Assembly: GCF_017939745.1 (NCBI RefSeq)
Contig: NZ_JAGKQQ010000001.1
Span: forward strand, 5,828,001 to 5,892,000
From: Gemmata palustris
GTDB lineage: Bacteria > Planctomycetota > Planctomycetia > Gemmatales > Gemmataceae
DNA: 64,000 nt
Direction of reading: 5' to 3'
Of the stretch, positions 1-64,000 are shown in pieces. A program made the translations under genes and the position numbers. The notes under the pieces are model-generated. The model was not told the DNA's origin and ran no database searches. It saw only the letters and a list, made by a program, of their open reading frames with translations. How positions within the stretch are numbered: position 1 is the first letter of the stretch; each line of letters opens with the position of its first letter.

Positions 1-773
1 ATGAAGTACGAATCGTCGATCTCGTCCGCCTCACACCCGAAACCGTAATCGGCGGTCAGGTAATCGCGGATACAGAGCGCCGCGTTGTCACTCCAGACGG
101 TCAAACCCGTTCGCGGGTCGTACAGCTTCTTGCCGTCGACCACGGCCGAGATGTTGGGGATGCCGTTGGGGAACACGTCGATGGAATACTGGAGGCGCAC
201 GTAGATGTACGCGATGCCGCGCAGCCGGTGTGCCTCGGTCCACAGACTCGGGCACTCGTGGATCAGCTCGGTGCTAGCGACTTGATCGGCGGCACCGGTG
301 TATTTCAGCACCCGGACCCAGGCGTTGCCCTCGGTGAAGTAGGAGCCGGAGCTGGCCCACCCGTTCCCGTCGAGTGGAACCACTTCGTCGTTCAAATAAA
401 TGTCGCCGATGGAATCGACCTCGTGCCCGGCGAGCGGGATGACGAGGTGCAGGAACGCGTTGTCGCGGTCCACCGCATCACCCAGGAAGTTGATCCCGCG
501 CGCGGTGTGGGCGAATACCAGCGGGCCGGACACGCGGGCACGGCCGTAGACGATCTTGTGGCTCTCGACGCTGCTGCGGACGGTGACCGATCGGCCACTC
601 GCCTCATTGGAGAACGACGGGGCTTTGGCTTTCTTGGTCAGGGCACGGGAGCCGAGCTGGTTGACGGCGGCGGAGACTACGAACCCGGCGGCCGACGCGA
701 GCAGCCCGGTACCGATTGCGGCGGTGGTGGCCGCACCGGCAACCGCAGCAACGACGGGGATGACGGCGGGCAT
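1..773 (-). CDS. Phage tail tip/hub protein (J-like), C-terminus cut by window edge
   Basis: Open from the ATG at 773 to the window edge, about 257 residues. The N-terminus is Ala/Val/Gly-rich and hydrophobic (residues 1-30). It is followed by the block containing IVYGRARVSGPLVF, then a stretch with YVRLQYSIDVFPNGIPN, GKKLYDPRTG and CIRDYLT. These blocks are typical of the N-terminal part of lambda J/host-specificity and GTA-type central tail hub proteins, which close the tail tip and contact the host. It is the last visible gene of the leftward tail operon. Its ATG shares one base with the stop of the NlpC-like gene (TAATG), so it is probably translationally coupled. Function is from family resemblance; the receptor-binding part lies outside the window. 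Confidence 0.8.
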   Translation of the reverse strand, partial: MPAVIPVVAAVAGAATTAAIGTGLLASAAGFVVSAAVNQLGSRALTKKAKAPSFSNEASGRSVTVRSSVESHKIVYGRARVSGPLVFAHTARGINFLGDAVDRDNAFLHLVIPLAGHEVDSIGDIYLNDEVVPLDGNGWASSGSYFTEGNAWVRVLKYTGAADQVASTELIHECPSLWTEAHRLRGIAYIYVRLQYSIDVFPNGIPNISAVVDGKKLYDPRTGLTVWSDNAALCIRDYLTADYGFGCEADEIDDSYF

Positions 774-1168
774 TAGTCGACGCCCCACGCGCGCGTGCAG
801 GCGAGCGTATCAATCGTGGTGAGACCGGATGCGGTGACGAAGTGACTCACGCGGCCGTTGCAGATCCCGAGCGCCCCCTGTGGGTGCAGCACGAGATCGC
901 CGCGCCGGGCGAGCGGTACGGGTTTTTCCTCAAGAGCATCGGCGGCAACGGCTTCGACTCCGTTAAACCCGAGCCGAGCCATTGCGAGCTTCGCGCCCCG
1001 AGTCGTGCGGTACGTGCCCTTCCACCGGGAAACGAAGTCCCGGCCGGTGCAGAGCAGCACCCACGTGCCGGACCACAGGCCGCAGTCGTGTTCGCCCCAG
1101 TCGAACTCCTTGCCCGCGCTGGCCGCGACGTATTCGTTGAGAAGGGATTCCCAGCCTTCTGTCCTCAT
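773..1168 (-). CDS. NlpC/P60-like (DUF6950-type) tail-associated peptidase
   Basis: 131 aa. A Cys in the motif GEHDCGLW (about residue 29) and a downstream RRGDLVLHP...SHFV block resemble the catalytic Cys and His-bearing strand of NlpC/P60-like enzymes found at this position in lambda-like and GTA tail clusters. Such proteins cleave peptidoglycan cross-links or process the tail tip during DNA entry. It overlaps the upstream DUF2163-like gene by 4 nt and the downstream hub gene by 1 nt. The exact catalytic His is not certain, so enzymatic activity is inferred. Confidence 0.72.
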   Translation of the reverse strand: MRTEGWESLLNEYVAASAGKEFDWGEHDCGLWSGTWVLLCTGRDFVSRWKGTYRTTRGAKLAMARLGFNGVEAVAADALEEKPVPLARRGDLVLHPQGALGICNGRVSHFVTASGLTTIDTLACTRAWGVD

Positions 1169-1734
1169 GCCGGGGCCTTCTGGCCCCAGAACAGGGGTTT
1201 TTCGGTCGTCTGCTCGACGTACTCCAGCCCACGGTCGCCGGGGTACCGGAGCTGCTGGTCGGCACCGTTGTACCGGCGCGTCAGTGGCCGGTCCCAGGCC
1301 GCGAACCGGCTCTCGACGGTCAGCCGGATGGAAACGGTTTCCTCCTGCTCGACGGCCGCCGTGTCCATGCGCCCGCGGTACAGTATGAACGGGGTGTCGA
1401 CGAGTTGCTGGCTGGTAGCATCCAAATAGCCCCCATAGAGCGTCGCCCGCCGCCCCTGGTAGTATTCGTTGAGGGTGACGCTAACCAGATCCGTCGGGAG
1501 CCCGCGGAGCGTGAGTTCCAACGTGGTGCGGCTCAGGTCCGCGTCCTCGTCGACGCCACCGATGGAGCCGATGGCCCCGGTGCCGGTGTACGTGTCGCCG
1601 CCGAAACTGATCGAGCCGAGCCCGGTGTGGAGGCACACGTCGCCCGTATCGAACTGGAGCTTGACGAAGTACACCGGATAGATCGTCGCGGCTTGCGAGG
1701 CGGATTCGTTGGGGGCCGAGATGCTGCGGGTCAC
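1165..1734 (-). CDS. DUF2163-like baseplate/distal tail protein
   Basis: 189 aa, GTG start at 1734, one base after the stop of the 199-aa tail gene. It is beta-rich, with segments such as VYFVKLQFDTGDVCLHTG, LTLRGLP and RRATLYGGYLD. These resemble the DUF2163 proteins (gp13 of gene transfer agents) that sit between the distal tail protein and the NlpC-like peptidase in many siphoviruses. Position (after the tape measure and one distal tail gene, before NlpC and hub) fits a hub/baseplate component. Confidence 0.7.
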   Translation of the reverse strand: MTRSISAPNESASQAATIYPVYFVKLQFDTGDVCLHTGLGSISFGGDTYTGTGAIGSIGGVDEDADLSRTTLELTLRGLPTDLVSVTLNEYYQGRRATLYGGYLDATSQQLVDTPFILYRGRMDTAAVEQEETVSIRLTVESRFAAWDRPLTRRYNGADQQLRYPGDRGLEYVEQTTEKPLFWGQKAPA

Positions 1735-1735
1735 G

Positions 1736-2335
1736 TCAGAACACCTCGTAGGCGCTGAAGGTTTTCTCCTGGTAAATCCCGTTGTGGTCGCACTCCCAGA
1801 ATCCTTGCTGGTCGCTCTCCAGGATCATCGTGCAGGTCGGCTTCGTGAGCGTGAGCGGGGCGTTGTCGGCGGGGCTGCTGCGGAGGGCGGGCTTGAAGGT
1901 GACGGTCGCGTTCCCGCTCCCGTCGCTGGTCACGTCGGCGATCACCCGCTTCAGTTCACCATTCACCGAGAAATAATCCCCGGCCTTGAGTACCAGCGTG
2001 CTGTTGGTCCAGCCGTCGGTGGTGAGGCTTGATCCGGTCTGTGAGGCGTTCTTCACCAGCGGGGTGCCGGTGCCCGCACCGAGCGGCCGTTGGCGGTCCG
2101 GGTCGTAAGCGTTGAACGTGTTGGCCATGCCCTCGCACTGGTCGAGGAACGCCATCCACGGCCCGGCCTGGCGGGCGTTCATCTTGGGCAGCGTGTAATC
2201 GGCGCGCCACCGGCCCCCGGTCAGAACCAGGCGCTGGGTGTTGCGGGTGAGCGGCGAGGTAAAGGTTTGGGTGTGGGCTTCCAGTCCGAACGAGCTGCGA
2301 ACGAATCCGGGAGCGGCGGGCATATCAATGGGCAT
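1736..2335 (-). CDS. Distal tail protein, 199 aa
   Basis: No catalytic motifs. Beta-rich with an N-terminal VRSSFGLEAHTQTFTSPLTR region and a central segment reading AGPWMAFLDQCEGMANTFNAYDP, as in small phage tail proteins of the Dit/DUF2460 type that cap the tail tube. Its start overlaps the stop of the tape-measure gene by 1 nt (2335). It lies where the distal tail protein is expected in a lambda/GTA-like order. Assignment rests mainly on position. Confidence 0.55.
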   Translation of the reverse strand: MPIDMPAAPGFVRSSFGLEAHTQTFTSPLTRNTQRLVLTGGRWRADYTLPKMNARQAGPWMAFLDQCEGMANTFNAYDPDRQRPLGAGTGTPLVKNASQTGSSLTTDGWTNSTLVLKAGDYFSVNGELKRVIADVTSDGSGNATVTFKPALRSSPADNAPLTLTKPTCTMILESDQQGFWECDHNGIYQEKTFSAYEVF

Positions 2336-4068
2336 CAGTTGCGCTTCCCGACCATGCGTGATTCACTGCCCCCGCGCTCGATGGCCCCGAAGACGGCGGC
2401 CTTGGTGTTGGCCGTAATCGCGGGCATCATGCTCATGAGTTCCTGACGCACCGTGCCCTGGATGCCGGTGCTGATGTTGAAGACGTTGGTAACGGTGACG
2501 GACTTCCCGCCCATCGCCCCGTTGGGGATGACCGTCCCGGCGGAATCCGGCACGAACAGTTCGGGACCGTTTTCACCGACAATCGATGCACGCCCGACCG
2601 GGGGACGGCCGCCGTCGGCGAAGCCCAACAGTCCACCAATGCTCCCGAAGATGTCACCCCCGAGTGCGTCGCCAATCCCCTGGGCCAGCGGGCCGGTGAT
2701 CTTGCGCTTGATGATTTGTGAGGCGATTTCCTCGAAGAAGTTCTTGGCCGCGTCCCGGGCGCTGTCGAAGTGGAGAACGATCTCGGTCAACCCGTCGCGG
2801 AACGCGTTGGTCAGCTCACGCTGGGTTTCGGTCGCATCCCGGGTCTGTTGCTCGAGCTTCCGCTGGGCCTCCTGTAAGTCGTAAGTCGCCTCGACTTCGG
2901 CGGTGATCTGCTGCACGGCTTCCTCCGACAGGAGATTGCCGTCCTTCGTTGCGATCGCGGTGGCTTCCAGGATGGCTTTTCGCACTTCCAGAGCCTTGCC
3001 CGAGAGCCCGGCCAGCTCGCGCTCGTTCTCCAGGTTCGTGAGGTACCGCTCCATCTCGTTGTTGAGCGTGTCGTAGTCCTCGACCGCTTTTTCGGTGTCC
3101 TTGTCGGTGCCCTTGAGCAGCCCGGCGTTGCTCCCGGCGGCGGGATTCGCTTTCGCTCCCGGCGGGACCAGGTTGCCCTTGGCGTCGAACGTGTAACCGC
3201 TGACCACGGTCGCTTCGGTCGCGAACCCGCCGGCCTTCGCCTTACGTCCGTACCCGGCCTGGCCGGTGTATTCCTCGCCGATGGTCCGGCCGATCCGGGA
3301 ACCGAGCTCGACCGGGTTGAGCACGCGGAGCGTCTGAAACGCTTCCACGACCGCGTCGAGTACCGGCGTGAACGCGGTGAAGCTCACCTGGAGCTGCTCC
3401 ACGACCGCGGTCCACTTGTCCCCGAACTCGTCGATGCGCTTCAGATCCTCGTCGCTGATCGCTTTGCCGGTGCGCTTGGCATCGTCCACAAGTTTTTGCA
3501 TATTGCCGCCCAGCTCGTTGATGAGCGGGATCAGCACGGCAGCCCCGCGTCCCATCAGATTCTGTGCGGCGGCCTGCTGCTGGGTGATGTCCTTCAGACC
3601 CGACAGTGCTCGTGCGACGGCGAAGAAGCGTTCCTCCTGCGGCAGCGCGAGCAGTTTCGTGACGCTGAGCCCGAGCTGGTCGAACGATTTGACCGTCTCA
3701 TGGTTACCGGTCTGGGCCTCGCCGAGGGCGTTGTTGAGCCGGGCCATTGCCCCCGCGAACTCGTCCAGGCTCGATCCCGACTGCTTGAGCGGGGTGTTCA
3801 GGGCGGAGAGTGTGCTCCCGGCGAACCCGGTCCGCTGGGCCAGATCGTTGATGTGGTCGGCGGCGGCGAACGCCTGCCGGCCGAAACTCACCACAGCCGC
3901 GACGGAGAGCGCCGGGACGAGTGCGGCGAACTGCCCCCGCAGATCGGTGAGCACGGCTCTCATCCGGTTGCCCGTGTCCTGGGTCTGCTGTTGGGCGTTT
4001 TTCAACGCGCGCTCCAGCTGGGCCGAGTCGGCAGTAATGGTGATCTTCAGTTCGTCAAGCGTCGCCAC
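2335..4068 (-). CDS. Tail tape measure protein
   Basis: 577 aa, GTG start at 4068. It begins with LKITITADSAQLERAL, followed by a long helical region rich in Gln/Ala/Glu (coiled coil at about residues 330-410), a hydrophobic segment near residues 50-70 and a Gly-rich C-terminal part with GENGPELFVPDSAGTVIPNG, a hallmark of lambda H/TP901-like tape measures. Tape-measure length sets tail length; at about 1.5 Å per residue this predicts a short tail of roughly 85-90 nm. The start lies inside the frameshift extension of the tail assembly chaperone, the classical siphovirus order. Confidence 0.9.
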   Translation of the reverse strand: MATLDELKITITADSAQLERALKNAQQQTQDTGNRMRAVLTDLRGQFAALVPALSVAAVVSFGRQAFAAADHINDLAQRTGFAGSTLSALNTPLKQSGSSLDEFAGAMARLNNALGEAQTGNHETVKSFDQLGLSVTKLLALPQEERFFAVARALSGLKDITQQQAAAQNLMGRGAAVLIPLINELGGNMQKLVDDAKRTGKAISDEDLKRIDEFGDKWTAVVEQLQVSFTAFTPVLDAVVEAFQTLRVLNPVELGSRIGRTIGEEYTGQAGYGRKAKAGGFATEATVVSGYTFDAKGNLVPPGAKANPAAGSNAGLLKGTDKDTEKAVEDYDTLNNEMERYLTNLENERELAGLSGKALEVRKAILEATAIATKDGNLLSEEAVQQITAEVEATYDLQEAQRKLEQQTRDATETQRELTNAFRDGLTEIVLHFDSARDAAKNFFEEIASQIIKRKITGPLAQGIGDALGGDIFGSIGGLLGFADGGRPPVGRASIVGENGPELFVPDSAGTVIPNGAMGGKSVTVTNVFNISTGIQGTVRQELMSMMPAITANTKAAVFGAIERGGSESRMVGKRN

Positions 4069-4339
4069 GGTGCTGCTGTTCCCTCTCCAATCGTTGTTTC
4101 AGTGCGTCCCGGCTTTTCGCATCGGGATACGCGGTCGGATCAAACTTCTTCTTCACCCCCTTATAAGAGGCGAACCCGTCGAACGCGCGGGTCAGCTCCC
4201 AGACGTTGCTCTGCCAAAACGCGGGCGGGGGCCAGCGGAGGACGCCGAGTGCGAGTTCCTGGTACTCGTTCCAGAGGAACCGGACGGGGCGGTCAGCCGC
4301 CCGATCAGCTCCCCCATCGTTTTCTTTCGCTCCGCGCGT
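4055..4339 (-). CDS. Tail assembly chaperone, -1 frameshift extension (T-like domain)
   Basis: An open frame of 94 codons in the -1 frame relative to the upstream chaperone gene. It is bounded upstream by an in-frame TGA (4342-4340) and has no ATG. It reads like protein (…RFLWNEYQELALGVLRWPPP…, then …WELTRAFDGFASYKG…) and ends within the tape-measure start. In lambda-like phages G and T are joined by a programmed -1 slip. The region 4311-4329, with AAAGAAAAC followed by a G5 run, is the likely slip zone. No perfect X-XXY-YYZ heptamer is in frame, so the slip site is inferred. Confidence 0.65.
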   Translation of the reverse strand, partial: TRGAKENDGGADRAADRPVRFLWNEYQELALGVLRWPPPAFWQSNVWELTRAFDGFASYKGVKKKFDPTAYPDAKSRDALKQRLEREQQHRGDA

Positions 4340-4650
4340 TCACGTTTGGGCGTCATGGCCACGAGGAGCCAGGCCATCAGGTGCCCGCGCAGGAGCTGGT
4401 ACTCGGTTCCGGTCACCCCGACCTCGTCGAGGAGCCACGCACCGGTGTCCTGTTCTTTCTCACCACACCCGGTGGCGAGCAGCAGGGCGATCTCGTCCTG
4501 ACGCATCTCCAGTACTCGGGCTTGTACCGCGAGCAGATCCTCTTTGAAGGCGTGCTGCACGGCCTTGAGTGTGGCGAAACTGCCGTCGAGCGTAAAGCTG
4601 CGATCCGCGAGGGTGAAGGAGTAGTCGGGGGAAACTAAGTGCTCGGTCAT
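4192..4650 (-). CDS. Tail assembly chaperone (G-like)
   Basis: 152 aa. The ATG at 4650 overlaps the stop of the 121-aa gene as ATGA, which decides the start over upstream possibilities. It begins MTEHLVSPDYSFTLADRSFTL and is largely helical after residue 25. Small proteins between the major tail protein and the tape measure act as tail assembly chaperones that coat the tape measure during tube polymerisation. The last about 40 residues are Ser/Arg-rich and low-complexity, unlike the -1 frame read over the same bases. This suggests the frameshifted product is the conserved one at its C-terminus. Confidence 0.7.
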   Translation of the reverse strand: MTEHLVSPDYSFTLADRSFTLDGSFATLKAVQHAFKEDLLAVQARVLEMRQDEIALLLATGCGEKEQDTGAWLLDEVGVTGTEYQLLRGHLMAWLLVAMTPKRERAERKKTMGELIGRLTAPSGSSGTSTRNSHSASSAGPRPRFGRATSGS

Positions 4651-5012
4651 GCGTAACCGTTCAGCCGGATCGCGGCCACGGACATGCCGGTGGCGTTGTC
4701 GAGCGTGTAGCTCACCTGACCGCTCGAGTTGTTGAATCGGTCCTGCGGGAACGGGCCGACGACGCATTTGCCGCCGTTGGTGCCGGAGCCGGGGATGGTC
4801 ACGGTTTCGCCCGCGTCGGCGGCGGAGATGTCACCGAAGCCGGGCTTGGAGAAGGCGTTGCCGGTGATGGTGAGCGTGCGGCTCGAGGCGTTGGCGTTGA
4901 GGAACACGAGTACCGTCTTGCCGTCGTTGGCGAACACGTCGCCGGTGGACGCGGAATCGTAGGTGAAGTTGAGGCCGGTGAAAACCGCCGTCTGCTGTGT
5001 GAGCGTTGCCAT
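4647..5012 (-). CDS. Small phage tail-region protein, 121 aa
   Basis: Beta-rich, immunoglobulin-like composition (Thr/Ser/Asn/Gly rich) with TVLVFLNANASSRTLTITG near the middle. Such proteins accompany major tail or head decoration genes in siphoviruses. It lies 12 nt after the major tail protein gene and is coupled to the chaperone gene by a 4-nt overlap. A tail-tube decoration role is a guess from context. Confidence 0.6.
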   Translation of the reverse strand: MATLTQQTAVFTGLNFTYDSASTGDVFANDGKTVLVFLNANASSRTLTITGNAFSKPGFGDISAADAGETVTIPGSGTNGGKCVVGPFPQDRFNNSSGQVSYTLDNATGMSVAAIRLNGYA

Positions 5013-5024
5013 GTGCTACCTCCC

Positions 5025-5429
5025 TTACGCGCCGGTGAAGGTCCAGCTGCCGCTGGATTCGAGGGTGGCGGTGAACGTCTGCTCGCCGTTGTACTCGCCG
5101 GTGATCTCGAAGCTCGATACCTGGAAGCTGCCCTCCAGCGTGTCCCCGTCGGCCCATCCGAGCGCGTGCGCGTTGATGCTCCCGGCGTTGGCGTACCCCT
5201 GGAACGTCTCGAACCCGGTGTCGTTGGTCATCACCCCGCCGAACGTGACGGTGACCGATTTCACACCCGCCCCTTCGAGAAGTGTGCGGTACCCGTTGCT
5301 GCTCTTGTTGGTGATGTCCACGAGTTCGTGGTTGATGCGCAAGCTGTGCGTGCGGCAGTCGGCGATAGCCGTGCCCCCGCTCCACGTGCCGTTCTTCAGC
5401 AGGAAGTCCCTGCCCTTATAATTTGTCAT
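5025..5429 (-). CDS. Major tail protein (TP901-1 type)
   Basis: 134 aa. It starts MTNYKGRDFLLKNGTWSGGTAIADCRTHSL and contains VDITNKSSNGYRTLLEGAGVKSVTVTFGGV, the signature of the TP901-1 family major tail protein that polymerises into the tail tube. Beta-rich throughout. It lies between the DUF3168-type tail completion gene and the chaperone/tape-measure genes, the standard order. Confidence 0.88.
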   Translation of the reverse strand: MTNYKGRDFLLKNGTWSGGTAIADCRTHSLRINHELVDITNKSSNGYRTLLEGAGVKSVTVTFGGVMTNDTGFETFQGYANAGSINAHALGWADGDTLEGSFQVSSFEITGEYNGEQTFTATLESSGSWTFTGA

Positions 5430-5455
5430 GTGTTAAGCCCTCCTTGGCCCGTTGG

Positions 5456-5866
5456 TTAACTGTTCTTCACCAGCGCGCGGAACCGGATCACCCCGTGCTG
5501 GTACCGGTCGGTTTCGACCTCGCCCTGGGGTTCCACGTCCGCGTCGGCAGCGGTGTATTCGAGTGTGACCAGCGCGTGTCCGGTGAGCGTGAGATTGGCT
5601 TCTTGCCGGTGCAGCGCCTGCTTGATCTGCCCGAGCAGCGTCTGCACGCCCTTCTTGCCCGCCGCGCTGTCGAACGCGTGGATTGTCACGCTCAGCTCGT
5701 CGCCGGTGTCGGATTTGGTGTCCCAGTTGAGGGCGGTGATCGCGCCGATACGGACGAACGGCATGGGTGAACCCTGCGGCACGTGGTCGTAGACCGGCGT
5801 GTCGGTGATCTGATCCGTGAGTCGGTCGTAGATCGCTTTTTGAAGGGCGTTACTGGCGAGCGTCAT
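5456..5866 (-). CDS. DUF3168 tail completion protein
   Basis: 136 aa. Starts with a helix (ALQKAIYDRLT) then YDHVPQGSPMPFVRIG and WDTKSDTGDELSVTIHAFD, the core motifs of DUF3168 proteins (SPP1 gp17-like). These join the tail tube to the head-tail connector. It overlaps the gp10-like gene by 4 nt and directly precedes the major tail protein. Confidence 0.88.
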   Translation of the reverse strand: MTLASNALQKAIYDRLTDQITDTPVYDHVPQGSPMPFVRIGAITALNWDTKSDTGDELSVTIHAFDSAAGKKGVQTLLGQIKQALHRQEANLTLTGHALVTLEYTAADADVEPQGEVETDRYQHGVIRFRALVKNS

Positions 5867-6303
5867 TTGCGGATGCCGTCGTTCACGGCTTTCGCCATGC
5901 GTTCGCGGATGAAGGGTTTGCTGCGCTCCAGTGCCGGGGCCATGAACGGGCGCTCGGCCATGTTCGCGGTGCCGTATTCCAGGTGGCGCGCGTAGGTGAC
6001 GATGCCGCGACCCGCGACCACGAAGCTACTGAGCGCGGTGCTGTCGAGGTACGAATTAATTGAATTGATGAGCCGCCCGGTGTCGGTGGCCGGGGCCTCG
6101 CCCGGGGCCGACGCGCGGTGCGTGACCGAGCGGCGTTGATACAACCGCCCGGATTTCGGGCCGCGGGCGATGGATTCCTTGGCTTCCTTCTCCACCCGCT
6201 GGGCGGACGCGAGGAGGGCCTTTTTCACCTCCATCTCGATGACTCTGGCTTTCGCCCCCCACTTGGCGGGATCGGGTCCGGAGACGGAAACGGTAAAGTC
6301 CAT
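5863..6303 (-). CDS. HK97 gp10-family head-tail/tail completion protein
   Basis: 146 aa. An N-terminal helical segment (VIEMEVKKALLASAQRVEKEAKESI) is followed by APATDTGRLINSINSYL and YARHLEYGTANMAERPFMAPALE, the diagnostic end motif of the HK97 gp10 family. These proteins act at the head-tail interface of long-tailed phages. It is coupled to its neighbours by a 1-nt overlap upstream (6303) and 4 nt downstream. Confidence 0.9.
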   Translation of the reverse strand: MDFTVSVSGPDPAKWGAKARVIEMEVKKALLASAQRVEKEAKESIARGPKSGRLYQRRSVTHRASAPGEAPATDTGRLINSINSYLDSTALSSFVVAGRGIVTYARHLEYGTANMAERPFMAPALERSKPFIRERMAKAVNDGIRK

Positions 6304-6929
6304 TACGGGATCACCAGCTCGACGCGGTAGCTCTCCAGCGTGATGGTCTCGCCGGTGTTGGTGAGCTGCCCGGTGAATACCAGGTCCTGGGCGGTGGCGG
6401 TATCGACGGAGCCGGTTGTTGGCGCTCCGGTCGACGAGCCGATGCCCAAGCTGGAGAAGTTCCAGCTCACCTGCGAGTTGGCCGCCCCGCGGTTACGGAC
6501 GTCGCTGTCGATCTGCGCCGAGGCGGTGGTCGTAAACGTCGGCCCCATAAAGACCGTGCCCCCGATGCCACCGAGGCGCATGCGCGGAACCTTGTTGTTT
6601 CCGCTGTTGGTGTAGCTCCAGAGCGTGCGGACCCGCAGCGCCCCGTTGGCAGTCATCAGTCCGGCGGGGATCGTCACCGTGGCCAGCGTCGTTTCACTGG
6701 TAGTGCCGGTTACGCTCACGCCAGAGACGGAGGAGGACGCGAGCACGCAGGACCCGCCGACCGGCTTCCAAATCGTGCCGGTGGAAATGAAGAGTGCCCC
6801 ACCTCCGATGTCGGTCACACGGTAGATATTGTTTCCGGCAGCAGCGGCGGATGGGAGATTGGCGAAAGTAGTTGAGATCACGGACATGTCGGAGCCTATC
6901 GAACTGAGGAGGGTGAGCAGAGCGGACAT
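6303..6929 (-). CDS. Phage structural protein, 208 aa, unknown
   Basis: A short N-terminal helix (residues 1-25) is followed by a Ser/Thr/Gly-rich beta domain including YRVTDIGGGALFISTGTIWKPVGG. The C-terminal half resembles jelly-roll folds of phage fibre or whisker proteins (…LTNTGETITLESYRVELVIP). It abuts the 117-aa gene with no gap. With the tailspike it forms a three-gene insert between the head-tail adaptor and gp10 genes, so a receptor-binding or virion-surface role is plausible but unproven. Confidence 0.55.
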   Translation of the reverse strand: MSALLTLLSSIGSDMSVISTTFANLPSAAAAGNNIYRVTDIGGGALFISTGTIWKPVGGSCVLASSSVSGVSVTGTTSETTLATVTIPAGLMTANGALRVRTLWSYTNSGNNKVPRMRLGGIGGTVFMGPTFTTTASAQIDSDVRNRGAANSQVSWNFSSLGIGSSTGAPTTGSVDTATAQDLVFTGQLTNTGETITLESYRVELVIP

Positions 6930-7283
6930 TTACACGGGCCGCACGGCGAGGGTGATGCTGCGGTCGGCCCCTTCGGAGGAGCCGGACACGAGCTTGATGA
7001 ACCGGAGCCCGGCGACGACCGCCAGGTTTTCAATCGGCACGTACTTGGACGCGGCGACCGGGAGCGCGTAATCGGCCCCGCCCGACTGCACGGTGACGAA
7101 GGTGCCGCCGGAAGCGGGCGCGGCCTGGATCTTGATGGTGGTGCCGGTGAACGCGGCGGGCATGAACAGCCCGCACAAGTCGGCCCCCGTGAGGTCGATC
7201 TCGGCGCTCGTGGTCTGCCCGCTGGCGATGGTCGCGGTCAGGTTGTAGGCGTCGTTCGGTTGGAATTCATAGGAGTTGGGCAT
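6930..7283 (-). CDS. Phage structural protein, 117 aa, unknown
   Basis: Beta-rich small protein with DAYNLTATIASGQTTSAEIDLTGADLCGLFMPAAF, a sequence style seen in small phage proteins encoded beside fibres or spikes. It starts 21 nt after the tailspike gene and abuts the 208-aa gene. Probably a virion surface component; the function is not recognised. Confidence 0.55.
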   Translation of the reverse strand: MPNSYEFQPNDAYNLTATIASGQTTSAEIDLTGADLCGLFMPAAFTGTTIKIQAAPASGGTFVTVQSGGADYALPVAASKYVPIENLAVVAGLRFIKLVSGSSEGADRSITLAVRPV

Positions 7284-7304
7284 GGGGCCTCCGTTGCGGG
7301 CGGG

Positions 7305-9392
7305 TTAAAGGGCGTTGCCGGTCAGGGACTCGATGAGGAGCCCCTCCTGCACGATGTCGTTGGTGGTGGTGGCCTCGCCGGTACACTTGATGGTGATCGT
7401 GGCCCCGTCGTCCTCGGTAGACGAGCCCACGTTCACGTCCGCCTGCGAGACGGTACCGCCCTGGATGAACTGGGCCACGTAATCCTGAGCGTCGGTGCCG
7501 GTGGAATAGACTTCGGCGACGACGCGCCAGCGGTTCGCCTGACTCGTGGTGAGGGACGCGGTGAGAATGACGGTGGAGCCGAAGTACAGTTTGAGGGTCT
7601 TGGCGTTGTTGGCCCCCGTCCCCCAGGCGGTGATGCGGATGCCCTTCCCGGCGGTGTTGAACCTGCCGGCCAGGAGCAAGTACGTGCGCAGGTTGTCCTC
7701 ACCGGTGCCCACGTTTCCGACGGCGGCGGTGTTGACCGAGGGCACGAGCACCGCGCCGTTAGTGCCCGAGAACTCGAGCCCGACGGCGGTGCCGTTCTGA
7801 ACCGTGACCCCACTCGGGGCCTTGTTCCCGTGGCACCGGCCGACGGCGTTTGCGTCGGTGAAGTCGATGAACCGGGTCGCGTGGCCCGTGTTCCCGTCCT
7901 GGATCAGCTCGTTGTTGCTGACGTCGAAGTTGAGCACGTTGAACACGCGCACGATGCGTGTCAGATTCAGGTAGCCCGAGGTCTGGGTGCGGCACCGGTT
8001 GCCGGTGAACCGGATGTTCGATTTCTGGGCGGAGGTGCCGACCTCGGCCATGAACGCGGTCGGGTCGATGAACTCGGCGCTCTCGCAGTAGGTGTAATTG
8101 CCCTGGAGAACCACCCCCCGGCCGAAGTTCTGGATGCGCGCGCCGCGCACCCCGCTGTGTCCGGCGGTCGGGCTCGCGTAGAACCCGATCGAGGTCTGGT
8201 TCTGGGGGGAGCCGGAATCCGGGTTCGTGCGGATCACGTCCAGCGTGCCGCCCTTGAGGTGGACGCCCGAATGGACCCGGACGCTCGCACCCGAGTTGTT
8301 ACTCACGCCGGTGGCGTACCCAGAGGCGTCGATGTACCCGCTGACCACGTCGAGCGTGTCACTCGTGCCGGTCCCCGCGTAATCGACGCAGTTCACGTTG
8401 TACGTGCCGGCGCTGGTGGAAACGCTGTCGGCGGTGAAATCGGACCCGGGGCGGATGTCGGCATTGAGGATGGTCCACCGGCCGGACTGCTGTTTGAAAC
8501 AGCGGCGCGTGTTGCCGTTGTACCGGGCGACGAAGTTTTTAATGACCCCGCCGACGTTGTTGAGCTGCACCTGGAAGAAGTCGGAGTCCTCGTTTGCGGT
8601 CCCCCCGCTCATCTCGAAGTGATCGACGTCCACCCACCCGCACCCTTCGATGTAGATGCCCCGGCAGGCTCCCACGCCGTCACCCAGCGTGCCGTTGCCC
8701 ACGCACGCGAAGTCGGCGAACACGGCACGGCCGATGCGGGCCGAGGTCAGGTTCTTGAGCCACAGCCCGGTGACCAGATTGGTAGCAGTGGTACCGGGGC
8801 GGCCCATGTTGACGATCTGGACGTTGTCGGCCCCGATCAAGGTGCCGCCGTCCATTTTGATCATGTTCTGCGCGAGGTTCTTGCCGTCGCCCTTGAAGTT
8901 TTTGATGCGGATGTTGCAATTGGTGAACGTCCACACGACGTCCGTGCCGGACAGAGCTTCGAGAACCGCCCCTTCCGCGAAGTCGATGGTCAGGTTCCGG
9001 CCGGTGACGGAAACCGCCCCGCACGTGTACGTGCCGGCGGGAAAGGCGTAGGTGCCGTCGGCGGAGAATAGGGTGGTGACGGCCGAAGCGACGTCGGTCG
9101 CGCCGGTGTTGTCGCCGGTGAAATAGGTGGGCACGGTCAGTTCCAGGGCCGCGCGCTGGGCGGCCTCGTCGGTCGCGGTCAGGAGAGCGATCCCGGCCAC
9201 GGAGACGGCGGTGCCCCCGAGTTTGAACCCGGATTCGATGTTGACCGCGTTACTGGACAGCTGGAGCGGGCTCGGCGTTCCCTCGCCGTCCTCGACCGCG
9301 CGGGGCGTCGCGTCGATCCCGGCGTTGCCGTTCGAGATCTGGAGCAGATCCTTGTAGGTGTTTCTCGGCTTCGTGCCGGTCAGTGTCGTCAT
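7305..9392 (-). CDS. Tailspike-like right-handed beta-helix protein
   Basis: 695 aa. An N-terminal attachment region of about 120 residues (DLLQISNGNAGIDATPRAVEDGEGTPSPLQLS) is followed by a repetitive region with pectate-lyase-like turns: FPAGTYTCGAVSVTGRNLTIDFAEG, IRIKNFKGDG, VDVDHFEMSGG, RGARIQNFGRG. It ends in a beta-rich C-terminal domain from about residue 560. This is the architecture of phage tailspikes that bind and often depolymerise surface polysaccharide. It is unusual in lying between head-tail adaptor and gp10 genes rather than after the tip protein. Its presence beside an O-antigen ligase-like gene suggests a polysaccharide receptor. Enzymatic activity cannot be read from the sequence. 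Confidence 0.75.
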   Translation of the reverse strand: MTTLTGTKPRNTYKDLLQISNGNAGIDATPRAVEDGEGTPSPLQLSSNAVNIESGFKLGGTAVSVAGIALLTATDEAAQRAALELTVPTYFTGDNTGATDVASAVTTLFSADGTYAFPAGTYTCGAVSVTGRNLTIDFAEGAVLEALSGTDVVWTFTNCNIRIKNFKGDGKNLAQNMIKMDGGTLIGADNVQIVNMGRPGTTATNLVTGLWLKNLTSARIGRAVFADFACVGNGTLGDGVGACRGIYIEGCGWVDVDHFEMSGGTANEDSDFFQVQLNNVGGVIKNFVARYNGNTRRCFKQQSGRWTILNADIRPGSDFTADSVSTSAGTYNVNCVDYAGTGTSDTLDVVSGYIDASGYATGVSNNSGASVRVHSGVHLKGGTLDVIRTNPDSGSPQNQTSIGFYASPTAGHSGVRGARIQNFGRGVVLQGNYTYCESAEFIDPTAFMAEVGTSAQKSNIRFTGNRCRTQTSGYLNLTRIVRVFNVLNFDVSNNELIQDGNTGHATRFIDFTDANAVGRCHGNKAPSGVTVQNGTAVGLEFSGTNGAVLVPSVNTAAVGNVGTGEDNLRTYLLLAGRFNTAGKGIRITAWGTGANNAKTLKLYFGSTVILTASLTTSQANRWRVVAEVYSTGTDAQDYVAQFIQGGTVSQADVNVGSSTEDDGATITIKCTGEATTTNDIVQEGLLIESLTGNAL

Positions 9393-9395
9393 GTG

Positions 9396-9803
9396 TTACC
9401 CGATGGCCTCCCACGGCGTGTCAATGGTTTCCCAGTTGCCCGGGGTCGTCTCCCAGCTCCCGCGGTCCTCCAGGCGCTCGGCGCACAGGAGCTTCAGGTA
9501 CCGGTTCGCTTCGTTCTCGTTCAGCACTTCCTTGATGTCGAGCACGCGGCCCTCGAGCACCAGGCGGCGGGCCGTGTAGACTTCCGAGCGGTAGCGGAGT
9601 GTCACCCGGTGCGTGAGGTGCGTGTCGAGGCGCTGGGCGACCATCCGCTCGTATCCCTTGAGCGGTTCAACGGATGCCCAGAGCGTGACCACATCCGACC
9701 ACGCGGTGGTGAACCCGCCCTGGCCGTCAGCGGTCTGCGTCTCGGTCTGGAGGGTGACCCGCTTGTCGAGCTTGGCAAAGAGCGGTGCGCTACACTTCGC
9801 CAT
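9396..9803 (-). CDS. Head-tail adaptor (SPP1 gp16 / H-T joining type)
   Basis: 135 aa. Start set at the ATG 9803 (MAKCSAPLFAKLDKRVTLQTET). The motif LDKRVTLQTETQTADGQGGFTTAWSDVVTLWASVEPLKGYE matches the family of head-tail joining proteins that plug the connector. It overlaps the end of the connector gene by 14 nt, arguing for coupling and against longer starts. Confidence 0.87.
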   Translation of the reverse strand: MAKCSAPLFAKLDKRVTLQTETQTADGQGGFTTAWSDVVTLWASVEPLKGYERMVAQRLDTHLTHRVTLRYRSEVYTARRLVLEGRVLDIKEVLNENEANRYLKLLCAERLEDRGSWETTPGNWETIDTPWEAIG

Positions 9804-10422
9804 ACACCTTGAACGGTTGGAGGAGGGCGCGGCAGGCGGCAGGTAAGTCGCACACGAGGCGTGATTCGTACATGCTCGCCACGTGCATGAGAATCGCGTG
9901 GCGGATCGGTTGCGGCACTGACGCGCCGGTGGCCCCATACCCGTTGGCGGTCAGTACGGAGATCGCGGCAGCGGGGCGTAAATTCGTGGGCCAGTAGCTC
10001 CCGTCGTTCAGGAGCAGGCGGCTCCCGGCGGCGTCCAGTGTGTAGTTGGCGGAGGAAAAGGCGGTGGCGGTGTTCGTGGTATCGGTTGTCGTCACCGACG
10101 TAATGGCACTCACCGGCGGGCGGGAGAGCGAGATGATACGCGGGAGTGCGCCGTACAGGGCGGAAACCGGCAGGTCGTACACTCCGTCGGGCAACTCGTT
10201 CGCCCATCCCGAGCACCCGAGATCGAGCGTGAGGGTCACGGCTTGGGTTATGAACGCGCGCCCAGTGAAGGATTCGGCGGCCTCACGAGCGGCGGCGATG
10301 AGTCCCGTCAGCAGGTCGTCGTCATCGTCCCCGTCGACCTTGAGCCACAGCTTCGCCTCGGCCACGGTGACCGGCTCACTGGCCGGGGGCGTGGTAACGC
10401 GGATGTGGCGGCGGAGCGACAT
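9790..10422 (-). CDS. Head-tail connector (gp6-like)
   Basis: 210 aa. N-terminal VTVAEAKLWLKVDGDDDDDLLTGLIAAAREAAESFTGRAF is the standard start of the gp6-like connector family (conserved phage protein of about 200 aa). The C-terminal helices (IRHAILMHVASMYESR) complete the fold. It forms a ring between portal and tail. It begins one base after the stop of the 89-aa gene. Confidence 0.9.
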   Translation of the reverse strand: MSLRRHIRVTTPPASEPVTVAEAKLWLKVDGDDDDDLLTGLIAAAREAAESFTGRAFITQAVTLTLDLGCSGWANELPDGVYDLPVSALYGALPRIISLSRPPVSAITSVTTTDTTNTATAFSSANYTLDAAGSRLLLNDGSYWPTNLRPAAAISVLTANGYGATGASVPQPIRHAILMHVASMYESRLVCDLPAACRALLQPFKVYGEV

Positions 10423-10692
10423 TTACTTCTTCGGCTTCTTGGTGAGCAGCGGCTTCACCGGCTTGGTTTCTTCCGGTTTAATGACCTTCGTTTCGCGGGC
10501 TTCGGCGTCGACGACGGCTTCGATTTCGGGTTCCGGTTCGGGAACTGGAGCAATCAATTCGGCCCAACCTTCTTTCACCACGACTTCGGCCAGTGAATCG
10601 GACAGCCGGGCTTCGGTGCCCGCCTCGAACTCGTGGCAATCGTGGCCCGTTTGAGAGCCCTTGAAGGACTTCAGGATGCGGTAGTTTTTCAT
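10423..10692 (-). CDS. Small acidic/Lys-rich phage protein, 89 aa
   Basis: Starts at the ATG 10692, overlapping the O-antigen ligase-like stop as ATGA. The N-terminus YRILKSFKGSQTGHDCHEFEAGTEARLSDSLAEVVVKEGWAE resembles short phage proteins located before the connector gene. The C-terminus is low-complexity, Pro/Glu then Lys/Pro rich. Function unknown; possibly a minor head protein. Confidence 0.65.
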   Translation of the reverse strand: MKNYRILKSFKGSQTGHDCHEFEAGTEARLSDSLAEVVVKEGWAELIAPVPEPEPEIEAVVDAEARETKVIKPEETKPVKPLLTKKPKK

Positions 10693-11786
10693 GCGAGTGA
10701 CTCCTTTCGTGCGTGGGCGTGCCACGCGAGGGTGAGCCCGGCGAGGATGCTCACCGCCGGGACATAAAACTGGAACTCGACCATGCCCTGTAGGAACACG
10801 ACGAACAGGGCGCAGGCGGGGGCCACATTGTGTTTCCGTGTGCTGATAGCAACGCACGCCGCGAGGGCGCAGAAGATCAGTGCGACCGGGATTCCCGCTT
10901 CCACGGCCAAATGGAGCACGTCGTTGTGCGCGTAGAACCCGCTGGAGAGGCCCTCGGTACGGACCTGTGCGTAGTAGTACGCGAAGCTCCCGAGCCCGAG
11001 CCCGGTCTGCGGGGCGAGTTGGAGCAGTGACGCCGACGCCCCCCAGATCGGGAAGCGGTAGGTAAACGATTTCACGGCCTCGCCGAAAAGCGATTCGTAC
11101 ACACCGGGCGAGACGAGACAGAGGACCGCAAGAGCGGAACCACCGGCCGCACCGAGTGCCAGAACGGGACGGAACCCGATTTGTCCGATCAGGATGAGCC
11201 CGCAGGCCATGATCGCCGAGGCCCCACCGGCAAACGATTGCGTGCAGTAGAGGGCTGCAGCGAAGAGAATCGCCAGGAGCCAGTATTTCGTGTTGCGGAA
11301 GCCCGCCCAGAAGGCCGGGATCAGCCCGCAGTTGAGCACCGCCGCCGCGTTGTTCGGGTTCAAGAGCGGCCACGCCACGCCGTTGAAGTTGTATTCCGTG
11401 TACTGGACCCCGAGGGCGTACTGGGTGATGAGACCGGCGGCGTACACTGCGAGCACGGTGCCGAAGCACCCGAAGTAGCTCGGGAGATCCTCCCGCTTCA
11501 GGCACAGGGCCAGGGCGGGCATCGCGGCGAGGATCGCCAGTGTCGCGGCACCCCCGCGGACCGGTGCCAACAGGAACGCGGACGCGCTGATCGCAACGAG
11601 CCAGATCAAAGTGAAGTGCCAGGTGGCGGGCTTACTCCCCCGGAAGTCACCCCGGTAAAGAAGAGCCGCGCACCCGGCGATGAAGAACAGCACCCACGCT
11701 CCCGCCAGCGGGCTCGCCGTCGTCTGCACGAGCAGGGCGACGATGAGCGCTGTGGCGTGGAGAAGCGCGGGCACGAGAACCGGCAT
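10689..11786 (-). CDS. O-antigen ligase/polymerase-like polytopic membrane protein
   Basis: 365 aa with about ten hydrophobic segments spread along the length. A large periplasmic-type loop in the second half reads FPIWGASASLLQLAPQTGLGLGSFAYYY then AHNDVLHLAVEAGIP. The G-x-G-x-G-x-F/Y pattern and the HN-xx-L-xxx-E-x-G motif are typical of WaaL/Wzy-type proteins, which join or polymerise lipid-linked O-antigen in the inner membrane. It is coupled to the preceding 188-aa gene (1-nt overlap) and the following 89-aa gene (4-nt overlap), so it belongs to the phage operon rather than being a separate insertion. A role in altering host surface polysaccharide (lysogenic conversion or superinfection exclusion) is inferred. 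Ligase versus polymerase cannot be decided. Confidence 0.72.
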   Translation of the reverse strand: MPVLVPALLHATALIVALLVQTTASPLAGAWVLFFIAGCAALLYRGDFRGSKPATWHFTLIWLVAISASAFLLAPVRGGAATLAILAAMPALALCLKREDLPSYFGCFGTVLAVYAAGLITQYALGVQYTEYNFNGVAWPLLNPNNAAAVLNCGLIPAFWAGFRNTKYWLLAILFAAALYCTQSFAGGASAIMACGLILIGQIGFRPVLALGAAGGSALAVLCLVSPGVYESLFGEAVKSFTYRFPIWGASASLLQLAPQTGLGLGSFAYYYAQVRTEGLSSGFYAHNDVLHLAVEAGIPVALIFCALAACVAISTRKHNVAPACALFVVFLQGMVEFQFYVPAVSILAGLTLAWHAHARKESLA

Positions 11787-12352
11787 TACTGCACGGTGTA
11801 CGGCAAGTTGATGAACAGGTGCGTGGTCGTGGCGAGCGTACCGGCCGAGGACACCTGCACCGCCTCACCGGACGGGCACCCACTCACGAGCGCCGTGCCG
11901 CGGGTAATCGACGCACCGTTGACCGAGGAAAACGCACCGACGGGCGTGGCGTCGACCAGGGCCGCAATCGGGAAGGTCGCGATAATGTTGCCGCCCGAGC
12001 ACTTGAGGCTGACCGAGGTGGCCCCGGAAGCCGTGCCGCTCGCGTACAACCCGAAGCCCGCGCCGACGACAATGGATTTGCCGGTGGCACTGGCCAGGAT
12101 CGTCTGCCCGGCGTTCGCCTGGGCCGTGGTGACCGTGGCCTTCGTGACTTGCAACAGCGGGTTGCCGGTCAGGGCGGTGGAAAAGGTGAGCCCGCTGGTT
12201 TCAACGGCAGAGCCCGACTCGAAGTCGATGGTGCCGCCGCTGTTAACGGAGAGCGTGCCGTCGGTCTTGCAGATGGGCGTGGTGCAGGTCGCCGCGGATG
12301 CACCCGTGGCGAAGAGCCCGAGCACGGCGGCGATGAGGATGTGTAACTTCAT
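11786..12352 (-). CDS. Secreted or virion protein with signal peptide, 188 aa
   Basis: A clear Sec signal peptide covers residues 1-20 (MKLHILIAAVLGLFATGASA). A Cys pair (ATCTTPICKTDG) and a Ser/Gly/Thr-rich beta domain follow, ending …HLFINLPYTVQ. Phage capsid decoration proteins do not normally carry signal peptides. With the coupled membrane glycan gene it may form an exported two-gene cargo module. No family recognised. Confidence 0.6.
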   Translation of the reverse strand: MKLHILIAAVLGLFATGASAATCTTPICKTDGTLSVNSGGTIDFESGSAVETSGLTFSTALTGNPLLQVTKATVTTAQANAGQTILASATGKSIVVGAGFGLYASGTASGATSVSLKCSGGNIIATFPIAALVDATPVGAFSSVNGASITRGTALVSGCPSGEAVQVSSAGTLATTTHLFINLPYTVQ

Positions 12353-12375
12353 GGTCCCCTCCTTTGGGAAAGAGT

Positions 12376-12395
12376 GGGAGGGCCGAAACCCTCCC
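12376..12395 (-). terminator. Hairpin between the 188-aa and 147-aa genes
   Basis: A 7-bp perfect stem (GGGAGGG/CCCTCCC) whose minus-strand loop is TTTCGG, followed on the minus strand by ACTCTTTCC. It is a weak intrinsic terminator or RNA-stabilising hairpin. The same loop and a similar stem recur at 28281-28302 and 30176-30197. Confidence 0.5.
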
Positions 12396-12403
12396 GACGT
12401 GAG

Positions 12404-12847
12404 TTAAGCGGTTGCCTGAACGACCGGCTGCATGGTGGCGTTGGCGAGCAGGGCCATCGCGCACAGCGGGGCCGCGCCGGAGTTGTTCCCGCTCGGGGTG
12501 ATGGTCAGGCGCAGGTACCGCTTGGTGCCGATGTACCCGAGCTTCCGCACCTGATCGTCGTGAGTGAACGTGAAGCTGGCGGCGGTTTCGGGCGCACTGG
12601 TGCTCTGGGAGATCATGTCGGCGTCGGCGACGGCCGTGTTGTCGCTCAGGGCCGAATTGTCGCCCTCTTCGAGCAGCACGGTAAACGTGGCGTCGGCGTC
12701 GGTCAGGCCGCCGGTGGCGATCACGAACGTGACGGACTCGAAGCCCTGGCGGTCGATGATCTGGCCCACCAGTGCGGTGTCGCTGTTGGTCTGGGTGACC
12801 GGGCTGATGACCCGCTTCACCTGGATGCGGTTGGTAAAGTCTCTCAT
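12404..12847 (-). CDS. Head-associated protein downstream of capsid, 147 aa
   Basis: Starts MRDFTNRIQVKRVISPVTQTNSDTALVGQIID, contains VTFVIATGGLTDADATFTVLLEEGD and is beta-rich. Proteins of this type directly follow the major capsid gene in several siphoviruses and are proposed head decoration proteins. It is separated from the capsid gene by a terminator, which would reduce its expression relative to capsid. Name based on position. Confidence 0.6.
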   Translation of the reverse strand: MRDFTNRIQVKRVISPVTQTNSDTALVGQIIDRQGFESVTFVIATGGLTDADATFTVLLEEGDNSALSDNTAVADADMISQSTSAPETAASFTFTHDDQVRKLGYIGTKRYLRLTITPSGNNSGAAPLCAMALLANATMQPVVQATA

Positions 12848-12873
12848 GGGATGAATCCTTTCAGTGGAATGCG

Positions 12874-12899
12874 AAAAGGGACGGGATCGCTCCCGCCCC
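12874..12899 (-). terminator. Intrinsic terminator after the major capsid gene
   Basis: On the minus strand a 9-bp stem (one G-U pair) with GCGA loop is followed by TTTTCG. It lies 12 nt beyond the capsid stop codon. Partial termination here would make capsid mRNA the most abundant, a common arrangement in phage late operons. Confidence 0.65.
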
Positions 12900-12910
12900 G
12901 GTTACGATGC

Positions 12911-14200
12911 TTAGCTGCTGATCTTCTGGATCTTCAGGGCCTCGAAGTTGATGACCGCCCCGCCGACGCGCTTCGTGGTGTAGAAGCTCACATACGGTTT
13001 GTCGGTGTACGGGTCGCGCAGAACGCGCAGCCCGATGCGGTCCACGATCAGGTACGCCGCGCGGAAGTCCCCGTATGCCATCGCCAGCGCATTGGAGGCC
13101 ACTGCCGCCACGTCCGCCGCGAAGCTCACGGGCTTGCCCATGATGGTGGGCTCGAGACCTGCGTTCTTGTCGTAGGACATGTTGAAGATCGGGCGGCCCT
13201 CGCCGTCGACGAGCTTCAGCAGGAAGGCGTTGGACGCGCGGCGGATCAGGAACCGGGCGTTCCCCTGGTACGGCTCCTTAAGCGCGTTCTGGAGGTCCAC
13301 CAGTCCGGCATACGTGAACGTGCTGGCCGAACCCGAGTTCACCTGCTCCACCTGCTCGGCGGTGATGTCGGTGCCGGAGGTGTAGCTCATGATGCCGCGC
13401 GGCTTGGCGATCCCGTTGCCGGTGACGAACGCCGTGGCCTCGTCGCGGGCGAACTTCTCGGCCACCTTCCCGGCGAGCCACGCTTCCATGTCGATGCTCG
13501 CGTCATCGAGCACGGTCTGGGTCGCCTTGGGATTGGCGTACAGTTCGTGCGCGGTGATGGTGATCTTGCCCAGCGTCGGCGTGTTGGTGGTGGGGCGAGA
13601 CGACGTTTCGCCGGCCCAGCCGGACCCGGCCTCGTCGTTGTCGATGATGTACTCGTAAGCCAGGGAGCCGATCTGCTGGACCGAGGCCAGGGCACGCATC
13701 GGGGACGATTCGTACACCTTGGTGCTGATGATGCCGCCCATTTCCGGGGTCACCAGGTACCCGCCGTTGGGGTCGGTGCCGACGGACAGGGCCTTCAGTT
13801 CGACGTCGTTCGGGTATTCTTCCTTCACGAAATCGTCGAAGTAGAGCTGGCTCTTGCCGCTCTGGCCGGTGTCCTTGCGGGCGAACGCGTTGATCGCCTT
13901 CTTGAACTTGATGCGGGTCGCCTTCTCGTCGGTGACGGAGCCGAGCGGGCCGCGGTTGAGTGCGGCTTCCAGGGCCTTCTGGTTGTCCTCCAGGGCCTTC
14001 GCGCGGGCTTCCGTCTTCTGGTTCAGTTCCACGGCGTCGCCGATGGCCTTCTCGATCTTGTCGAACTTGGCCAGGTCGAGCGCGTCGAGCTTGCCCTCGA
14101 GCGTGTTGGTCTTGGTCTGGATCGTTTCCACGACCCCCTTGTACTCGTTGAACGCTTTGAGGGCGTTTTCGAGTGCGGGTTTCATTTCTTCTAGTGACAT
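12911..14200 (-). CDS. Major capsid protein (HK97 fold)
   Basis: 429 aa. N-terminal about 115 residues are a charged coiled coil (scaffolding delta domain). The mature part begins near KALSVGTDPNGGYLVTPEMGGIISTKVYESSPMRALASV, followed by GWAGETSSRPTTNTPTLGKITI, then ATAFVTGNGIAKPRGIM and a C-terminal YGDFRAAYLIVDRIGLRVLRDPYT. These are canonical HK97 capsid blocks. It is preceded by the protease gene (8 nt gap), which would remove the delta domain during maturation. Confidence 0.96.
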   Translation of the reverse strand: MSLEEMKPALENALKAFNEYKGVVETIQTKTNTLEGKLDALDLAKFDKIEKAIGDAVELNQKTEARAKALEDNQKALEAALNRGPLGSVTDEKATRIKFKKAINAFARKDTGQSGKSQLYFDDFVKEEYPNDVELKALSVGTDPNGGYLVTPEMGGIISTKVYESSPMRALASVQQIGSLAYEYIIDNDEAGSGWAGETSSRPTTNTPTLGKITITAHELYANPKATQTVLDDASIDMEAWLAGKVAEKFARDEATAFVTGNGIAKPRGIMSYTSGTDITAEQVEQVNSGSASTFTYAGLVDLQNALKEPYQGNARFLIRRASNAFLLKLVDGEGRPIFNMSYDKNAGLEPTIMGKPVSFAADVAAVASNALAMAYGDFRAAYLIVDRIGLRVLRDPYTDKPYVSFYTTKRVGGAVINFEALKIQKISS

Positions 14201-14208
14201 GGTGCTAC

Positions 14209-14832
14209 CTATATCTTGAATTGGTTGAGAATGTGTGTCAGTACGGCCTCCTCGCCCCCAGCCTCTCGCTGACCGGACAGTGCCTTGAACCCCTTGGCCA
14301 CGATGATCTTCGCGGCGTCGCGGCTGTATCCTGCCTCTCGCAGGAATTCTTCAAACTCGCGCTCGTTCTCGTGCGCGCCTTTCACCCCCGTGATGACGGC
14401 CCGCTCGTTGGCCGGGAACGTCACGAGCGAAGCCTCCCACAGCTTCACCTGTTCCAGGCGGCGGGTGCCCTTGGCCTTGTCGAAAGCGGACTTGGTGGGG
14501 GAGTACCCGATGCTGAGGCGGTCGATGGCCCCACTGCGGAGTTCCTCGGCGGCGTCGCGCCCCAGGGTGGTGTTGAGCGTCTTGCCCACCAGGATCAGCC
14601 CCTTGCTGTCCTCGGCCCCGCTCTCCCACACGCCGGGGATACGGTGCGGGTCGTGCTGGTACAGCATCTTGGGCATGCGCTGGGCGAGCGAGTCCTTGAA
14701 CGCGCCGGGCATCACGATGTCGTTCTGACTGTCGACGTTCCCGAACGTGGAGGCGTAGCCCTCAATGGTGGCGACGCCGGTGTCGGCGAACTTGACCTCG
14801 AATTCGGTCAGCTCGATGTGTTTGCGTTCCAT
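14209..14832 (-). CDS. HK97-family prohead protease
   Basis: 207 aa. Catalytic triad candidates are His60 (LYQHDP), Ser107 (RLSIGY) and Glu133 (LWEASLVTFPAN), in the order of the herpesvirus-assemblin-like S78/U35 proteases. It also carries IEGYASTFGNVDSQNDIVMPGAF. It cleaves scaffold and capsid delta domains. A ribosome-binding site (GAGG) lies 6 nt before the ATG, which follows an intrinsic terminator by about 20 nt. Confidence 0.95.
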   Translation of the reverse strand: MERKHIELTEFEVKFADTGVATIEGYASTFGNVDSQNDIVMPGAFKDSLAQRMPKMLYQHDPHRIPGVWESGAEDSKGLILVGKTLNTTLGRDAAEELRSGAIDRLSIGYSPTKSAFDKAKGTRRLEQVKLWEASLVTFPANERAVITGVKGAHENEREFEEFLREAGYSRDAAKIIVAKGFKALSGQREAGGEEAVLTHILNQFKI

Positions 14833-14851
14833 GTCGTTCCTCGGTTGCGGT

Positions 14852-14878
14852 AAAAGAAAACCCCGCGCGTGGCGGGGT
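14852..14878 (-). terminator. Intrinsic terminator upstream of the protease gene
   Basis: On the minus strand ACCCCGC/GCGGGGT (7-bp perfect stem, 5-nt loop) is followed by a TTTTCTTTTA tract. It separates the packaging/portal/minor-head genes from the protease-capsid genes. Either the latter have their own promoter in the 150 nt upstream or the phage uses antitermination. Confidence 0.8.
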
Positions 14879-15032
14879 GGGGTGTATTCAGTTGAGCGAC
14901 TGACTCAAGCGAAGCGCGTGAACAGCATTGGCCCCCACTGGAGGGACCAGCGGAAACATGTTAGATTCCGATATCTCCAGAACTTCGGCGTCCAACGCCA
15001 GTAGTGCATGTGAAAGATTACGTCGAACTTCA

Positions 15033-15776
15033 TCAGACCTCTTCAAAGGTCATTGCGCAGCGGCAATTTGCAATCGATTCGATAGGTGCGGACGGGTCGC
15101 CTGGGCGGTCCATCATCACGCCGCCGACGGTGAACTTCTCATCTAAGCCGACCTGCTGACCATCGGCGGCAGCGTGATCGGGCCGGGTGCGGTCGTCGCG
15201 CGTGGCGAGCCACTCTTTTTTCATCGTCACGCCCAGCTCTTGCGAGGCTTCGCGTACCGATTCGACACTGCCGAACGTGGCCGCTGCATGCGTTTCCGTG
15301 CGAGCAACAGTCGCGGCACGGTGCGGTGTCAGTGCGGTCACCTTGCGGATGCGGCGGGCGATTGCGTCAGTGCCTTCTCCTTCGTCGAACCCGTCCTGGA
15401 TGGCGTTGCGGACATCGTCGAAGTCAGTGGCCGCGATCATGGTGGCTTTGCGCAATGCCTCACGCTTGATCCACTCGGCGGCGAGGTCGGCGAACGGGCG
15501 GCGCTTCGTTTGCAGCGGGACCGGGCGGGATTTGATCTGTGAAAGTGCCATGTTGCCGAAGTGCGGGATGACCCGTTTGTAATGTTGCGTGATGACCGCT
15601 TCGAGCCGCTTCCGATGTGCCTCTTTGACGAAGCTCGGTACGGACCCGAGGCGCTGGTAAGTGCTCGCGGCGTACAGGATCATGGCGTTGCGGGCGCGGC
15701 CCACGTCGCCCAGTGCCCGGCGCTCGAACACGGCCATCGCGGCGAGCCAGGCGTTAAGTTGCGTCCGGCGATTCAT
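15033..15776 (-). CDS. Minor head protein (SPP1 gp7 / Mu F type)
   Basis: 247 aa. Helical N-terminus. C-terminal module has TVARTETHAAATFGSVE, WLATRDDRTRPDHAAADGQ and IESIANCRCAMTF, the diagnostic head-morphogenesis domain of the SPP1 gp7/Mu F-like family. It is injected or bound at the portal vertex. It overlaps the 68-aa gene by 23 nt. Confidence 0.92.
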   Translation of the reverse strand: MNRRTQLNAWLAAMAVFERRALGDVGRARNAMILYAASTYQRLGSVPSFVKEAHRKRLEAVITQHYKRVIPHFGNMALSQIKSRPVPLQTKRRPFADLAAEWIKREALRKATMIAATDFDDVRNAIQDGFDEGEGTDAIARRIRKVTALTPHRAATVARTETHAAATFGSVESVREASQELGVTMKKEWLATRDDRTRPDHAAADGQQVGLDEKFTVGGVMMDRPGDPSAPIESIANCRCAMTFEEV

Positions 15777-15960
15777 CGGTTTCGCCGGGGAATATCAGGT
15801 GCTCGATCCACTCCATCATCCCGATCCACACGGTGAGGCGGTACAGGCGCACCAGCTCGTCCTGATAGAGGAGCTGCAAATCGGCGCCAGCGATGGGACG
15901 TGTGGGCGTGTAGTGCAGGCGGATCACCTTATCGTCCTCTTCGCTGAAGCTCGTGATCAT
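15754..15960 (-). CDS. Small phage protein between portal and minor head genes, 68 aa
   Basis: Contains LHYTPTRPIAGADLQLLYQDELVRLYRLTVWIGMMEWIEHLIFPG. Mostly helical with an amphipathic or hydrophobic centre. It is coupled to the portal gene by a 4-nt overlap and overlaps the minor head gene by 23 nt. Function unknown. Confidence 0.6.
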   Translation of the reverse strand: MITSFSEEDDKVIRLHYTPTRPIAGADLQLLYQDELVRLYRLTVWIGMMEWIEHLIFPGETDESPDAT

Positions 15961-17333
15961 TCGGCAGGCTCTGGTTGTGGGGCCGGTTCCGGTGCAGGAG
16001 CGGGCTCGGGTTGTGGGCTCGGATCGGCCGGACTGCCGGGCTCCGATAAGTCCATCGCACCGAGTAAGTCAAGCGGCACGGTGCTGGACGGAACCAGGAG
16101 CGTGTCGGCCATCTCGGAATCCAGTTTGTCGTAACCCGCGCCCTCGCGTTTTTCGTTCGGGGTCAGGAAGCTGGCTTTGTTCAGGCGGTCGGATTTCGCG
16201 GCCCGCAGCGGCTCGAGTGCATCAATCGTGTCCGGGTCGTACCACAGGAACAGGTCATCGCCGTACAGCGGCACCAGCCAGCGATTCAACGCCTCCAGTT
16301 CGACGCCGAGTGTGGTGAGCACCGTGCCGTTCCAAAACGCCTGGTTCGCCTGTTCCATGTTCGCGTAAGTGAGGCTCCCGGGGATGCCGATCAGCTGCGG
16401 GGGAACCCCGAACGCCATTGCGATGTCCGAGGCCGCCGCGTGCTTCCCGTTGAGGAAATCCGCGTCCTTCGGGTTCATTGACATTTCCTGCCACTCCAGG
16501 CCCCCTTCGAGGAGGAGCGGGCGGCCGGCGTTGGACGAGCCGGAGAACTGCTGGTCGATCATCGCCTTGAGGCGGTTGTACTGCTCGTCGGTGAGCGAAC
16601 CCTGCCCGCCGTCCTGGTTCTTCACCACCAGCGCGCCGTCCGGTTTCGCACCGTTTTTCAGCAGCGAGTAGTTCCACTGGCTCCCGGCGTTGTGCTGGTC
16701 CACGGCCAAGGCCGCCGCTTCGAGCGAGGCGAGGCCGTACCACGGGGAGAGCGGGTTGAACGTTTTGAGGTGAAGCACAGAGCTGCGGCCCGTGAGCTGA
16801 TCCACCGGGTACTCGATGAAATCATTGGCCCCGGTACGGTAACGGTACGCTCTGGGCATGATGCCACTGTCCGGTGCCATCACCTGCACGCATTTGGGCA
16901 GCAGCAGGTCGAGCCCGAGGGGTATCTTCTGGCGGCCGTTGAGCCCGAAATTGCCGAGTACAAAGGCGTTTCCCGACAGGCAGTAGTAACTGGTCAGGTG
17001 CCGCAGGAACTCCTTGCCCGATTGCAGCGGGTTCGGGCGGTCCATGAGTGTGAGCAGCTGCATCGCCGGAGAGGTATCGGGTTCCTCGAACCGCTCGACG
17101 CGCTCCAGTTCGCCGTCTTTTTGCCGGAACAACACCAGCTCGATGCTGGCGACGCTCGTGGAAATCATGTCAACGCACCGGCGCACCACCGGGTTCTGCC
17201 CGTAGCCCTCCGACGCCATGCGGTCGTAGCTGTACGACGGCGGGGCGGTCATTCGTGCGACGGTGAGCACCGTGCCGTAGTTTTTCTTCTCCGGCGGTGT
17301 GGGGGCGGCCTTTCGGCTGAAGGGCCAGATCAC
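15957..17333 (-). CDS. Portal protein (HK97 family)
   Basis: 458 aa. Core motifs: NPVVRRCVDMISTSVASIEL, then TLMDRPNPLQSGKEFLRHLTSYYCLSGNAFV, then SVLHLKTFNPLSPWYGLASLEAAALAVDQHNAG, then GVPPQLIGIPGSLTYANMEQANQAFW. All are typical of HK97-type portals, the dodecameric DNA channel and packaging-motor docking site. The C-terminus ends in a Pro/Glu/Ala-rich tail of about 27 residues. It overlaps the large terminase gene by 4 nt. Confidence 0.96.
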   Translation of the reverse strand: MIWPFSRKAAPTPPEKKNYGTVLTVARMTAPPSYSYDRMASEGYGQNPVVRRCVDMISTSVASIELVLFRQKDGELERVERFEEPDTSPAMQLLTLMDRPNPLQSGKEFLRHLTSYYCLSGNAFVLGNFGLNGRQKIPLGLDLLLPKCVQVMAPDSGIMPRAYRYRTGANDFIEYPVDQLTGRSSVLHLKTFNPLSPWYGLASLEAAALAVDQHNAGSQWNYSLLKNGAKPDGALVVKNQDGGQGSLTDEQYNRLKAMIDQQFSGSSNAGRPLLLEGGLEWQEMSMNPKDADFLNGKHAAASDIAMAFGVPPQLIGIPGSLTYANMEQANQAFWNGTVLTTLGVELEALNRWLVPLYGDDLFLWYDPDTIDALEPLRAAKSDRLNKASFLTPNEKREGAGYDKLDSEMADTLLVPSSTVPLDLLGAMDLSEPGSPADPSPQPEPAPAPEPAPQPEPAE

Positions 17334-18694
17334 AGGGACCGGATGTTCGGTTGGGCGTTGGGACCGATCAGCGCGTTGAACGCACCGGACAGGCCGTCAA
17401 CCTGGTCGTCGTGCGTATTCGGGCTGGGGAAGCTCTCCAGTTCCGTGAAGAACGCTTCGTTCCACGCACCCCGGACCACGCGGATGTTACCCGCACCCGC
17501 CTGTGCCGATGCCGGTGACGCGCGCGTCACCTTGTCACCTGTTTCTCGTTCCGCTGTCACGTTGTACCCGGCCAATTTGTTGATGAGATATTTCGCCTGC
17601 GATTTCCCAGCCTGGCCGGGGTCTTGTGGGAGGTGAATGTGAACGCCCCGGCCGTCATTCGCGGCGATGTTCATGATCTTGCTCTCGACCGTGTTCGGGT
17701 CGCCCCGGAATCGCTCCACGTGCTCGACGTAGAACGTCCCGTGCGCGTCCCGTGACAGCCTCAGCCCGACGGTCCAGTCGGGATCGACGCCCTCTTCGGT
17801 CGTGGTTGCCGCGAGATCCCAGCTCCGCACCCTTCGTGCTTCGGCCGGTGCGGCGTCCACGAGGGGGAAATTGCTGCGATTGAATAGGAGCCCGGCTGCG
17901 GGGCGGATCTTCCAGTTCCCGCGGAGCAGGCGCTCCTTGTTAACGACGTCCTGGGCCTTCAAGTTCCCGAGGTACCCGGGGTCTTTGTCGAGCAGGATCT
18001 GGTTGTCGAACACGCTGGACGCGACGAACGTGAACGATTTCACGTCGTGCCGGGTCAAGTCGGTGTACCGGTCGAGCAGTTCCTGTGGGTGGTCCGCCCA
18101 GATGATGTCCTCGCCCTGGCGGACGAAGTACCGGATGACGCCGCTCCGCTCGGGAAGCGCGTACCCAGTTTCCGGGTCGATGTACCAGGCGACGAGCCCG
18201 GCCACGAACGAATCGGGGTCGGGGTTGCAGCTCGCCCGGACGTAGGGGCGGATGCCGCACGTCGAGCGGTTGCGGCTGAACATGTACCAGAACTGCTTCT
18301 TGGTGAAGTGCGTCAGCTCGTCGAACGCGATGAGCGGGATCTGCGACCCCTGCCACGCGTAAACTGTGTTTTCGTGTTCGAGGTGGCTGAAGCTGATCGC
18401 GGCCCCGGACGGGAACGACCAGTCGAGCTTGCCCTCGCGGGGAACGCCACCAACGGCCCCATACAGCGGCTGGCTCTCGTCCCAGAGTGCGCCTTCCTTG
18501 AGGATGTCGGTCGAGTTCCGGCGGAAGATGACCGCGCCGAACTTCGGGTTGTTGATGTGCCGAGTGGCTTCGAGCAGCAGGGCGAACGATTTGCCCCCAC
18601 CGGCTGCACCGCCGTAAATGGCGAGGTCCGCCGGCGACGCGAGGAAGACTTCCTGCGGCCCCGGTTGCGGTTTAATCCCGCTTGTCTCGGCCAT
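17330..18694 (-). CDS. Terminase large subunit
   Basis: 454 aa. Walker A at about residues 28-36 (GGAAGGGKS), Walker B IAFDELTHF. Nuclease domain begins with RSWDLAATTTEEGVDPDWT (first acidic residue) and ends with a DDQVDGLSGAFN acidic pair. This two-domain motor-nuclease translocates DNA into proheads and cuts it. It overlaps the small terminase gene by 23 nt and the portal gene by 4 nt. Confidence 0.96.
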   Translation of the reverse strand: MAETSGIKPQPGPQEVFLASPADLAIYGGAAGGGKSFALLLEATRHINNPKFGAVIFRRNSTDILKEGALWDESQPLYGAVGGVPREGKLDWSFPSGAAISFSHLEHENTVYAWQGSQIPLIAFDELTHFTKKQFWYMFSRNRSTCGIRPYVRASCNPDPDSFVAGLVAWYIDPETGYALPERSGVIRYFVRQGEDIIWADHPQELLDRYTDLTRHDVKSFTFVASSVFDNQILLDKDPGYLGNLKAQDVVNKERLLRGNWKIRPAAGLLFNRSNFPLVDAAPAEARRVRSWDLAATTTEEGVDPDWTVGLRLSRDAHGTFYVEHVERFRGDPNTVESKIMNIAANDGRGVHIHLPQDPGQAGKSQAKYLINKLAGYNVTAERETGDKVTRASPASAQAGAGNIRVVRGAWNEAFFTELESFPSPNTHDDQVDGLSGAFNALIGPNAQPNIRSL

Positions 18695-19196
18695 TATCCG
18701 GCAGGTACACGTTGACCGAGCCCGCGAGCGTAATGCCGCCCTCCAGTTTTACCTTGTCGTTAAACATGCCGAGGTGCCGTGCGATCTTCTCCAGCGCGGA
18801 CACTTTGTCGTGCAGTTTCAATTTGACCGTCCCGCCCTCGGCCGTGACCGTCTGGGAGACCTCGGCAATGCACCGGGTGGCGTCGTCGTTCAGCTCTTCG
18901 GACGGCACGAGTTGAACGGCACTATCGTTCCAACTCATGTAATGGCGGATGTTCGAGAAGCCGAGGCGGCCCAGTTCGGCCATCACCATGTCGGCGGTGA
19001 TCTGGGTGCGCTGCGAGCGAGCGTCCATTGCCTCTTTGAGAGCGGCTTGAATTTCAGGTTTCTTGAGGTTCTCGTGGCCCATTGATCCGGCCGTATCTTC
19101 GCTGTACCCGGCGCGGATCGCGGCCTGGGTGGCGTTCAGATCGATTAAGTATTCCTCGACGAATCGCTGTTGTTTGGGGGTCAGTTCTGTGGCCAT
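18672..19196 (-). CDS. Terminase small subunit
   Basis: 174 aa. Start taken at the ATG 19196 because the product then begins MATELTPKQQRFVEEYLIDLNATQAAIRAGYS, the standard N-terminal HTH of phage small terminases; the open frame upstream has no protein-like character. It recognises the packaging site and recruits the large subunit. The start codon lies only 9 nt after the T-tract of a terminator and has no clear Shine-Dalgarno sequence, so expression probably depends on transcription entering from upstream or on unusual initiation. Confidence 0.92.
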   Translation of the reverse strand: MATELTPKQQRFVEEYLIDLNATQAAIRAGYSEDTAGSMGHENLKKPEIQAALKEAMDARSQRTQITADMVMAELGRLGFSNIRHYMSWNDSAVQLVPSEELNDDATRCIAEVSQTVTAEGGTVKLKLHDKVSALEKIARHLGMFNDKVKLEGGITLAGSVNVYLPDNGRDKRD

Positions 19197-19205
19197 CGGG
19201 GCAAT

Positions 19206-19229
19206 AAAAAAGCCGCCCGGAGGCGGCGG
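19206..19229 (-). terminator. Intrinsic terminator immediately before the terminase genes
   Basis: On the minus strand GCCGCC-TCCG-GGCGGC is followed by TTTTTTA, a textbook intrinsic terminator ending 9 nt before the small terminase ATG. It would block transcripts entering the late operon unless antitermination occurs. Confidence 0.8.
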
Positions 19230-19738
19230 TGTGTTTCTGTGGCAAAAATTCGATTCTGCCGAATTGTGCCACTTCACGGTGAATCGCGCAAGAAAAATCG
19301 GAAGGCTAAATGCAGTTCTGGGTTGAGGTTGTAACGGGTGCGTTCGTTGATCGCCCGTGGCAATTGTGAGCATTTGTTTCGTTGTTAGAGGACCAGCTGA
19401 TAAAAGAATGACACCCACGCTCCACGCCTCACGTGCCGCGGGCATCTCGCGTCCGGCCACGGACTGCTCACGCCCGAGTATCTCAACCCGCGTTGAGCTC
19501 TATCCGGCGCAGTCGGTATGCTTTTGCCGCTGCTTACTCAGTGTCGAAGTAGCCGAGGTGACCCGCGCGAAGTGTGGAGCGGAGGCGCGTCGGGGGTGTG
19601 AGTGGACGGGGTGTCGCGGAAAACGCTTGGCCGGAGTTGCTGCCCCGGCCGCGTCGCGTCGGCCACGCTCACCCGCGCAGGCGGGATCATTGTGGACCGG
19701 CAAGGACGATCCGCGAGGAGAGACGGACCGGGAACCGG
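19230..19738. other. Non-coding stretch upstream of the late operon
   Basis: No convincing gene. It probably holds late-operon control sequences or the packaging site recognised by the small terminase. It contains a small perfect inverted repeat CTCAAC-CCGC-GTTGAG (19482-19497). Other short open frames here lack ribosome-binding sites and protein-like composition. Confidence 0.4.
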
Positions 19739-20068
19739 TTACCGCAATGCCTCGAGGTATCGGTAGTCGTACATCCAATCCCACTCGGGCAGGTCGCTCA
19801 GCACGGCCACCCGGCCGCCGACCGTGAACGCCAGCGTGAACACCTCCCACTCGGCGTCGCTGATGTCGCCGACGTGCGACGTGGTCCCGCCCTCGTCCCA
19901 CGTGATCGTCACCCCTCGCCCGCCCTCGGCGTAGCTCCCGAGCCCGATCAACCGGCCGGAGTGCCAGACGAACGCCGCCCCGGCGGCCAGCGCGTGGGCC
20001 TCTTCCACCCCCGACGGGCTGGTCTCGTGGATCTGCTGCCCCTTAGCCGCCGCCTTCTTCTTCGCCAT
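19739..20068 (-). CDS. Hypothetical protein, 109 aa
   Basis: ATG at 20068. N-terminus MAKKKAAAKGQQIHETSPSGVEEAHALAAGAAFVWHSGRLIGLGS is followed by a beta-rich, acidic domain with WDEGGTTSHVGDISDAEWEVFTLAF and ends EWDWMYDYRYLEALR. No known family. It is transcribed towards the late operon and diverges from the 111-aa gene across 181 bp. A phage moron or regulator is possible. Confidence 0.6.
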   Translation of the reverse strand: MAKKKAAAKGQQIHETSPSGVEEAHALAAGAAFVWHSGRLIGLGSYAEGGRGVTITWDEGGTTSHVGDISDAEWEVFTLAFTVGGRVAVLSDLPEWDWMYDYRYLEALR

Positions 20069-20249
20069 TAATCGACCCCTGTGGACGCTCCCGGCGCATC
20101 GGCGCGAGCCGAATACTGGGAGCACGGTCATCCTATGGAAAAACGGCGCGGACCGGCGGGGCCGGGGCATTGTTGGCCAACTAAGACCTTAGTTCGTACC
20201 TCTAATCCTTAGTCACACTCCAAATCTGCTCGCCCGATCGGAGCACTTC
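20069..20249. promoter_or_regulatory. Divergent control region with small palindrome
   Basis: The 181 bp between divergent starts is AT-richer than its surroundings near 20175-20225. It contains CTAAG-AC-CTTAG (20181-20192), a perfect 5-bp inverted repeat, and a related half-site CCTTAG about 16 bp downstream. This looks like an operator for a small regulator; no promoter elements could be assigned firmly. Confidence 0.35.
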
Positions 20250-20585
20250 ATGCCAAAGCCCACCGGCCCGTCCCCCAGCGGCACGCCCGTCAACAAGTCG
20301 GATGCCGTTCGGGATGAATTGGCCAAGAACCCGAAGGCGGGGTCGAAGGAGATCATCACGGCCCTGGCCGAGCGGGGGATCAAGGTGGCCCCGTCGCTGA
20401 TCTACTTCGTCAAGAGTAAGGCCAACCAGAAGAAGCGCCAGGCCAAGCGCGACGCCGTCGCCCAGGGGATGCGCAACTCGGGGCTAACGAACCCGGTGGA
20501 GATCATCATCCGGGTCAAAGGCCTGGCCGACGAGGTCGGCGGCATGAAGAGCCTCAAGCAACTGGTCGATCTGTTGGCTGAGTAG
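20250..20585 (+). CDS. Small basic helical protein, probable planctomycete DNA-binding type, 111 aa
   Basis: Contains VNKSDAVRDELAKNPKAGSKEIITALAERGIKVAPSLIYFVKSKANQKKRQAKRDAV. This resembles a short winged-helix/HTH unit (KEIITALAERGI-KVAPSLIYFVKSK as turn and recognition helix) with a Lys/Arg-rich tail, then a helical C-terminus. Similar small proteins appear recurrently in Gemmata-type genomes. A DNA-binding regulatory role is inferred; its target may be the adjacent palindrome. Confidence 0.65.
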   Translation: MPKPTGPSPSGTPVNKSDAVRDELAKNPKAGSKEIITALAERGIKVAPSLIYFVKSKANQKKRQAKRDAVAQGMRNSGLTNPVEIIIRVKGLADEVGGMKSLKQLVDLLAE

Positions 20586-20617
20586 GCGGACCGGATGAGA
20601 TCCGAGAGCGTGGGCGA

Positions 20618-20648
20618 GGCGACTCATTCGACAGAGGGCCGAGTCGCC
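20618..20648. terminator. Hairpin between convergent genes
   Basis: Perfect 8-bp inverted repeat GGCGACTC/GAGTCGCC with a 15-nt loop, between the stop of the 111-aa gene and the end of the convergent zinc-ribbon gene. It is probably a bidirectional transcription end; no strong T-tract adjoins it. Confidence 0.45.
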
Positions 20649-20662
20649 GTCGGTCGTGAGAA

Positions 20663-20857
20663 TCAAGTTTGTTCGGCTTTGGGGACGGCGGGCGGTTTAT
20701 CCGTGCCGGACACGTGCGTCTGCACCTCGGTGCAGCATTTGGGCCACCCGTTCCGGATGTGCTGGTGCAGTTCCTCGATCGAGCACTCCACGACTCTTCC
20801 GCATTTGGCACACCGTAAGATGCCGATAGGCGGGCTCGATTGGGACTCAGGGCTCAT
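20663..20857 (-). CDS. Small zinc-ribbon-like protein, 64 aa
   Basis: Reads ILRCAKCGRVVECSIEELHQHIRNGWPKCCTEVQTHV. A CxxC knuckle and a later Cys pair could bind zinc. It is probably the last gene of the long leftward early operon, starting 18 nt after the stop of the 171-aa gene. Role unknown. Confidence 0.6.
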   Translation of the reverse strand: MSPESQSSPPIGILRCAKCGRVVECSIEELHQHIRNGWPKCCTEVQTHVSGTDKPPAVPKAEQT

Positions 20858-20875
20858 AATCCGCTTCCTGATCGC

Positions 20876-21391
20876 TTACGACTGGTTCCAATCCGCCTCT
20901 TCCCCCGCCCCGAATTGTACAGCACGATCCGCACCCGTTCGGCGCGCGTCGTCTTGACCTTTGAAATGCGTGCACAGATCGTCGAGAGCCGCGCACAAGT
21001 AAACGAGGTTCCCGCGTCCCGCACGCTCACCCAGGCAGCACACCTCGAACGCGATTCGCTGCTCCTTCACGCCACGGATCGCCGCTCGGGCTGCATTGAA
21101 CTCATCACGGGCCTTCTGAACGCCATCGGGATCGAACTCACCAGGCGTTACCCCGTACTTCCACTGCGAATATCGTGATCGCTCGCCGCCGATGGCGAAG
21201 AGTTGCGAGAATCGCTCCCCGGACCACTTCTGATCCCGGGTGATCTGCTTCATGCCGAAGTAGCGGTTGAGGGGCCAGAACGTCCGCCGGGACCGAACCT
21301 CCCGCCCGCCGCGATCCGTTTCAATGATCTCGATATCGCCTTTATCCAACCGCTCCTTAGTCGGTTCAATTCGCTCCTCGAACCGGGTCAT
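20876..21391 (-). CDS. Phage-type protein, 171 aa, possible late regulator
   Basis: Start at ATG 21391, overlapping the previous stop as ATGA. Charged helical N-terminus (RIEPTKERLDKGDIEIIETDRGGREVRSRRTFWPLNRYFGMKQIT), then FSQLFAIGGERSRYSQWKYG and a helical C-terminal half with Cys-containing EVCCLGERAGRGNLVYLCAALDDLCTHF. It resembles DUF6456-type phage regulators only loosely. Position at the end of the early operon nearest the late genes makes a regulator attractive but unproven. Confidence 0.6.
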   Translation of the reverse strand: MTRFEERIEPTKERLDKGDIEIIETDRGGREVRSRRTFWPLNRYFGMKQITRDQKWSGERFSQLFAIGGERSRYSQWKYGVTPGEFDPDGVQKARDEFNAARAAIRGVKEQRIAFEVCCLGERAGRGNLVYLCAALDDLCTHFKGQDDARRTGADRAVQFGAGEEADWNQS

Positions 21392-21564
21392 GGGTTCTTG
21401 CCCTTCTCGATACGTTCCAGCAATCGCATCACTGCCATGAAGCGCGTACTCATAGCCGCGCCCAACGGCATGCAGGCTGTTCCCCGCTCGAACTCTTCCA
21501 GCGTGATTCTCCCGGAGAGATACTCCTCCAGCAAAACGTATCCCTTCTCTTCCTCGACCCTCAC
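21388..21564 (-). CDS. Small phage protein, 58 aa
   Basis: GTG start at 21564 overlapping the receiver-like gene's stop (GTGA); stop overlaps the next gene (ATGA). Product reads VEEEKGYVLLEEYLSGRITLEEFERGTACMPLGAAMSTRF and ends in a basic helix. The exact chaining of both ends supports a real gene. Function unknown. Confidence 0.65.
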   Translation of the reverse strand: MRVEEEKGYVLLEEYLSGRITLEEFERGTACMPLGAAMSTRFMAVMRLLERIEKGKNP

Positions 21565-21920
21565 ACAGCCCTCCCCAACGCCCGGTTAATCTCTGTTGCC
21601 ACTTCTGCAGGTCTGAACGGCTTTGGCAAGAAACTTTTTGCACCCAGATCGAGGAAATACGGGGTATCCTTTTTGCCGTAGCCCGCACTCATTGCGACCA
21701 CGTTCAGATTCCACCCCAGCTCCCTCAACTCGATAAGCACCTCGATACCGTTCTTGCGGGGCATGGTGATGCCCAGCAGCACGACACCAGCCTTTGGGGT
21801 GTAATTGTCGAGGAACTCTTGTCCATCCACGAAGCACTCGGTCCGAAAATCCATTCTCCGGGCGACCACATTGCAAATCTGACGAATCGTGTCACAGTCG
21901 TCGACGATGGTCACGGTCAT
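21561..21920 (-). CDS. Pseudo-receiver: CheY-like domain without phospho-acceptor Asp
   Basis: 119 aa, ATG at 21920. A complete receiver fold: acidic pair at residues 7-8 (TIVDDCD), then VVLLGITMPRKNGIEVL, Ser78 in VVAMSAGYG, and Lys100 in SFLPKPF. The residue that should be the phosphorylated Asp (position 50, normally LLD-x-x-MP) is Gly, from a GGC codon. Phosphorylation by a histidine kinase is therefore not expected. No output domain is attached. It could be a decoy or a constitutive protein-protein interaction module. It is coupled on both sides by 4-nt overlaps inside the phage early operon. Confidence 0.85.
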   Translation of the reverse strand: MTVTIVDDCDTIRQICNVVARRMDFRTECFVDGQEFLDNYTPKAGVVLLGITMPRKNGIEVLIELRELGWNLNVVAMSAGYGKKDTPYFLDLGAKSFLPKPFRPAEVATEINRALGRAV

Positions 21921-22096
21921 TGCCAGCTCCTCTGAGTGTGCCTGAGTTCGAGTCGCAGCACTTCCGCAGCCTCGCCAGTGTACCACAGCGCCGGTCCGTC
22001 TCCAGGGATTCCACGGCGACGCCAGTGTCTGCCCCAGTCGATGAAGCTACCGTCCGGTTGCGGTTCGAGGTGGATGTGTTTCACAGCGACGTTCAC
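21917..22096 (-). CDS. Small phage protein, 59 aa
   Basis: GTG start at 22096, one base after the stop of the 48-aa membrane peptide; stop overlaps the receiver-like start as ATGA. Sequence VKHIHLEPQPDGSFIDWGRHWRRRGIPGDGPALWYTGEAAEVLRLELR is protein-like with aromatic residues. Unknown function; identified by chaining and frame quality. Confidence 0.6.
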   Translation of the reverse strand: MNVAVKHIHLEPQPDGSFIDWGRHWRRRGIPGDGPALWYTGEAAEVLRLELRHTQRSWQ

Positions 22097-22097
22097 G

Positions 22098-22244
22098 CTA
22101 GCTCGTCGCGCCGATCAGAAGGAACAACGCCGCACTGGCGAGCCCCGAGACAATGTAAACTTGCGGCGTGCCGGTCGCGATAGCCCCGACGGTTGACGAT
22201 GCCCAAATCGTCACAAGTGCTAAAAGCTGATAAATGTTTTTCAT
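22098..22244 (-). CDS. Small membrane protein, 48 aa, two TM segments
   Basis: MKNIYQLLALVTIWASSTVGAI then GTPQVYIVSGLASAALFLLIGATS, i.e. two hydrophobic helices with a short loop. Size and topology match small holins, but its place in an early operon is unusual for lysis. Coupled to the upstream 52-aa gene by ATGA. Confidence 0.6.
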   Translation of the reverse strand: MKNIYQLLALVTIWASSTVGAIATGTPQVYIVSGLASAALFLLIGATS

Positions 22245-22399
22245 AACGCCTCTTTGCTGGTTAGGGATGGTTCGAGCCGATAGCCCAGAATGCGGGCCAA
22301 ATCGGATGCCGCTCTCAGACCGTCTATTTTGGCTTCGCGGGACATGAGAGCGTTAACGATGCGTTGCAATCGGTCCTGAATCTGTTCATCTTGGGTCAT
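22241..22399 (-). CDS. Small phage protein, 52 aa
   Basis: TQDEQIQDRLQRIVNALMSREAKIDGLRAASDLARILGYRLEPSL: helical and charged, reminiscent of small phage regulatory or accessory peptides. ATGA overlaps at both ends support translation. Confidence 0.6.
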   Translation of the reverse strand: MTQDEQIQDRLQRIVNALMSREAKIDGLRAASDLARILGYRLEPSLTSKEAL

Positions 22400-22566
22400 G
22401 GTGCAACCTCGACGATATGCTCCACGATCTCGCCGTCAGCCCATTCGACCACTGCATTTTTCATGACCCAGTCCATGTACCGGCGTTCCTCTTCCGACGT
22501 GTCGGCATCGCAAGCGACAATGATTTCCTTCCACCTGGCGATAGCACCCTGATGTTTTTCATTCAT
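22396..22566 (-). CDS. Small phage protein, 56 aa
   Basis: MNEKHQGAIARWKEIIVACDADTSEEERRYMDWVMKNAVVEWADGE and following residues; acidic, helical. Preceded by GGAGGAGGAAG, which lies in the end of the zinc-finger gene and serves as ribosome-binding site. Overlapping starts and stops (ATGA) on both sides. Confidence 0.6.
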   Translation of the reverse strand: MNEKHQGAIARWKEIIVACDADTSEEERRYMDWVMKNAVVEWADGEIVEHIVEVAP

Positions 22567-22718
22567 GGCTTCCTCCTCCTTTTCCGTGTTCCCGGCCCGA
22601 TCAGCGCAGGTCCGTACTGAACACTGACGCCGGCACCTCCGCAGCAGGGGCACGGCCACCACTCCCAGACTTTGATGAACAGGAGGCATCCGCTGCCTTC
22701 GCAGATGTGACAGATCAT
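22563..22718 (-). CDS. Stand-alone half DnaJ-type zinc finger, 51 aa
   Basis: Two CxxCxGxG repeats: CHICEGSG (residues 3-10) and CPCCGGAG (residues 23-30), separated by 12 residues with WEWWP. They form one of the two zinc sites of a DnaJ central domain, without the J domain. The C-terminus is a basic RKRRRKP tail that could contact nucleic acid. ATGA-coupled to neighbours. A J-domain protein is encoded separately at 37269-37844. Zinc binding is inferred from the motifs. Confidence 0.72.
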   Translation of the reverse strand: MICHICEGSGCLLFIKVWEWWPCPCCGGAGVSVQYGPALIGPGTRKRRRKP

Positions 22719-23623
22719 GGCTTCCTCCTGATGTCTGCGATTTCCTTGAGGTCTCGGGTGGCTATTTCCGCGTCGAGTCGTCGGTACTCTGCACGTCGGT
22801 CTTTCGCTGGAAGTGATTTCGCTTCCAAGTAACGCCTGTCAACAGAAAGGCCCGGTAGCTTCTCGATGGAGCGAGCGAAGGACTCCTCCCACGTGTAGGA
22901 CAAGCCAGTTTCGTGGTTGCGAAGAGTGCCCGTCCACTCTGAGGTGTGCCTCAGCCTCAGCAATGCCATTCCGAGCTGGTCTGCCATTTCGTAGGCAAGT
23001 TCCTTCCAGTCCATCGTACCCTCATCCGGCTCCTCGAACGGTGCCGAAGCTGCGAGTGGCATCGCGTCTGTTGGTGTGAGTCGGGCTGCCTCCGATAGGT
23101 TCAATGTGTCCCTATTCTGAACCTGTTCTGAACTCATACTCCGCCGTTCTTCGACAGCGACGAGCACTCGCCGTGCCTGTTCCCATGCCAGGGGCTGTTC
23201 GCGTTCGTAGTAGAGCGTCTTGCCGCCAGCTGCTTCCTTGTGATCTTTGAGCGCGACGAGATGCTTGAGCGCCGTCTCCAGCTCCTCCGATAGGTTCAAT
23301 TTTGAACCCAATTGAACCTGTTCTGAACCCATCGCCACCCGCTCCACCATGTCGAGCTGTTGCTCGGAATGGTCGGGAACGCTTTCGTGCAATACACGAT
23401 CACCGTCCTGCCATACTTCCCCATTGATTCTGTTGGGGTTTTCATCAGTCGCGTGTAATACATCGGGCGCGTTTTCACGCTTCGCCTGCCGCTGCAGATG
23501 TCCCTCGATGACGCGGAACCATGCTTGTCGCATCGCCTCAGCATCCTCGTTTTCTCGCTCCGCTAGCAGTTCCGGGGCATTCACCTCCAGCAATTCTCTG
23601 AGTTCGTTACTTATGTTTGTCAT
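22715..23623 (-). CDS. Phage early-operon protein with internal repeat, 302 aa
   Basis: ATG at 23623 overlaps the upstream stop (ATGA). Helical and acidic: ISNELRELLEVNAPELLAERENEDAEAMRQAWFRVIEGHL near the start. Two copies of an SEQVQ…LNLSE segment (about residues 98-114 and 163-179) are 65 codons apart. C-terminal half contains WKELAYEMADQLGMALLRLRHTSEW and a charged tail. The duplicated segment corresponds to a 47-bp DNA repeat rich in TTGAAC-like words. Not a recognised family; it lies among replication-type genes, so a role in replication initiation is possible. Confidence 0.65.
   Translation of the reverse strand: MTNISNELRELLEVNAPELLAERENEDAEAMRQAWFRVIEGHLQRQAKRENAPDVLHATDENPNRINGEVWQDGDRVLHESVPDHSEQQLDMVERVAMGSEQVQLGSKLNLSEELETALKHLVALKDHKEAAGGKTLYYEREQPLAWEQARRVLVAVEERRSMSSEQVQNRDTLNLSEAARLTPTDAMPLAASAPFEEPDEGTMDWKELAYEMADQLGMALLRLRHTSEWTGTLRNHETGLSYTWEESFARSIEKLPGLSVDRRYLEAKSLPAKDRRAEYRRLDAEIATRDLKEIADIRRKP
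23091..23137. repeat. 47-bp direct repeat, copy 1 (iteron-like)
   Basis: Begins TCCGATAGGTTCAAT and ends GAACCTGTTCTGAACTCAT. Copy 2 is at 23286-23332 with both flanks conserved and a divergent centre. Contains several GGTTCAA/TTGAAC/CTGAAC words in both orientations. Confidence 0.75.
23286..23332. repeat. 47-bp direct repeat, copy 2 (iteron-like)
   Basis: Same ends as copy 1, exactly 195 bp away and in the same reading frame. The centre here carries further TTGAAC words (GGTTCAATTTTGAACCCAAT). Clusters of such words inside a gene of a replication operon recall the lambda origin inside gene O. Origin function is inferred. Confidence 0.75.
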
Positions 23624-24387
23624 GTGGCCTCCTTGCCCGCAGTGATCGAAGTCAGAAATTCTTGCACATCGGTTTCGCTCGCCCCCGTGCGTCGCATCTC
23701 CTCTGCCGTGAGACGCACCCGCTCCTCTTTTGAATGCTGAACGGGTTGAGGGGTCGGATCGGCGATCGCTTCGCGCCACCGTTCGATTTCTGCAAGAGTG
23801 GTTTGATCCTCGGCCTCTTTCTTCGCTCGCCATTCCTCGCTTCCAATCATGAGCGCCCCCTTCCGAGGGTGCTTCTCCCATGCCTGCTGGTACTCCGTCG
23901 TTCCTTTGGCCTTGTCGATTTCTTGGGCTTCAAAGGCACGCATGAAAGCCCGCTCTTCAGAGAGGGGGTAATAGCCCTCAGTGATCCGCTGCTTGAGCCC
24001 GACGTAAACAGCGGCAGAAAGCGGCTCGCGTGGAGGGTCGATGATGGCGACAAGGTCGGCTGGAGCCGGGATGTCGGACTTTGTGCGGACGTACTGAGCG
24101 AGGGCTCCAAGAATTCGGTCCATCGGGTAATCCTCCAGCGCCCAGCAGAACCCTTCCACGAGCGTTTCCAGTTCGGCTTGTGTTTTTCCATATTGCTTCT
24201 GAAGGGCACAGACCTGAGAAAGGGCAATGCTAAGGCGTTCCTTGTCGCTCGCGCTCCGCCTCCGCTCGGTATTTGGCGGCGAGTCGCTCACCTTCGGAGC
24301 GCCATGTGGGTTTGGCTTGGTGGCTACTTGCCCCAGAGAATGGGGCGTTTGAAGTGTTGCTGTCAGTGAATCTGCGAGGGTTATCAT
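23620..24387 (-). CDS. Phage replication-associated protein, 255 aa
   Basis: ATG 24387 has a GGAG ribosome-binding site 8 nt upstream; stop overlaps the next start as ATGA. N-terminal about 50 residues overlap the end of the DUF1376 C-terminal gene. The core KERLSIALSQVCALQKQYGKTQAELETLVEGFCWALEDYPMDRILGALAQYVRTKSDIPAPADLVAIID resembles replication-loader or P-like phage proteins (helical, with the …IPAPADL… region common in them). It probably cooperates with the DUF1376 protein at the origin. A later start after the overlap is possible. Confidence 0.6.
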   Translation of the reverse strand: MITLADSLTATLQTPHSLGQVATKPNPHGAPKVSDSPPNTERRRSASDKERLSIALSQVCALQKQYGKTQAELETLVEGFCWALEDYPMDRILGALAQYVRTKSDIPAPADLVAIIDPPREPLSAAVYVGLKQRITEGYYPLSEERAFMRAFEAQEIDKAKGTTEYQQAWEKHPRKGALMIGSEEWRAKKEAEDQTTLAEIERWREAIADPTPQPVQHSKEERVRLTAEEMRRTGASETDVQEFLTSITAGKEAT

Positions 24388-24694
24388 GTGTGTCTCCTTT
24401 GAGGGGGTATACGTCTTGCCAGTTTTTTCGGATGGATTGCTCAAGAACGGCGGTCGGATCATGGCCCAGATCCTTAAGGCGCTCCAATTCCCGCAGCACT
24501 AACCGCTCCGCTTCCTGCGTCATGGTCTTCTTCATGACACGTCGCATTTCCTTGAACGCCGCCCAGATTGTCGGGTTGACGAAATCGGGTAACTGGGGGG
24601 TAGGGGGTAGAGAAGGTTTACCTTCTCTCCTGGATTTTGGCTTATGGCTTATGGATGGCATTGCCGTGGCATTGCTGATCTGATGCTGCGGCAT
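24230..24694 (-). CDS. DUF1376-associated C-terminal region, separate frame, 154 aa
   Basis: Contains LPDFVNPTIWAAFKEMRRVMKKTMTQEAERLVLRELERLKDLGHDPTAVLEQSIRKNWQDVYPLKG, the usual C-terminal module of DUF1376 replication proteins, but in a frame +1 to the N-terminal DUF1376 gene with which it overlaps by 53 nt. Either a frameshift split one gene, a +1 shift is used, or the ATG at 24694 gives a separate protein. The last about 52 codons are also read in another frame as the start of the 255-aa gene. Confidence 0.6.
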   Translation of the reverse strand: MPQHQISNATAMPSISHKPKSRREGKPSLPPTPQLPDFVNPTIWAAFKEMRRVMKKTMTQEAERLVLRELERLKDLGHDPTAVLEQSIRKNWQDVYPLKGDTHDNPRRFTDSNTSNAPFSGASSHQAKPTWRSEGERLAAKYRAEAERERQGTP

Positions 24695-25028
24695 TTGGTG
24701 AATTCCACCTTTTCAATGCCTTATCGCGATTCTGTCCCGTCTTCTGTGCAATTCCAAATAGGGTCTTCTGTACCCTCGCATGTACCCACCTTCTGTCACC
24801 ACTCTTCTCGAAGAATCCGAGGATCAGTTCACGCGATGAGCGCCAGCTTTTGTTGTCCATGCCGGTGACGCGGCGGAGCTGTGTCTCGTCGTCTGGAAGT
24901 CCGTCTGGACCTAAGCGGTAGTGGAAGGCAATAAGTCGGAAATATGCGCCAAGCTCGGCTGGTGAGAGATGCACCGTGTCGGAGAGGAAATCGCCGAGAT
25001 GTAGAGGAATGGTGTGGATGCTGGTCAT
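24642..25028 (-). CDS. DUF1376 phage replication protein, N-terminal domain
   Basis: 128 aa from ATG 25028 with a GGGAGG ribosome-binding site 5 nt upstream. HTIPLHLGDFLSDTVHLSPAELGAYFRLIAFHYRLGPDGLPDDETQLRRVTGMDNKSWRSSRELILGFFE is a textbook DUF1376 winged-helix domain, found in phage origin-binding or replisome-organiser proteins. The product ends soon after the basic helix KALKRWN, whereas family members continue into the module encoded at 24230-24694. Confidence 0.85.
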   Translation of the reverse strand: MTSIHTIPLHLGDFLSDTVHLSPAELGAYFRLIAFHYRLGPDGLPDDETQLRRVTGMDNKSWRSSRELILGFFEKSGDRRWVHARVQKTLFGIAQKTGQNRDKALKRWNSPNAAASDQQCHGNAIHKP

Positions 25029-25205
25029 AAACCTCCCGAAAGGTCGCCCGAATCTGTTATGATCAGGGAAACTACTTCGGGGAGTAGCTTTTCGCGCGGC
25101 CACGCTATCCCTGACCTTCAGCAACCGTTAGCACGATTCAGCGTGAATGGGAAGCGTTTTCTTGATGCGCTATTTATGCGGAAGGGTGGGGCCGTTTATC
25201 GCGGG

Positions 25206-25385
25206 CTAATCCTCTCCGTCCAGCCACTCTTCAAAATACCGCTCATCGGCAACAACGCAGGTAAATGGCGGATAAACGCGGACAAGCGTACCATCGGGAT
25301 CTCGATACTCCCGGATCGGCTTCATGAGCTGTGCGGCCCCTTTTTGCCTGTGCCAGGGGTGATTTGAGGCGGGTTTTCTAGCCAC
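25206..25385 (-). CDS. Small phage protein, 59 aa
   Basis: GTG start at 25385 overlaps the VRR-NUC stop by 8 nt; an internal ATG (residue 21) is an alternative. Reads MKPIREYRDPDGTLVRVYPPFTCVVADERYFEEWLDGED at the C-terminal end. Unknown function. The 177 bp between this gene and the DUF1376 start contain no gene but include CTACT/AGTAG repeats and may hold a second promoter. Confidence 0.55.
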   Translation of the reverse strand: MARKPASNHPWHRQKGAAQLMKPIREYRDPDGTLVRVYPPFTCVVADERYFEEWLDGED

Positions 25386-25716
25386 GAAGAATCGCCTCGC
25401 GATGCGCTTCCAGATCGTCGATGGACCGAATCACCAGGTAAATGCCTCCACTGGCCTCGCACTGCTCTTTGAAGCGTTTCTGTGAATCCTCAAGGCGTCC
25501 GCCCTCACGTTTACACTCGATGCCGAGGAACCGGCCGGAACGAGTCATCCCGAGAAGATCTGGTGAGCCTGGAAAGCCAAAGCGGATGTACTTGCCGGTG
25601 ACCGGGTGCTTGAAACCCCCTGTGTTGTTCCGCCACACGAACACTCGGTTGTGATGGCACCACGCGACGACCACACTGAGCACTTTCGATTCGGGAGTGG
25701 CTCCGCGTCGCTTCAC
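25378..25716 (-). CDS. VRR-NUC nuclease
   Basis: 112 aa, GTG start at 25716 overlapping the upstream stop (GTGA). Motifs ATPESKV…VFVWRNNTGGF, GFPGSPDLLGMT and FLGIECKREGGRLEDSQKRF form the PD-(D/E)xK core of the stand-alone VRR-NUC family common in phage replication operons, with Asp in SPDLLG and Glu/Lys in IECK as metal ligands. It probably acts as an endonuclease or Holliday-junction-type nuclease in replication or recombination. Confidence 0.9.
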   Translation of the reverse strand: MKRRGATPESKVLSVVVAWCHHNRVFVWRNNTGGFKHPVTGKYIRFGFPGSPDLLGMTRSGRFLGIECKREGGRLEDSQKRFKEQCEASGGIYLVIRSIDDLEAHREAILRG

Positions 25717-25901
25717 TCGTCCCAGCCTCTCGTTTGCTGCTGATGCTGACGCTCTTGAAGCTTGCGGATCGCATCCCACATCTTTTCCATCTCTTCCGCG
25801 AACACCACCCGGAACGCTCGGTCAGTGTCCTTTGAGGTGACGGTGGGACCGGTGGCGAGCTTCTTGGCGGCTTCGTCGATCTTGCGCGCGATATCGATCA
25901 T
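25713..25901 (-). CDS. Small helical phage protein, 62 aa
   Basis: IARKIDEAAKKLATGPTVTSKDTDRAFRVVFAEEMEKMWDAIRKLQERQHQQQ, predicted helical and coiled coil at the C-terminus. ATGA/GTGA overlaps link it to the HTH gene upstream and the nuclease downstream. Unknown function. Confidence 0.62.
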   Translation of the reverse strand: MIDIARKIDEAAKKLATGPTVTSKDTDRAFRVVFAEEMEKMWDAIRKLQERQHQQQTRGWDE

Positions 25902-26104
25902 GACTGGTTCCTCCGGCAGTGCCTTGTGGTCCTGTACCACTCCCTGAGCTTGTCGATGTCGAAATAATAGCGCTCGCCGATCTGCTCGAATGGCGGCGGG
26001 TTCTTTCCCTTTCGGACGTAGTAGCTGAGGTTGCCACGGTCCATGCCGATCATTCGGGCCGCGTCCGTGAGCGTGTAAGTCTTTGAAGTCTCTAGGTATC
26101 CCAT
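25898..26104 (-). CDS. AlpA/MerR-like HTH protein, first gene of leftward early operon
   Basis: 68 aa. TYTLTDAARMIGMDRGNLSYYVRKGKNPPPFEQIGERYYFDIDKLREWY is a classic HTH_17/AlpA-type winged helix with a YYFDIDKL wing. Such proteins regulate excision or early transcription. It begins at the divergent control region with palindromic sites and probably binds there. Confidence 0.8.
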   Translation of the reverse strand: MGYLETSKTYTLTDAARMIGMDRGNLSYYVRKGKNPPPFEQIGERYYFDIDKLREWYRTTRHCRRNQS

Positions 26105-26219
26105 AATTCACTTCACATTGATGTAAATAACGCTTGATTGATATTTCTAACCGTGATAGCTTCCCACAAGAGCAAGGAACAAGTCAACAACTCATTTCAC
26201 ATCAACACGGAGCAAAACC
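26105..26219. promoter_or_regulatory. Divergent early control region with operator-like palindromes
   Basis: 115 bp between divergent early operons. TTCACATTGATGTAAA (26112-26127) is a near-palindrome centred on ACAT-TG-ATGT. A second half-site TTTCACATCAA lies at 26195-26205. The AT-rich stretch 26120-26155 suits promoter elements. The likely ligand is the AlpA-like protein or an unseen repressor. Confidence 0.55.
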
Positions 26220-26396
26220 ATGATGAGAGACATTAACGGTACCAGCCTGGAAGGCGAACAGAAGAAGGTCGATCAGGCCCTTTCCGACGCTGCCAGCGTA
26301 CTGAGAAACCCGGACGCCACACTGGAACAGAGGAGTGCTGCCGCAAGCCTGCTGGGACGTAAGGGCGGCAAATCGAAGCGAGGCGTTCATGAGTAA
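26220..26396 (+). CDS. Small phage protein, 58 aa
   Basis: First gene of the rightward early operon, with GGAG 9 nt before the ATG. DINGTSLEGEQKKVDQALSDAASVLRNPDATLEQRSAAASLLGRKGGKSKRG: helical with a basic C-terminus. The stop lies inside the start of the next gene (8-nt overlap). Unknown function. Confidence 0.6.
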   Translation: MMRDINGTSLEGEQKKVDQALSDAASVLRNPDATLEQRSAAASLLGRKGGKSKRGVHE

Positions 26397-26808
26397 GCAG
26401 CAAACCATCGTGGAATGGAAACGCATCGGCGGGAAGCTGGTGCGGGTCGAGACACGTCGCCGCAAAACCTCCTCGAAAGCTCAGGGAATGGACCTGTGGG
26501 GATTCTCCTTCGCAGTAACACTCTGCATCACCCTGGTGTCGGCGTTTGCCCTGCAAATCAAGGCGGAAGAGCGGTACGGGGTGATTCCTCAGCAGAAGTC
26601 GGAGATGTCGCTCACCGAGTTCACGCAGAACGTACTGGACGAACACAACCGCTCACAGGGCATCGAGAAGAACGAAGTGGCGGTGGAAGTCAGTCGCTCC
26701 GCCCGTGAAGCAGAATACGGTTGGCTCGCAGACATCGCAGAATGTGCGGAGAAGTACGGCCCGGACTGCTGGGATCGTATCGCGCCGAAGAAGGGTGGTA
26801 AGCAATGA
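26389..26808 (+). CDS. Single-pass membrane protein, 139 aa
   Basis: Basic N-terminus (EWKRIGGKLVRVETRRRKTSSK), one TM segment near residues 45-62 (LWGFSFAVTLCITLVSAFAL), then a charged periplasmic or extracellular region ending with three Cys (AECAEKYGPDCWDR). Start at ATG 26389, coupled to the previous gene. A role in superinfection exclusion is possible but only by analogy of size and topology. Confidence 0.6.
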   Translation: MSKQQTIVEWKRIGGKLVRVETRRRKTSSKAQGMDLWGFSFAVTLCITLVSAFALQIKAEERYGVIPQQKSEMSLTEFTQNVLDEHNRSQGIEKNEVAVEVSRSAREAEYGWLADIAECAEKYGPDCWDRIAPKKGGKQ

Positions 26809-26975
26809 AGATGGCGCTGATCGTCTCGTTCTTCATCGGAGCACTTTTGCTCAGTGTACTCGGCCTGAGCCTTGGGGCTTACTTGGATGGCTTCAAGAAT
26901 GGCTATCAACAACTAAAAATGGTTTGCGTTGAAGCCAAGACCAAAGGCTACCAACTCGAACAATGCGAAGGATAG
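26805..26975 (+). CDS. Small membrane protein, 56 aa
   Basis: KMALIVSFFIGALLLSVLGLSLGAYLDGFKNGYQQLKMVC: one N-terminal TM segment followed by a short polar tail with Cys. ATGA overlap with the previous gene. Confidence 0.6.
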   Translation: MKMALIVSFFIGALLLSVLGLSLGAYLDGFKNGYQQLKMVCVEAKTKGYQLEQCEG

Positions 26976-26980
26976 TAGCT

Positions 26981-27136
26981 ATGCCAGAGTTGAGTCTACC
27001 AATGTTGATATTCATCCTTGTTGCCCTGATCATTGGGCTGACAATCGCCGATGTGAAGCGATGCCAAGGAGGCAACCAAAAGGCGTCAATAGAGCAATGT
27101 TTACAACAGGAGAAGCACCATGAAACTAGTTACTGA
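26981..27136 (+). CDS. Small membrane protein, 51 aa
   Basis: PELSLPMLIFILVALIIGLTIADVKRCQGGNQKASIEQCLQQ: one TM segment and a polar tail. Lies 5 nt after the previous stop and overlaps the 92-aa gene start by 17 nt. The three consecutive small membrane genes suggest an envelope-directed function. Confidence 0.55.
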   Translation: MPELSLPMLIFILVALIIGLTIADVKRCQGGNQKASIEQCLQQEKHHETSY

Positions 27137-27398
27137 AAACAAAGGTCCAATTCCACACGCCGACAAAGTCTTCCTCGACACGGCAGAGCGCGTGGGAAAC
27201 GTCGATCCGATGGTGTACGCGGAGCAACTGCACTTCACGGCGACCACCAACCTGGAGGCCCTGACGCTGATGGACCCGCACGTCCTGAGCGGTGTCATCA
27301 CCGAGGAGGAAGCCGAACAGACGATGAGCCACGCTCGTGAGGTACTGCGGATCATCCGGCGAGCCAACGAGCAACGCCGCTTCGATTCGCGGCCGTAA
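27120..27398 (+). CDS. Hypothetical phage protein, 92 aa
   Basis: Good ribosome-binding site (GGAG, 8 nt before ATG). Contains ADKVFLDTAERVGNVDPMVYAEQLHFTATTNLEALTLMDPHVLSGVITEEEAEQTMSHAREVLRIIRRAN. Soluble, helical. Unknown family. Confidence 0.62.
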   Translation: MKLVTENKGPIPHADKVFLDTAERVGNVDPMVYAEQLHFTATTNLEALTLMDPHVLSGVITEEEAEQTMSHAREVLRIIRRANEQRRFDSRP

Positions 27399-27649
27399 TG
27401 CAGATTCTTCCGCCCTTTCCATCAGCCCGCGAACGCAAGCGTGTGTACACGATGGTTAACGATGCGATCATAGGGGCGCGGAGTCTGGTTCAACTCGACA
27501 TGATTTTGAAGGAGCACGCCCATGACATAGCACGCCTGAAACAGTACCCCGTCCTCGAATTCGATTTCGGGGATGCTATTGCAAAAACCGTTCAGAGTAC
27601 CGAGAGTTTTTTAATCGAATTGTCTCAACAGAAGGAACATGAGTTATGA
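27398..27649 (+). CDS. Hypothetical phage protein, 83 aa
   Basis: ATG shares a base with the preceding stop (TAATG). ARERKRVYTMVNDAIIGARSLVQLDMILKEHAHDIARLKQYPVLEFDFGDAIAK; helical, soluble. Overlaps the next gene as ATGA. Confidence 0.62.
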   Translation: MQILPPFPSARERKRVYTMVNDAIIGARSLVQLDMILKEHAHDIARLKQYPVLEFDFGDAIAKTVQSTESFLIELSQQKEHEL

Positions 27650-28263
27650 CCTATATCGCCCCACAGGAGAAACGTGAATTTAAGCTAGTTACAGAAGGCC
27701 CACACATCGCAGTGCTGGTTCGCATCATTGACCTCGGCAGCCACCAGAACAATTTCGGGAACATCCGCCGCCAGGTGGATTTTGCCTGGGAAGTGCCCGA
27801 TGAGCTGGCCGAGAACGGCAAACCACTGTTGGTCAGTAACCGCTACAGCGTGACGATGACCGAGAAATCACAGCTACCGAAAATGGTGCGCGGATGGGTC
27901 GGCGGTGACCCGCTGAGCGAAGGCATCGACTTCACCAAACTGCTCGGCCGCCCGGCGATGATAAACGTTCGTCACTCCGTGAACGACGACAAAACCTACG
28001 CGAATGTTGACACCGTGATGCCGCTGCCCAAGGGGATGCCTGCTCCAACCCACGTTCACGAGCCGTTGATTTTCTGGATGTACCTGGAGCAGAGGAGAAT
28101 GGATAAGGCGGTGTTCGAGGCCTTGCCCGAGTACCTGCGGAAGACGATCGAGAAGTCCAACGAATACGCCACGATTTCCGGCTCCGGGATGCACTCGGCC
28201 TCATCCTCGCCTCGTACCGATGACAGCGTCCCGTCATACTTCGATGAAGGCCCCGGCTACTGA
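27646..28263 (+). CDS. Phage ssDNA-binding-like protein, 205 aa
   Basis: MTYIAPQEKREFKLVTEGPHIAVLVRIIDLGSHQNNFGN…VDFAWEVPDEL…RYSVTMTEKSQLPKMVRGWVG…KLLGRPAMINVRHSV…KTYANVDTVMPLPKGM. This order matches a widespread phage early protein of about 200 aa often predicted to bind single-stranded DNA during replication or recombination. OB-fold-like beta content in the first two thirds, acidic tail (EGPGY) at the end. Function is family-level inference. Confidence 0.68.
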   Translation: MTYIAPQEKREFKLVTEGPHIAVLVRIIDLGSHQNNFGNIRRQVDFAWEVPDELAENGKPLLVSNRYSVTMTEKSQLPKMVRGWVGGDPLSEGIDFTKLLGRPAMINVRHSVNDDKTYANVDTVMPLPKGMPAPTHVHEPLIFWMYLEQRRMDKAVFEALPEYLRKTIEKSNEYATISGSGMHSASSSPRTDDSVPSYFDEGPGY

Positions 28264-28272
28264 GTCACGTAA

Positions 28273-28302
28273 CTAACTGACCGGAGGGGTTTCGGCCCCT
28301 CC
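28273..28302. repeat. 30-bp repeat forming a GGAGGGG-TTTCGG-CCCCTCC hairpin, copy 1
   Basis: Sits between the ssDNA-binding-like gene and the 158-aa gene. An identical 30-bp copy is at 30168-30197, and a further near-copy of the surrounding 45 bp continues on its right. The perfect 7-bp stem may terminate or stabilise mRNA; no T-tract follows. Confidence 0.75.
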
Positions 28303-28324
28303 AACGAACCAACGGAGAACCCGC

Positions 28325-28801
28325 ATGACGAAACCACGCATCGACTACCCGGCCCTCTTCCCGCACGTGATAGAAGGCTACGTTCAGGGCAAGAGCCAAA
28401 TGGCCATCGCCACCGATCTGAACACACATCCAACGCACATCTCCCGATCACTTCACGTTCACGGCCTGTCGCACTGGAAGGTCACCAAACTGGTCCGAGA
28501 CGGGCTCACCGCTCAGCAGATCATCGAATACGCCACGGCAAAGGAGCCGGAACTGCCGCTGACGGCATCAGGAGGGCCGGGGACAGTGCGATCCAACGGG
28601 CCTTTTTTCGCCTCAACGGAGGAAGCCTTCGCCTTTGCGCGGCAGAAAATCACCGACCAATCGCAGGTCATCCTGCAGCAGGCACAGACGATCGAGACGT
28701 ATTGGGAGTGCTGGCGTTTGATTCAGGACGCTCTTGCAAAGATGGAGCACGCGCTGGACCAGCAGGAGATCGCTGAGCGCCAGAAAGCGGGGGTGGCGTG
28801 A
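28325..28801 (+). CDS. Phage protein with HTH-like N-terminus, 158 aa
   Basis: PALFPHVIEGYVQGKSQMAIATDLNTHPTHISRSLHVHGLSHWKVTKLVRDGLTAQQIIEYA looks like a resolvase- or TrfB-type HTH (QMAIATDLNTHPTHISRSL). A coiled-coil C-terminus follows (QSQVILQQAQTIETYWECWRLIQDALAKMEHALDQQEIAE). Probable DNA-binding regulator. ATG preceded by GGAG. Confidence 0.6.
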   Translation: MTKPRIDYPALFPHVIEGYVQGKSQMAIATDLNTHPTHISRSLHVHGLSHWKVTKLVRDGLTAQQIIEYATAKEPELPLTASGGPGTVRSNGPFFASTEEAFAFARQKITDQSQVILQQAQTIETYWECWRLIQDALAKMEHALDQQEIAERQKAGVA

Positions 28802-29181
28802 AGAGGCACTTTTACACCGATCCGCTCGCCGCTGCGTGGATGGCGAAGCATATCGGGATGCGGTTTGGATTCTTTGATGAGAGGTCCGACTTCCGTGAGT
28901 ACGAAGTGCCGATTACAGGAGAGGATGATTGGTGGCGATCTGACCGCGGCAGGTTCTATGTCCATCCCGACTCGCTGCACCTGCTGGAGCCACGGATTGG
29001 GGATTTATTGGTTGAAACTGGCCGGCTGCCAATCGCCCGAATCGTTGACAGCGACGTGGACTACATCAGTTTTGGCCACAACATCGCAATGCTCTTTGCC
29101 ACAGAGATGTTGAGAAAAGGTCGCGCTCGCATCATCCAGCGCGACGGAAAACCGTTCTTCTGGCCGGAGCTGGAGGATTGA
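28798..29181 (+). CDS. Hypothetical phage protein, 127 aa
   Basis: GTG start overlapping the previous stop. Alpha/beta composition: RHFYTDPLAAAWMAKHIGMRFGFFDERSDFREYEVPITGEDDWW, later GDLLVETGRLPIARIVDSDVDYISFG. Unknown family; typical of phage early operon extras. Confidence 0.6.
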   Translation: MKRHFYTDPLAAAWMAKHIGMRFGFFDERSDFREYEVPITGEDDWWRSDRGRFYVHPDSLHLLEPRIGDLLVETGRLPIARIVDSDVDYISFGHNIAMLFATEMLRKGRARIIQRDGKPFFWPELED

Positions 29182-29340
29182 GTGACACCCGCCCAGACGA
29201 AACGGCTCGCAGTGAAGCTCTCCGAACCGAAACGGGAAGGCGTACCGCTGCTGGCGTTCGTCGGGGCGGTCACCGTGATGCTGCTCCCGTGCGTGGTGTT
29301 CTCGCAGGTGCTGCCGGAGGTTCGGGGACGGGATCGGTAA
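29182..29340 (+). CDS. Small membrane protein, 52 aa
   Basis: GTG directly after the previous stop. Basic N-terminus, then VPLLAFVGAVTVMLLPCVVFSQVLPEV as one TM segment. Last gene of the rightward early operon. Modest support. Confidence 0.45.
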   Translation: MTPAQTKRLAVKLSEPKREGVPLLAFVGAVTVMLLPCVVFSQVLPEVRGRDR

Positions 29341-29359
29341 TCAAAAGTTCGGCAGGCTT

Positions 29360-29896
29360 TTACCTCTCGACAACGCATTCCTTCAGAGATCGCTTCAGCT
29401 CTTCGATTCCCGCTTCCGTTACCTTCGTCTCGCTCAAATTCAGGTTGGTTAGCTTTTTGAGCACGATTAACTCCTTCAGACCCGCATCTGTAACCTTCGT
29501 CATCGACAAATCGAGATGGGAGATATTTTTTAGTCCGGCTACCACCTTTAAGCCTTCATCCGTCACAAGCGTACCAGAAAGGTCCAGCAGCCCTAGATTC
29601 TCGCACCCGGTCAATCCCTTCAGTGCGTCGTCATTTACCGCTGCCAACATAAGGTGGAGGGTAAGAAGCCTCCGAACCCCGGCCAGCTTACGCAAATCCT
29701 CTTCGGTTATTGTTTGGCATCTAACAAGGAAGACGGATATCGGTTTATCCGGCAACTCGACTTCCTGAGTCATCCTCCCGCCCAGCTTTGAAACCAAAGC
29801 ACTCGCCTCTCTTTCGGACGTCTCGGGTGGCGCTGACCCGGATGAACATCCGACAAGAAATGGCGTGCTCAGAATGAACACCAAAATCCTGGACAT
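29360..29896 (-). CDS. Leucine-rich-repeat lipoprotein
   Basis: 178 aa. Signal peptide with lipobox (FLVGC at about residues 13-17) predicts a lipid-anchored envelope protein. Five to six repeats of the LxxLxLxxTxVTDxGLKxL type follow (NLGLLDLSGTLVTDEGLK, NISHLDLSMTKVTDAGLK, LTNLNLSETKVTEAGIE), the planctomycete-type bacterial LRR. It is oriented against its phage neighbours and looks like host-derived cargo. Binding partner unknown. Confidence 0.82.
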   Translation of the reverse strand: MSRILVFILSTPFLVGCSSGSAPPETSEREASALVSKLGGRMTQEVELPDKPISVFLVRCQTITEEDLRKLAGVRRLLTLHLMLAAVNDDALKGLTGCENLGLLDLSGTLVTDEGLKVVAGLKNISHLDLSMTKVTDAGLKELIVLKKLTNLNLSETKVTEAGIEELKRSLKECVVER

Positions 29897-30000
29897 CGTG
29901 ATTCCTGGTATGCGGCCGGAGACGATCTATTGAAGTTGGCTCCTCGCCGATTGTAACCTCGTCACACCGTACTTTCAATTCACATGAAGCTCAATACGAC

Positions 30001-30070
30001 ACCTCTGGCGAAGTCATTCACCGCGTCAGAAAACCCTTGTTTTGAAGACGTATTGACGGTGAATTATCCG
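30001..30070. repeat. Imperfect direct repeat A (about 70 bp)
   Basis: ACCTCTGG-CGAAGTCATTCACCGC … TATTGACGGTGAAT. Pairs with repeat B at 31331-31400 at roughly 75-80% identity by eye. Each copy carries inverted ends ATTCACCG … CGGTGAAT about 34 nt apart. Confidence 0.7.
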
Positions 30071-30167
30071 ACCGACTTTAAGCCGGAATTACCCCAGAGC
30101 CTGGGAGCCAGCGGCCAAACGAGCGGGCACCCGGCGTTCGATGACGTTCCGATCTGAGGCCAGTCAG

Positions 30168-30197
30168 CTAACTGACCGGAGGGGTTTCGGCCCCTCC
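30168..30197. repeat. 30-bp hairpin repeat, copy 2
   Basis: Identical to 28273-28302; see that entry. Confidence 0.75.
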
Positions 30198-30263
30198 GAC
30201 AAACCAAAGGAGCACAGGTCGCAATATTCAACTTGCCCAACCGAGTTTTCCTGACGGCGAGTA

Positions 30264-31109
30264 TCATTTCTTCGCCCCAGCGGCACGCTCCGCAATTCCC
30301 AATACGGGTACACCGCCAGGAAATTGATCCGATGAAGCCCAGTGCTCCACGACCATCCGATTTCCGATCTTGGTCCACCGCTCGATCCGATCATCATCGA
30401 ACGCGAGCACCACAACGCCGTTCATTGCGTCGCGGACTTTTCCCGGGGAACGCCGCTTTGGCTCGGTGACATTCGCCGTGCCCCCCTTGACGAGGTCGCA
30501 CGTTTCCACGACCCCATTCGCAAATTCGACAGTCCATTGCCCAACCCAGGCGTCATCGACCGGTTGCGCGCCTCGATTCTGCGCAACGATGGCTGCTGCG
30601 CCCCTACAGAGCGGACTTACTTTCTGTTTGGCTGCAACAAATGCCAACAGGGTTTTCACTTCGGGCAGATGGTTGTCGCGGCCGCCGGCGAACATGTCGC
30701 CGAAAAGTTCGATCCGGCCAGTCGGATACGGATCGTTGTCTCCGACGTCTTTTGGCTTTTCGTTGGCCGGATGAATCGCCACCGTCTCAAATCCCCCCGC
30801 TCCAGCGCAACTGCCGACGAGAACAGCTTTACCGGTCCCAGCAGCTTTCTGCCATTTTGGGGCCTCCTTGTCGCTTCCGCGGCCGAATTGGACGTAGCCA
30901 TCGATCGGCTTACTGAACTCGGCTAGCTGTAGGGTCGGGCTCTTGGCACGGGTAAAACTGCCCCAGATTCTGATCATCGAAATCGACGACTGGTCTCGAG
31001 TCGTTTCGACCCGATCGACGACGACGTACATCACCGGGCGTCCGCCCGCGAAAGCCGAAGCCGCACCGAATGCAGCGAGAATTAAGGGGGCCAATAGGAA
31101 TTTCTTCAC
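30264..31109 (-). CDS. Secreted hypothetical protein, 281 aa
   Basis: Signal peptide MKKFLLAPLILAAFGAASAFA. The mature part has VVVDRVETTRDQSSISMIRIWGSF, VLVGSCAGAGGFETVAIHPANEKPKD, a central helix with several Cys, and a C-terminal beta domain WVGQWTVEFANGVVETCDLVKGGTANVTEP…WASSDQFPGG resembling lipocalin-like or TIGR03067-like barrels of planctomycetes. It is flanked by repeats A and B, suggesting it is a transferred cargo cassette. Function unknown. Confidence 0.72.
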   Translation of the reverse strand: MKKFLLAPLILAAFGAASAFAGGRPVMYVVVDRVETTRDQSSISMIRIWGSFTRAKSPTLQLAEFSKPIDGYVQFGRGSDKEAPKWQKAAGTGKAVLVGSCAGAGGFETVAIHPANEKPKDVGDNDPYPTGRIELFGDMFAGGRDNHLPEVKTLLAFVAAKQKVSPLCRGAAAIVAQNRGAQPVDDAWVGQWTVEFANGVVETCDLVKGGTANVTEPKRRSPGKVRDAMNGVVVLAFDDDRIERWTKIGNRMVVEHWASSDQFPGGVPVLGIAERAAGAKK

Positions 31110-31490
31110 GAGCCGATCTCCTTTTGATTTCTATCGCCTGGCGATCTAGCAAGGTCAGAGGATCGCCGATACGACATCGTGAATGGTAGCAGCGAGTGAA
31201 CAACCAGAAGAATTGTTTATTGTTTCCCTCATCACCTTTATTGTTACATTCGAGTCGCACGGCGAGCGCGCTTCTTTACCGGCGATTGACTGTGCCGAGA
31301 GTTTCATACCTCGCTGGGGCGACATAAACAACCTCTGGGGCGAAGTCATTCACCGCACCTCAGAAGCCCCGTTTTAGAGCCATATTCACGGTGAATATCC
31401 CAGATCAAGGAGAGTGTCTGCTAGTCCAATTTTCTTGCGCCCTCCACCAACCCGCCTATAGTGCATCGGCACCCCAGCCGAGGCCCCACC
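31110..31490. other. Intergenic region with repeat B and relaxase leader
   Basis: No gene recognised. AT-rich at 31185-31250 (possible promoter for the secreted-protein gene). Contains repeat B and about 90 bp of leader before the relaxase. An oriT could lie here, next to the relaxase gene, but no diagnostic nic site can be read. Confidence 0.4.
31331..31400. repeat. Imperfect direct repeat B (about 70 bp)
   Basis: ACCTCTGGGGCGAAGTCATT then CACCGC … ATATTCACGGTGAATAT. Partner of repeat A; together they bracket the secreted-protein gene. Lies about 90 bp before the relaxase start. Confidence 0.7.
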
Positions 31491-32477
31491 ATGTTGAACT
31501 TCGAGGCGCGCTACAACGCCAAAACCGCGAAAGCTTACTACATGACTGAACAAGCCGCGACGCCGGTGTGGTTCGGAAAGGCGGCGGAGATGGCCGGGCT
31601 CGAGGGGGAGGTTTCGCACAAGGAATTTTCGAGACTGGTGGATGGCCTGCACCCGACGACGGGCGTGAAGCTGACTCCGAGGAAGACGCAGGTGTGCCTG
31701 ACGGATGTGACGCTGTCCCCGGTGAAGAGCGTGGCGATTGCGATCAGCCTGACGGGGGATCGGGAGCGGTTGATCGAGGCCGTTCAGAACGCGGCCCTCC
31801 ATGCACTGTCGCTCGGTGAGCAGCACGCGGCGGTGCAGGATGCGAGCAACGGGAAGAAGTCACACATCGTCACCACCGGTAACTGGCTCGGGGTGCTCCA
31901 CGCTCACGAGACGACACGGCCGGACCCGGTGACGAAACAGTCCGATCCCGGATTCCACCTGCACGCCACGCTCGGGAACAGTTCGTGGAACAACGACCGG
32001 CAGGGGTGGTTCGCCCTCAAGTCGCAGTATGCGTGGGAGCAGGCCCCGGAGATGGAGAAGGCGTTTCACGCGAAGCTCAAGGAGAACATGCACGCCCTCG
32101 GGTACAAGACGCGGTCCGCACGCCACAACGCCGGGTGGGAGCTGAAGGGCGTCACGCCGGGCATGATTAAGAAATTCTCGAACCGCTCGACGTTCCTGGA
32201 TCGGCTAGGCGAGGGGCTGAGCAAGAAGAAGAAGGCCCGGCTCGCGGCAAGGGAACGGTTGCCGAAGCGTCCCGACCTGTTCGTTACCGGAGAGCAGAAG
32301 GAACGGTGGATGAGTCGGTTGACTAACTCAGAGCGGAAGGCCCTGAGTTCACTGCTGAATCCCACTCCGCCGGACTGGATGGTGCGGATGCGGCAGCTGC
32401 GGCAGGTCGCGTGGTTCAAAGCCCGCCAGCAGAACCAGGAATCGCAGCCACGGGAGAGGTACATCGCGTATGGCTGA
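31491..32477 (+). CDS. MOBF (TrwC-type) relaxase, relaxase-only
   Basis: 328 aa from ATG 31491 (an in-frame GTG at 31461 is the alternative). N-terminal Tyr pair (KAYYMTEQ, residues 16-17) is the candidate nicking Tyr; TPVWFGKAAEMAGLEGEV and LTDVTLSPVKSVAIAISL match the TrwC core; GFHLHATLGNSSWN supplies the metal-binding HxH motif. Such enzymes nick oriT and pilot the transferred strand. The helicase domain of large MOBF proteins is absent and the C-terminal 100 residues are basic. Cognate coupling protein candidate: 48040-49431. Confidence 0.82.
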   Translation: MLNFEARYNAKTAKAYYMTEQAATPVWFGKAAEMAGLEGEVSHKEFSRLVDGLHPTTGVKLTPRKTQVCLTDVTLSPVKSVAIAISLTGDRERLIEAVQNAALHALSLGEQHAAVQDASNGKKSHIVTTGNWLGVLHAHETTRPDPVTKQSDPGFHLHATLGNSSWNNDRQGWFALKSQYAWEQAPEMEKAFHAKLKENMHALGYKTRSARHNAGWELKGVTPGMIKKFSNRSTFLDRLGEGLSKKKKARLAARERLPKRPDLFVTGEQKERWMSRLTNSERKALSSLLNPTPPDWMVRMRQLRQVAWFKARQQNQESQPRERYIAYG

Positions 32478-32844
32478 TGCACGAGAACTGGCCGGGTTCC
32501 GCCGCGCAGCCGTGGCGGACGAGAGTGGTGAAGACGGTCCTTTGTTCGCACCGGGCAAATGCCACTCACGGCAGAGCAACAAGCCGCTGAATGTGCTGCA
32601 CGTCAAGGACGATGCCGGGGAGATCGGGCTCGCGGTGTACATGCAGTTGGCGAGCAGCCGGTGTTCTGCGGCTGGTGACGGCACGTCGTTCCGGCTGGTG
32701 TTTCTGTCGGATGTGAAGCTGGTGCTGGAGGTGAAGGGGCGGGAACTGCTCAGCGTTTATGATTACGTCTGCCAGGGGCGAATCAGCTACCTGCAGCCGA
32801 TAGCCGGTGGAGTTGTGGAATCCATTAGCTTCGAGGAGGAATAG
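32470..32844 (+). CDS. Hypothetical protein, 124 aa
   Basis: Starts 8 nt inside the relaxase end. The second half is beta-rich: DDAGEIGLAVYMQLASSRC…FRLVFLSDVKLVLEVKGRELLSVYDYVCQGRISYLQP. It ends GGVVESISFEEE. A degenerate copy of this C-terminus precedes 33304, so the gene has been partly duplicated. Unknown function; relaxase-linked. Confidence 0.6.
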   Translation: MADARELAGFRRAAVADESGEDGPLFAPGKCHSRQSNKPLNVLHVKDDAGEIGLAVYMQLASSRCSAAGDGTSFRLVFLSDVKLVLEVKGRELLSVYDYVCQGRISYLQPIAGGVVESISFEEE

Positions 32845-32846
32845 CC

Positions 32847-33209
32847 ATGTTTACATTCGTGCGTGAGTTCCGCGGCAACGATGCCGAGTTGTTCGATATC
32901 CTGCTCGCTGAGGGTACCGTCCCGGATGGAGCAGAACGTTTTGGTGAGGCTGTCGACACATTCGGGTGCGGAACGGCCTATCACCTTAGCATCGGGAAGC
33001 TCGCTCTGTTTCACGCGGGTGAAGATAGAAGAGGCAAGCAGGTGCGACAGCTTCTAACCTGGCACGGCCGCCTCACCGAAGCCGAGCGGGATCGTTTATT
33101 CCTCGACGTACAAATGCTGCTCGGTGGATCGTTAGACAGCAGTGGAGGGATGGAACCGAAACACCACGGAGCGGGCTGGTGGGCAGCAGACGTGATCCAC
33201 TTGGCCTAA
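32847..33209 (+). CDS. Hypothetical protein, 120 aa
   Basis: Ribosome-binding site GAGGAGG 6 nt before ATG. FVREFRGNDAELFDILLAEGTVPDGAERFGEAVDTFGCGTAYHLSIGKLALFHAGEDRRGKQVRQLLTWHGRLTEAERDRLFLDVQMLLGG; alpha/beta, soluble. No known family. Confidence 0.6.
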   Translation: MFTFVREFRGNDAELFDILLAEGTVPDGAERFGEAVDTFGCGTAYHLSIGKLALFHAGEDRRGKQVRQLLTWHGRLTEAERDRLFLDVQMLLGGSLDSSGGMEPKHHGAGWWAADVIHLA

Positions 33210-33229
33210 GGCCTAGTCACGGCGGCTGA

Positions 33230-33301
33230 TCCTGTTCAAACACCTGGTTACAGCTAACTGCTGGTGCAGTTGTGGAGTCGGTCACCTTTGAGGAGGAATG
33301 A
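33230..33301 (+). pseudogene. Remnant of a duplicated 124-aa gene (C-terminal fragment)
   Basis: In frame after a TGA at 33227-33229 the bases read …WLQLTAGAVVESVTFEEE and stop at 33301, matching LQPIAGGVVESISFEEE at the end of the 32470-32844 gene. The adjoining GAGGAGGAAT ribosome-binding site is also copied. It shows a past tandem duplication with decay of one copy. Confidence 0.7.
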
Positions 33302-33303
33302 TC

Positions 33304-33912
33304 ATGGGCTGGTTTCAGAAGCTGTTGCAGCAGGTAAGCATCAGGCGGCAACCTGAGCTGAAGCTGGAGCTGGAGCCGGGATCGGAGCCTCGTCTGACGG
33401 ATGAGCAGTGGCGTAAACTTATACAGATCCATTTAGCTGTGGCCCACGCTTATGTTGGCCGCGAGCACGAACGAGCAGAGGATGCGTGGGAGATGCGGGA
33501 GCGGGAGGGGATTACCGAGGCTGACGCCAAGCTACTGTTCCAGGAGGCCGTCGCCGAGGTACAGGGGAACATGGAAGGGGGGAGAAGGGACGGGGTTCTG
33601 TATTCCGATCTGGACCACGACGGCAAGCTTGAGCTCCTGAGCTTCGCCATCGACTGGACGGATTACGTCAATCGGGGCATGAGCGAGCAGACGTTGAACC
33701 GAATAATTGAAAACGCCGTGGACGGGAGGCCGCCTGAGCGGTGGCAGGAGCCGACTTTGAGTGAAGAAAAAGCCCGCAGTGCCGAGATAGGTGGGGAAAC
33801 ACCCCAGTTCCCACCCCCGACGCCCGATCCGCTTGCCCAGATCCGCCAAACGGTCAATGCAGCGAAGGCTCAGGAACAGAATAAGGGCAAAGGGATCGAA
33901 CCGGAGGTGTAA
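33304..33912 (+). CDS. Hypothetical protein, 202 aa
   Basis: The second ATG (33304) has proper spacing to AGGAGG; an ATG at 33298 is the alternative. Helical, charged: GSEPRLTDEQWRKLIQIHLAVAHAYVGREHERAEDAWEMREREGITEADAKLLFQEAVAEVQGN, then FAIDWTDYVNRGMSEQTLNRIIENA and a Pro/Gln-rich tail. Unknown. Part of the relaxase gene cluster. Confidence 0.6.
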   Translation: MGWFQKLLQQVSIRRQPELKLELEPGSEPRLTDEQWRKLIQIHLAVAHAYVGREHERAEDAWEMREREGITEADAKLLFQEAVAEVQGNMEGGRRDGVLYSDLDHDGKLELLSFAIDWTDYVNRGMSEQTLNRIIENAVDGRPPERWQEPTLSEEKARSAEIGGETPQFPPPTPDPLAQIRQTVNAAKAQEQNKGKGIEPEV

Positions 33913-33926
33913 TATCCCGGGTGATT

Positions 33927-34148
33927 TCAGTACCGGACGGTGCTGGCCTTCGCATCCATGTTCCGCTCGGCGTACTTCAAGAACAGGATGAATAGGGTGG
34001 TGGTGAAAGCCGTCGTGGCAAAAAGCCCACCCAGCCACGCCCACCGCTCACCGCCCTTCATGTCGAGCGGGACTGCGATTGTGGCCAACCCGAGGGCCAG
34101 GCAGGTGACGAAGAACAAGCCGATGACAAGAACCTTCCAGGTTGACAT
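33927..34148 (-). CDS. Small membrane protein, 73 aa, two TM segments
   Basis: STWKVLVIGLFFVTCLALGLATIAVPLDMKGGERWAWLGGLFATTAFTTTLFILFLKYAERN: two TM helices joined by a short loop, polar tail. Isolated small gene between the relaxase cluster and the leftward accessory operon. Confidence 0.55.
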   Translation of the reverse strand: MSTWKVLVIGLFFVTCLALGLATIAVPLDMKGGERWAWLGGLFATTAFTTTLFILFLKYAERNMDAKASTVRY

Positions 34149-34264
34149 GCGCGCTCCAGAGGGGGAACCGCAAGAACGCGGCTCGACTTCAAACTCTAAA
34201 GCTTTCAGAAATTTTTATCTACTGGAATTCGGACGGAATTAAAATTATCCGCTTCGCGGGCACA

Positions 34265-34567
34265 TTACGGCATCTGCCCCTGTCCCGGCGGCACCTCTAC
34301 TGGCTCCGGGGTGCGAAGATGAGCCTCAACGGCGGTCTTTGCTTCGAGCAAGGTGCAGCCCCATTTCTCGCGGTAGGCTTTGATCAAAGTAACCTTGTCT
34401 GGTGGTGGAGGCGGGATGTCATCGACGAAAAGCGGCTTCCTCGACCGCTCCCAAGCGAGGGCGGCTTGCCAATACCAAAACAAGTGCGGCTCCATCCCTT
34501 CTGGATAGCCATAATCATCCTGGTTAAGCCTTGCTTGAAACGCCTCCCGGTCTATCTCATTCTGCAT
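34265..34567 (-). CDS. Accessory phage protein with L7/L12-C-like helix pair, 100 aa
   Basis: ATG 34567. DRTLIKAYREKWGCTLLEAKTAVEAHL-type segment (residues about 59-86) mimics the ribosomal L7/L12 C-terminal motif, a fold reused in small phage proteins. Preceding part has PHLFWYWQAALAWERSRKPLFVDD; the phrase AALAWERSR recurs in the upstream 228-aa protein. Last gene of the leftward accessory operon. Confidence 0.6.
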   Translation of the reverse strand: MQNEIDREAFQARLNQDDYGYPEGMEPHLFWYWQAALAWERSRKPLFVDDIPPPPPDKVTLIKAYREKWGCTLLEAKTAVEAHLRTPEPVEVPPGQGQMP

Positions 34568-35243
34568 GGCTTGCCTCCTCCGCCCGACACCGTTGATTTT
34601 GAGACGCCTCAAACCCGTCGGCTTGGTGTGGTGGGGTGCGGAGCTTGGCGTATTTCAGCCCGTCACACTCCCAGCGGTATTCCTTCCCGTCGATCCGGGC
34701 GATTACGTCAACTTCCCCGCCGTGGCGGATGGTGGCGATCATCTTTACGAAAGTGTCCTCAGCAAGCCCGCTCATGCAGTCCAGTGGGATAAACCACCCT
34801 GCCGCCTGCGGTGCGGGGTGTGGTGGGGTGCGAAACGCCCGCAACGCGGCAAATGCGGCGTGTAAGTCTGGTATCGCCCTATGCCACGCTTCGTTCATCT
34901 CAAGCGTCCAGCGGCGAGGGTCAAGCAGCATGTCATCCACTACCGCCTGCGATGCTGGCTCAGGGGTGCGGAGGTAGGGGCGGAGAATTTCGATAACATT
35001 GTGTGTCAAATCACGGAGTGATCCGCTTCGCCATTCTGTTGCCGAAAGCCGCGATAGTAACAAAGTTTGGATATCCCATACTTTCACCGGCCGCGACCGC
35101 TCCCAGGCGAGGGCGGCTTGCTGCTCGTGCTGGCGGATTAGCACTCTGCACGCTTCTAACGCTTGCTCCCAGTCCGTGCAGTGTTCACAGTGTTCGTCGC
35201 CAGCCAGATACAACGCCTCGATCTTCGCAATTAGCTCACTCAT
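34557..35243 (-). CDS. Accessory phage protein, 228 aa
   Basis: ATG 35243. Four-Cys/His N-terminus (GDEHCEHCTDWEQALEACRVL) may bind metal. Contains QAALAWERSRPVKVWDI, the same linker as in the next gene, and two LRTPEP segments, so it looks built from shuffled modules. C-terminal VDVIARIDGKEYRWECDGLKYAKLRTPPHQ. Unknown function. Confidence 0.55.
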   Translation of the reverse strand: MSELIAKIEALYLAGDEHCEHCTDWEQALEACRVLIRQHEQQAALAWERSRPVKVWDIQTLLLSRLSATEWRSGSLRDLTHNVIEILRPYLRTPEPASQAVVDDMLLDPRRWTLEMNEAWHRAIPDLHAAFAALRAFRTPPHPAPQAAGWFIPLDCMSGLAEDTFVKMIATIRHGGEVDVIARIDGKEYRWECDGLKYAKLRTPPHQADGFEASQNQRCRAEEASHAE

Positions 35244-35796
35244 GGCCTGCCTCCTCTGCTGGGGTGGGGTGTGGGGTTGCTGCTTTTGCAATGAGGAGGT
35301 TCACATATTCCTCAGAACGCTTTAGCTGCTCGCGGTAATTGATGCGTTTGTCAGCGTCGCAGATTCGACCAGCATCGGTCACGTAGGCGTGGACGCGAGC
35401 TGCCTCTAACTGCCGCTTCAGGCTCTCCACCTCCCCGCTATCACTTGCCGCCGTCTCCGATGGGGTGGAGATGAGGGAGAGGGCTTCGTCTAGCAGTGTT
35501 GGGGTGGGTGATTCAGGGGGTAGGTCGAGCTGGCCACGATTCGCACGGACATATCCATTTGCCCATTTCAATCCCCGTTCAGCCACCTCCAGCTTCCGCT
35601 CAAGGTCTTTGTTGCGTGCTTCGAGTTCGGCTTCACGGGGGCGGGTGTTCCAGCTCCTATGACTGTAAAATGGAAAATCTTTCCCCTGAATACTGCAGCC
35701 ATTATAAGGATGCTCGCAATGTGCAGGGATGTAGTTATGTGCTTTCAGTTTTGCTAGACAAAACGGACAGGGCTCCAATTCCTCCAGTGTCGTCAT
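35236..35796 (-). CDS. Lar-like restriction-alleviation-type zinc ribbon protein, 186 aa
   Basis: Opens with LEELEPCPFCLAKLKAHNY…HCEHPYNGCSIQGKDFPFYSHRSWNTRP, the CPFC…WNxR layout of Lar-type phage proteins (lambdoid Lar moderates host type I restriction). A long coiled coil (EAELEARNKDLERKLEVAERGLKWANGY) and a second helical region follow. Anti-restriction function is inferred from the N-terminal motif only. Confidence 0.62.
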   Translation of the reverse strand: MTTLEELEPCPFCLAKLKAHNYIPAHCEHPYNGCSIQGKDFPFYSHRSWNTRPREAELEARNKDLERKLEVAERGLKWANGYVRANRGQLDLPPESPTPTLLDEALSLISTPSETAASDSGEVESLKRQLEAARVHAYVTDAGRICDADKRINYREQLKRSEEYVNLLIAKAATPHPTPAEEAGHE

Positions 35797-35799
35797 TGT

Positions 35800-36138
35800 C
35801 TATGCTCCTTCCTTGTTGTCTGCTTCCAACTCATCTACCCAGGCTGTGCGGTGGATGGCTTCCTTGGCAAGCTGCATTAAATCAGTCTTAAAATACTTTT
35901 CCCGAAAAAGCTCCCAGCTCTCTTTTGAGTCTATGGCCTCTATCTTCAATATCTTCCGCAGAGCCCTGATCTCATCCACAAGCGCGGTGGTGAGAGTTGT
36001 GTTAATAGCTGATTCGAGGATATAAGCTGCGTCTCGAAAAGGAACATATCCCTTACGGCTAGCTGCTATATGAAGCTTACGACGAGCACTGACCGTAACA
36101 TTCTTGCTCAACGCGGCTTTGATTTGTTCTGGTTTCAT
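35800..36138 (-). CDS. Hypothetical accessory protein, 112 aa
   Basis: KPEQIKAALSKNVTVSARRKLHIAASRKGYVPFRDAAYILESAINTTLTTALVDEIRALRKILKIEAIDS…ELFREKYFKTDLMQLAKEAIHRTAWVDELEADN. All-helical. Three nt gaps to neighbours. Unknown family. Confidence 0.58.
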   Translation of the reverse strand: MKPEQIKAALSKNVTVSARRKLHIAASRKGYVPFRDAAYILESAINTTLTTALVDEIRALRKILKIEAIDSKESWELFREKYFKTDLMQLAKEAIHRTAWVDELEADNKEGA

Positions 36139-36141
36139 ACT

Positions 36142-36300
36142 CTAAGCTCCTTCCTGTAGCTCTTTCAGTTCATCCCTGAAGCCCTGAATCTTGGCTTCGA
36201 TGCAGTTACGCTCCTCCCGCGTCAGTCGGGGACTATAGGACTCGCCAGCCCAGTAATTGATCTGACTGCGAAGGATGTCGATTCGGTGTTCTCTGGTCAT
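36142..36300 (-). CDS. Small accessory protein, 52 aa
   Basis: TREHRIDILRSQINYWAGESYSPRLTREERNCIEAKIQGFRDELKELQEGA, two helices. Start overlaps the zinc-binding gene's stop (ATGA). Confidence 0.58.
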   Translation of the reverse strand: MTREHRIDILRSQINYWAGESYSPRLTREERNCIEAKIQGFRDELKELQEGA

Positions 36301-36875
36301 AAGTTGGCCCCCTCCTGGAGGCCTTTCACCTTAGCCTTCCGGTTGGCCAAGGTATCGTTTAAGTAGGTGATTTCCGATATGGGGGCATGAACTGTGTCGC
36401 TGGTGGTTTCCCACGGTCGTGTTTTACTCACGCGACAGCCGTAAACCGTAAAACGCTCATCACCCCAGCCGAAGCTGCAACTCGACTGTGCGTATGTTTC
36501 GTCTTGGTAAAGAAAGAGGCGATCACGGTGCGAGCTGAACTCTCGCTCAACTGAGGCCTCTCGCTGTTTGAGCTTTTCTCGCTCCGTCTCGATGGCTAAA
36601 ATCTCATCAAGTGTCGCTTTACTTACAATTTCCACAGGCGATACGGCTGCCATCTCGGCCTTCTGGCAGGCATTACACGTAATGGGCTCTTTGCTTAATC
36701 GCTCCGCGTCCGCCTTAAGCGTGGCGCGGTACTCTGCCCGTTTCCCGGAAGAAGTAAGGCTGTTGTAGCCCGTTGATGCCGTTCTCTTATACTTTTGCCC
36801 ACATCGGCAACAAGTGGCAGAATACACCTCTTTTATCTGGTGCCATCCATAATTAATTGTTCTCGTCACATACAT
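36297..36875 (-). CDS. Zinc-ribbon coiled-coil protein, 192 aa
   Basis: Start ATG 36875 chosen because GGAAGGAG lies 8 nt upstream. ATCCRCGQKYKRT … ITCNACQKAE supplies a CxxC…CxxC zinc ribbon, then a coiled coil (ETEREKLKQREASVEREFSSHRDRL) and a beta-rich end. Possible nucleic-acid or protein adaptor; unknown. Confidence 0.6.
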   Translation of the reverse strand: MYVTRTINYGWHQIKEVYSATCCRCGQKYKRTASTGYNSLTSSGKRAEYRATLKADAERLSKEPITCNACQKAEMAAVSPVEIVSKATLDEILAIETEREKLKQREASVEREFSSHRDRLFLYQDETYAQSSCSFGWGDERFTVYGCRVSKTRPWETTSDTVHAPISEITYLNDTLANRKAKVKGLQEGANL

Positions 36876-37054
36876 GATTCGGACTCCTTCCATCTCTCTG
36901 CCACGCGCTGCCTGATCGCCTCGCGTATCGTGTTGATCTTCTTTCTGTTTCCAGCTCGTTTCGCGTGATCCAGCTCGGCCTCAAGGTCTTCGAGGGAGTA
37001 GGCGGGATAGAGGAGGCCTTCGGGAATGGGGGTTGTGTTCATATTGCTTGTCAT
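36866..37054 (-). CDS. Small accessory protein, 62 aa
   Basis: TPIPEGLLYPAYSLEDLEAELDHAKRAGNRKKINTIREAIRQRVAERWKE: helical hairpin, basic. Coupled to the upstream gene by ATGA. Confidence 0.58.
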   Translation of the reverse strand: MTSNMNTTPIPEGLLYPAYSLEDLEAELDHAKRAGNRKKINTIREAIRQRVAERWKESESCM

Positions 37055-37272
37055 GACCTTGGCTCCCGGCCTTTCCGTTTTGTGTGTCCACAAACCCGAC
37101 ACTGCCACCATAACTCACACCCATACTCGATGTCGCTGGACTCGGTATGCATGGATTTCATATGACAGCGCGGCGCACCTACCGAAGATTTGGCATACAT
37201 TTCATCTGAGGACATTCCATGAACATCTTCACATGATCCCTCAACGAGCCTCGTATCCGGTTCTTTGGTCAT
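37051..37272 (-). CDS. Small Cys/His-rich accessory protein, 73 aa
   Basis: VEGSCEDVHGMSSDEMYAKSSVGAPRCHMKSMHTESSDIEYGCELWWQCRVCGHTKRKG. Carries a C-terminal CRVCGH knuckle and several other Cys/His able to bind zinc. ATGA overlaps at both ends. Confidence 0.58.
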   Translation of the reverse strand: MTKEPDTRLVEGSCEDVHGMSSDEMYAKSSVGAPRCHMKSMHTESSDIEYGCELWWQCRVCGHTKRKGREPRS

Positions 37273-37844
37273 GGCTTTTGCCCCAGCAAAGCGTCCCGGG
37301 CGGCGTTCAGATCCGCCATTGCATTGTGACTGCCACCGGCATCGGGGTGAGCTTTCTTCGCCTTCTCGCGGTAGGCTGCTTCAATCTCGGCGACTGTAGC
37401 ACCGCGTTTCACGCCGAGCACCGTGCAGGGGTCCGCCTTCGACGTCTGTGGCGGCGGAAGAGCAGCGTACCCACGGAAGGCAGCACGGACCAGATTCAGG
37501 CCACCGTGCCGGAGTTTCGTCCGTTCGGCTTCGATGACGTGGTGGATCGCCTGAAGGTTCTCTTCGATTCGCTGGTACCGGTCCACGGCGATGCACGTCG
37601 AGATGCCGTCCCAGGTGAAGTACACCGCGACACCGGCGTCTTTGGGGTTGCGGTCCATCAGCGTCACGTTGCTCGACACGAGCACGCTCTCGACCTTCTT
37701 TCCGCTGTCGGCGGAGAACCGGCGGAGTGAGCTCTGCACGTTGTCGATTGCCGTAGTCAGGCTGGTCTTGAACTGGCTTTTAGCTGGAGAGGTGGTGCGG
37801 GGCCAGGAGTTGGGCCACGACAAAGGAAATGCTTGAGCGGTCAT
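37269..37844 (-). CDS. J-domain protein with phage-type N-terminus, 191 aa
   Basis: The C-terminal about 60 residues form a J domain: DPCTVLGVKRGATVAEIEAAYREKAKKAHPDAGGS, with the essential HPD. The N-terminal part (FPLSWPNSWPRTTSPAKSQFKTSLTTAIDNVQSSLRRF) is typical of phage and plasmid J proteins. It should stimulate host DnaK and direct it to a phage target. No zinc finger or substrate domain is attached. Confidence 0.85.
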   Translation of the reverse strand: MTAQAFPLSWPNSWPRTTSPAKSQFKTSLTTAIDNVQSSLRRFSADSGKKVESVLVSSNVTLMDRNPKDAGVAVYFTWDGISTCIAVDRYQRIEENLQAIHHVIEAERTKLRHGGLNLVRAAFRGYAALPPPQTSKADPCTVLGVKRGATVAEIEAAYREKAKKAHPDAGGSHNAMADLNAARDALLGQKP

Positions 37845-38176
37845 ATCGGGTACTTGCTCCTGTCGAAATCGATGAACTTGATCTGGGCGATGGGCTTGTC
37901 CAGGCTGCCGAAGAGCCGCAGGATGTTGGCCTGGGTGGTGCTCCCGAATGAGCGTGCGTCTCGCTTGTGAAACTCGGCTACTACGGCGGAGATGCGATGC
38001 GCCTTTCCGTACCCCTTCGACAACACCGCCTTCCGGCCGACGCGGCAGGTGCTCTCATTCCACCGTGGCCCGTACAGCCGAAGCTCGTCCGTCTTCTCCC
38101 CGCGGCGGAATGCGTACCAGAACTCAGAGTTCAGCGGGATGAACAGCGGCTTTTCGTCTACCAGTCGAGCACTCAT
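37841..38176 (-). CDS. ASCH/PUA-like domain protein, 111 aa
   Basis: Start ATG 38176 with GGGAGG 8 nt upstream. FIPLNSEFWYAFRRGEKTDELRLYGPRWNESTCRVGRKAVLSKGYGKAHRISAVVAEF has the ASCH layout (GxKTxExR then a VGxxxxLSxGYG strand). ASCH folds bind RNA or modified nucleotides. Assignment by motif reading only. Confidence 0.6.
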   Translation of the reverse strand: MSARLVDEKPLFIPLNSEFWYAFRRGEKTDELRLYGPRWNESTCRVGRKAVLSKGYGKAHRISAVVAEFHKRDARSFGSTTQANILRLFGSLDKPIAQIKFIDFDRSKYPI

Positions 38177-38187
38177 CACCACCTCCC

Positions 38188-38448
38188 TCAGTAAATCGGA
38201 AAATCAGTGGGAGTGCCCGGATTGATGCTCACGTGGGCCTTCGGGGCGTGTTGCTCGAAGAACGGCGTCATCTCGGCGTCTTTGGCTGCTGCGAGCATCC
38301 GGCGTGCGATGAGCAGGCAATAGGCGGCTGACCATTCCACCGCTGCCGCGTGAAGCACGCGGGCTGCTGCCTTCTCCTCCGAGGTGCATTCAGGGTGTGC
38401 TGGTATTACCGAATCGAATAACTCGTTGAGTTGTTTAATTGTCTGCAT
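38188..38448 (-). CDS. Hypothetical accessory protein, 86 aa
   Basis: QTIKQLNELFDSVIPAHPECTSEEKAAARVLHAAAVEWSAAYCLLIARRMLAAAKDAEMTPFFEQHAPKAHVS; helical. Overlaps the upstream zinc protein by 14 nt. Unknown. Confidence 0.58.
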   Translation of the reverse strand: MQTIKQLNELFDSVIPAHPECTSEEKAAARVLHAAAVEWSAAYCLLIARRMLAAAKDAEMTPFFEQHAPKAHVSINPGTPTDFPIY

Positions 38449-38599
38449 TGTCCTGCTCCTTGGCTTGAGTTGTTGAAAGTGCTTTCTTCTGCTTGCGGTG
38501 CCAGTTGACCCGGCAGATGGTCGTGCAGAATCGCTTGTACCAGCAATTCCTTCGATCCATCTCTTTGCCGCAGTTCCAGCATGTTTCCTTCTCAGTCAT
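38435..38599 (-). CDS. Small zinc-finger protein, 54 aa
   Basis: TEKETCWNCGKEMDRRNCWYKRFCTTICRVNWHRKQKKALS: CxxC and CxxxC pairs with a basic tail, as in small zinc proteins of phages. Starts 15 nt after the stop of the 160-aa gene. Confidence 0.65.
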   Translation of the reverse strand: MTEKETCWNCGKEMDRRNCWYKRFCTTICRVNWHRKQKKALSTTQAKEQDNADN

Positions 38600-38614
38600 C
38601 GTTGCTCCAAACTG

Positions 38615-39097
38615 TTATCCGTGGGTCTTCACTAATTTTGGGCCGGTGGTTGGTGCCGCCGGGTGGTTGCACTGACGGTCCCAATCGTGGCGATGGGGAA
38701 TAAGCACGGTGGTGTCGAGGTCCCCTGCGGCTCTTTCCGAAACGGCAATGTGCCCGTCGTCACCGGTGGTCAAGTACTCCGGCAAGAAATCGCCTTTCTC
38801 GGTCTTCCTCTCCAACGCACGAGCCTCATGGAGCACCAACGCCATGCGGAGGTGGTAGACGATCCGCTCGTTGTTTGGGTGCGGCATGCAGTTGGCACAG
38901 TGACGAGTACGGTCGATCAGAATGCGAATCACTTCCTGTGTGGTGGTGCCGTCGTGCTGTTGCCCTGGCTGCTTGTTGACGAAGATCAAACGCTGTTCAC
39001 GGGCATCACGATCTGCACTTGCGGGGGCATTCTCGCCACGAGTACCTGCGTTGCGAACTGCGGGTTTATAAATGTGCCCTGTTTCAATGACTTCCAT
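38615..39097 (-). CDS. Hypothetical phage accessory protein, 160 aa, first gene of leftward operon
   Basis: VIRILIDRTRHCANCMPHPNNERIVYHLRMALVLHEARALERKTEKGDFLPEYLTTGDDGHIAV is the conserved-looking core, a helical bundle also met in phage accessory operons. The N-terminus is polar and low-complexity. GGAG lies 6 nt before the ATG. Function unknown. Confidence 0.58.
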   Translation of the reverse strand: MEVIETGHIYKPAVRNAGTRGENAPASADRDAREQRLIFVNKQPGQQHDGTTTQEVIRILIDRTRHCANCMPHPNNERIVYHLRMALVLHEARALERKTEKGDFLPEYLTTGDDGHIAVSERAAGDLDTTVLIPHRHDWDRQCNHPAAPTTGPKLVKTHG

Positions 39098-39114
39098 GTC
39101 TATTCTCCTTTTTG

Positions 39115-39179
39115 CTTACCTCGGTAAGTGAATTCTTCCTCGGTTACTGAAGACGACCGTAGCGCGTTGTAACGGTCGT
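39115..39179. promoter_or_regulatory. Operator-like palindromes upstream of the leftward accessory operon
   Basis: CTTACC-TC-GGTAAG (39115-39128) is a perfect 14-bp palindrome, with a related CTTCCTCGGTTAC about 20 bp on. ACGACCGT … ACGGTCGT (39153-39160 and 39172-39179) is an 8-bp inverted repeat with 11-nt spacing. The AT-rich 39181-39215 segment may hold promoters for both directions. The cognate repressor is not known. Confidence 0.6.
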
Positions 39180-39297
39180 GTCAACACAATAATTCAATCG
39201 ACAGTCAGAATATTTCGTGCCACTCCTGACCCGTTTCTGCCTTTCTTCTTCGCTCCACGTTGGGACGCAGGAGAGGGCTAAACGGCTGGAGTCTGTC

Positions 39298-39966
39298 ATG
39301 GCTCGGGACGTTCGTAATTTGTTGATTCAAGGGAATCAGAAACTCTCGCAGGCGATCTTTCACTGGGATCTACCTGCCGCCCTCACATGCCCCGGTTCGT
39401 CGGAGTTGTGTAGGGAAAAGTGTTACGCACTACGCCGTCGCTACCTGTTCCCCCAGGTCCAGGAGCGGCTGCAATACTGCTACGAGGTGAGCAAGCGGAA
39501 GGACTTTCCGACGCTCATGATCGAGGAGATCCGGCGGAAGGGTGCGGCGTTCGTCGTTCGCATCCATTGCGCCGGAGATTTTTTTTCACCGTCCTACGTC
39601 CGCAAATGGATCGAGGTGGTGAAGGGTTCGCCGAACACGCGCTTTTTCGGATATTCGAGGAGCTGGCGCGTGCAGGCCATCTACCCCGCTCTTTGCGAGC
39701 TGGCACAGCAGCCCAACATGCGGCTGTTCTTCTCGGCGGACTCTGAAACCGGAGCACCGCCGGAGCTGCCAGAAAACGTGCGCGTGGCGTGGATGATGGT
39801 TGAAGAGGAGGAACCGATCCCGGAAGTGGATTTGATCTTTCGTGACTTCCCGTTGCGGAAGAACTCACCGTCTCGGATCGGGTTAACCCTCATCTGCCCA
39901 AACGAAGTCGGCGATCACCGCAGTGACGAAGTGAACTGTGGTACGTGCGGTTTTTGTTGGAGGTAG
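39298..39966 (+). CDS. GP88-family phage protein
   Basis: 222 aa from ATG 39298, preceded by GGAG. The motif LPAALTCPGSSELCREKCYALRRRYLFP, followed by VRIHCAGDFFSPSYVRKWIEVV, FGYSRSWR, RLFFSADSETGAPPELP and a C-terminal NCGTCGFCW, matches the gp88 family of mycobacteriophages and plasmids. The clustered Cys (CxxxxxxCxxxC and CxxCxxC) suggest metal or Fe-S binding. Biochemical role of the family is unknown. Confidence 0.8.
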   Translation: MARDVRNLLIQGNQKLSQAIFHWDLPAALTCPGSSELCREKCYALRRRYLFPQVQERLQYCYEVSKRKDFPTLMIEEIRRKGAAFVVRIHCAGDFFSPSYVRKWIEVVKGSPNTRFFGYSRSWRVQAIYPALCELAQQPNMRLFFSADSETGAPPELPENVRVAWMMVEEEEPIPEVDLIFRDFPLRKNSPSRIGLTLICPNEVGDHRSDEVNCGTCGFCWR

Positions 39967-39970
39967 TAAG

Positions 39971-40008
39971 GAACAAGCCGCTTGCGCGAGGCGTAACGCG
40001 GCTTGTTC
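39971..40008 (+). terminator. Strong hairpin after the GP88 gene
   Basis: Perfect 11-bp stem GAACAAGCCGC/GCGGCTTGTTC with a 16-nt loop, 4 nt after the stop codon. Followed by TCCTCAATGTCTTT, a poor T-tract, so it may also protect mRNA ends. Confidence 0.65.
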
Positions 40009-40257
40009 TCCTCAATGTCTTTCGACATCCCTCCCCGGAACACTTCGAGGCTTTGAAGATCAGTTCGCGCCCGTGCTCAAATGTCAGGGCGGTTTTCTTC
40101 TAGCTCCGGAATTGACAGGCCTGTACGATGGCCCGAGAGTTTGTGCGATAAATCGAAAATTTGATTGAAAATTTGGCCAAATTCGGCGTTTCCGCACAGG
40201 CCCTGAGTTCCGATGCCCGTTTCGAGTGGCCCCTCTTCCGGCCCTTGGAGAATCAGC
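40009..40257 (+). promoter_or_regulatory. Probable promoter region of the PEP-CTERM gene
   Basis: AT-rich 40150-40190 with repeated AAAATTTG words (AAAATTTGATTGAAAATTTGG) unlike the GC-rich surroundings. A TTGGAG ribosome-binding site lies at 40245-40250. Confidence 0.4.
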
Positions 40258-41004
40258 TTGAAGTACCTCAGACCGCTCGCCCTCGCCCTCCTGCTCGCCG
40301 CACCGGCAACCGGGAACGCCGCGTTCACCGTCACCGTACAGGAAGCCAGCGGCCCAGTCATCGCCATCTCCGACGGCGGCGCGCTCGACGCGGACGGGCT
40401 GATTAACGGGTCGATCACCGCCGACACCGCATCCCTGAATGCACTGCTGACGAACTTCTCGTTCTCATCCCTCGGCGGCACGTCCAGCCTACTGGGCGGC
40501 GGTCCGGCTGAAGTGACGGTGAGCGGCTTGGTCACCCGGCTGCCGGGCGCGGACTTTAGCACCGTAACCATCACCTCGGGCGATACCGGATTCACGTCCG
40601 GTAACCCGAAGAGCTTAGTGACCTCTGTCTCGGACACGTTTCAGAACACCACGTCCGGTGACTTGCGGACATTTCAGGGCGTGTTCGACGCGACGGCGGC
40701 GGGCGGTGCCTTCGTGACCTCACCCTTGTTCGTTTTCATCCCTCCCAATGGAGCGGGACCGTTCAACACCTCGAATCTGGGGTTCACAACGCCTCTTGGG
40801 GTCCAGCCGTCCCCATTCGACCTGACTACCACGACGGTCATCACCTTGGGGCCGAATCCGACGAGCGGTATCCAGTCCGACCAGTTCTTCGGCAGTGCCG
40901 GTGTCACCGCACCGATCACCCCCACTCCTGAGCCCGCCTCGCTCACTCTTCTCGCCACCGGTGCGGTTACGCTTCTTGCTTTCCGTCGGCGGAAGGCGGT
41001 CTGA
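40258..41004 (+). CDS. PEP-CTERM sorted exported protein
   Basis: TTG start at 40258 favoured: TTGGAG lies 7 nt upstream and the product begins with a signal peptide LKYLRPLALALLLAAPATGNA; ATG 40213 is the alternative. About 248 aa, Thr/Ser/Gly-rich beta domain. Ends with TPTPEPASLTLLATGAVTLLAFRRRKAV, a complete PEP-CTERM tail (PEP, TM helix, Arg cluster) recognised by exosortase. It should be a surface or matrix protein of the host; here it is carried inside the mobile element. Confidence 0.85.
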   Translation: MKYLRPLALALLLAAPATGNAAFTVTVQEASGPVIAISDGGALDADGLINGSITADTASLNALLTNFSFSSLGGTSSLLGGGPAEVTVSGLVTRLPGADFSTVTITSGDTGFTSGNPKSLVTSVSDTFQNTTSGDLRTFQGVFDATAAGGAFVTSPLFVFIPPNGAGPFNTSNLGFTTPLGVQPSPFDLTTTTVITLGPNPTSGIQSDQFFGSAGVTAPITPTPEPASLTLLATGAVTLLAFRRRKAV

Positions 41005-41029
41005 GCCCGTAACTGTTGTTGAAGTTGGA

Positions 41030-41049
41030 CACGCCCGAGGTCGGGCGTG
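41030..41049 (+). terminator. Hairpin after the PEP-CTERM gene
   Basis: CACGCCCGA-GG-TCGGGCGTG, a 9-bp perfect inverted repeat 25 nt after the stop. No T-tract. Confidence 0.45.
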
Positions 41050-41100
41050 GACTGCATGAGCAATCTCCCAGGCGACTGGTGAGGCTGCAAGGCAGTTAAC

Positions 41101-41532
41101 TCACTTCTTCACCCGTTTGAGCACCACCAGCTCGAATCCCTTCTCCTTCTGAGGGTCCAGACCGGCCGGTCGGCTCTTTCCCTCGCCCATGTACAGATGC
41201 AGGATGAGCGTATCCCCGTCCAACTTGTAGACGGCCTCGGTGACGGCGTTCGGTCGGTCCGGGAAGATGCCCCGAAAATCGATACACTTCGGGTCGGTGG
41301 TTGGGTCGATGGCTACCACTTCGACCACGTCCCCGCCCTCGCTGATCAGGAACCGCCCCTTGAACTGGGCGATCTGCTCCTCCGGGGGCATCATTTCATC
41401 CCCGGCACTGATGTTCTTCTCCACCCGCCAGTGTCCCTGAAGGTTTTTCAGCTCCGTGCGAGCCGCCTCCGGCCACTTCTCGGTCGGATCGGGGAGTACG
41501 GCGAGCACCGACAGGACGACGACTGCAAGCAT
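41101..41532 (-). CDS. TIGR03067-type planctomycete protein, copy 1
   Basis: 143 aa from ATG 41532 with GGAGGT 9 nt upstream. N-terminal hydrophobic segment (LAVVVLSVLAVLP) as signal or anchor; then LKNLQGHWRVEKNISAGDEM, DPTTDPKCIDFRG and AVYKLDGDTLILHLYMGEGKSRPAGL…LVVLKRVK, the hallmark blocks of TIGR03067, a planctomycete-expanded lipocalin-like family of unknown ligand. Cargo of host origin. Confidence 0.85.
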   Translation of the reverse strand: MLAVVVLSVLAVLPDPTEKWPEAARTELKNLQGHWRVEKNISAGDEMMPPEEQIAQFKGRFLISEGGDVVEVVAIDPTTDPKCIDFRGIFPDRPNAVTEAVYKLDGDTLILHLYMGEGKSRPAGLDPQKEKGFELVVLKRVKK

Positions 41533-41712
41533 GACTTTACCTCCAGGATCTGACGAATACCCGATAAGAGTTTGGGGAAGCAAGATGAAGTGGCCAAGCG
41601 GAGGGCTCTGAGCTGTGGGTAACCACAGTCCCTTCGGCGACTTGGGGAGAGTCAGTTACCCAACTTCCTCTCTGCGGTCAGGTGGGGTACCTTCCTGCAC
41701 CGTTCGGCCAGC

Positions 41713-41949
41713 TCACGCAGCCTCCTCTTCGGGGTCGCCGCGCTCGGCGCCAAAGTGCATCTGGGCGATCCGCAACACCGTGGTCGGTCCGTTATCCCTG
41801 TCCTCGATCTGGACAGAAAGATGAAGGAGGTCGGCAATCAGGTCGCCGATCTCACTGCCACTATTCTCAAATACTTCGCCCTTTGCCTCGACATAAGACA
41901 TGAGAGCGGCCTGTGCGCGCTCGGCACGGGTGGCGTTGCTTGTGCTCAT
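41713..41949 (-). CDS. Small accessory protein, 78 aa
   Basis: TSNATRAERAQAALMSYVEAKGEVFENSGSEIGDLIADLLHLSVQIEDRDNGPTTVLRIAQMHFGAERGDPEEE. Helical, acidic, the style of small plasmid or phage proteins that sense growth state. ATGA-coupled to the upstream 69-aa gene. Confidence 0.6.
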   Translation of the reverse strand: MSTSNATRAERAQAALMSYVEAKGEVFENSGSEIGDLIADLLHLSVQIEDRDNGPTTVLRIAQMHFGAERGDPEEEAA

Positions 41950-42155
41950 GCGGCCAGCCCTTTCACTTCGACGATCACGCTTTCAGCATGTATGAGGGCT
42001 GTGTTCGCTTCCCGTGCCTCGGCCTCGTCCTTCCAGCCTCCGTCATTCCGCAGGTTGATAAACCCGATCTCGTTTTTCGCGTAGGGAAGAATGGCTTGCA
42101 AGGCGGCCAGTAGGCTCCTTGCGTTCTCTTCGGAAATATGTTTAGAATCAGTCAT
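41946..42155 (-). CDS. Small accessory protein, 69 aa
   Basis: TDSKHISEENARSLLAALQAILPYAKNEIGFINLRNDGGWKDEAEAREANTALIHAESVI; helical. Resembles short phage proteins of the same length. Unknown function. Confidence 0.58.
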   Translation of the reverse strand: MTDSKHISEENARSLLAALQAILPYAKNEIGFINLRNDGGWKDEAEAREANTALIHAESVIVEVKGLAA

Positions 42156-42244
42156 AATCGCTAACTCCATTTAGCGGTTGTACAGGGGCGGCGGCCTCAT
42201 ACCGTCGTCCCGCATTCGTATCACGTTTCAATGCGTCGCGCAAC

Positions 42245-42478
42245 TCAGCTCGCCCCGACTTCTACCTGACCCAGTTCCTCGGGCTTTGGATGGCCGGGCA
42301 TCCCAACGCCCCAGATCCGGCTGATGTCGAACGGCCCCTTGTCGTAGCTGCGGCGAACCCACACGCCTTTTTCCCGGTAGAACCCCCGGCAGACGAGGTG
42401 CCGCTCGTGAACGACGTTGAGTGGCTCGTTCGGGATGATGATTTCGCGGATTGCGGTGTGGTACGTGAAGTGGGTCAT
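42245..42478 (-). CDS. Small accessory protein, 77 aa
   Basis: Start ATG 42478 with GGAG 8 nt upstream. THFTYHTAIREIIIPNEPLNVVHERHLVCRGFYREKGVWVRRSYDKGPFDISRIWGVGMPG; beta-rich. Unknown. Confidence 0.55.
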   Translation of the reverse strand: MTHFTYHTAIREIIIPNEPLNVVHERHLVCRGFYREKGVWVRRSYDKGPFDISRIWGVGMPGHPKPEELGQVEVGAS

Positions 42479-42519
42479 GATTCGGCTCCTTTCGTGGTTC
42501 TGAAGTGTATGGCGAGCAA

Positions 42520-42800
42520 AGCCGCCATTAACTTCTGACCCGCTGGCGAAGCGTCGGGGGAGGAGCGGAAGGCCCCGTAGCGAAGGGTATTTTGAAGCAG
42601 AGCGTCCGCGAGGAATGGCCGCGCAGCGGACAGGGGAAAATACTCGTAGCGCAGCCGCCAGGGCCGCGCAGCGGCGGGCTTGCAGCGGGAGGGGGAGAAT
42701 TCCCCCTGATCTTGCGAGAGGGATCGTAGCGGGCCGAAGGCGTGCGCAGCACCGAAGCGAACAGCGGAGTCGCGGAAGAGCCCGGTCCGAAGGACTCGCC
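42520..42800. other. Word-repetitive, structured non-coding stretch
   Basis: About 280 bp without a protein-like frame. It is packed with variants of (N)GCG-x-AGCGG and GTAGCG-xAG words (CGCAGCGG, GCGAAGCG, GTAGCGAAG, GTAGCGCAG, GCGAACAGCGG). It also carries local inverted repeats such as TCCGC…GCGGA, CCGCC…GGCGG and GGGGGAGAATTCCCCC. Open frames through it are compositional artefacts. Possible structured RNA or repeat-derived spacer. Confidence 0.5.
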
Positions 42801-42835
42801 CACACGTCTTCAAGAATCGTTCGGAGAATCAAAAC

Positions 42836-43075
42836 TCACTCAGTGAACTTCCCCCGTCCGCTCTTCTGGTTCGGCTTGTATTCACCGCCAAAGAGCATCG
42901 CGAACATCCACTGAATCCTGTGCTCCCCAAACGCCCCGTATGTGGTAAACAGCACCCCAAGGCAGCCCATCATCACGGCATCTTTGTATCGCCCCTCAAG
43001 CACCATCCCCCCTGTTCCGAACAGAAAAAGCACCCCGACCAGAAGCCCCAACGAGCGGAACACCACACGTTTCAT
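42836..43075 (-). CDS. Small membrane protein, 79 aa
   Basis: ATG 43075 has GAGG about 8 nt upstream (ATG 43093 alternative). KRVVFRSLGLLVGVLFLFGTGGMVLEGRYKDAVMMGCLGVLFTTYGAFG: two TM segments, basic C-terminus. Unknown. Confidence 0.55.
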   Translation of the reverse strand: MKRVVFRSLGLLVGVLFLFGTGGMVLEGRYKDAVMMGCLGVLFTTYGAFGEHRIQWMFAMLFGGEYKPNQKSGRGKFTE

Positions 43076-43093
43076 ACCCATCCTCGTGTTCAA

Positions 43094-43450
43094 TTGCTCC
43101 TCTCGGTCTACCGATACCGTCCGATGGTGGCCCGGGTGATTCGAGCACTGCGGTATCGCCTGAGCACCCGGCGGGCAGAGAGGCGTTCAGCCTCCGAATT
43201 ACTGGTACAATCGCCACCGAGCGGGCTCACCGATGACCGAAGCTCTGGAGAGCACAGGCCGAAGGCAACGCCCGGCACTTGTTTCTCGCCGCACTCCCGG
43301 TCAAGCCGGGGGCATGCACTCCTACCAACCCCACCCGCGCGGCGTCATCACTTCCGAGCCCGGTGGAATGAACCACTCGTTCCGGCGTCTCTTCATGGGT
43401 TCGGCAGTGACGCACATCGGGACCGTGTGTCCCGCACCAGGAGAGCACCG
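43094..43450. other. Intergenic, no supported gene
   Basis: A 73-codon frame (43233-43454) touches the next start as ATGA but its product is low in hydrophobic core residues and Arg/Pro/His-rich, so it is not called. Probably leader of the TIGR03067 copy 2 gene. Confidence 0.4.
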
Positions 43451-43915
43451 ATGAGCCGCGTGACGTTCGTGATCTTCTTCGCGACCTTCTGCACCACCGC
43501 CTCCGCAGCGGACCCGGCGGCCGACGAGCAGAAAAGGCTGCAAGGCGAGTGGCGGGCGGTCGAGGTGGAGCTACAGGGCAAGAAGCTGACCAAGGACGAT
43601 GCCGAGGCCAAGGCCATGCGGATCGTGATCGTGGCCGACGGGCTGACGTTCAGCAGCACCGCGAAGGCCGGGCGCGAGCGGAAGATGACGATCAAGCTGG
43701 ACCCGAGCAAGGCGCCCAAGCACCTCGACCTGACTTCCCTTGACGGGCAGGAGAAGGACACGACGGCTGCGTGCATTTACAAACTCGACGGGGACCGGCT
43801 GACGATCTGTATGCCGTACTTCGTGCCGGACCCGTCCGTGCGGCCCAAGGAGTTCAAGTCCGGCAAGGACGACGGCCTCATGCTGCTCACGCTGGAGCGG
43901 ATGAAAGCCAAGTGA
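43451..43915 (+). CDS. TIGR03067-type planctomycete protein, copy 2
   Basis: 154 aa, GGAG 8 nt before ATG. Signal peptide SRVTFVIFFATFCTTASA; then EQKRLQGEWRAVEVELQGKKLTKDDAEA, IKLDPSKAPKHLDLTSLDGQEKDTTAACIYKLDGDRLTICMPYF and MLLTLERMKAK. Clear family hallmarks. Paralogue of the 41101-41532 gene in the opposite orientation; exported. Confidence 0.87.
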   Translation: MSRVTFVIFFATFCTTASAADPAADEQKRLQGEWRAVEVELQGKKLTKDDAEAKAMRIVIVADGLTFSSTAKAGRERKMTIKLDPSKAPKHLDLTSLDGQEKDTTAACIYKLDGDRLTICMPYFVPDPSVRPKEFKSGKDDGLMLLTLERMKAK

Positions 43916-44091
43916 CGGAGCGAAGGCGCGCACTGTTGGGGACCGGGGCCACACGTTCGTGGCTGCCACGTCGATGCCCTGCTGAATAAGGCGTAGTTGA
44001 ATCGGGGATACTAATCGGAGATGATCACGCTCAAAACGCTCTCTTGTGAGCGAATTTACACCTTCACCTTTGGCTAAATGCCGGTGCCACG

Positions 44092-44442
44092 ATGTGTGCT
44101 GTTGCCAAAGTCAGAACGGCTGCAACTGCGATATTTGCTTGGATTTTCTTGTTACTAGGACCACTGCTGAAGCCCGTGCATCCAGATGTTCTCGGACAAG
44201 AAATTACGCAGCAATTGCTGAAGGGTTATCATAGGGCACTTGTGGCGACAACGGAGCTGAGGAAACGATTGGAAGAATCTCCGAAGGGACGGGAGAGCCA
44301 AATCGAACAGCTGAAAGAGTGGGAGCTGGATTTCAAGAAGCGTATCCAGCGATTGGAAAAAGGCGTCCTTGAGCCTGGCCCTTACGTGATGCCGACAGAG
44401 CCACCGGGCCAAAACAGACCGAAACCCCCAGTCCGCGACTGA
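44092..44442 (+). CDS. Exported hypothetical protein, 116 aa
   Basis: N-terminal hydrophobic segment (AVAKVRTAATAIFAWIFLLLGPLL) as signal or anchor, then a coiled coil (LKGYHRALVATTELRKRLEESPKGRESQIEQLKEWELDFKKRIQRLEKG) and a Pro-rich end. Unknown function. Confidence 0.55.
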   Translation: MCAVAKVRTAATAIFAWIFLLLGPLLKPVHPDVLGQEITQQLLKGYHRALVATTELRKRLEESPKGRESQIEQLKEWELDFKKRIQRLEKGVLEPGPYVMPTEPPGQNRPKPPVRD

Positions 44443-44787
44443 CGAATCGATTGCGTAGATCTGAAGGACGTGTGAGCTACGGGCCTCCCACCCGCTCGGC
44501 AATGCGACCACTGCTTACCGTGGTATCAGCCCCACGGCCTTCGGCATTCCTTTGCTGCGGGCCAACAGCGCCCCGTCGGCTTTGAGGCGTGACTTACCTT
44601 GCGAGCAGTAGCCCTCTTTCTTCTCCTCGCCGCAGCACCTCCTGAGTAGCACAGATCGCGAGCGGCTGTCAATTCTCCGGGAATACCGATTTTGCCACGC
44701 ACCCGCCACACTGCGAACTCGTGTCAGGCACTCACCGGGCACGGCTGGTGCATGAACCTCCCGCGTCGCCCTCTGCGGAGATTCATC
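44443..44787. other. Intergenic, no supported gene
   Basis: No frame with a ribosome-binding site and protein-like product. Leader of the small lipoprotein gene at its right end. Confidence 0.4.
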
Positions 44788-44913
44788 ATGCGAACTCTCA
44801 TCCTGACGATAGCCGCCCTCTCATTCATGACCACCGGGTGCCACTGCTGTCACTGTGACCGGCCGTCGAACTCCTATTACTCCGCTGCTCCCAACGTGCT
44901 TGCTGGGAAGTGA
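44788..44913 (+). CDS. Small Cys-rich lipoprotein, 41 aa
   Basis: GCGGAG lies 9 nt before ATG. RTLILTIAALSFMTTGCHCCHCDRPSNSYYSAAP: signal peptide with lipobox MTTGC, then CHCCHC, possibly metal-binding. Typical of tiny planctomycete lipoproteins. Confidence 0.6.
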   Translation: MRTLILTIAALSFMTTGCHCCHCDRPSNSYYSAAPNVLAGK

Positions 44914-45007
44914 ACTTCCTGTTCGTGCGCCCTTTTGATCAGGACACCGTTGCACACAGTTAGTGGATGGAGGATGATACAGCTCCCGTTCCATCGGAGG
45001 TTTACGC

Positions 45008-45319
45008 ATGCCGTTCCTCATCGCGTGTGTGGTTTACGTCGTGTTGGCCGGGCTCGCGCTGATTCCCGTGGCCATCGGCCTGGCACGCGGGCGAAGGCCG
45101 AGCATGACCGTAGTCGCAGCAACGATAGGCTCGGTAGTCGGGTTCATGATGGGGTGCGCAGGGGTGCTCGTGGCAATACTGGTCGGTGCCGGTGACCAGG
45201 TCGGGGCGACCCTGATCGTGACTTCATTCGGACTTTCTGTTTCAGTGGTTGGAGCCATTATTGCTGTAATTACGTACTGGATCTACGCAATCTATAACTG
45301 GAGCATGGCCATGTACTAG
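45008..45319 (+). CDS. Membrane protein, 103 aa
   Basis: GGAGG 7 nt before ATG. Three to four TM segments: FLIACVVYVVLAGLALIPVAIGLA, TVVAATIGSVVGFMMGCAGVLVAILVG, LIVTSFGLSVSVVGAIIAVITYWIYAIY. Unknown function. Confidence 0.6.
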   Translation: MPFLIACVVYVVLAGLALIPVAIGLARGRRPSMTVVAATIGSVVGFMMGCAGVLVAILVGAGDQVGATLIVTSFGLSVSVVGAIIAVITYWIYAIYNWSMAMY

Positions 45320-45415
45320 GGGAAAGACCCTCGCCACATCTGGTGGGTGCAATCAGAAATCGAGTGATTTAGTCGCAGGGTGGATCAAAAGAATTGCAAT
45401 GTATCTAAGTATCGT

Positions 45416-45455
45416 GTAAAAAAGAAGTGCCCTACCTCGGGAGAGATAGGGCACT
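45416..45455 (-). terminator. Intrinsic terminator, minus-strand orientation
   Basis: AGTGCCCTA/TAGGGCACT, a perfect 9-bp stem with 12-nt loop. On the minus strand it is followed by TCTTTTTTTAC, so it ends leftward transcripts. No recognised gene lies to its right on that strand, implying an unannotated leftward transcript. Confidence 0.7.
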
Positions 45456-45942
45456 GATACCTGCAAGATCAGTTATGCCGTAAATCGGGAGTTCGCGTCA
45501 AGCGAAAAAAAAGGAGGCCGGGAACATGACCGGCAGCGGCACCGCAGGAAGACCCTCCAGTAAGTGACACTTGCACCGGCTCCATTGTCAGAAGTCCGGT
45601 GCGATCGTACCGTCAGGGCGCATCCAGCGCCGGGCTGTGCGGAGTGGATCGAGACCGCTGACCTGCGATCCCGCTAAGTAAGCACCTCCGTCAGACAACA
45701 ACCGAGACCGACGACTCAGTTTCAGAGCCTTCCTTGCCAGCGGAACCCGTGCGTTCTGTTGGCAGGGGGGCTGCTTCTCTCCACCTCGGATCTAGTTTCA
45801 CTGCAATTCAAACCGCTGTGCAGCACACACGGCTGTCAAACCGTCGCAGTGCGCGCGCACTCGTCACTGCTGTGCAACACCCACACAAGCGCTAAGATAG
45901 CTTTACGAAGAACGAAAAGCTTGACCTTCGGAGGAAAATCAC
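45456..45942. other. Long non-coding stretch before the ParB/coupling-protein operon
   Basis: No confident gene. A minus-strand frame (45588-45791, 67 codons) reads …LARKALKLSRRSRLLSDGGAYLAGSQVSGLDPLRTARRWMRPDGTIAPDF but lacks a good start. Direct repeats GCTGTGCA-rCAC occur at 45815-45826 and 45869-45880. It may hold a leftward small RNA, a gene remnant, ParB sites or oriT. Confidence 0.4.
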
Positions 45943-47019
45943 GTGGCTAAAGATGCCGAGAAGGGACGCACGCATGCACGACTTAGCGACGAAGGCGTTG
46001 CAGCTCTCAAAGAGCATGAACACGCAATCCCGAAGAAGTCAAAGTGGTTCGAGATCATGCGGGAGGACTATGGGCGTTCGGCGAGAGAAACGAATTGGAG
46101 GCCTATGCTGCGGGGAGAGGCGGTGCCCTGGGCTATGCTCGATGCTTTTGCGGATGAAATGCTTGAAAGGACGAAGCAAAAACTAAACCTGCACCCTTTC
46201 GTCATCGACGCGGCAAAGCCGACTCTTTCCAGTCCCGGTGGCTATCGGCAGGTGAATCCGTGGCAAGTTGGGATCAAAGGGATGATCGGTTGGTTACATG
46301 GCAAGGTCTTCGGTGCTGATACTACGTTCTGCGATAGTGCGAAGAAGCTCGAAGAAGGTGTGTTCGATGTTGTGCGGAGTGTGGGACGAACTACCGCACG
46401 GGACGGAGCTAATTTCTCTCTCGAAAAGCAACTTGAAGAAGGTGAAAAAGCTATTAAATGGACCGCTGCAGAGTTCACAGATTTTATGCGCCGCTGGTGG
46501 AACATAAATGATCGCGTGATTAACACCCCCGTCTCGGGTGTGAGCATAGTGCTTCCACTAAACCCAGCGGCGGCTGACCGGTTCAGAAATGGCGAAATAA
46601 GCGACAATGATCTGGACCCTACTACAGATTATGCGTGGCCATCTCGTGATCTGCTCATTCTGTCTTGTGATGACCGGCCCAAGCAAAAAGGCATTAGCAG
46701 TCACAGCTCTGCATGGGAACTCTTCCGTGGACTGATGGCGCAGATCGCGTATCTAGCTCATCCTGAACCATACGCCGGTCCTGGACTTCGTCTAATCAGT
46801 TTCGGCGGAACACCTGAAAATGCTCGGCGATTGACCAAATACGGGTTCGTCCACGCGGGCGGGGCCATGCCACGTACTGGGATGCTGACAATGGAGCTAC
46901 GTCGACCTGATCGGCCTCACAAAGATGCGCTTCAACAAGCTGCATCACATGCAAGTGCTATACACATCATCTATCTCTGGCAACTTGTTTTGGCCCACAA
47001 CGCACCAAAGGAGGAATAG
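45943..47019 (+). CDS. HTH-like plus GNAT-like fusion protein, 358 aa
   Basis: GTG start with GGAGG 9 nt upstream. Residues about 13-75 (RLSDEGVAALKEHEHAIPKKSKWFEIMREDYGRSARETNWRPMLRGEAVPWAMLDAFADEM) resemble a Cro/CI-like HTH. Residues about 205-330 have an acyltransferase-like pattern ending PENARRLTKYGFVHAGGAMPRTGMLTMEL, close to the GNAT motif N-xx-A-x-RL-xx-x-GF. The region between is unassigned. First gene of the operon with parB and the coupling ATPase; it may regulate transfer. Both domain calls are tentative. Confidence 0.55.
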   Translation: MAKDAEKGRTHARLSDEGVAALKEHEHAIPKKSKWFEIMREDYGRSARETNWRPMLRGEAVPWAMLDAFADEMLERTKQKLNLHPFVIDAAKPTLSSPGGYRQVNPWQVGIKGMIGWLHGKVFGADTTFCDSAKKLEEGVFDVVRSVGRTTARDGANFSLEKQLEEGEKAIKWTAAEFTDFMRRWWNINDRVINTPVSGVSIVLPLNPAAADRFRNGEISDNDLDPTTDYAWPSRDLLILSCDDRPKQKGISSHSSAWELFRGLMAQIAYLAHPEPYAGPGLRLISFGGTPENARRLTKYGFVHAGGAMPRTGMLTMELRRPDRPHKDALQQAASHASAIHIIYLWQLVLAHNAPKEE

Positions 47020-47022
47020 CGT

Positions 47023-47793
47023 ATGATGCAGCAGATCATTGAACTGAACCCGTTCGACTGCCTGCCGCCTCCCGACAACCGCGCGGTTACCACGGAGGAC
47101 GTCCTGGCGATGGCGGCCAGCTTCCGGGCCAACGGAGGACAACTGCAACCCGCCATCGTATGCGTCCACCCGGAGCTGCCTGACAAGCAGATGCTCCTGG
47201 ACGGGTTCATCAGGAACGAAACGTGTAAATTGCTGGGCCTCAAGCTGAAGGCTGTGAAGGTGGACCGGCCGTTTACGAAGGCGGAGCAGGCCAAGCTCCG
47301 CTTAACGGCGAACGTCATCCGTAAAGCGATGTCACCGCTGGAGGTCGCCAATGACATCATGCTTTTCATTAAGGAGGAGGGTTGCACACAGACCGAGGCC
47401 GGCGAGAAGATCGGGCTCCCCCAGCCCACCGTGAGTAAGTACCTCACCGTGCGGAACCTGCCCGAAGACCTGCGTCAGCTGATCTTGGACAAGAAGCTCG
47501 ATTTCAATGCCGCCTACGCCGTGGCCACGCTTCCCACGCTGGAGATGAAACGGGAAGCCGCCAGGAAGATCGTGGAAGGAGGTTTGAAGAAGGACGACGC
47601 CATTGCCCTCGTGAACTCGATGAAGGGCAAGAAACAGCCCAAACAGCCCAAGAAAAAGAAGTTTACGATCTCGTTCGAGCTGCCACCGGTCAATGCCGCA
47701 GCCGCGCTGGTGGAGCACCTGAAAACCCTTATCGCCCGCTTAAACAAGCTCGGCGATATCCCGCCTGACGCTCTCGCTGCTGTCCTCTCGTAA
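47023..47793 (+). CDS. ParB/RepB/Spo0J-type protein
   Basis: 256 aa. N-terminal ParB-like region (IIELNPFDCLPPPDNRAVTTEDVLAMAASFRANGGQLQPAIVCVHPELPDKQMLLDGFIRNETCKLLG) keeps the fold but has GFIR where CTP-binding ParBs have GERR. HTH: CTQTEAGEKIGLPQPTVSKYLTVRNLPEDLRQLILDKKLDFNAAYAVATLP. Lys/Pro linker, helical C-terminus for dimerisation. No ParA partner is visible, so it may act as a transcription or transfer regulator (KorB-like) rather than in partition. Confidence 0.85.
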   Translation: MMQQIIELNPFDCLPPPDNRAVTTEDVLAMAASFRANGGQLQPAIVCVHPELPDKQMLLDGFIRNETCKLLGLKLKAVKVDRPFTKAEQAKLRLTANVIRKAMSPLEVANDIMLFIKEEGCTQTEAGEKIGLPQPTVSKYLTVRNLPEDLRQLILDKKLDFNAAYAVATLPTLEMKREAARKIVEGGLKKDDAIALVNSMKGKKQPKQPKKKKFTISFELPPVNAAAALVEHLKTLIARLNKLGDIPPDALAAVLS

Positions 47794-47833
47794 GTCCCCG
47801 CAGTTCAATCTCTTCGTTTTGGAGGCCGCCATC

Positions 47834-47989
47834 ATGTGGCGTGTCAGGCTGATTCTTTTGACTTTGCTTTACGTCATCTCGCCCATCGACCTCGTTCCTG
47901 AGATCGTCTTCGGACCCGTGGGGGCCATTGATGACGTCATCGTCATCATCAACGCCATCAAAAAACTACGGGAAGGTAACCAAGTCTGA
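47834..47989 (+). CDS. DUF1232 mini membrane protein, 51 aa
   Basis: GGAG 10 nt before ATG. WRVRLILLTLLYVISPIDLVPEIVFGPVGAIDDVIVIINAIKKLREG is a minimal DUF1232 domain (YxISPIDLxPE…GxIDD). Membrane-associated; function of the family unknown. Sits between parB and the coupling ATPase. Confidence 0.82.
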   Translation: MWRVRLILLTLLYVISPIDLVPEIVFGPVGAIDDVIVIINAIKKLREGNQV

Positions 47990-48039
47990 ACACACTCACG
48001 CCCCGGTGCTCGTGGCCGGGGCCTTACTGGAGGCTTCAC

Positions 48040-49431
48040 ATGATTCTGAACCGCCTACGCCGGCGAAAGCCGGTTGAAACCGCCGGGATTCCGCTCTCGC
48101 TCGAGGAGTTGGGCGCACACGTCCTGGTGCTTGGGACAACCGGCAACGGCAAAAGTTTCAGTACGCGGGGCATCCTCAAGGCATTCATGAGGGCCGGGCA
48201 CCCGATGGTGTTCGTGGCCGCGAAGCAAACGGAACCGGAAACCGTGCTCCAACTCTGCCGAGAGGTAGGGTGCGAGCACCGGTTCATGAAAATCAGCCCA
48301 CACGGGCCGCACAAGCTCCACCTGCTGAAGCACCTGCTCTCGTACAAGGACGCTTACGGCGCGGCGGAGTTCCTGGACCGCGTCAAGGAAATCGGCACCC
48401 GCGGAGAGAAGGGTAAGCACGATCCGTTCTTTGGTCAACTCACTACCGAGACCACACAGATGGGCATCCGGTTGCCACAACTAGTGGGCTCCGAACCCAC
48501 CCTTGAAGACCTGATGATGGTGGTGAAGACCAGCCCGCCCAGCTTGGAGGTCGCGGCGAGCGAGGCCTTCGTGGAAGGGAAGATGGGCCTGTGCTCGCAA
48601 CTCATCGCCCATGCGTCCGAGCACTACCGCAAGGAGGACGAACACGACCTGAAGAGCGTGCTGACGTTTTTTATGCAGACGTTCGCGGGCATCGGCGAGA
48701 AGGCTCGTAGTGCCCCGCTAGCGGATCTGACCGGCTCAGTTGGACGGCTGACAAGCGGAGCATTTCGGGGCGTGTTTGACACCGAGACGACCGTAGATTT
48801 CGATGCCATCGAGCGAGAACGCAAGATCGTCGTGCTAGACGCACCCATCGTGCCACGCAACCCCACGAACCAGATGTTCCAAGCGATATGGCTGTTCTGT
48901 TTTCAGGAGCACGCCCTCAGACGCGATCCGCGTCAGGTGGATAAGGCTATTGTGCTTGTAAGAGATGAATGTCAAGAGCTCGTACACGCCTCATGGGATG
49001 CCAGTGTGACGGCAGTTGCGCGCTCGCAGAAGCTCATCCATTTCGACCTCACGCAGCACGTCAGCGGGCTCAAGACGGCGTTCGGGGGTGAGGGCACCAC
49101 GCCTGAGACCATGTCGTTCATCGCCAACCACGCTACGGTTCTGGGGTTTGGAAATAACTGCCATGAGACTAATAGATTAATTACCGATCTCATCGGCCAG
49201 AAGCGGACGTTTCAGTTCAGCGGTGGCGGGGGCAAAGGCGGTGAGAAGCCCACGGGGTGGTACGACCAGGCACTCGGCGTGAGCGGTGGTGGGGTGCATT
49301 GGAGCGAGACGTATCTCCCGCACGTCCGGCCCGAGGAGTTCTTGTCGTTGCCCAGAGGCGTGGCGGTGATGATCTCAGCCGGACGAACGTTCAACGGATT
49401 GCCATACCACGTGTGCGATTTTCGCGAGTGA
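48040..49431 (+). CDS. TraG/VirD4-type coupling protein ATPase, soluble form
   Basis: 463 aa. Walker A VLVLGTTGNGKS (about residues 30-41), Walker B KAIVLVRDECQELVH, and the C-terminal NHATVLGFGNNCHETNRLITDLIGQKRTFQF and LPRGVAVMISAGR blocks of the TraG/VirD4/TrwB and HerA-FtsK class. It would feed relaxase-bound DNA to a secretion channel. The N-terminal TM anchor of typical VirD4 proteins is missing; the next gene encodes a membrane protein that could supply it. A plasmid-type HerA ATPase is the alternative. Confidence 0.8.
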   Translation: MILNRLRRRKPVETAGIPLSLEELGAHVLVLGTTGNGKSFSTRGILKAFMRAGHPMVFVAAKQTEPETVLQLCREVGCEHRFMKISPHGPHKLHLLKHLLSYKDAYGAAEFLDRVKEIGTRGEKGKHDPFFGQLTTETTQMGIRLPQLVGSEPTLEDLMMVVKTSPPSLEVAASEAFVEGKMGLCSQLIAHASEHYRKEDEHDLKSVLTFFMQTFAGIGEKARSAPLADLTGSVGRLTSGAFRGVFDTETTVDFDAIERERKIVVLDAPIVPRNPTNQMFQAIWLFCFQEHALRRDPRQVDKAIVLVRDECQELVHASWDASVTAVARSQKLIHFDLTQHVSGLKTAFGGEGTTPETMSFIANHATVLGFGNNCHETNRLITDLIGQKRTFQFSGGGGKGGEKPTGWYDQALGVSGGGVHWSETYLPHVRPEEFLSLPRGVAVMISAGRTFNGLPYHVCDFRE

Positions 49432-49582
49432 CTGCGGGCCAGGTTGGGTACCAGCGAATTTGTTCAGGACTTGCTCCGAGAGGTCCACCGCTTTCAAGGC
49501 GCAATGATTGGGTATTACACCACCGCCACAGTCACGGAATTCAGTATCACGTACTGCCGCTAATTTCAACAATGAGATAGCG

Positions 49583-50155
49583 ATGCGAGAAGAAGAACAG
49601 AAGCCAATCCCTTACTTCACCGCTGAAGGAATCGGGATCTTCATCACGCTGGCACTTCGCTTCATGAGCGCACCTAGTCGGGTGCTGATGGTCAAACCGG
49701 GAGCGATGGGCCGGCGTGCGCACGGCCTGGTGGAGCTAGCCGGAGCGGGGCTCTTCCTGCCAATCGCGGCAGCGGTCATGCAGATCGAGAAAGGCATGCA
49801 ATGGGTTATCCCCGTGTCCGGGTTCCTCTGCCTGACATGGGTGATTCAGAAGGTGATGAGCTTCAGCAGTCAGGAGGTGGAGGAGTATGTGGGAACCACA
49901 TGGTTCAGTGTTTGGTTCCCGAAATCACAGAGCGTGCAGGTTATGGGCGAGGTGTTCTTCTGGCTGCTCGTGACAGCTGTGTTCGGGAACATCAGCCCGC
50001 CTCTCGCCTTCGGGATGGTCTTCTCCGGGCTCGCATCGGCACTGCTACTCGGACTGATTATCGAACGGGAGAAACGCGAGATCGAGCTGATGGTGAGCGA
50101 ACGGAAGAAGCAAAGCATTCAGGCGGAGCGTTTCCGCCAGATGTCCGGTGAGTGA
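49583..50155 (+). CDS. Integral membrane protein, 190 aa
   Basis: Four TM segments: GIGIFITLALRFM, HGLVELAGAGLFLPIAAAVM, WVIPVSGFLCLTWVIQKVM, and VFFWLLVTAVFGNISPPLAFGMVFSGLASALLLGLII. A C-terminal basic coiled coil follows (EREKREIELMVSERKKQSIQAERFRQ). Directly follows the coupling ATPase and may anchor it. Unknown family. Confidence 0.6.
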   Translation: MREEEQKPIPYFTAEGIGIFITLALRFMSAPSRVLMVKPGAMGRRAHGLVELAGAGLFLPIAAAVMQIEKGMQWVIPVSGFLCLTWVIQKVMSFSSQEVEEYVGTTWFSVWFPKSQSVQVMGEVFFWLLVTAVFGNISPPLAFGMVFSGLASALLLGLIIEREKREIELMVSERKKQSIQAERFRQMSGE

Positions 50156-50270
50156 TGACCATCCACGTATGAGTGCGCTCGATTCAGGATAGCCATCACC
50201 AGGTCACGGGTTGGAGGCCAGTGACGACTGATCGTTACCACCACCATTCGCCCATGTCAAGGAGTGTGTC

Positions 50271-50369
50271 ATGGCAGAAGAGAACAAGCAGACTGAGCAA
50301 AGCAAGCAACCGTCCGAACAGGCATCAACGCCGTCATCCAAGCCGGTGCCTATGACCTGCTCTTTGCGC
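50271..50369 (+). pseudogene. Small gene interrupted by an insertion sequence
   Basis: ATG 50271 with GGAG upstream; reads MAEENKQTEQSKQPSEQAS, Gln/Glu-rich like its downstream neighbour (51835-52284). The IS enters at about 50370. Rejoining the flanks removes the IS but the frames disagree: frame 0 ends 12 codons past the IS, while the -1 frame reads …INAVIQAGAYDLLFAQSTV and stops exactly at the ATGA of the next gene. A frameshift may have preceded insertion. Confidence 0.5.
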
Positions 50370-51820
50370 AACTTCATCACCATTAAGCGGCCAAGTCGAG
50401 TAGTCGTTCGGCGGCGACTTGTAATTCGGCCTCGTTGATCCCGGGCCGCAGAACCGCCTGAATTTCGTTCCGCAGTAGCTCACGGCGCCAGGCGCGGCGC
50501 TTATCCGCGTGACTCGGTCGCCGTTCCCCGTCGTCCCATGGACTTGCGGCCCGGTGCCCGGCCAACGCCTTGGCATCCCGATTCCAGGCCCAAGCTTCGG
50601 TCATCGTGAGCGCCCACAGGCACACGTGGAACGCCCCGACGTTGGCCCGCACGAGGCGCACCTGCTGCTGACCCGCCCCGACAACTTCTTTCAGATCGCG
50701 GAACGCGATCTCCAGGCTGAAGCGACTCGCGACACTTCCGAGGATGTCGCCCACCGGCGCGGCGGTGTCGGTGCAGAAGAACGCCACCCACCCGGTGGGC
50801 TCGTCCACCAGAACGACGCGAATCGCCCCACCGGCCGGGCGCCAGGTGGCCACGAACGTCTTGTACTTCTTCTCCGTCGGTTTCCCGTACAAGTCGAACG
50901 TCCCGGTGGCCCACCCGCGGGTCTGTCCGGCTCGCTTGGCCAACTCGATTCGCTGGTCCCCATAGGTCCGGTTCGGTCCGCGCTGGTGGGGCGCCCGCGG
51001 GCCGGGCACGGACCACAGGGCCGAGTCCTTCCTCAGTCGGCTCACCACCGTCACCCCGAGCTCCCGCAGGGGCTTGAGTACCGGGGCCTTGGCGTACGCC
51101 CCGTCGGCCACCACCCAGAGGGGCTTGCCCAGGTGCCCGAGCCACGAGGCGGCCCACCGCACCAACTCGACGGCCAGTTCCAGCTTGGTCCGGAACCCGG
51201 GCCGGGTCCTCGCCGGGATCCCCGGAAGGTCCTTGCGGCGCACGTACAACCGGGCCAGCAGCGGGAGCGCAACGATGCCCCAAGAGGGGTGCCGGGCCAG
51301 GAGCCCGAGGACCACCCACACGTGCCCGTACACGAACGGTCCGCCGGCCGGCCCGGGCGTCGGGTTGTGGTGCACCCCGGCCCCTTGTACCGTTGCCCCG
51401 TATCGTTCCGTTGGGGTGTCATCCAGGGCCAACGTGAGCCGTCTGGCCTCCGCCGCCAGGGGCCTCACGACCTCCCGCAGCAGGTGTGACGCCGCGCGGT
51501 CGGTCCGGCCCCCAAGCGCGGCCACCGTGGTGTAGCACGGGCGATACTCATCGCTCAGCCCGGCGGACCGAATCCAGGTCGTAACGGTGCGCCGGCCCCG
51601 AGCCAGAACGGCTCCGACCAGCAACCATGCCAGCCGCGGAGCCGATCGTGGGTCTAACGCCGCCGCGAGAACCGAAAACCAGTGGCACGACGAGGGTAGC
51701 GGATGCGATGATGGCATGGCCGCGTCCGTCCGGGGCGAGGGTGGTGTGGTAACCCCATCGTCTCGGACGGGCCGGCGCCTGTCTACACGCTAAGCCTCAG
51801 CCGCTCGAATACAGGAAGTC
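50370..51820 (-). mobile_element. IS4/IS701-type insertion sequence (about 1.45 kb)
   Basis: One transposase gene. Imperfect terminal inverted repeats share ACTTC-x-T…AGCGGC at both ends (left from 50370, right ending 51820). Flanked by GCGC(AA): 50366-50369 and 51821-51824, i.e. a target duplication of 4 bp, extendable to 6. Length and 4-bp duplication fit IS701. Confidence 0.8.
50383..51717 (-). CDS. IS4/IS701-type DDE transposase
   Basis: 444 aa, full length. DDE candidates: LALDDTPTERYG (first Asp pair), PLWVVADGAYAK (second Asp), and FSLEIAFRDLKEVVGAGQQQVR (Glu in the Y/F-x2-R-x3-E-x6-K-like signature of IS4 relatives). Intact frame with no stops, so potentially active. Encoded opposite to the interrupted operon. 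Confidence 0.88.
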   Translation of the reverse strand: MPSSHPLPSSCHWFSVLAAALDPRSAPRLAWLLVGAVLARGRRTVTTWIRSAGLSDEYRPCYTTVAALGGRTDRAASHLLREVVRPLAAEARRLTLALDDTPTERYGATVQGAGVHHNPTPGPAGGPFVYGHVWVVLGLLARHPSWGIVALPLLARLYVRRKDLPGIPARTRPGFRTKLELAVELVRWAASWLGHLGKPLWVVADGAYAKAPVLKPLRELGVTVVSRLRKDSALWSVPGPRAPHQRGPNRTYGDQRIELAKRAGQTRGWATGTFDLYGKPTEKKYKTFVATWRPAGGAIRVVLVDEPTGWVAFFCTDTAAPVGDILGSVASRFSLEIAFRDLKEVVGAGQQQVRLVRANVGAFHVCLWALTMTEAWAWNRDAKALAGHRAASPWDDGERRPSHADKRRAWRRELLRNEIQAVLRPGINEAELQVAAERLLDLAA

Positions 51821-51834
51821 GCGCAAAGTACAGT

Positions 51835-52284
51835 ATGACTCAAAAGGTCACTGAGCACATTGCCGAACGTCGGAAGGCGATCTGGCCAGAGGTCAAACAG
51901 TCCTTGCCTGGGATCGCTCGGGAGGCACTCAAGGATGTCAACAACACCATGCACCAGGTGTTCTTCGGGCAGCAAGTGGGGGCAGGTGAGCCAGGGACAC
52001 CTTTAGTCCCTGTGCCACAGGAGATTTACAACGGAATGCACCCAAAGGTTGACAAATCAGCCGAGGTGGAGATTTCACAGGAAACGCAACAGTCTCAGAA
52101 TCCTGAACAAACGCCCGAAACGGCAGATCAACAGTCCGAGATCGCCCCGGAGCAGGGCATGAACGTGTCCAATCAGGAGCTGGGGCAACTGAAAAGCCCG
52201 CTGGCTGAGATCCGGGCTCAAGTGCAGCAACAGGCAAAGGCGTCGGACAAGGGTAAAGAACAATCCCCAGAAATCGAGAGGTAA
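51835..52284 (+). CDS. Gln/Glu-rich hypothetical protein, 149 aa
   Basis: ATG 51835 just right of the IS. TQKVTEHIAERRKAIWPEVKQSLPGIAREALKDVNNTMHQVFFGQQ then a long QSQNPEQTPETADQQSEIAPEQ low-complexity region and a helical end LAEIRAQVQQQAKASDKG. It shares composition with the interrupted peptide. The IS has removed its original leader. Confidence 0.58.
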   Translation: MTQKVTEHIAERRKAIWPEVKQSLPGIAREALKDVNNTMHQVFFGQQVGAGEPGTPLVPVPQEIYNGMHPKVDKSAEVEISQETQQSQNPEQTPETADQQSEIAPEQGMNVSNQELGQLKSPLAEIRAQVQQQAKASDKGKEQSPEIER

Positions 52285-52287
52285 CCC

Positions 52288-52740
52288 ATGTTCAACCGAA
52301 TCATGAAAAATCTCCTCGGCAGTATATCTGGCACTCGGCCCGTTAAGCCGTCGATCAGGCGAGTGATCGAACAGCTTGACTTGCGGCCGACAACCTTGCT
52401 CCCAGACCGTGCCATATTCAGGTTCTCATGCCATGGTCATTCTTATGGGATAGTGCTGGACGATTATGACGAGCATGCAATCTTGTCCGTCGCGAGCAAT
52501 GCTAGATTCCGGCTCCGCGACGTTCATCCTGGTCTGGAAGCAATCATGCACCAGCGCAACAGAGAGGTGGAAGGGTATAGCTGGCAGATATACCACGGTC
52601 CTTCGTCATCGTGGTTGGTTGTTGTTGCGTTTTGCTCTGCCAACTCGATGGATGGCGCACTGTTCATAAACGGCACCAGCACGCTCCTTGAAGAAGCAAG
52701 CATGATGGACAACAAGATACGGCGACTTGGTCTGTTGTAG
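52288..52740 (+). CDS. Hypothetical protein, 150 aa
   Basis: FNRIMKNLLGSISGTRPVKPSIRRVIEQLDLRPTTLLPDRAIFRFSCHGHSYGIVLDDYDEHAILSVASNARFRL, then EGYSWQIYHGPSSSWLVVVAFCSA. Alpha-beta order resembles YbjN/type III chaperone-like folds common in planctomycetes. GAGAGG before ATG. Function unknown. Confidence 0.58.
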   Translation: MFNRIMKNLLGSISGTRPVKPSIRRVIEQLDLRPTTLLPDRAIFRFSCHGHSYGIVLDDYDEHAILSVASNARFRLRDVHPGLEAIMHQRNREVEGYSWQIYHGPSSSWLVVVAFCSANSMDGALFINGTSTLLEEASMMDNKIRRLGLL

Positions 52741-52751
52741 AGGAGTATCCA

Positions 52752-53075
52752 GTGCTGAGTCGGATGTATGACTCGTTCATAGCAGTAGCCGGCATCATCC
52801 TCGGGCTGGTACTGCTGGCCCGACTCGGCTGGGCTGCGATCCACGGGTTCGAGCCGGCTAACGACTTCGACCGAGCCCGTGTCGCCGACGGTACCTACTG
52901 GCCGGGGATTACGTTCTTCCTCGGCTCGCTCCTGTTCGCCATCGTGGTGGTCGCACGCATTGCGTTCATTCAATGGCGGCTTCATCGGAAACTCAAGCAA
53001 ATGGACCGGGAGTTTTATCTCAAAAACGGCATCCCGCCACAAACCCCTCAGAGGAAACGACGTGATAGACCGTGA
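52752..53075 (+). CDS. Membrane protein, 107 aa, two TM segments
   Basis: GTG start with GAGG upstream. LSRMYDSFIAVAGIILGLVLLARLGWAAIHGFEP … GITFFLGSLLFAIVVVARIAFIQWRLHRKLKQMDREF; basic C-terminal tail. Overlaps the next gene by 14 nt. Confidence 0.58.
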   Translation: MLSRMYDSFIAVAGIILGLVLLARLGWAAIHGFEPANDFDRARVADGTYWPGITFFLGSLLFAIVVVARIAFIQWRLHRKLKQMDREFYLKNGIPPQTPQRKRRDRP

Positions 53076-53259
53076 CGAAACAGCGAAATCGGTCGCGGGC
53101 GCATCAGCTGACCTTATCTGTCGTGCTCTGCCGGACCTGATGCGCATGAATCCGGCTGACCGGTACGAGATGATGACCGACTACCTCCTCACCGCCTTTC
53201 AAGCGTACATCGACGCGAAGGGTGGGTGGCGGGGACCAATCGAACCTTCGCAAAACTGA
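53062..53259 (+). CDS. Small helical protein, 65 aa
   Basis: GTG 53062. IDRDETAKSVAGASADLICRALPDLMRMNPADRYEMMTDYLLTAFQAYIDAKGGWRGP. GAGGAAA precedes it. Unknown. Confidence 0.55.
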   Translation: MIDRDETAKSVAGASADLICRALPDLMRMNPADRYEMMTDYLLTAFQAYIDAKGGWRGPIEPSQN

Positions 53260-53269
53260 GGAGCATCAC

Positions 53270-53395
53270 ATGGACCTGGAAGAACTCGCTCTGATGACTC
53301 AGATCTTCTGCTACGTCACGTTGCCCGCGATCATCGGGTGGGGCGTGTGGAAGCTGACCCAAGAAGACGGCAGGAAACGGAGCGGGGATTCCTGA
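53270..53395 (+). CDS. Tiny membrane protein, 41 aa
   Basis: DLEELALMTQIFCYVTLPAIIGWGVWKLTQEDGRKRSG: one TM segment, basic end. TGAGGAG 6 nt before ATG supports translation. Confidence 0.5.
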   Translation: MDLEELALMTQIFCYVTLPAIIGWGVWKLTQEDGRKRSGDS

Positions 53396-53453
53396 TCTGA
53401 ATTCCCGGCAGTGACGGAAACCGTTGTCTGAAGGATTAATGGGCAAGGACCGC

Positions 53454-53471
53454 CCCTCCTTTTTCGGAGGG
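53454..53471 (+). promoter_or_regulatory. Hairpin sequestering the excisionase ribosome-binding site
   Basis: CCCTCC-TTTTTC-GGAGGG: the right arm is the Shine-Dalgarno sequence of the gene starting at GTG 53476 (4-nt spacing). Formation of the 6-bp all-purine/pyrimidine stem would block initiation, suggesting translational control of excision. Confidence 0.6.
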
Positions 53472-53475
53472 TAAC

Positions 53476-53727
53476 GTGCTCACCGTAAAGCAGGCGGCGG
53501 AGCGGGCCGCCGTGTCGGAATCACTGATCTACGCCTGGATCGCCGATGGCACCCTCCCGCACGTGCGGCTCGGGCGGAAGGGGAAGCGCGGGACCATCAG
53601 AGTTTCGGTAGAGGATTTGGACGGCGCGCTCGCAACGTTCAAGGTGGGGAAGAGTGAGCCGGGACCAGCAAAGGCCCCGGCCCGCAAAAAGGCGGTCACG
53701 CTGAAGCATCTCCAGATGCCTTCTTGA
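53476..53727 (+). CDS. Excisionase (HTH_17)
   Basis: 83 aa, GTG start. LTVKQAAERAAVSESLIYAWIADGTLPHVRLGRKGKRGTIRVSVEDLDGALATF is a full excisionase/MerR-type winged helix; basic C-terminus. Convergent with the integrase, their 3' ends overlapping by 32 nt. It probably binds att arm sites and directs excision of element 1. Confidence 0.88.
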   Translation: MLTVKQAAERAAVSESLIYAWIADGTLPHVRLGRKGKRGTIRVSVEDLDGALATFKVGKSEPGPAKAPARKKAVTLKHLQMPS

Positions 53728-54724
53728 GCGTGTCCCGAAGGTGGCGATCAGCGGTGTGCAAATGGCTGTACGTGGTCGCCACCATTTTACCGTCCGCGTG
53801 ACCGAGAAGCTCCGCGACGGTGAGGTGGTCAGCACCGCTCTCCAGCAGCCGCTCACAGAAACCGTGCCGGAAGTCATAGGCTGCGAATTTGATCCCGAAG
53901 TGCTTCTTGAGTCGCCCGAACCGACACGACATCGCTTGAGCGGTCCACGGCACGCCATCCTCGTTTAAAAACACCGGGCCGGTCGGGTTGTCGCGCACCA
54001 GGACGGCGAGAATCAATCGGGCGGGTGGGGTCAGGTGGATCACCCGGGGCCGCTTCTTGCCCTTGGCCTCTTCCGCCGGGAACACGACCCGCTCGCGGCC
54101 GAACTCGACGTGGCGGGCCTCGATCCGCTTCGACTCCTGGGGGCGGCACCCGCTCTCCCACGAGAACTCCAGCAGAAGGGCGAAGGGATCACCGGGAGGG
54201 TAGTGGGCCTTGATCTTCTTCCAGTCGGCGGGAGAGACGGCATTCTCTCGGCGGTTCGGCTTCGGTTTTTCGATGTGCTTAATTGGGGTGGCCGGGATGT
54301 AGCCGAGTTTTTCGCCCCAGTTAAAGGGCCGTTGGATGGCAACGATTCCGCCCCGCCGGTAAGCCGGTCCCCAATCCTCGTGCGAATCCGCCCATTCGAC
54401 GACGTGGAACGGTTTCAGGTCGGCCACGGGTTGGCGGCAGACAGCGGGGGAGAAATTCAGGAAGTCTTGGATGTGGTCGCGGTACCACTCGAAGGTCCGC
54501 TTCTCCCGGTGCTTCTCGCACCAGTCGAGGAACTTGTCGAAGATTTCGACGGTGGTGGGACCGGTTGGAACTGTGGGAGCGGGGAGGTCTTTGACCGCCA
54601 TCAGCTCATGGAAGAGCCGATCCGCCTCGGCCTTATCGGAGCCGAGGTTGTGGCGGTCGCCGTTGATTGTAACGAAGTACGCGTTGCGATCAGCCCGGAA
54701 CCAGGGCTTGGGAGTGCGGGCCAC
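53696..54724 (-). CDS. Tyrosine integrase of element 1
   Basis: 342 aa. N-terminal AP2/SAM-like DNA-binding region (FLDWCEKHREKRTFEWYRDHIQDFLNF). Catalytic domain: Arg in WESGCRPQESKRIEARHVEF, then AAYDFRHGFCERLLESG (Arg of the HxxR box, with Tyr in the usual His place), LLGHADGKMVATTYSHL with the nucleophile Tyr. Its start faces the 3' end of tRNA-Asp 170 bp away, the standard layout for integration into a tRNA gene. Confidence 0.93.
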   Translation of the reverse strand: MARTPKPWFRADRNAYFVTINGDRHNLGSDKAEADRLFHELMAVKDLPAPTVPTGPTTVEIFDKFLDWCEKHREKRTFEWYRDHIQDFLNFSPAVCRQPVADLKPFHVVEWADSHEDWGPAYRRGGIVAIQRPFNWGEKLGYIPATPIKHIEKPKPNRRENAVSPADWKKIKAHYPPGDPFALLLEFSWESGCRPQESKRIEARHVEFGRERVVFPAEEAKGKKRPRVIHLTPPARLILAVLVRDNPTGPVFLNEDGVPWTAQAMSCRFGRLKKHFGIKFAAYDFRHGFCERLLESGADHLTVAELLGHADGKMVATTYSHLHTADRHLRDTLKKASGDASA

Positions 54725-54821
54725 AGAACACCCTCCGGCAAGAGAAACCGTGTTGGGAGCACCACACGGCAGCCTTCGGGTTGCTGGCCCTCGGTCCGGT
54801 TGCAGCCGGGCCGGGGGTTTC

Positions 54822-54882
54822 TTCTGTACCGCGATTCTGTACCGAACACTTCAAGGCAGGTAAGGACTCGTCGTAAGTCCTT
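54822..54882. promoter_or_regulatory. att-region arm repeats and hairpin beside tRNA-Asp
   Basis: TTCTGTACCG occurs twice (54822-54831 and 54836-54845), as expected for integrase arm sites. AAGGACT-CGTCGTA-AGTCCTT (54862-54882) is a perfect 7-bp hairpin followed by TGTTTTCT on the plus strand. Confidence 0.45.
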
Positions 54883-54893
54883 TGTTTTCTAGC

Positions 54894-54966
<73 letters not shown>

Positions 54967-54992
54967 AAATCCTTGCAATCCTAGGCGATCAG

Positions 54993-55022
54993 CACCTTTC
55001 GGCCTTCTCACCTTTCGGCCTT
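54993..55022. repeat. Direct repeat CACCTTTCGGCCTT x2
   Basis: 54993-55006 and 55009-55022, identical 14-mers between tRNA-Asp and the second integrase. Suggestive of recombinase arm sites for element 2. Confidence 0.6.
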
Positions 55023-55103
55023 TGACACCTGGAGTGACACCCGGTATCGTTTGGCCGTGGAGTCAGTTGGTGTAACAACTGGCCCCGACACCGTGAAACC
55101 CGC

Positions 55104-56297
55104 ATGATGAGCAGTCACATGTCTGAAGCGAATTCTACTCCCGATGCGCCCGGTGGCAAGTCTCCCAAACCGAACAAACCCTACCCCGATTTCCCACTGT
55201 TTCCCCACGTAACGAATCGCTGGGCAAAGAAGATTCGCGGGAAGTTGCATTACTTCGGACCGTGGAGGGATCCTGACGGCGCCCTCAAGAGGTACCTCGA
55301 GCAGAAGGTTGCGCTCCACTCCGGGCGCAAGCCCCGCGAGGACACGTCCGGATTCACGGTGAAGGATCTGGCGAATCAGTTCCTCAACGCGAAGCAGAAC
55401 CTCGTCAACTCCGGCGAGCTGGCGCAGCGCTCGTGGGACGATTACAAGGCCGCCTGCGCGCTCTGCGTCGATCACTTCGGCAAGAACCGGATCGTTGCGG
55501 ACCTCGGCCCCGACGACTTCGCTGAGCTGCGCGCGACAATGGCTGAGAAGTGGGGGCCGGTCACGCTCGGGAACGTGATCCAGCGCATCCGAGTGGCCTT
55601 CAAGTTCGCGAGTGACAACGACCTGATCGACCGCCCGGTGCGGTACGGCCAGGCGTTCAAGCGGCCGTCCCGGAAAGTGGTCCGCGTCGATCGAGCCAAG
55701 AAGGGGCCGAAGCTGTTCGCGCCCGCGGTGATTCACCAACTACTCGCGGTGGCCAGCAAGCCGATGCGAGCAATGATCCTCCTGGGCATCAACGGCGGGC
55801 TCGGGAACTCCGACTGCGGGCGGTTGCCGCAGAGTGCCGTGAACCTCGAAACCGGGTTGATTGACTTCCCCCGGCCCAAAACCGGCATCCCGCGCCGGTG
55901 CGCCCTATGGCCCGAAACCGTCGCGGCGCTCCGGGATGCCTTGGCAGTTCGCCCGAACCCGAAGGATGAGTCCGATACGGACCTGGTGTTCATCACGAAG
56001 TACGGGTTGCCGTGGGCCAAGGACAGCGCCGATCAGACACTCGCGAAGGAGTTCGGGAAGCTGCTCCGCTCACTCAAGCTCGGCGGGCGAACGGGGCTCG
56101 GGTTCTACACCCTACGGCACACGTTCCGCACCGTTGCCGACGAGGCCAAGGACCAACCCGCGGTTGATTACGTGATGGGTCACGAGTCCGGGCACATGTC
56201 GTCCCACTACCGCGAAACGATCAGCGACGAGAGGCTCAGGGCCGTCAGCGACTTCGTGCGGAAGTGGGTGTTGGGGCCGGATGTTGTTGCGGCGTAG
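55104..56297 (+). CDS. Tyrosine integrase of element 2 (planctomycete type)
   Basis: 397 aa; starts at 55104, 55107 or 55119 are possible. The N-terminal WAKKIRGKLHYFGPWRDPDGALKRYLEQK resembles the leading DNA-binding segment of planctomycete element integrases. Catalytic half: GINGGLGNSDCGRLP region, FYTLRHTFRTVADEAKDQPAVDYVMGHESGHMSSHYRETISDERLRAV with HTFR-type box, GH and the Tyr of HYRE. It points away from the tRNA, so it belongs to a different element than the minus-strand integrase. Confidence 0.9.
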   Translation: MMSSHMSEANSTPDAPGGKSPKPNKPYPDFPLFPHVTNRWAKKIRGKLHYFGPWRDPDGALKRYLEQKVALHSGRKPREDTSGFTVKDLANQFLNAKQNLVNSGELAQRSWDDYKAACALCVDHFGKNRIVADLGPDDFAELRATMAEKWGPVTLGNVIQRIRVAFKFASDNDLIDRPVRYGQAFKRPSRKVVRVDRAKKGPKLFAPAVIHQLLAVASKPMRAMILLGINGGLGNSDCGRLPQSAVNLETGLIDFPRPKTGIPRRCALWPETVAALRDALAVRPNPKDESDTDLVFITKYGLPWAKDSADQTLAKEFGKLLRSLKLGGRTGLGFYTLRHTFRTVADEAKDQPAVDYVMGHESGHMSSHYRETISDERLRAVSDFVRKWVLGPDVVAA

Positions 56298-56385
56298 CGC
56301 ATGCCTTCAAAACTGGCAAATGCCAAATGCGCTCACATTATGGAATACTTCGGCAACTACTCAGAAGGAGCTGGGGTGGCATTTT

Positions 56386-56928
56386 TCAGAGCCGGCAGTC
56401 GCGGACATTGGCCTCGATTAACTGGGTAAATCGCGCCCAAGTCTCGGGTTGCTCGAACGCCTTAATTGGCACCAAGTAGAACACCTGCTGCCTCGTGGCG
56501 AGCATGACCAACCCTCCAGCCCGCTCGGCGCGAATGATGGTCGGCCACGTCATAAACCCGGAGAAACTTTTCCCTACCACCTCTATCCCGTCGTCCGTGA
56601 AGGTGTAGGTTCGCGGCTCCCGAAGTTCCTCAGCTGTCTCCCACCGCTTCCGAGCCGCGAAGTAGGTGGCAATTGGGGTGTACACAAAGACGGCGCCCGC
56701 GAGAAGAAGGGCGGGCACCGCGAAGGCGTATCCCTCCACTCCCTGTGGTAACTGGACCAAGTTCGGCTTTACCAACGCCATGAGAGGGACGAACGCAAGC
56801 ACGCCCAGCCAGAACAGTGCGATCAGCGCGACGAGCCTCATCCGGCGAATTCCAACCACCCAGTTCAATCGCAGGAACTCGCGGAAGGTTGGGGTCACCC
56901 GCACCACGATTGAAGTATCTGAGGGCAT
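56386..56928 (-). CDS. YcxB-like membrane protein, 180 aa
   Basis: Two TM segments (LVALIALFWLGVLAFVPLMALV and YAFAVPALLLAGAVFVYTPIATYF). The C-terminal YcxB-like domain is YTFTDDGIEVVGKSFSGFMTWPTIIRAERAGGLVMLATRQQVFYLVPIKAFEQPE. PH-like fold on the cytoplasmic side in the family; biological role unknown. Cargo gene of element 2. Confidence 0.8.
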   Translation of the reverse strand: MPSDTSIVVRVTPTFREFLRLNWVVGIRRMRLVALIALFWLGVLAFVPLMALVKPNLVQLPQGVEGYAFAVPALLLAGAVFVYTPIATYFAARKRWETAEELREPRTYTFTDDGIEVVGKSFSGFMTWPTIIRAERAGGLVMLATRQQVFYLVPIKAFEQPETWARFTQLIEANVRDCRL

Positions 56929-57005
56929 GGGAGGCCATTGGATCGAAGTTGAGCGCGGAATTTTTTTAGAGGATCGTGTCCGGCGGGGAAAAGTGTGACG
57001 CCGGG

Positions 57006-57293
57006 CTACTTCTTGGGAGGCTTCTTCTTCGGGGCCGGTTTGGGCGGATCAGCGTCGTCGTTATCCGCCTCTCCGGGCAGGTTACCGACGTCGAAGTCAG
57101 AGACCGAGATGCCGAGGGCACGTGCCAGCTTTCGCACGGTGACCCAGGCCGGTTCCGATTCGCCCTTCTCGAGAAGTGAAATGGCCTGTTTGCTTACCCC
57201 CGATTTCTTGGCAAGCGCGTATTGCGATAAGGCCGCTGCCTCACGCAGTTCTTTAAGGCGTTCGCCAAACGTCGGGCCGGTTGCCACAAGCAC
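57006..57293 (-). CDS. XRE/Cro-CI family repressor of element 2
   Basis: 95 aa from GTG 57293 (GGAGGG 8 nt upstream; longer frames lack such a site). FGERLKELREAAALSQYALAKKSGVSKQAISLLEKGESEPAWVTVRKLARALGISVSDFD is a complete XRE HTH. Lys/Pro-rich tail follows. Divergent from the element's gene row across a region with an inverted repeat and promoter, the layout of a lysogeny-type switch. Confidence 0.9.
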   Translation of the reverse strand: MLVATGPTFGERLKELREAAALSQYALAKKSGVSKQAISLLEKGESEPAWVTVRKLARALGISVSDFDVGNLPGEADNDDADPPKPAPKKKPPKK

Positions 57294-57368
57294 AGTTCCA
57301 ACCCTCCCAGAAGGCGATAGCTGACCGCACGCCCGCATTCCGGAATCAAAAGTCTTGTATCGGCTATC

Positions 57369-57440
57369 CTGCTCTTAAACTTAACGCGATTACAAAAAGC
57401 GACAAGAGCAGTTGACCGGACAATTGCGCTTGACTATGGT
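57369..57440 (+). promoter_or_regulatory. Operator and promoter for element 2 genes
   Basis: CTGCTCTT (57369-57376) and AAGAGCAG (57404-57411) form a perfect 8-bp inverted repeat with 27-nt spacing. Immediately right is TTGACC (57412-57417), a 17-bp spacer and TATGGT (57435-57440), a good sigma-70-type promoter reading towards 57546. Probable target of the adjacent XRE protein. Confidence 0.65.
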
Positions 57441-57545
57441 TCACCAAACGGCCGATGAGTGGTTACGAAAAAGGCTCGCCCGGAGCTAGCACTCCGAGCG
57501 AGCCAGTGATGAGTGTCCCTACCCTGCAACAGGAGTGAACGACCC

Positions 57546-57935
57546 ATGCCCGCAACTGTACCCGCCTCCGCGCCGCGGAGCAAGCCCCCCCGCGCACCCG
57601 CGCCCGATCTCGCCTACGCCCTCAAACTCTGGCGGGCGCTGGCCAAGTCCGGCTTTATGACCGACGCGAACGTGATCGCGAAGGCCGCTCAGGATCTGCT
57701 CCGTATGATCGAGCGGTTCCAGGAAGAGCACACCCCGGGTTCGCTCATCCATGAACTGAACAGGGCGGGGGTTCACCCAACGACCGGTGACGGTTACCCG
57801 GCTTCCCTGGCGAAGAACGTGCTCGGCGACCTGGCCGGCCTCGCGTGGTGCCTCGAGTCCGCGGTCGCGTTCATCACGTCCGAGCTGCTCGAGGAACCGC
57901 CGGCCGAGCTGAAAGGGGGCGCACGTCATGGCTGA
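57546..57935 (+). CDS. Hypothetical protein, 129 aa (element 2)
   Basis: AGGAG 15 nt upstream of ATG. Pro/Ala-rich N-terminus, then PDLAYALKLWRALAKSGFMTDANVIAKAAQDLLRMIERFQEEH and a helical end AGLAWCLESAVAFITSELLEEP. Overlaps the next gene by 8 nt. Unknown. Confidence 0.6.
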   Translation: MPATVPASAPRSKPPRAPAPDLAYALKLWRALAKSGFMTDANVIAKAAQDLLRMIERFQEEHTPGSLIHELNRAGVHPTTGDGYPASLAKNVLGDLAGLAWCLESAVAFITSELLEEPPAELKGGARHG

Positions 57936-58422
57936 TCTCATCCCGTTCGCCGGTGAGCGGAACACGCTCCCCGCAGACCCGACGCCGTTGCTCGCGCTGG
58001 CCCGTGCTCCGCTATCGCGGCGTCGTTACTTCCAGGAGTTCTCCCCCGAACACCAGGAGGCGGAAGTTCAGCAGCACGCGCGCGGTCTCGCGATCGCGGC
58101 GAGCGATATCGGGAAGTCCGCGGCCCGGATCGGCACCGCATTGCGACTGCTCACCACCGAGGTGGACCGGTTCCTCGAGCAGTGGCCCGACGATGCCGCG
58201 GCTGAAGCTGCGAGACTCGCCGCCATCGTCGCAGCGGGGCTGGATCCTAATACCGAACGGTCCCTTACTGGTTGTGGCCCGGAGCACATCCAAGGCACGG
58301 CGGAGGAACTCCGGATCTGGCAACCGGTGCTGAACATCGTGCGGGAGCGGTTGGGCGCGCTCGAGCTGCCCGGCATCACCACGAACCAACAACGGCAAAC
58401 ATCCGAGCGGAGGGCAGCATGA
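57928..58422 (+). CDS. Hypothetical protein, 164 aa (element 2)
   Basis: Starts ADLIPFAGERNTLPADPTPLLALARAPLSRRRYFQEFSPEHQEAEVQQHARGLAIAASDIGKSAARIGTALRLLTTEVDRFLEQWP; all-helical. Coupled by ATGA to the next gene. Unknown. Confidence 0.6.
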   Translation: MADLIPFAGERNTLPADPTPLLALARAPLSRRRYFQEFSPEHQEAEVQQHARGLAIAASDIGKSAARIGTALRLLTTEVDRFLEQWPDDAAAEAARLAAIVAAGLDPNTERSLTGCGPEHIQGTAEELRIWQPVLNIVRERLGALELPGITTNQQRQTSERRAA

Positions 58423-58787
58423 AAGCCAAAGGGAAAAAGCCTGTGGAACGGAGACCGCGTTCGCGCGCGGACGTGTTCAGTGCGAGCGGTCCGAACCTCG
58501 TGGGCGCCGAGCTGTGCCAGCTCATCCTCCAGGTCCGGGACAAGCTCAAGGACTTCAAGGAACCCGAGGAGCGAGAGCGACTCAGAGAGGAACTCCGCGA
58601 CGCCGACCTCGCCCCGGAACTGACCGAAGACGAGGGCATTCGGCTGGACGACATCTTCCGGGGTGTTGTAGCGCTACGCACGCTGCTGCCCATGATCTAC
58701 GTCACGATCTTTGACGTGATGTGGGAGCTGCCCAAAGCCCCCGACACGCCGAAGAACAAACCGCGGTTCGCGCGGCCAGTGAGCTGA
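58419..58787 (+). CDS. Hypothetical protein, 122 aa (element 2)
   Basis: Basic N-terminus KAKGKKPVERRPRSRADVFSASGPNLVGAELCQLILQVRDKLKDFKEPEERERLREELRDADLAPELTEDEGIRLDDIFRGVVALRTLLPMIYVTIFDVMWELP; acidic helical middle and hydrophobic end. Unknown. Confidence 0.6.
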   Translation: MKAKGKKPVERRPRSRADVFSASGPNLVGAELCQLILQVRDKLKDFKEPEERERLREELRDADLAPELTEDEGIRLDDIFRGVVALRTLLPMIYVTIFDVMWELPKAPDTPKNKPRFARPVS

Positions 58788-58830
58788 GTGTAAACTGTGC
58801 GACCACCGCGCCACCGGGAGTAGCTACCCG

Positions 58831-59691
58831 GTGAAGGCGGCGACCGAGGAACGGCGGTCTCGTACCCGCCCGCCCAAGGCCGCCGCCGGCGCGGCTACTC
58901 CCGAGTACGAGGAACCAATGTCAGACACTGTTGAGTTTTTGCGTAACCAAATCGCCCTTCGCCTGGCGGCTCTCGAGCCTTCACTTGCCCCCTACATCCA
59001 TCGGCCGGATGTGCGAGCGTTTCAAAAAGAGGCGACGGAGAGACTCCGAGCCGAACCGGTTCATATGGCCGTTCACCCCGAATGGGCTGAACGCTGCATC
59101 AGGGGGCTGAACAAGACCGTGGCGACGATTGACCTGAATTGCAAGTTGATCGCACTGGGTCACAACCCACCAGGATGGAACCAGTATGAGTGGAACGTTC
59201 TCGCCACCTTGGCTGGGATGCAAGAATGCGACATGGAGGATGACGCGCAGGCGTACCAACTGCTCGTCATTCTTGACGGAAGGGCTCGAGAAGTTGATGC
59301 AGCCGAGCGCCGTCGGGCCACCTCCGCACACCACAACGAATCACACCAAGCGCCCCAGGAGCCGCAACGGGTCGAAAAGAATGATGCCGAACAGCCAAAA
59401 TCAGCCGACGAATTCAGTCCGTACCGAATCGAAGGGCAGCACTTGTTTGTGGAATCGTTTAAAGAACCGGTCAAGCTGACAGCCAACCAGCGCAAAACGC
59501 TAGCGTTCGTGATCGCTGCCGGTGAGGAGGGTGCAGTGCTTTCCAAGGCGGCCGGAGTACCGCCCGACTACTCCAATTACATCAGGCAAATCAAAGACAA
59601 GTTGGCCGTCGCAGAATTGCCCGACTACATCCGCACACCAGGCGACGACGGCAAGGGAGTGGGTGGGGTTTATGCGATCCGACGGTTATAA
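58831..59691 (+). CDS. Hypothetical protein with C-terminal winged-helix-like domain (element 2)
   Basis: GTG 58831 gives 286 aa; ATG 58918 (SDTVEFLRNQIALRLAALE) may be the true start since the first 29 residues are low-complexity. Helical N-terminal half, charged linker, then FSPYRIEGQHLFVESFKEPVKLTANQRKTLAFVIAAGEEGAVLSKAAGVPPDYSNYIRQIKDKLAVAELPDYIRTPGDDGKGVGGVYAIRRL. This looks like a winged-helix transcription-factor domain (…YIRTPGDDGKGVGGVYAI as wing). Confidence 0.6.
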   Translation: MKAATEERRSRTRPPKAAAGAATPEYEEPMSDTVEFLRNQIALRLAALEPSLAPYIHRPDVRAFQKEATERLRAEPVHMAVHPEWAERCIRGLNKTVATIDLNCKLIALGHNPPGWNQYEWNVLATLAGMQECDMEDDAQAYQLLVILDGRAREVDAAERRRATSAHHNESHQAPQEPQRVEKNDAEQPKSADEFSPYRIEGQHLFVESFKEPVKLTANQRKTLAFVIAAGEEGAVLSKAAGVPPDYSNYIRQIKDKLAVAELPDYIRTPGDDGKGVGGVYAIRRL

Positions 59692-59825
59692 CCCGGATCT
59701 CCGGAACCTCGGTTTTTCTCGGCTTCTGCCTCGGCTTCTTCGGCTTCTCTGGGGCGTGCCTTAGGCAATCGGCGAGCGATAGTAATGGTGTGCCGCGTGC
59801 CATGACACTTAACGGGAGGCTGACG

Positions 59826-59952
59826 ATGGGTTCCCAGACGCTTTTGCTCCGACAGGACGCTGCCGACCGCCTCGGAGTCCACTTCGCGAAGCTCGAGCGG
59901 TTGCGTCACAAGGGCCACATTCCCGAAGCGGTGCAAGCCGGGCGGTACTTCC
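59826..59952 (+). pseudogene. Excisionase-like gene, 5' part, split by ISKra4-type IS
   Basis: MGSQTLLLRQDAADRLGVHF, AKLERLRHKGHIPEAVQAGRYF: HTH_17-like N-terminus. After the 9-bp target site the frame runs into the IS and stops 4 codons later. Removing the IS and one target copy restores an uninterrupted 71-codon gene continuing at 61370. Confidence 0.85.
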
Positions 59953-60029
59953 GGGTGTCCCTGTAGATTTTGGCAGGCGGTAGTGGTTAGGCTGTTGGTC
60001 CTTGCACTTTTTGACTCTGGGAGGCACGG

Positions 60030-60299
60030 ATGCCGACGCTAACCATCGAGTACCAGACCGACGCGGAACGACTGATTTTGGAGCAGGCGCTGGCGTTTTT
60101 CGCTCAGATGCGACACGTCGGTGCCACCGCTCCCGATGGTACGGTACTGGCCGCTTGTGAACGAGTCGCCCTCGACTCCGGACGCGAACTCGTCCGCGAC
60201 ACGTTGGCTTCCGCCGTCCAGAGTCGCGCCGACACCACCGATGCTTCCCAAAAAAGTCGGGCAGCAGGCTCAAAGGACGACGCCCCCGCTGGCTCTTGA
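60030..60299 (+). CDS. ISKra4-type transposase, ORF A
   Basis: 89 aa with GGGAGG before ATG. PTLTIEYQTDAERLILEQALAFFAQMRHVGATAPDGTVLAACERVALDSGRELVRDTLASAVQSRADTT: the N-terminal region of ISKra4 transposases. Its stop overlaps ORF B's TTG (TTGA). An A6 run at 60250-60255 could allow a -1 shift joining it to ORF B. Confidence 0.8.
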   Translation: MPTLTIEYQTDAERLILEQALAFFAQMRHVGATAPDGTVLAACERVALDSGRELVRDTLASAVQSRADTTDASQKSRAAGSKDDAPAGS

Positions 60300-61333
60300 C
60301 GGCACTCGGGCGCATCCGCCTCCGCCGTCAGTACGCCATCCGCGCCGATGGCGGAGCGTTCCCGGCCGATGCCGTTCTGGGAGCCGAGGGGTATGTAACG
60401 ACCGCCGCACAGCGGATGGCGGTTCTGGCCGGTGCGAGGGATTCCTTTGCGCGTGCGGAAGTAACGCTGCGTGAGTTGGCCGGTTGGGAGTTAGACGACG
60501 AGGTGATTCGCCAACTCACACACGCCGCCGCGAAGAGTCTGAGGGCCTCCCGCGAGCATCGCGCCGACGCCGAACGATTCGCAACGGCCGGGGGAGTCGT
60601 CGAGGTGCAAATCGACGCCGGGAAGGTGAACACCACGACCGGATGGCGGGACATCAAGTTGGGCGTGGTTTGCAAGCGAGAGCGGGGGAAGTCCGCGACG
60701 CCCGAAAAGTGGAGCGACCGCGTGTTGCCGCCCCCAACGATTCGGACCGTGGTGGCCAACGTCGAGGGCGCGAGCATTTTCGCGGAGCGCGTGCGAGCGG
60801 AGGCGGATCGCCTGAAGGTGACCACCGCCAGCGACGTGACGGTATTGGGTGACGGCGCGGAGTGGATCTGGAATCTGGCGGCCGATGTGTTGCCCCAGGC
60901 CGCCGGTGTATTGGACGTGTATCACGCGATCGAGCACATCGGGACTGCGGTGAAGGCGATCTGGGGTGAGACGGCGGAGGCGACCGCTCGTCGGCAGAGC
61001 GCCTTGTTGGCCGTGGTGACGGATGGGAAAGCCGGGATCGAGCGGTGGATCGCCGATACGTTCGGCGCGTTGCCGTCGGAATCCAACGGAGACGTGTTGC
61101 GGGCGTTGGCGCGTTACCTCGGCTCGCACCCGACGCGGTTGGGCTACGCGCAACGGCTGGCAAATGGTCGGAGTATCGGCAGCGGGTTAATCGAGGGTTC
61201 GGTGAAGCAGTTGGTGAATCGCCGGATGAAACTAACCGGCGCGCGGTGGCGCGTGGAACACGTCGGGCCGCTGGTGGAACTGGCGGCCGTCATCGAGACC
61301 CCAGACTGGCACGACTTCTGGACCGCCGCTTGA
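60296..61333 (+). CDS. ISKra4-type transposase, ORF B (catalytic)
   Basis: 345 aa. VEVQIDAGKVNTTTGWRDIKLGVVCKRERG (first Asp), TVLGDGAEWIWNLAADVLPQAAGVLDVYHAIEHI (Asp in GDG, YHAIEH), and GRSIGSGLIEGSVKQLVNRRMKLTGARWR (Glu in GSGLIEG) are diagnostic ISKra4 blocks. The -1 frame is open back to the A6 run in ORF A, so a fusion transposase is likely. Confidence 0.9.
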   Translation: MTALGRIRLRRQYAIRADGGAFPADAVLGAEGYVTTAAQRMAVLAGARDSFARAEVTLRELAGWELDDEVIRQLTHAAAKSLRASREHRADAERFATAGGVVEVQIDAGKVNTTTGWRDIKLGVVCKRERGKSATPEKWSDRVLPPPTIRTVVANVEGASIFAERVRAEADRLKVTTASDVTVLGDGAEWIWNLAADVLPQAAGVLDVYHAIEHIGTAVKAIWGETAEATARRQSALLAVVTDGKAGIERWIADTFGALPSESNGDVLRALARYLGSHPTRLGYAQRLANGRSIGSGLIEGSVKQLVNRRMKLTGARWRVEHVGPLVELAAVIETPDWHDFWTAA

Positions 61334-61360
61334 GCGTTGCCAAAATCTACAGGGACACCC

Positions 61361-61458
61361 GGTACTTCCTGTACCCCTCGGACAAGATCGACTCGATCAA
61401 GGAACGGCTGATCGCCCAAGGCCTCATCAAGCTGCAGTCCGAAGCGATCGCGGCCTGA
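61361..61458 (+). pseudogene. Excisionase-like gene, 3' part
   Basis: Continues GRYF as LYPSDKIDSIKERLIAQGLIKLQSEAIAA and stops at 61458. Together with 59826-59952 it encodes a 71-aa HTH protein; see that entry. A recombination directionality factor or HTH regulator of element 2 is probably inactivated. Confidence 0.85.
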
Positions 61459-61571
61459 ACCACCTGGTGAATCTGGAGCGCGGTACCGACCCGCGCTTCA
61501 TTTTGGACTTTGAAATAGGTAGTGCCGATACTTTTTACAAAATCGATTGGCAATCCAGATGGAGAGCTGTC

Positions 61572-61940
61572 GTGGTTAAGCCCGCAAATGGTCCGAACGA
61601 GCCCGCCCCGGCGCGTGGCCGCGACGACTTCGCTCGGTTCGTTAACGAGGTGATTGAAGCGGTCCGCACCGAGTTGCACGCCGCACCCGGTCTGACCCCT
61701 AACGAGGTGGCCAGCGTTCTGCGTGTCAGTCAGGGCAAAGTGCTCGCGTGGATCACGAGCGGCGAATTGGTTGCCACGAACACCGCGGCTGCGCTGTGCG
61801 GAAAGCCGCGCTGGGTCGTGAGCGCTTCAGCGCTCGAGGCGTTTCGCAAGAAGAGGAGTAGCCTGCCGCTGCCCAAGGTAGCGCGCCGACGCCGACCATC
61901 AGGGCTGGTCGATTACTTCCCCGACAGTGAGGCTGCCTGA
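61572..61940 (+). CDS. HTH protein, 122 aa (element 2)
   Basis: GTG 61572 with GGAGAG 5 nt upstream preferred over GTG 61467. After a Pro-rich start: LTPNEVASVLRVSQGKVLAWITSGELVATNTAAALCGKPRWVVSASALEAFRKKR, an excisionase-type HTH_17 winged helix. Basic tail SLPLPKVARRRRPSGLVDYF. It may now serve as the only intact excisionase-like regulator of the element. Confidence 0.75.
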   Translation: MVKPANGPNEPAPARGRDDFARFVNEVIEAVRTELHAAPGLTPNEVASVLRVSQGKVLAWITSGELVATNTAAALCGKPRWVVSASALEAFRKKRSSLPLPKVARRRRPSGLVDYFPDSEAA

Positions 61941-62024
61941 AAACGCCGACACCCCGGCTGTAACCGAGGTGTGACGCACAACACAAACTAACTGGCCCGG
62001 CAAGGCCTTCGAGGAGCTACCAAC

Positions 62025-62480
62025 ATGATGAACCACACCCGCGAAAAAAGCAAGCCCGTGCGCCGCGACGTTGGTCACACGGTGCCGTCAGGACCGGTGC
62101 CGTTCGCTCACCCGGATCACTCCCTTCAACTCAACTGGCCGTTCGCTCAGTACGCCGACGCGCTGCTCAAACTCGACGAGGCGAAAAAGCGCGAGTGGGC
62201 CGCGACCGTCACGGGTGACCACAACGCGCGCGAGCTCGCATCTTTCGACATGCTCGAGGCACTGACCGAGGTTCAGAAGGTCCGCGACTCCGCGGGGCAA
62301 CTCCTCGCATTCTGCCTGCGCGTCGCTCTCGAAGACGATCACGCTGGCACGTTCCGGGCGCTGCTCAACAAAGCCCTCGGCATGGACCATCTCAGGGCGC
62401 GCCTCGATCAGCTCGAAGCACGGCTCGACGAAGTTGAAGACGGCGTGCTCGCGATCAACCGCGGGGAGGTGCTCGTTTGA
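62025..62480 (+). CDS. Hypothetical protein, 151 aa (element 2)
   Basis: GGAGG-like GAGGAG upstream. LNWPFAQYAD, then ALLKLDEAKKREWAATVTGDHNARELASFDMLEALTEVQKVRDSAGQLLAFCLRVALEDDHAGTF and a leucine-zipper-like end (LRARLDQLEARLDEVEDGVL). Coupled to the ATPase gene by a TTGA overlap. Unknown; possibly a RepA partner. Confidence 0.58.
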   Translation: MMNHTREKSKPVRRDVGHTVPSGPVPFAHPDHSLQLNWPFAQYADALLKLDEAKKREWAATVTGDHNARELASFDMLEALTEVQKVRDSAGQLLAFCLRVALEDDHAGTFRALLNKALGMDHLRARLDQLEARLDEVEDGVLAINRGEVLV

Positions 62481-63865
62481 ACGCCAATCCCAAAGGTCTC
62501 AAACACAAACTGAGCACGCAAGGAGGCGTGCGCCTTCACCAGCCCGGGGCCGAAGCCCCGGCGCCGTCGGAACTGATCGTAACGCCGCTCACCGGGAAGA
62601 AGGTCAAGCCCGTTCGGTACTTGATTCCGGGCCGAATCCCGTCCGGCAAGTTGATCCTGATTGCGGGGCGCGGGGGGAGCGGGAAAAGCACGCTGCTGAG
62701 GTCCGTCGCCGCCGACCTGTCCGTGGGCCGGTGCGCGCTCGGGCTCACGTACCCCAATCCCGTTCGCGCCAAGACGCTTATCGTCGCGGCCGAGGACGGT
62801 CCCGAGGACACGATCCTGCCGGGCCTGTTGGCCGAGGGAGCCGACCTGACGCGGATCGCGATCTTGGAGGGCGTGCGCCGCGGCAGCGCCAAGTCCGACT
62901 TCACGCTCTCCCCGGAGCACGTGGAACTGGTCCGCGAGCAACTGAAGAAGTCGCCCGAGATCAAGTTGGTGACGATCGACCCGATCGCGTCGTTCGTGGG
63001 CCGCGCGAAGATCGACGACCACCGCGCGACGGAGCTGCGCCTGGTGTTGGACCCGTTGAGCGAACTGGCCGAGGCGAGCGGGGTGACGATCGCGATGGTC
63101 GCGCACCTGAACAAAGCCGGGGGCGGGGCCGGCACCGCGGCCGTGGACCGGATCGCGGGAAGCGCGGCGTATCGGGACGCGGTCCGGGCCGCGTACCTGA
63201 TCTGCGAGGACGCCGACGACGACACGCGCCGGTTGCTCATGCCGGTGAAAGAGAACCTGCCCGGGTTCGAGCACACCAGCATTCCGTTCGGCCTCGCTCC
63301 GCTGAGCGAGCCGGACGCCGATGCCGTGGTCAAGCGCGAGCAGTTCCGCCACCTCGAGGCCGACGACCTGGCCGCGGTCCGCGCGCAACTGCGCCGGGTG
63401 CGGTTCTTCACCGCGGTGAGCATGGACGCGGACACGGCGTTGAAGGCGAAGAAGCAGGACGGAACGAAGGTCGAGCGGTGCAAGGAATGGCTCAAGACGT
63501 TCCTCGCGAAGTACGCCTTTCCGTCCAACGAGATCATGGAAGCAGCGAAGAAGGCTTCTTTCACCTTCGACAACGTGAAGGAAGCAAAGTCCCAGCTCAA
63601 GAGCGAGGGCGCGTTGTGGAATCACAACCTGGGCAAAGTGCGTGGCGAATGGTGGTCAGGGTTGGGTGAGCCATTGAACTGGAAGCTCCGCCCCGAGCCC
63701 ACTCCCTTCTCTCCCCAGACTCCCTTCTCTCCCCCCTCTCCCTTCTCTCCCTTTCTTGGAAATACAAGCAGTTTTCAAGAAGGGGAAAGAAGGGAGAGAA
63801 GGGAGTCTGAGGAGTGTGGGGAGTCACCCCACATTGAACCCCCAGATAGCGAGGGGGTGCTATGA
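62477..63865 (+). CDS. RepA/AAA_25-type RecA-like ATPase
   Basis: 462 aa, TTG start. Walker A ILIAGRGGSGKSTLLRS, Walker B KLVTIDPIASFVGR, plus VAHLNKAGGGAGTAAVDRIAGSAAYRDAVRAAYLI, the hexameric RepA-like helicase pattern of plasmid and satellite replicons. The C-terminal 60 residues are Pro/Ser/Phe-rich then Glu/Arg-rich, encoded by complementary pyrimidine and purine tracts. Likely replication helicase or loader of element 2. Confidence 0.85.
   Translation: MNANPKGLKHKLSTQGGVRLHQPGAEAPAPSELIVTPLTGKKVKPVRYLIPGRIPSGKLILIAGRGGSGKSTLLRSVAADLSVGRCALGLTYPNPVRAKTLIVAAEDGPEDTILPGLLAEGADLTRIAILEGVRRGSAKSDFTLSPEHVELVREQLKKSPEIKLVTIDPIASFVGRAKIDDHRATELRLVLDPLSELAEASGVTIAMVAHLNKAGGGAGTAAVDRIAGSAAYRDAVRAAYLICEDADDDTRRLLMPVKENLPGFEHTSIPFGLAPLSEPDADAVVKREQFRHLEADDLAAVRAQLRRVRFFTAVSMDADTALKAKKQDGTKVERCKEWLKTFLAKYAFPSNEIMEAAKKASFTFDNVKEAKSQLKSEGALWNHNLGKVRGEWWSGLGEPLNWKLRPEPTPFSPQTPFSPPSPFSPFLGNTSSFQEGERRERRESEECGESPHIEPPDSEGVL
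63717..63808. repeat. 17-bp perfect inverted repeat of pyrimidine/purine tracts
   Basis: AGACTCCCTTCTCTCCC (63717-63733) and its reverse complement (63792-63808), 58 bp apart. The CCCTTCTCTCCC unit is itself repeated three times on the left side. Within the end of the RepA-like gene; could form a cruciform or triplex and influence replication or expression. Confidence 0.8.
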
Positions 63866-64000
63866 CCACCGCAACCCTCACCGTTTCAGAGTTGCTCACC
63901 GACCTGAGCGTCGCCGGTGTTCGTCTCTGGCCGGAGGGACGGAACATCCACTACCGATCCCCGAGCCCGCTCAGTTTCGCGTTGAAAGAGGCCATCATCG
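63862..64000 (+). CDS. TubC N-terminal-like protein, truncated by window edge
   Basis: First 46 codons: TATLTVSELLTDLSVAGV, RLWPEGRNIHYRSPSPLS. This matches the small TubC N-terminal docking-like domain that in planctomycete mobile elements precedes replication or primase-type proteins. ATGA overlap with the ATPase gene. The rest lies outside the window. Confidence 0.65.
   Translation, partial: MTTATLTVSELLTDLSVAGVRLWPEGRNIHYRSPSPLSFALKEAII

Follow-up and report, generated by a model that had tools for sequence, protein, structure and literature searches.

Introduction

Wzy proteins carried by phages are already known from phages D3 and epsilon15, from Acinetobacter baumannii prophages and from phage VarioGold. 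Surface-sugar genes that temperate phages carry are regarded as genes of lysogenic conversion, and those of D3, epsilon15 and VarioGold are located outside the virion operons. In D3 and epsilon15 (AF165214 and AY150271, respectively), the polymerase gene follows the tail fibre or tailspike gene, on the opposite strand and near polymerase-inhibitor genes. Both phages encode membrane proteins that match the Pfam family Wzy_C, epsilon15 Wzy-beta at 40.0 bits, above the cut-off, and D3 Wzy-beta at a sub-threshold 21.9 bits. According to excerpts of PMC9241936, a phage-borne Wzy of A. baumannii changes capsule linkage, its relatives there belonging to the EpsG family and not to Wzy_C; phage-borne Wzy in A. 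baumannii prophages is also reported in an extract of PMC13228068. In the temperate phage VarioGold, a Wzy_C protein with 10 transmembrane (TM) segments is encoded beside a signal-peptide protein (VG_p25/VG_p26), on the opposite strand to the late genes and adjoining the lysis cluster, and its authors suppose that the pair is expressed in lysogeny (excerpts of PMC9658991).

The residues R215, R288 and H338 are important for the function of Escherichia coli WaaL, whose gene lies in the LPS locus, and they are conserved in PglL (PMC3643930, in part). The same excerpts describe O-oligosaccharyltransferases of the PglL/PilO kind, Wzy_C proteins beside an exported protein: 21 of 31 pglL homologues are next to or near pilin homologues, and Pseudomonas aeruginosa PilO adjoins a pilin gene yet lacks the PglL motifs. 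In the open-licence literature we found no report of a Wzy gene between phage head genes, which is the position of the gene described here.

Results

A Wzy_C gene inside a prophage head operon

The window, that is, the whole 64,000-nucleotide stretch of DNA that was analysed, holds part of an integrated element. The 23-base end of the tRNA-Asp gene occurs exactly twice in the genome, at C1:5816185-5816207 and C1:5882891-5882913, and this exact repeat marks an element of 66.7 kb integrated at tRNA-Asp, with its left end about 12 kb before the window start. PF07596, a family linked to planctomycetes, has 135 matches in the host genome and was found in 0 of 14 control genomes, which suggests that the host is a planctomycete. 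The main features are listed in Table 1. Read along the coding strand, the genes are those for the terminases, portal, Mu-F-like protein, protease, HK97 capsid and phrog_5707 protein; then come P0002, P0001 and an 89-aa gene, and after them the connector and head closure genes, the 695-aa fibre-like gene, two short genes, and neck and tail genes.

Table 1. Features of the head operon and of the element (window coordinates unless another genome is named)
Feature	Position	Strand	Remarks
695-aa fibre/tailspike-like protein	7305..9392	-	no Pfam/PHROGs hit of note
Head closure protein	9396..9938	-	true start probably near 9806 (by eye)
gp6-type head-tail connector	9790..10422	-	
89-aa head gene (weak phrog_2616), slot right border	10423..10692	-	start overlaps P0001 stop by 4 nt (ATGA)
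P0001, 365-aa polytopic Wzy_C (PF04932) protein	10689..11786	-	Pfam match, alignments, ATG start
P0002, 188-aa, signal peptide (by eye) fused before head-fibre-type motif LSVNSGGTIDFESG	11786..12352	-	stop overlaps P0001 start by 1 nt
Slot left border: 51-nt spacer with GC hairpin (about 12395-12376) and Shine-Dalgarno before first slot gene	12353..12403	-	by eye
phrog_5707 head-operon protein, left flank of slot	12404..12847	-	
HK97-type major capsid protein	12911..14200	-	
Prohead protease	14209..14832	-	
Portal, large and small terminase genes	15957..19460	-	upstream, orientation as head operon
TrwC relaxase	31461-32477	+	elsewhere: G000 C1:2281238; G028 C16, C3, C8 (two), C1; G002 C1:5914294
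Integrase, right end of 66.7-kb element	53696..54724	-	beside tRNA-Asp 54892-54966

The initial annotation had described a polytopic WaaL/Wzy-like gene locked in a head operon between capsid and connector genes, and our analysis bears this out, with the qualification that P0001 is not directly beside the capsid gene, the phrog_5707 gene and P0002 intervening. P0001 matched PF04932 (Wzy_C) over residues 171-306 (E 2.4e-12; 47.3 bits against a gathering cut-off of 31.7), and eight TM segments were counted by a crude Kyte-Doolittle scan, the TM and signal-peptide scans used throughout being simple hydropathy rules. Wzy_C was the sole Pfam family matched. NCBIfam gave no match, and PHROGs gave a single meaningless one at E 0.1. 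By homology, P0001 is a member of the Wzy_C family. Its GC3 of 0.83 was ordinary beside the 0.70-0.92 of the neighbouring genes, and a foreign codon composition was dropped as an explanation.

The overlaps claimed at both ends of the gene, of 1 nt upstream and 4 nt downstream, are present as TAATG and ATGA. The start codon of P0001 shares one base with the stop codon of P0002, and P0001 has no Shine-Dalgarno of its own; its translation therefore probably depends on that of P0002. A scan of 9300-14300 for sigma-70-like promoters returned 0 sites, against 0.6 expected. Promoter-driven expression in the lysogen was accordingly dropped, and the earlier suggestion of an action in the lysogen found no support as far as this one type of promoter is concerned. 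The beta-helix tailspike read by eye in the 695-aa product was likewise backed by neither Pfam nor PHROGs. The C-terminal 140 aa or so of this protein are 38% identical to a signal-tagged 205-aa protein that a related prophage (L063) encodes at the site of P0002 and P0001.

Relatives and predicted fold of P0001

No search that we ran found a close homologue of P0001. Pattern scans, which detect close relatives only, yielded 2 stretches in IMG/VR with P0001 as query and 63 with alignment A1 (described below), and 42 stretches in genome contigs, of which none was confirmed in any of the three scans. With tblastn against 50,697 phage records there was one hit, at E 0.3. Among 99 related genomes, 15 matched P0001; one of these is the window's own genome, and the best of the other 14 matches, in G097, has 37% identity over 153 aa. 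Among 392 genomes of the phylum, G097 was the only match at E<=1e-9 besides the window. The nearest sequences found are large Wzy_C proteins of the host's class (for example, L002 and that of G097), which have EA.KS..YR..W and G.G.F in common with P0001. Their open frames in the related genomes are 737-857 aa long, as against 365 aa in P0001. The host genome has two other Wzy_C genes above the cut-off, which could be targets of P0001.

Alignment A1 comprised P0001 and 10 of the 14 hits from related genomes; L008, L011 and L015 were left out as near-copies of rows kept, and L013 because its open frame reads, by eye, as an unrelated oxidoreductase. Across all 11 rows, P0001 among them, 21 columns were invariant. 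Together with the ordinary composition, these kept columns argue against simple decay of P0001.

The predicted structure likewise pointed to WaaL, as the earlier reading implied, although the model was weak. AlphaFold, run with 11 sequences, gave a pLDDT of 55.9 and a pTM of 0.50, and only residues 141-310 were modelled better (block means 54-89). The best PDB match was the O-antigen ligase WaaL (7tpg_B), with a Foldseek E of 1.6e-4 and, by VIA, a Z of 13.3 and an rmsd of 4.8 over 254 residues; the next match was FtsW at Z 7.5. VIA warns that helical bundles without kinship can reach a Z of about 13. True kinship with WaaL is nevertheless favoured by the distance in score from the next matches and by the sequence similarity to Wzy_C, and a WaaL-like polytopic fold is suggested by this low-confidence model, at a Z near the level of the warning. 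In a viral fold library, no match was found at E<=0.001, the best being an uncharacterised protein of Arthrobacter phage Faja (E 0.0099).

A near-invariant arginine is replaced in P0001

E. coli WaaL and P0001 have in common the Wzy_C domain and, according to the model, the fold, whereas no significant pairwise BLAST similarity was detected between them (best E 0.93). In the alignment, R215, R288 and H338 of WaaL correspond to F185, R244 and H287 of P0001, so that the equivalents of R288 and H338 are present and the arginine at the R215 site is absent. In the F185 column, arginine stood in 10/10 homologues of alignment A1, all of them proteins of the host's class, and in 7/7 others of alignment A2. 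At 50 other Wzy_C loci, arginine was found at the F185 site in 50/50 and at the R244 site in 50/50, and histidine at the H287 site in 46/50. Of these loci, 30 were those retrieved for the best-scoring Wzy_C matches in the class and 20 were picked among lower-scoring rows; they overlap A1 and A2, include near-identical orthologues and do not count as 50 independent cases. In a comparison based on an HMM iterated with P0001 included, epsilon15 Wzy-beta had an arginine aligned at this site, and D3 Wzy-beta, by eye, carried one in the equivalent stretch. A sequencing error of one base at F185 was considered and dropped, the codon TTT being, by eye, more than one base from arginine.

The loss of the arginine rests on alignments, and another residue could replace it in space. 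P0001 is a Wzy_C homologue by its sequence, but it cannot be classified among the canonical O-antigen ligases or polymerases, because one of the tested features, the R215-site arginine, fails. The earlier idea that the gene remodels the surface as a normal enzyme is therefore doubtful.

The partner protein P0002

The coupling of P0001 to a signal-peptide protein, also claimed earlier, was confirmed, the signal peptide of P0002 being recognised by eye and through comparison of its sequence with those of homologues. Shortly after the signal-like N-terminus stands the sequence LSVNSGGTIDFESG, and the protein is rich in Ser, Thr and Ala. The pattern [LV].[VIF].SGG.[IVL].[IVLF][EAQDS]SG was found in 4 of 121 sequences (P0002, L070, L185 and L207) and 0 times per shuffle; it was written after P0002, L070 and L185 had been seen, and L207 is the only independent hit. 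All four carriers lie at most 0.8 kb downstream of a phrog_5707 gene, directly after it in the window, L070 and L207 and in third place in L185. Only in P0002 does a signal-like N-terminus precede the motif, the other three being without one.

Pairwise similarity of P0002 to these proteins was weak (L070, E 5.5e-4 with composition correction off; L185, E 0.017). Against phage records there was no match at E<=1, a pattern scan of IMG/VR gave 18 stretches with 0 confirmed, and in 95 genomes of the family P0002 matched only itself. The predicted structure had a pLDDT of 34.0. The archaeal Pilin_N family was rejected for P0002, at 18.7 bits against a cut-off of 25.2. P0002 looks like an exported relative of head-fibre-type proteins, its export being suggested by the leader.

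P0002 and P0001 occupy a cassette slot

With capsid matches below 50% identity set aside, eight other prophages were left, whose capsid proteins are 55-66% identical to that of the window over the stretch matched. Five of them are in G028, and the window's own genome, G005 and G002 have one each. Comparison with them revealed that the P0002-P0001 site is a cassette slot, whose edges are conserved and whose inside varies, being empty or holding other genes, often fibre-like. The slot is fully readable in five of these relatives (L063, L064, L067, L068 and L070). It is empty in L067 and L068; L063 carries two signal-peptide proteins of 205 and 107 aa, L064 proteins of 178 and 91 aa, and L070 a protein of 245 aa. 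L065 and L066 hold a relative of the 178-aa protein, and the 228 and 242 N in their slots leave no room for a Wzy_C gene. In none of the eight was a Wzy_C gene seen between phrog_5707 and connector, although the 3260 N in the slot of L062 could hide one. P0001 had no match at E<=1e-3 in G002, G005 and G028.

On the left, the phrog_5707 stop is followed, in the window and in 5/5 readable relatives, by a spacer of 45-57 nt with a GC hairpin and a Shine-Dalgarno (by eye). RNAalifold predicted from the six spacers a hairpin of six pairs, two of which change on both sides yet stay paired and two of which have broken cells. Several of these hairpins have a TTCG-type loop, and a role as attenuator or mRNA stabiliser is possible; a role as terminator was dropped, since a terminator scan did not flag the hairpin. 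On the right, the Shine-Dalgarno of the 89-aa gene is GAAAGGA in the window and L064, with close variants in L067 and L070 and a weaker one in L063. In the window, the final codons of P0001 coincide with it. The 4-nt overlap thus follows from a flush insertion of the cassette that kept this Shine-Dalgarno inside the end of P0001, and it loses the meaning of a special coupling that it had been given.

In IMG/VR, we surveyed the best 80 of 85 loci with a phrog_5707 relative. A gene for the 89-aa protein, connector or head closure lay downstream in 52 of these best 80, and the distance from phrog_5707 to this border was at most 250 nt in 28 loci, 251-600 nt in 7 and more than 600 nt in 17. No scanned stretch of the best 80 (1500 nt where no connector was seen) had an open reading frame with at least four TM segments. 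The Wzy_C profile, iterated with P0001 included, found nothing significant in 109 fetched viral and genome loci (1.10 Mb; best E 0.16).

Ten hand-picked slot proteins were compared with profile libraries. Four had PHROG matches at E<=0.001 (head protein, tail fibre, minor tail and a polysaccharide deacetylase family), and Pfam matches above the cut-off were to a Gp80 fibre domain, a K1-lyase C-terminal domain, fibronectin III, a SWM repeat and, narrowly, NosD; the remaining ones had no hit above the cut-off. In L149, a leader of 32 residues precedes a Gp80 fibre domain that starts at residue 33 (L149:6205-6735; 150.5 bits). The 107-aa protein of L154/L063 matches the tail-fibre family phrog_12296 from residue 23, and its homologue in L064 (54% identical) has no leader. 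Signal-tagged fibre proteins that would be exported by their leaders thus occur in the slot of two other phages, L149 and L154/L063. The leader-like N-termini noted on fibre- or decoration-type slot proteins, besides that of L149, are at L154:8114-8437 and 7478-8095 and at L171:9955-11709, the last with its narrow NosD match only. No Wzy_C gene was found in the slots of L149, L154 and L171.

Discussion

Our results place a Wzy_C homologue that has lost one of three residues important in WaaL in a cassette slot of a phage head operon, starting without a Shine-Dalgarno on the stop codon of a signal-tagged gene. In D3 and epsilon15, both of which we checked, the conversion genes do lie elsewhere than between head genes, as had been stated. 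The position in the head operon, the coupling to a putatively exported relative of fibre proteins and the lost near-invariant arginine point to interference with the cell surface in the lytic phase, perhaps by inhibition rather than catalysis.

Tentatively, we regard P0002 and P0001 as a late, export-directed pair that may interfere with or alter the assembly of surface glycans. Both proteins would be made late in the lytic cycle. P0002 would enter the periplasm, and P0001 would span the inner membrane and expose its WaaL-like site to the periplasm, where it might engage lipid-linked glycan or lipid A-core. Without the equivalent of R215, P0001 would act in a non-canonical way, competing with the host's ligase or polymerase or using an altered donor. 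Together with P0002, its partner in the periplasm, it might alter or mask the surface polysaccharide, so that neither progeny nor rival phages would adsorb to cells already doomed. Several points count against this explanation. The model of P0001 is poor, the loss of the arginine is read from alignments, and P0002 resembles the other fibre-type proteins weakly. Signal-tagged fibre proteins, moreover, do not need a Wzy_C gene, since those of L149 and L154/L063 stand without one alongside.

Three other explanations have to be weighed, each of which we hold to be unlikely. As an oligosaccharyltransferase of the PglL/PilO/TfpO type, P0001 might transfer a lipid-linked glycan to P0002 and so yield a glycosylated exported fibre. 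The coupled, signal-tagged and Ser/Thr/Ala-rich neighbour would suit such a protein O-glycosylation pair, as would the frequent vicinity of pglL homologues and pilins, the PilO that adjoins a pilin without PglL motifs, and the VarioGold pair, which also joins a Wzy_C gene to a signal-peptide gene. Yet only Wzy_C, and no Pfam model of the PglL type, matched P0001 at E<=1; the arginine common to WaaL and PglL is missing, the partner is fibre-like and no clear pilin, and in an unaligned comparison by eye, P0001 has N, Q and Q where the Q, H and P specific to PglL would stand. This explanation is improbable in our judgement. Little credence, too, is given to canonical serotype conversion, in which P0001, as an active polymerase or ligase, would modify the O-antigen in the manner of Wzy-beta of D3 or epsilon15. 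That epsilon15 Wzy-beta belongs to the same Pfam family, with its D3 counterpart below the threshold, speaks for it, and so does the change of capsule linkage by the A. baumannii protein, though the relatives of that protein are of the EpsG family. What weighs against it is that the arginine kept in epsilon15, and by eye in D3, is absent from P0001, that placement and strand differ from both phages, and that the sigma-70-type scan saw no promoter of its own.

P0001 might also be a passenger or decaying gene, trapped once in the slot without a selected role. Its absence from the readable slots of close relatives and from 109 further loci would be expected of such a gene, as would the loss of a residue invariant in 50/50 others. 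The open reading frame is intact, however, the 21 invariant columns are kept, the gene starts exactly on the P0002 stop and its GC3 is ordinary, and a mere passenger is accordingly not what we would expect. A random insertion had been named as what the gene might turn out to be: absence from the readable operons of relatives and clean boundaries agree with that view, but the insertion is not random, as it uses a recurrent slot.

Returning to a late pair directed at the cell surface, a wider form of the idea is doubtful but deserves mention. Tailed phages may export signal-tagged versions of their own head-fibre-type proteins late in infection, and here such a protein would be paired with a WaaL-like membrane protein without the arginine of the R215 type, either as a dead-paralogue inhibitor of host O-antigen assembly or as a dedicated glycosylation unit for the exported fibre. 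In the literature that we searched, no phage system of either kind was found. The presence of signal-tagged fibre proteins in the slot of several phages raises the question whether fibres are exported to block the phage's own receptors.

Other genes of the element

In 8/8 testable prophages of this family, the window's among them, a relaxase gene of the TrwC type (MobF) is oriented divergently to the head operon at a distance of about 15-36 kb from the capsid gene (two in the host genome, five in G028 and one in G002; in G005 the contig ends too near). A conserved relaxase of the conjugation type is unexpected in a family of tailed phages. Its open frame in the window element is 350 aa long and may be truncated; in the seven other prophages the frames are 929-1136 aa in six, in two pieces in G002, and 564 aa in one. 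The element also encodes a protein with a PEP-CTERM motif at 40213-41004 (+; 22.7 bits against a cut-off of 20.7), a TraG/TrwB-like ATPase below the cut-off at 48040-49431 (+) and a DDE transposase at 50383-51717 (-). Immediately beyond the element, across the tRNA from it, is a second integrase gene, at 55104-56297 (+) of the window. Five related prophages (L062-L066) are present in the single genome G028.
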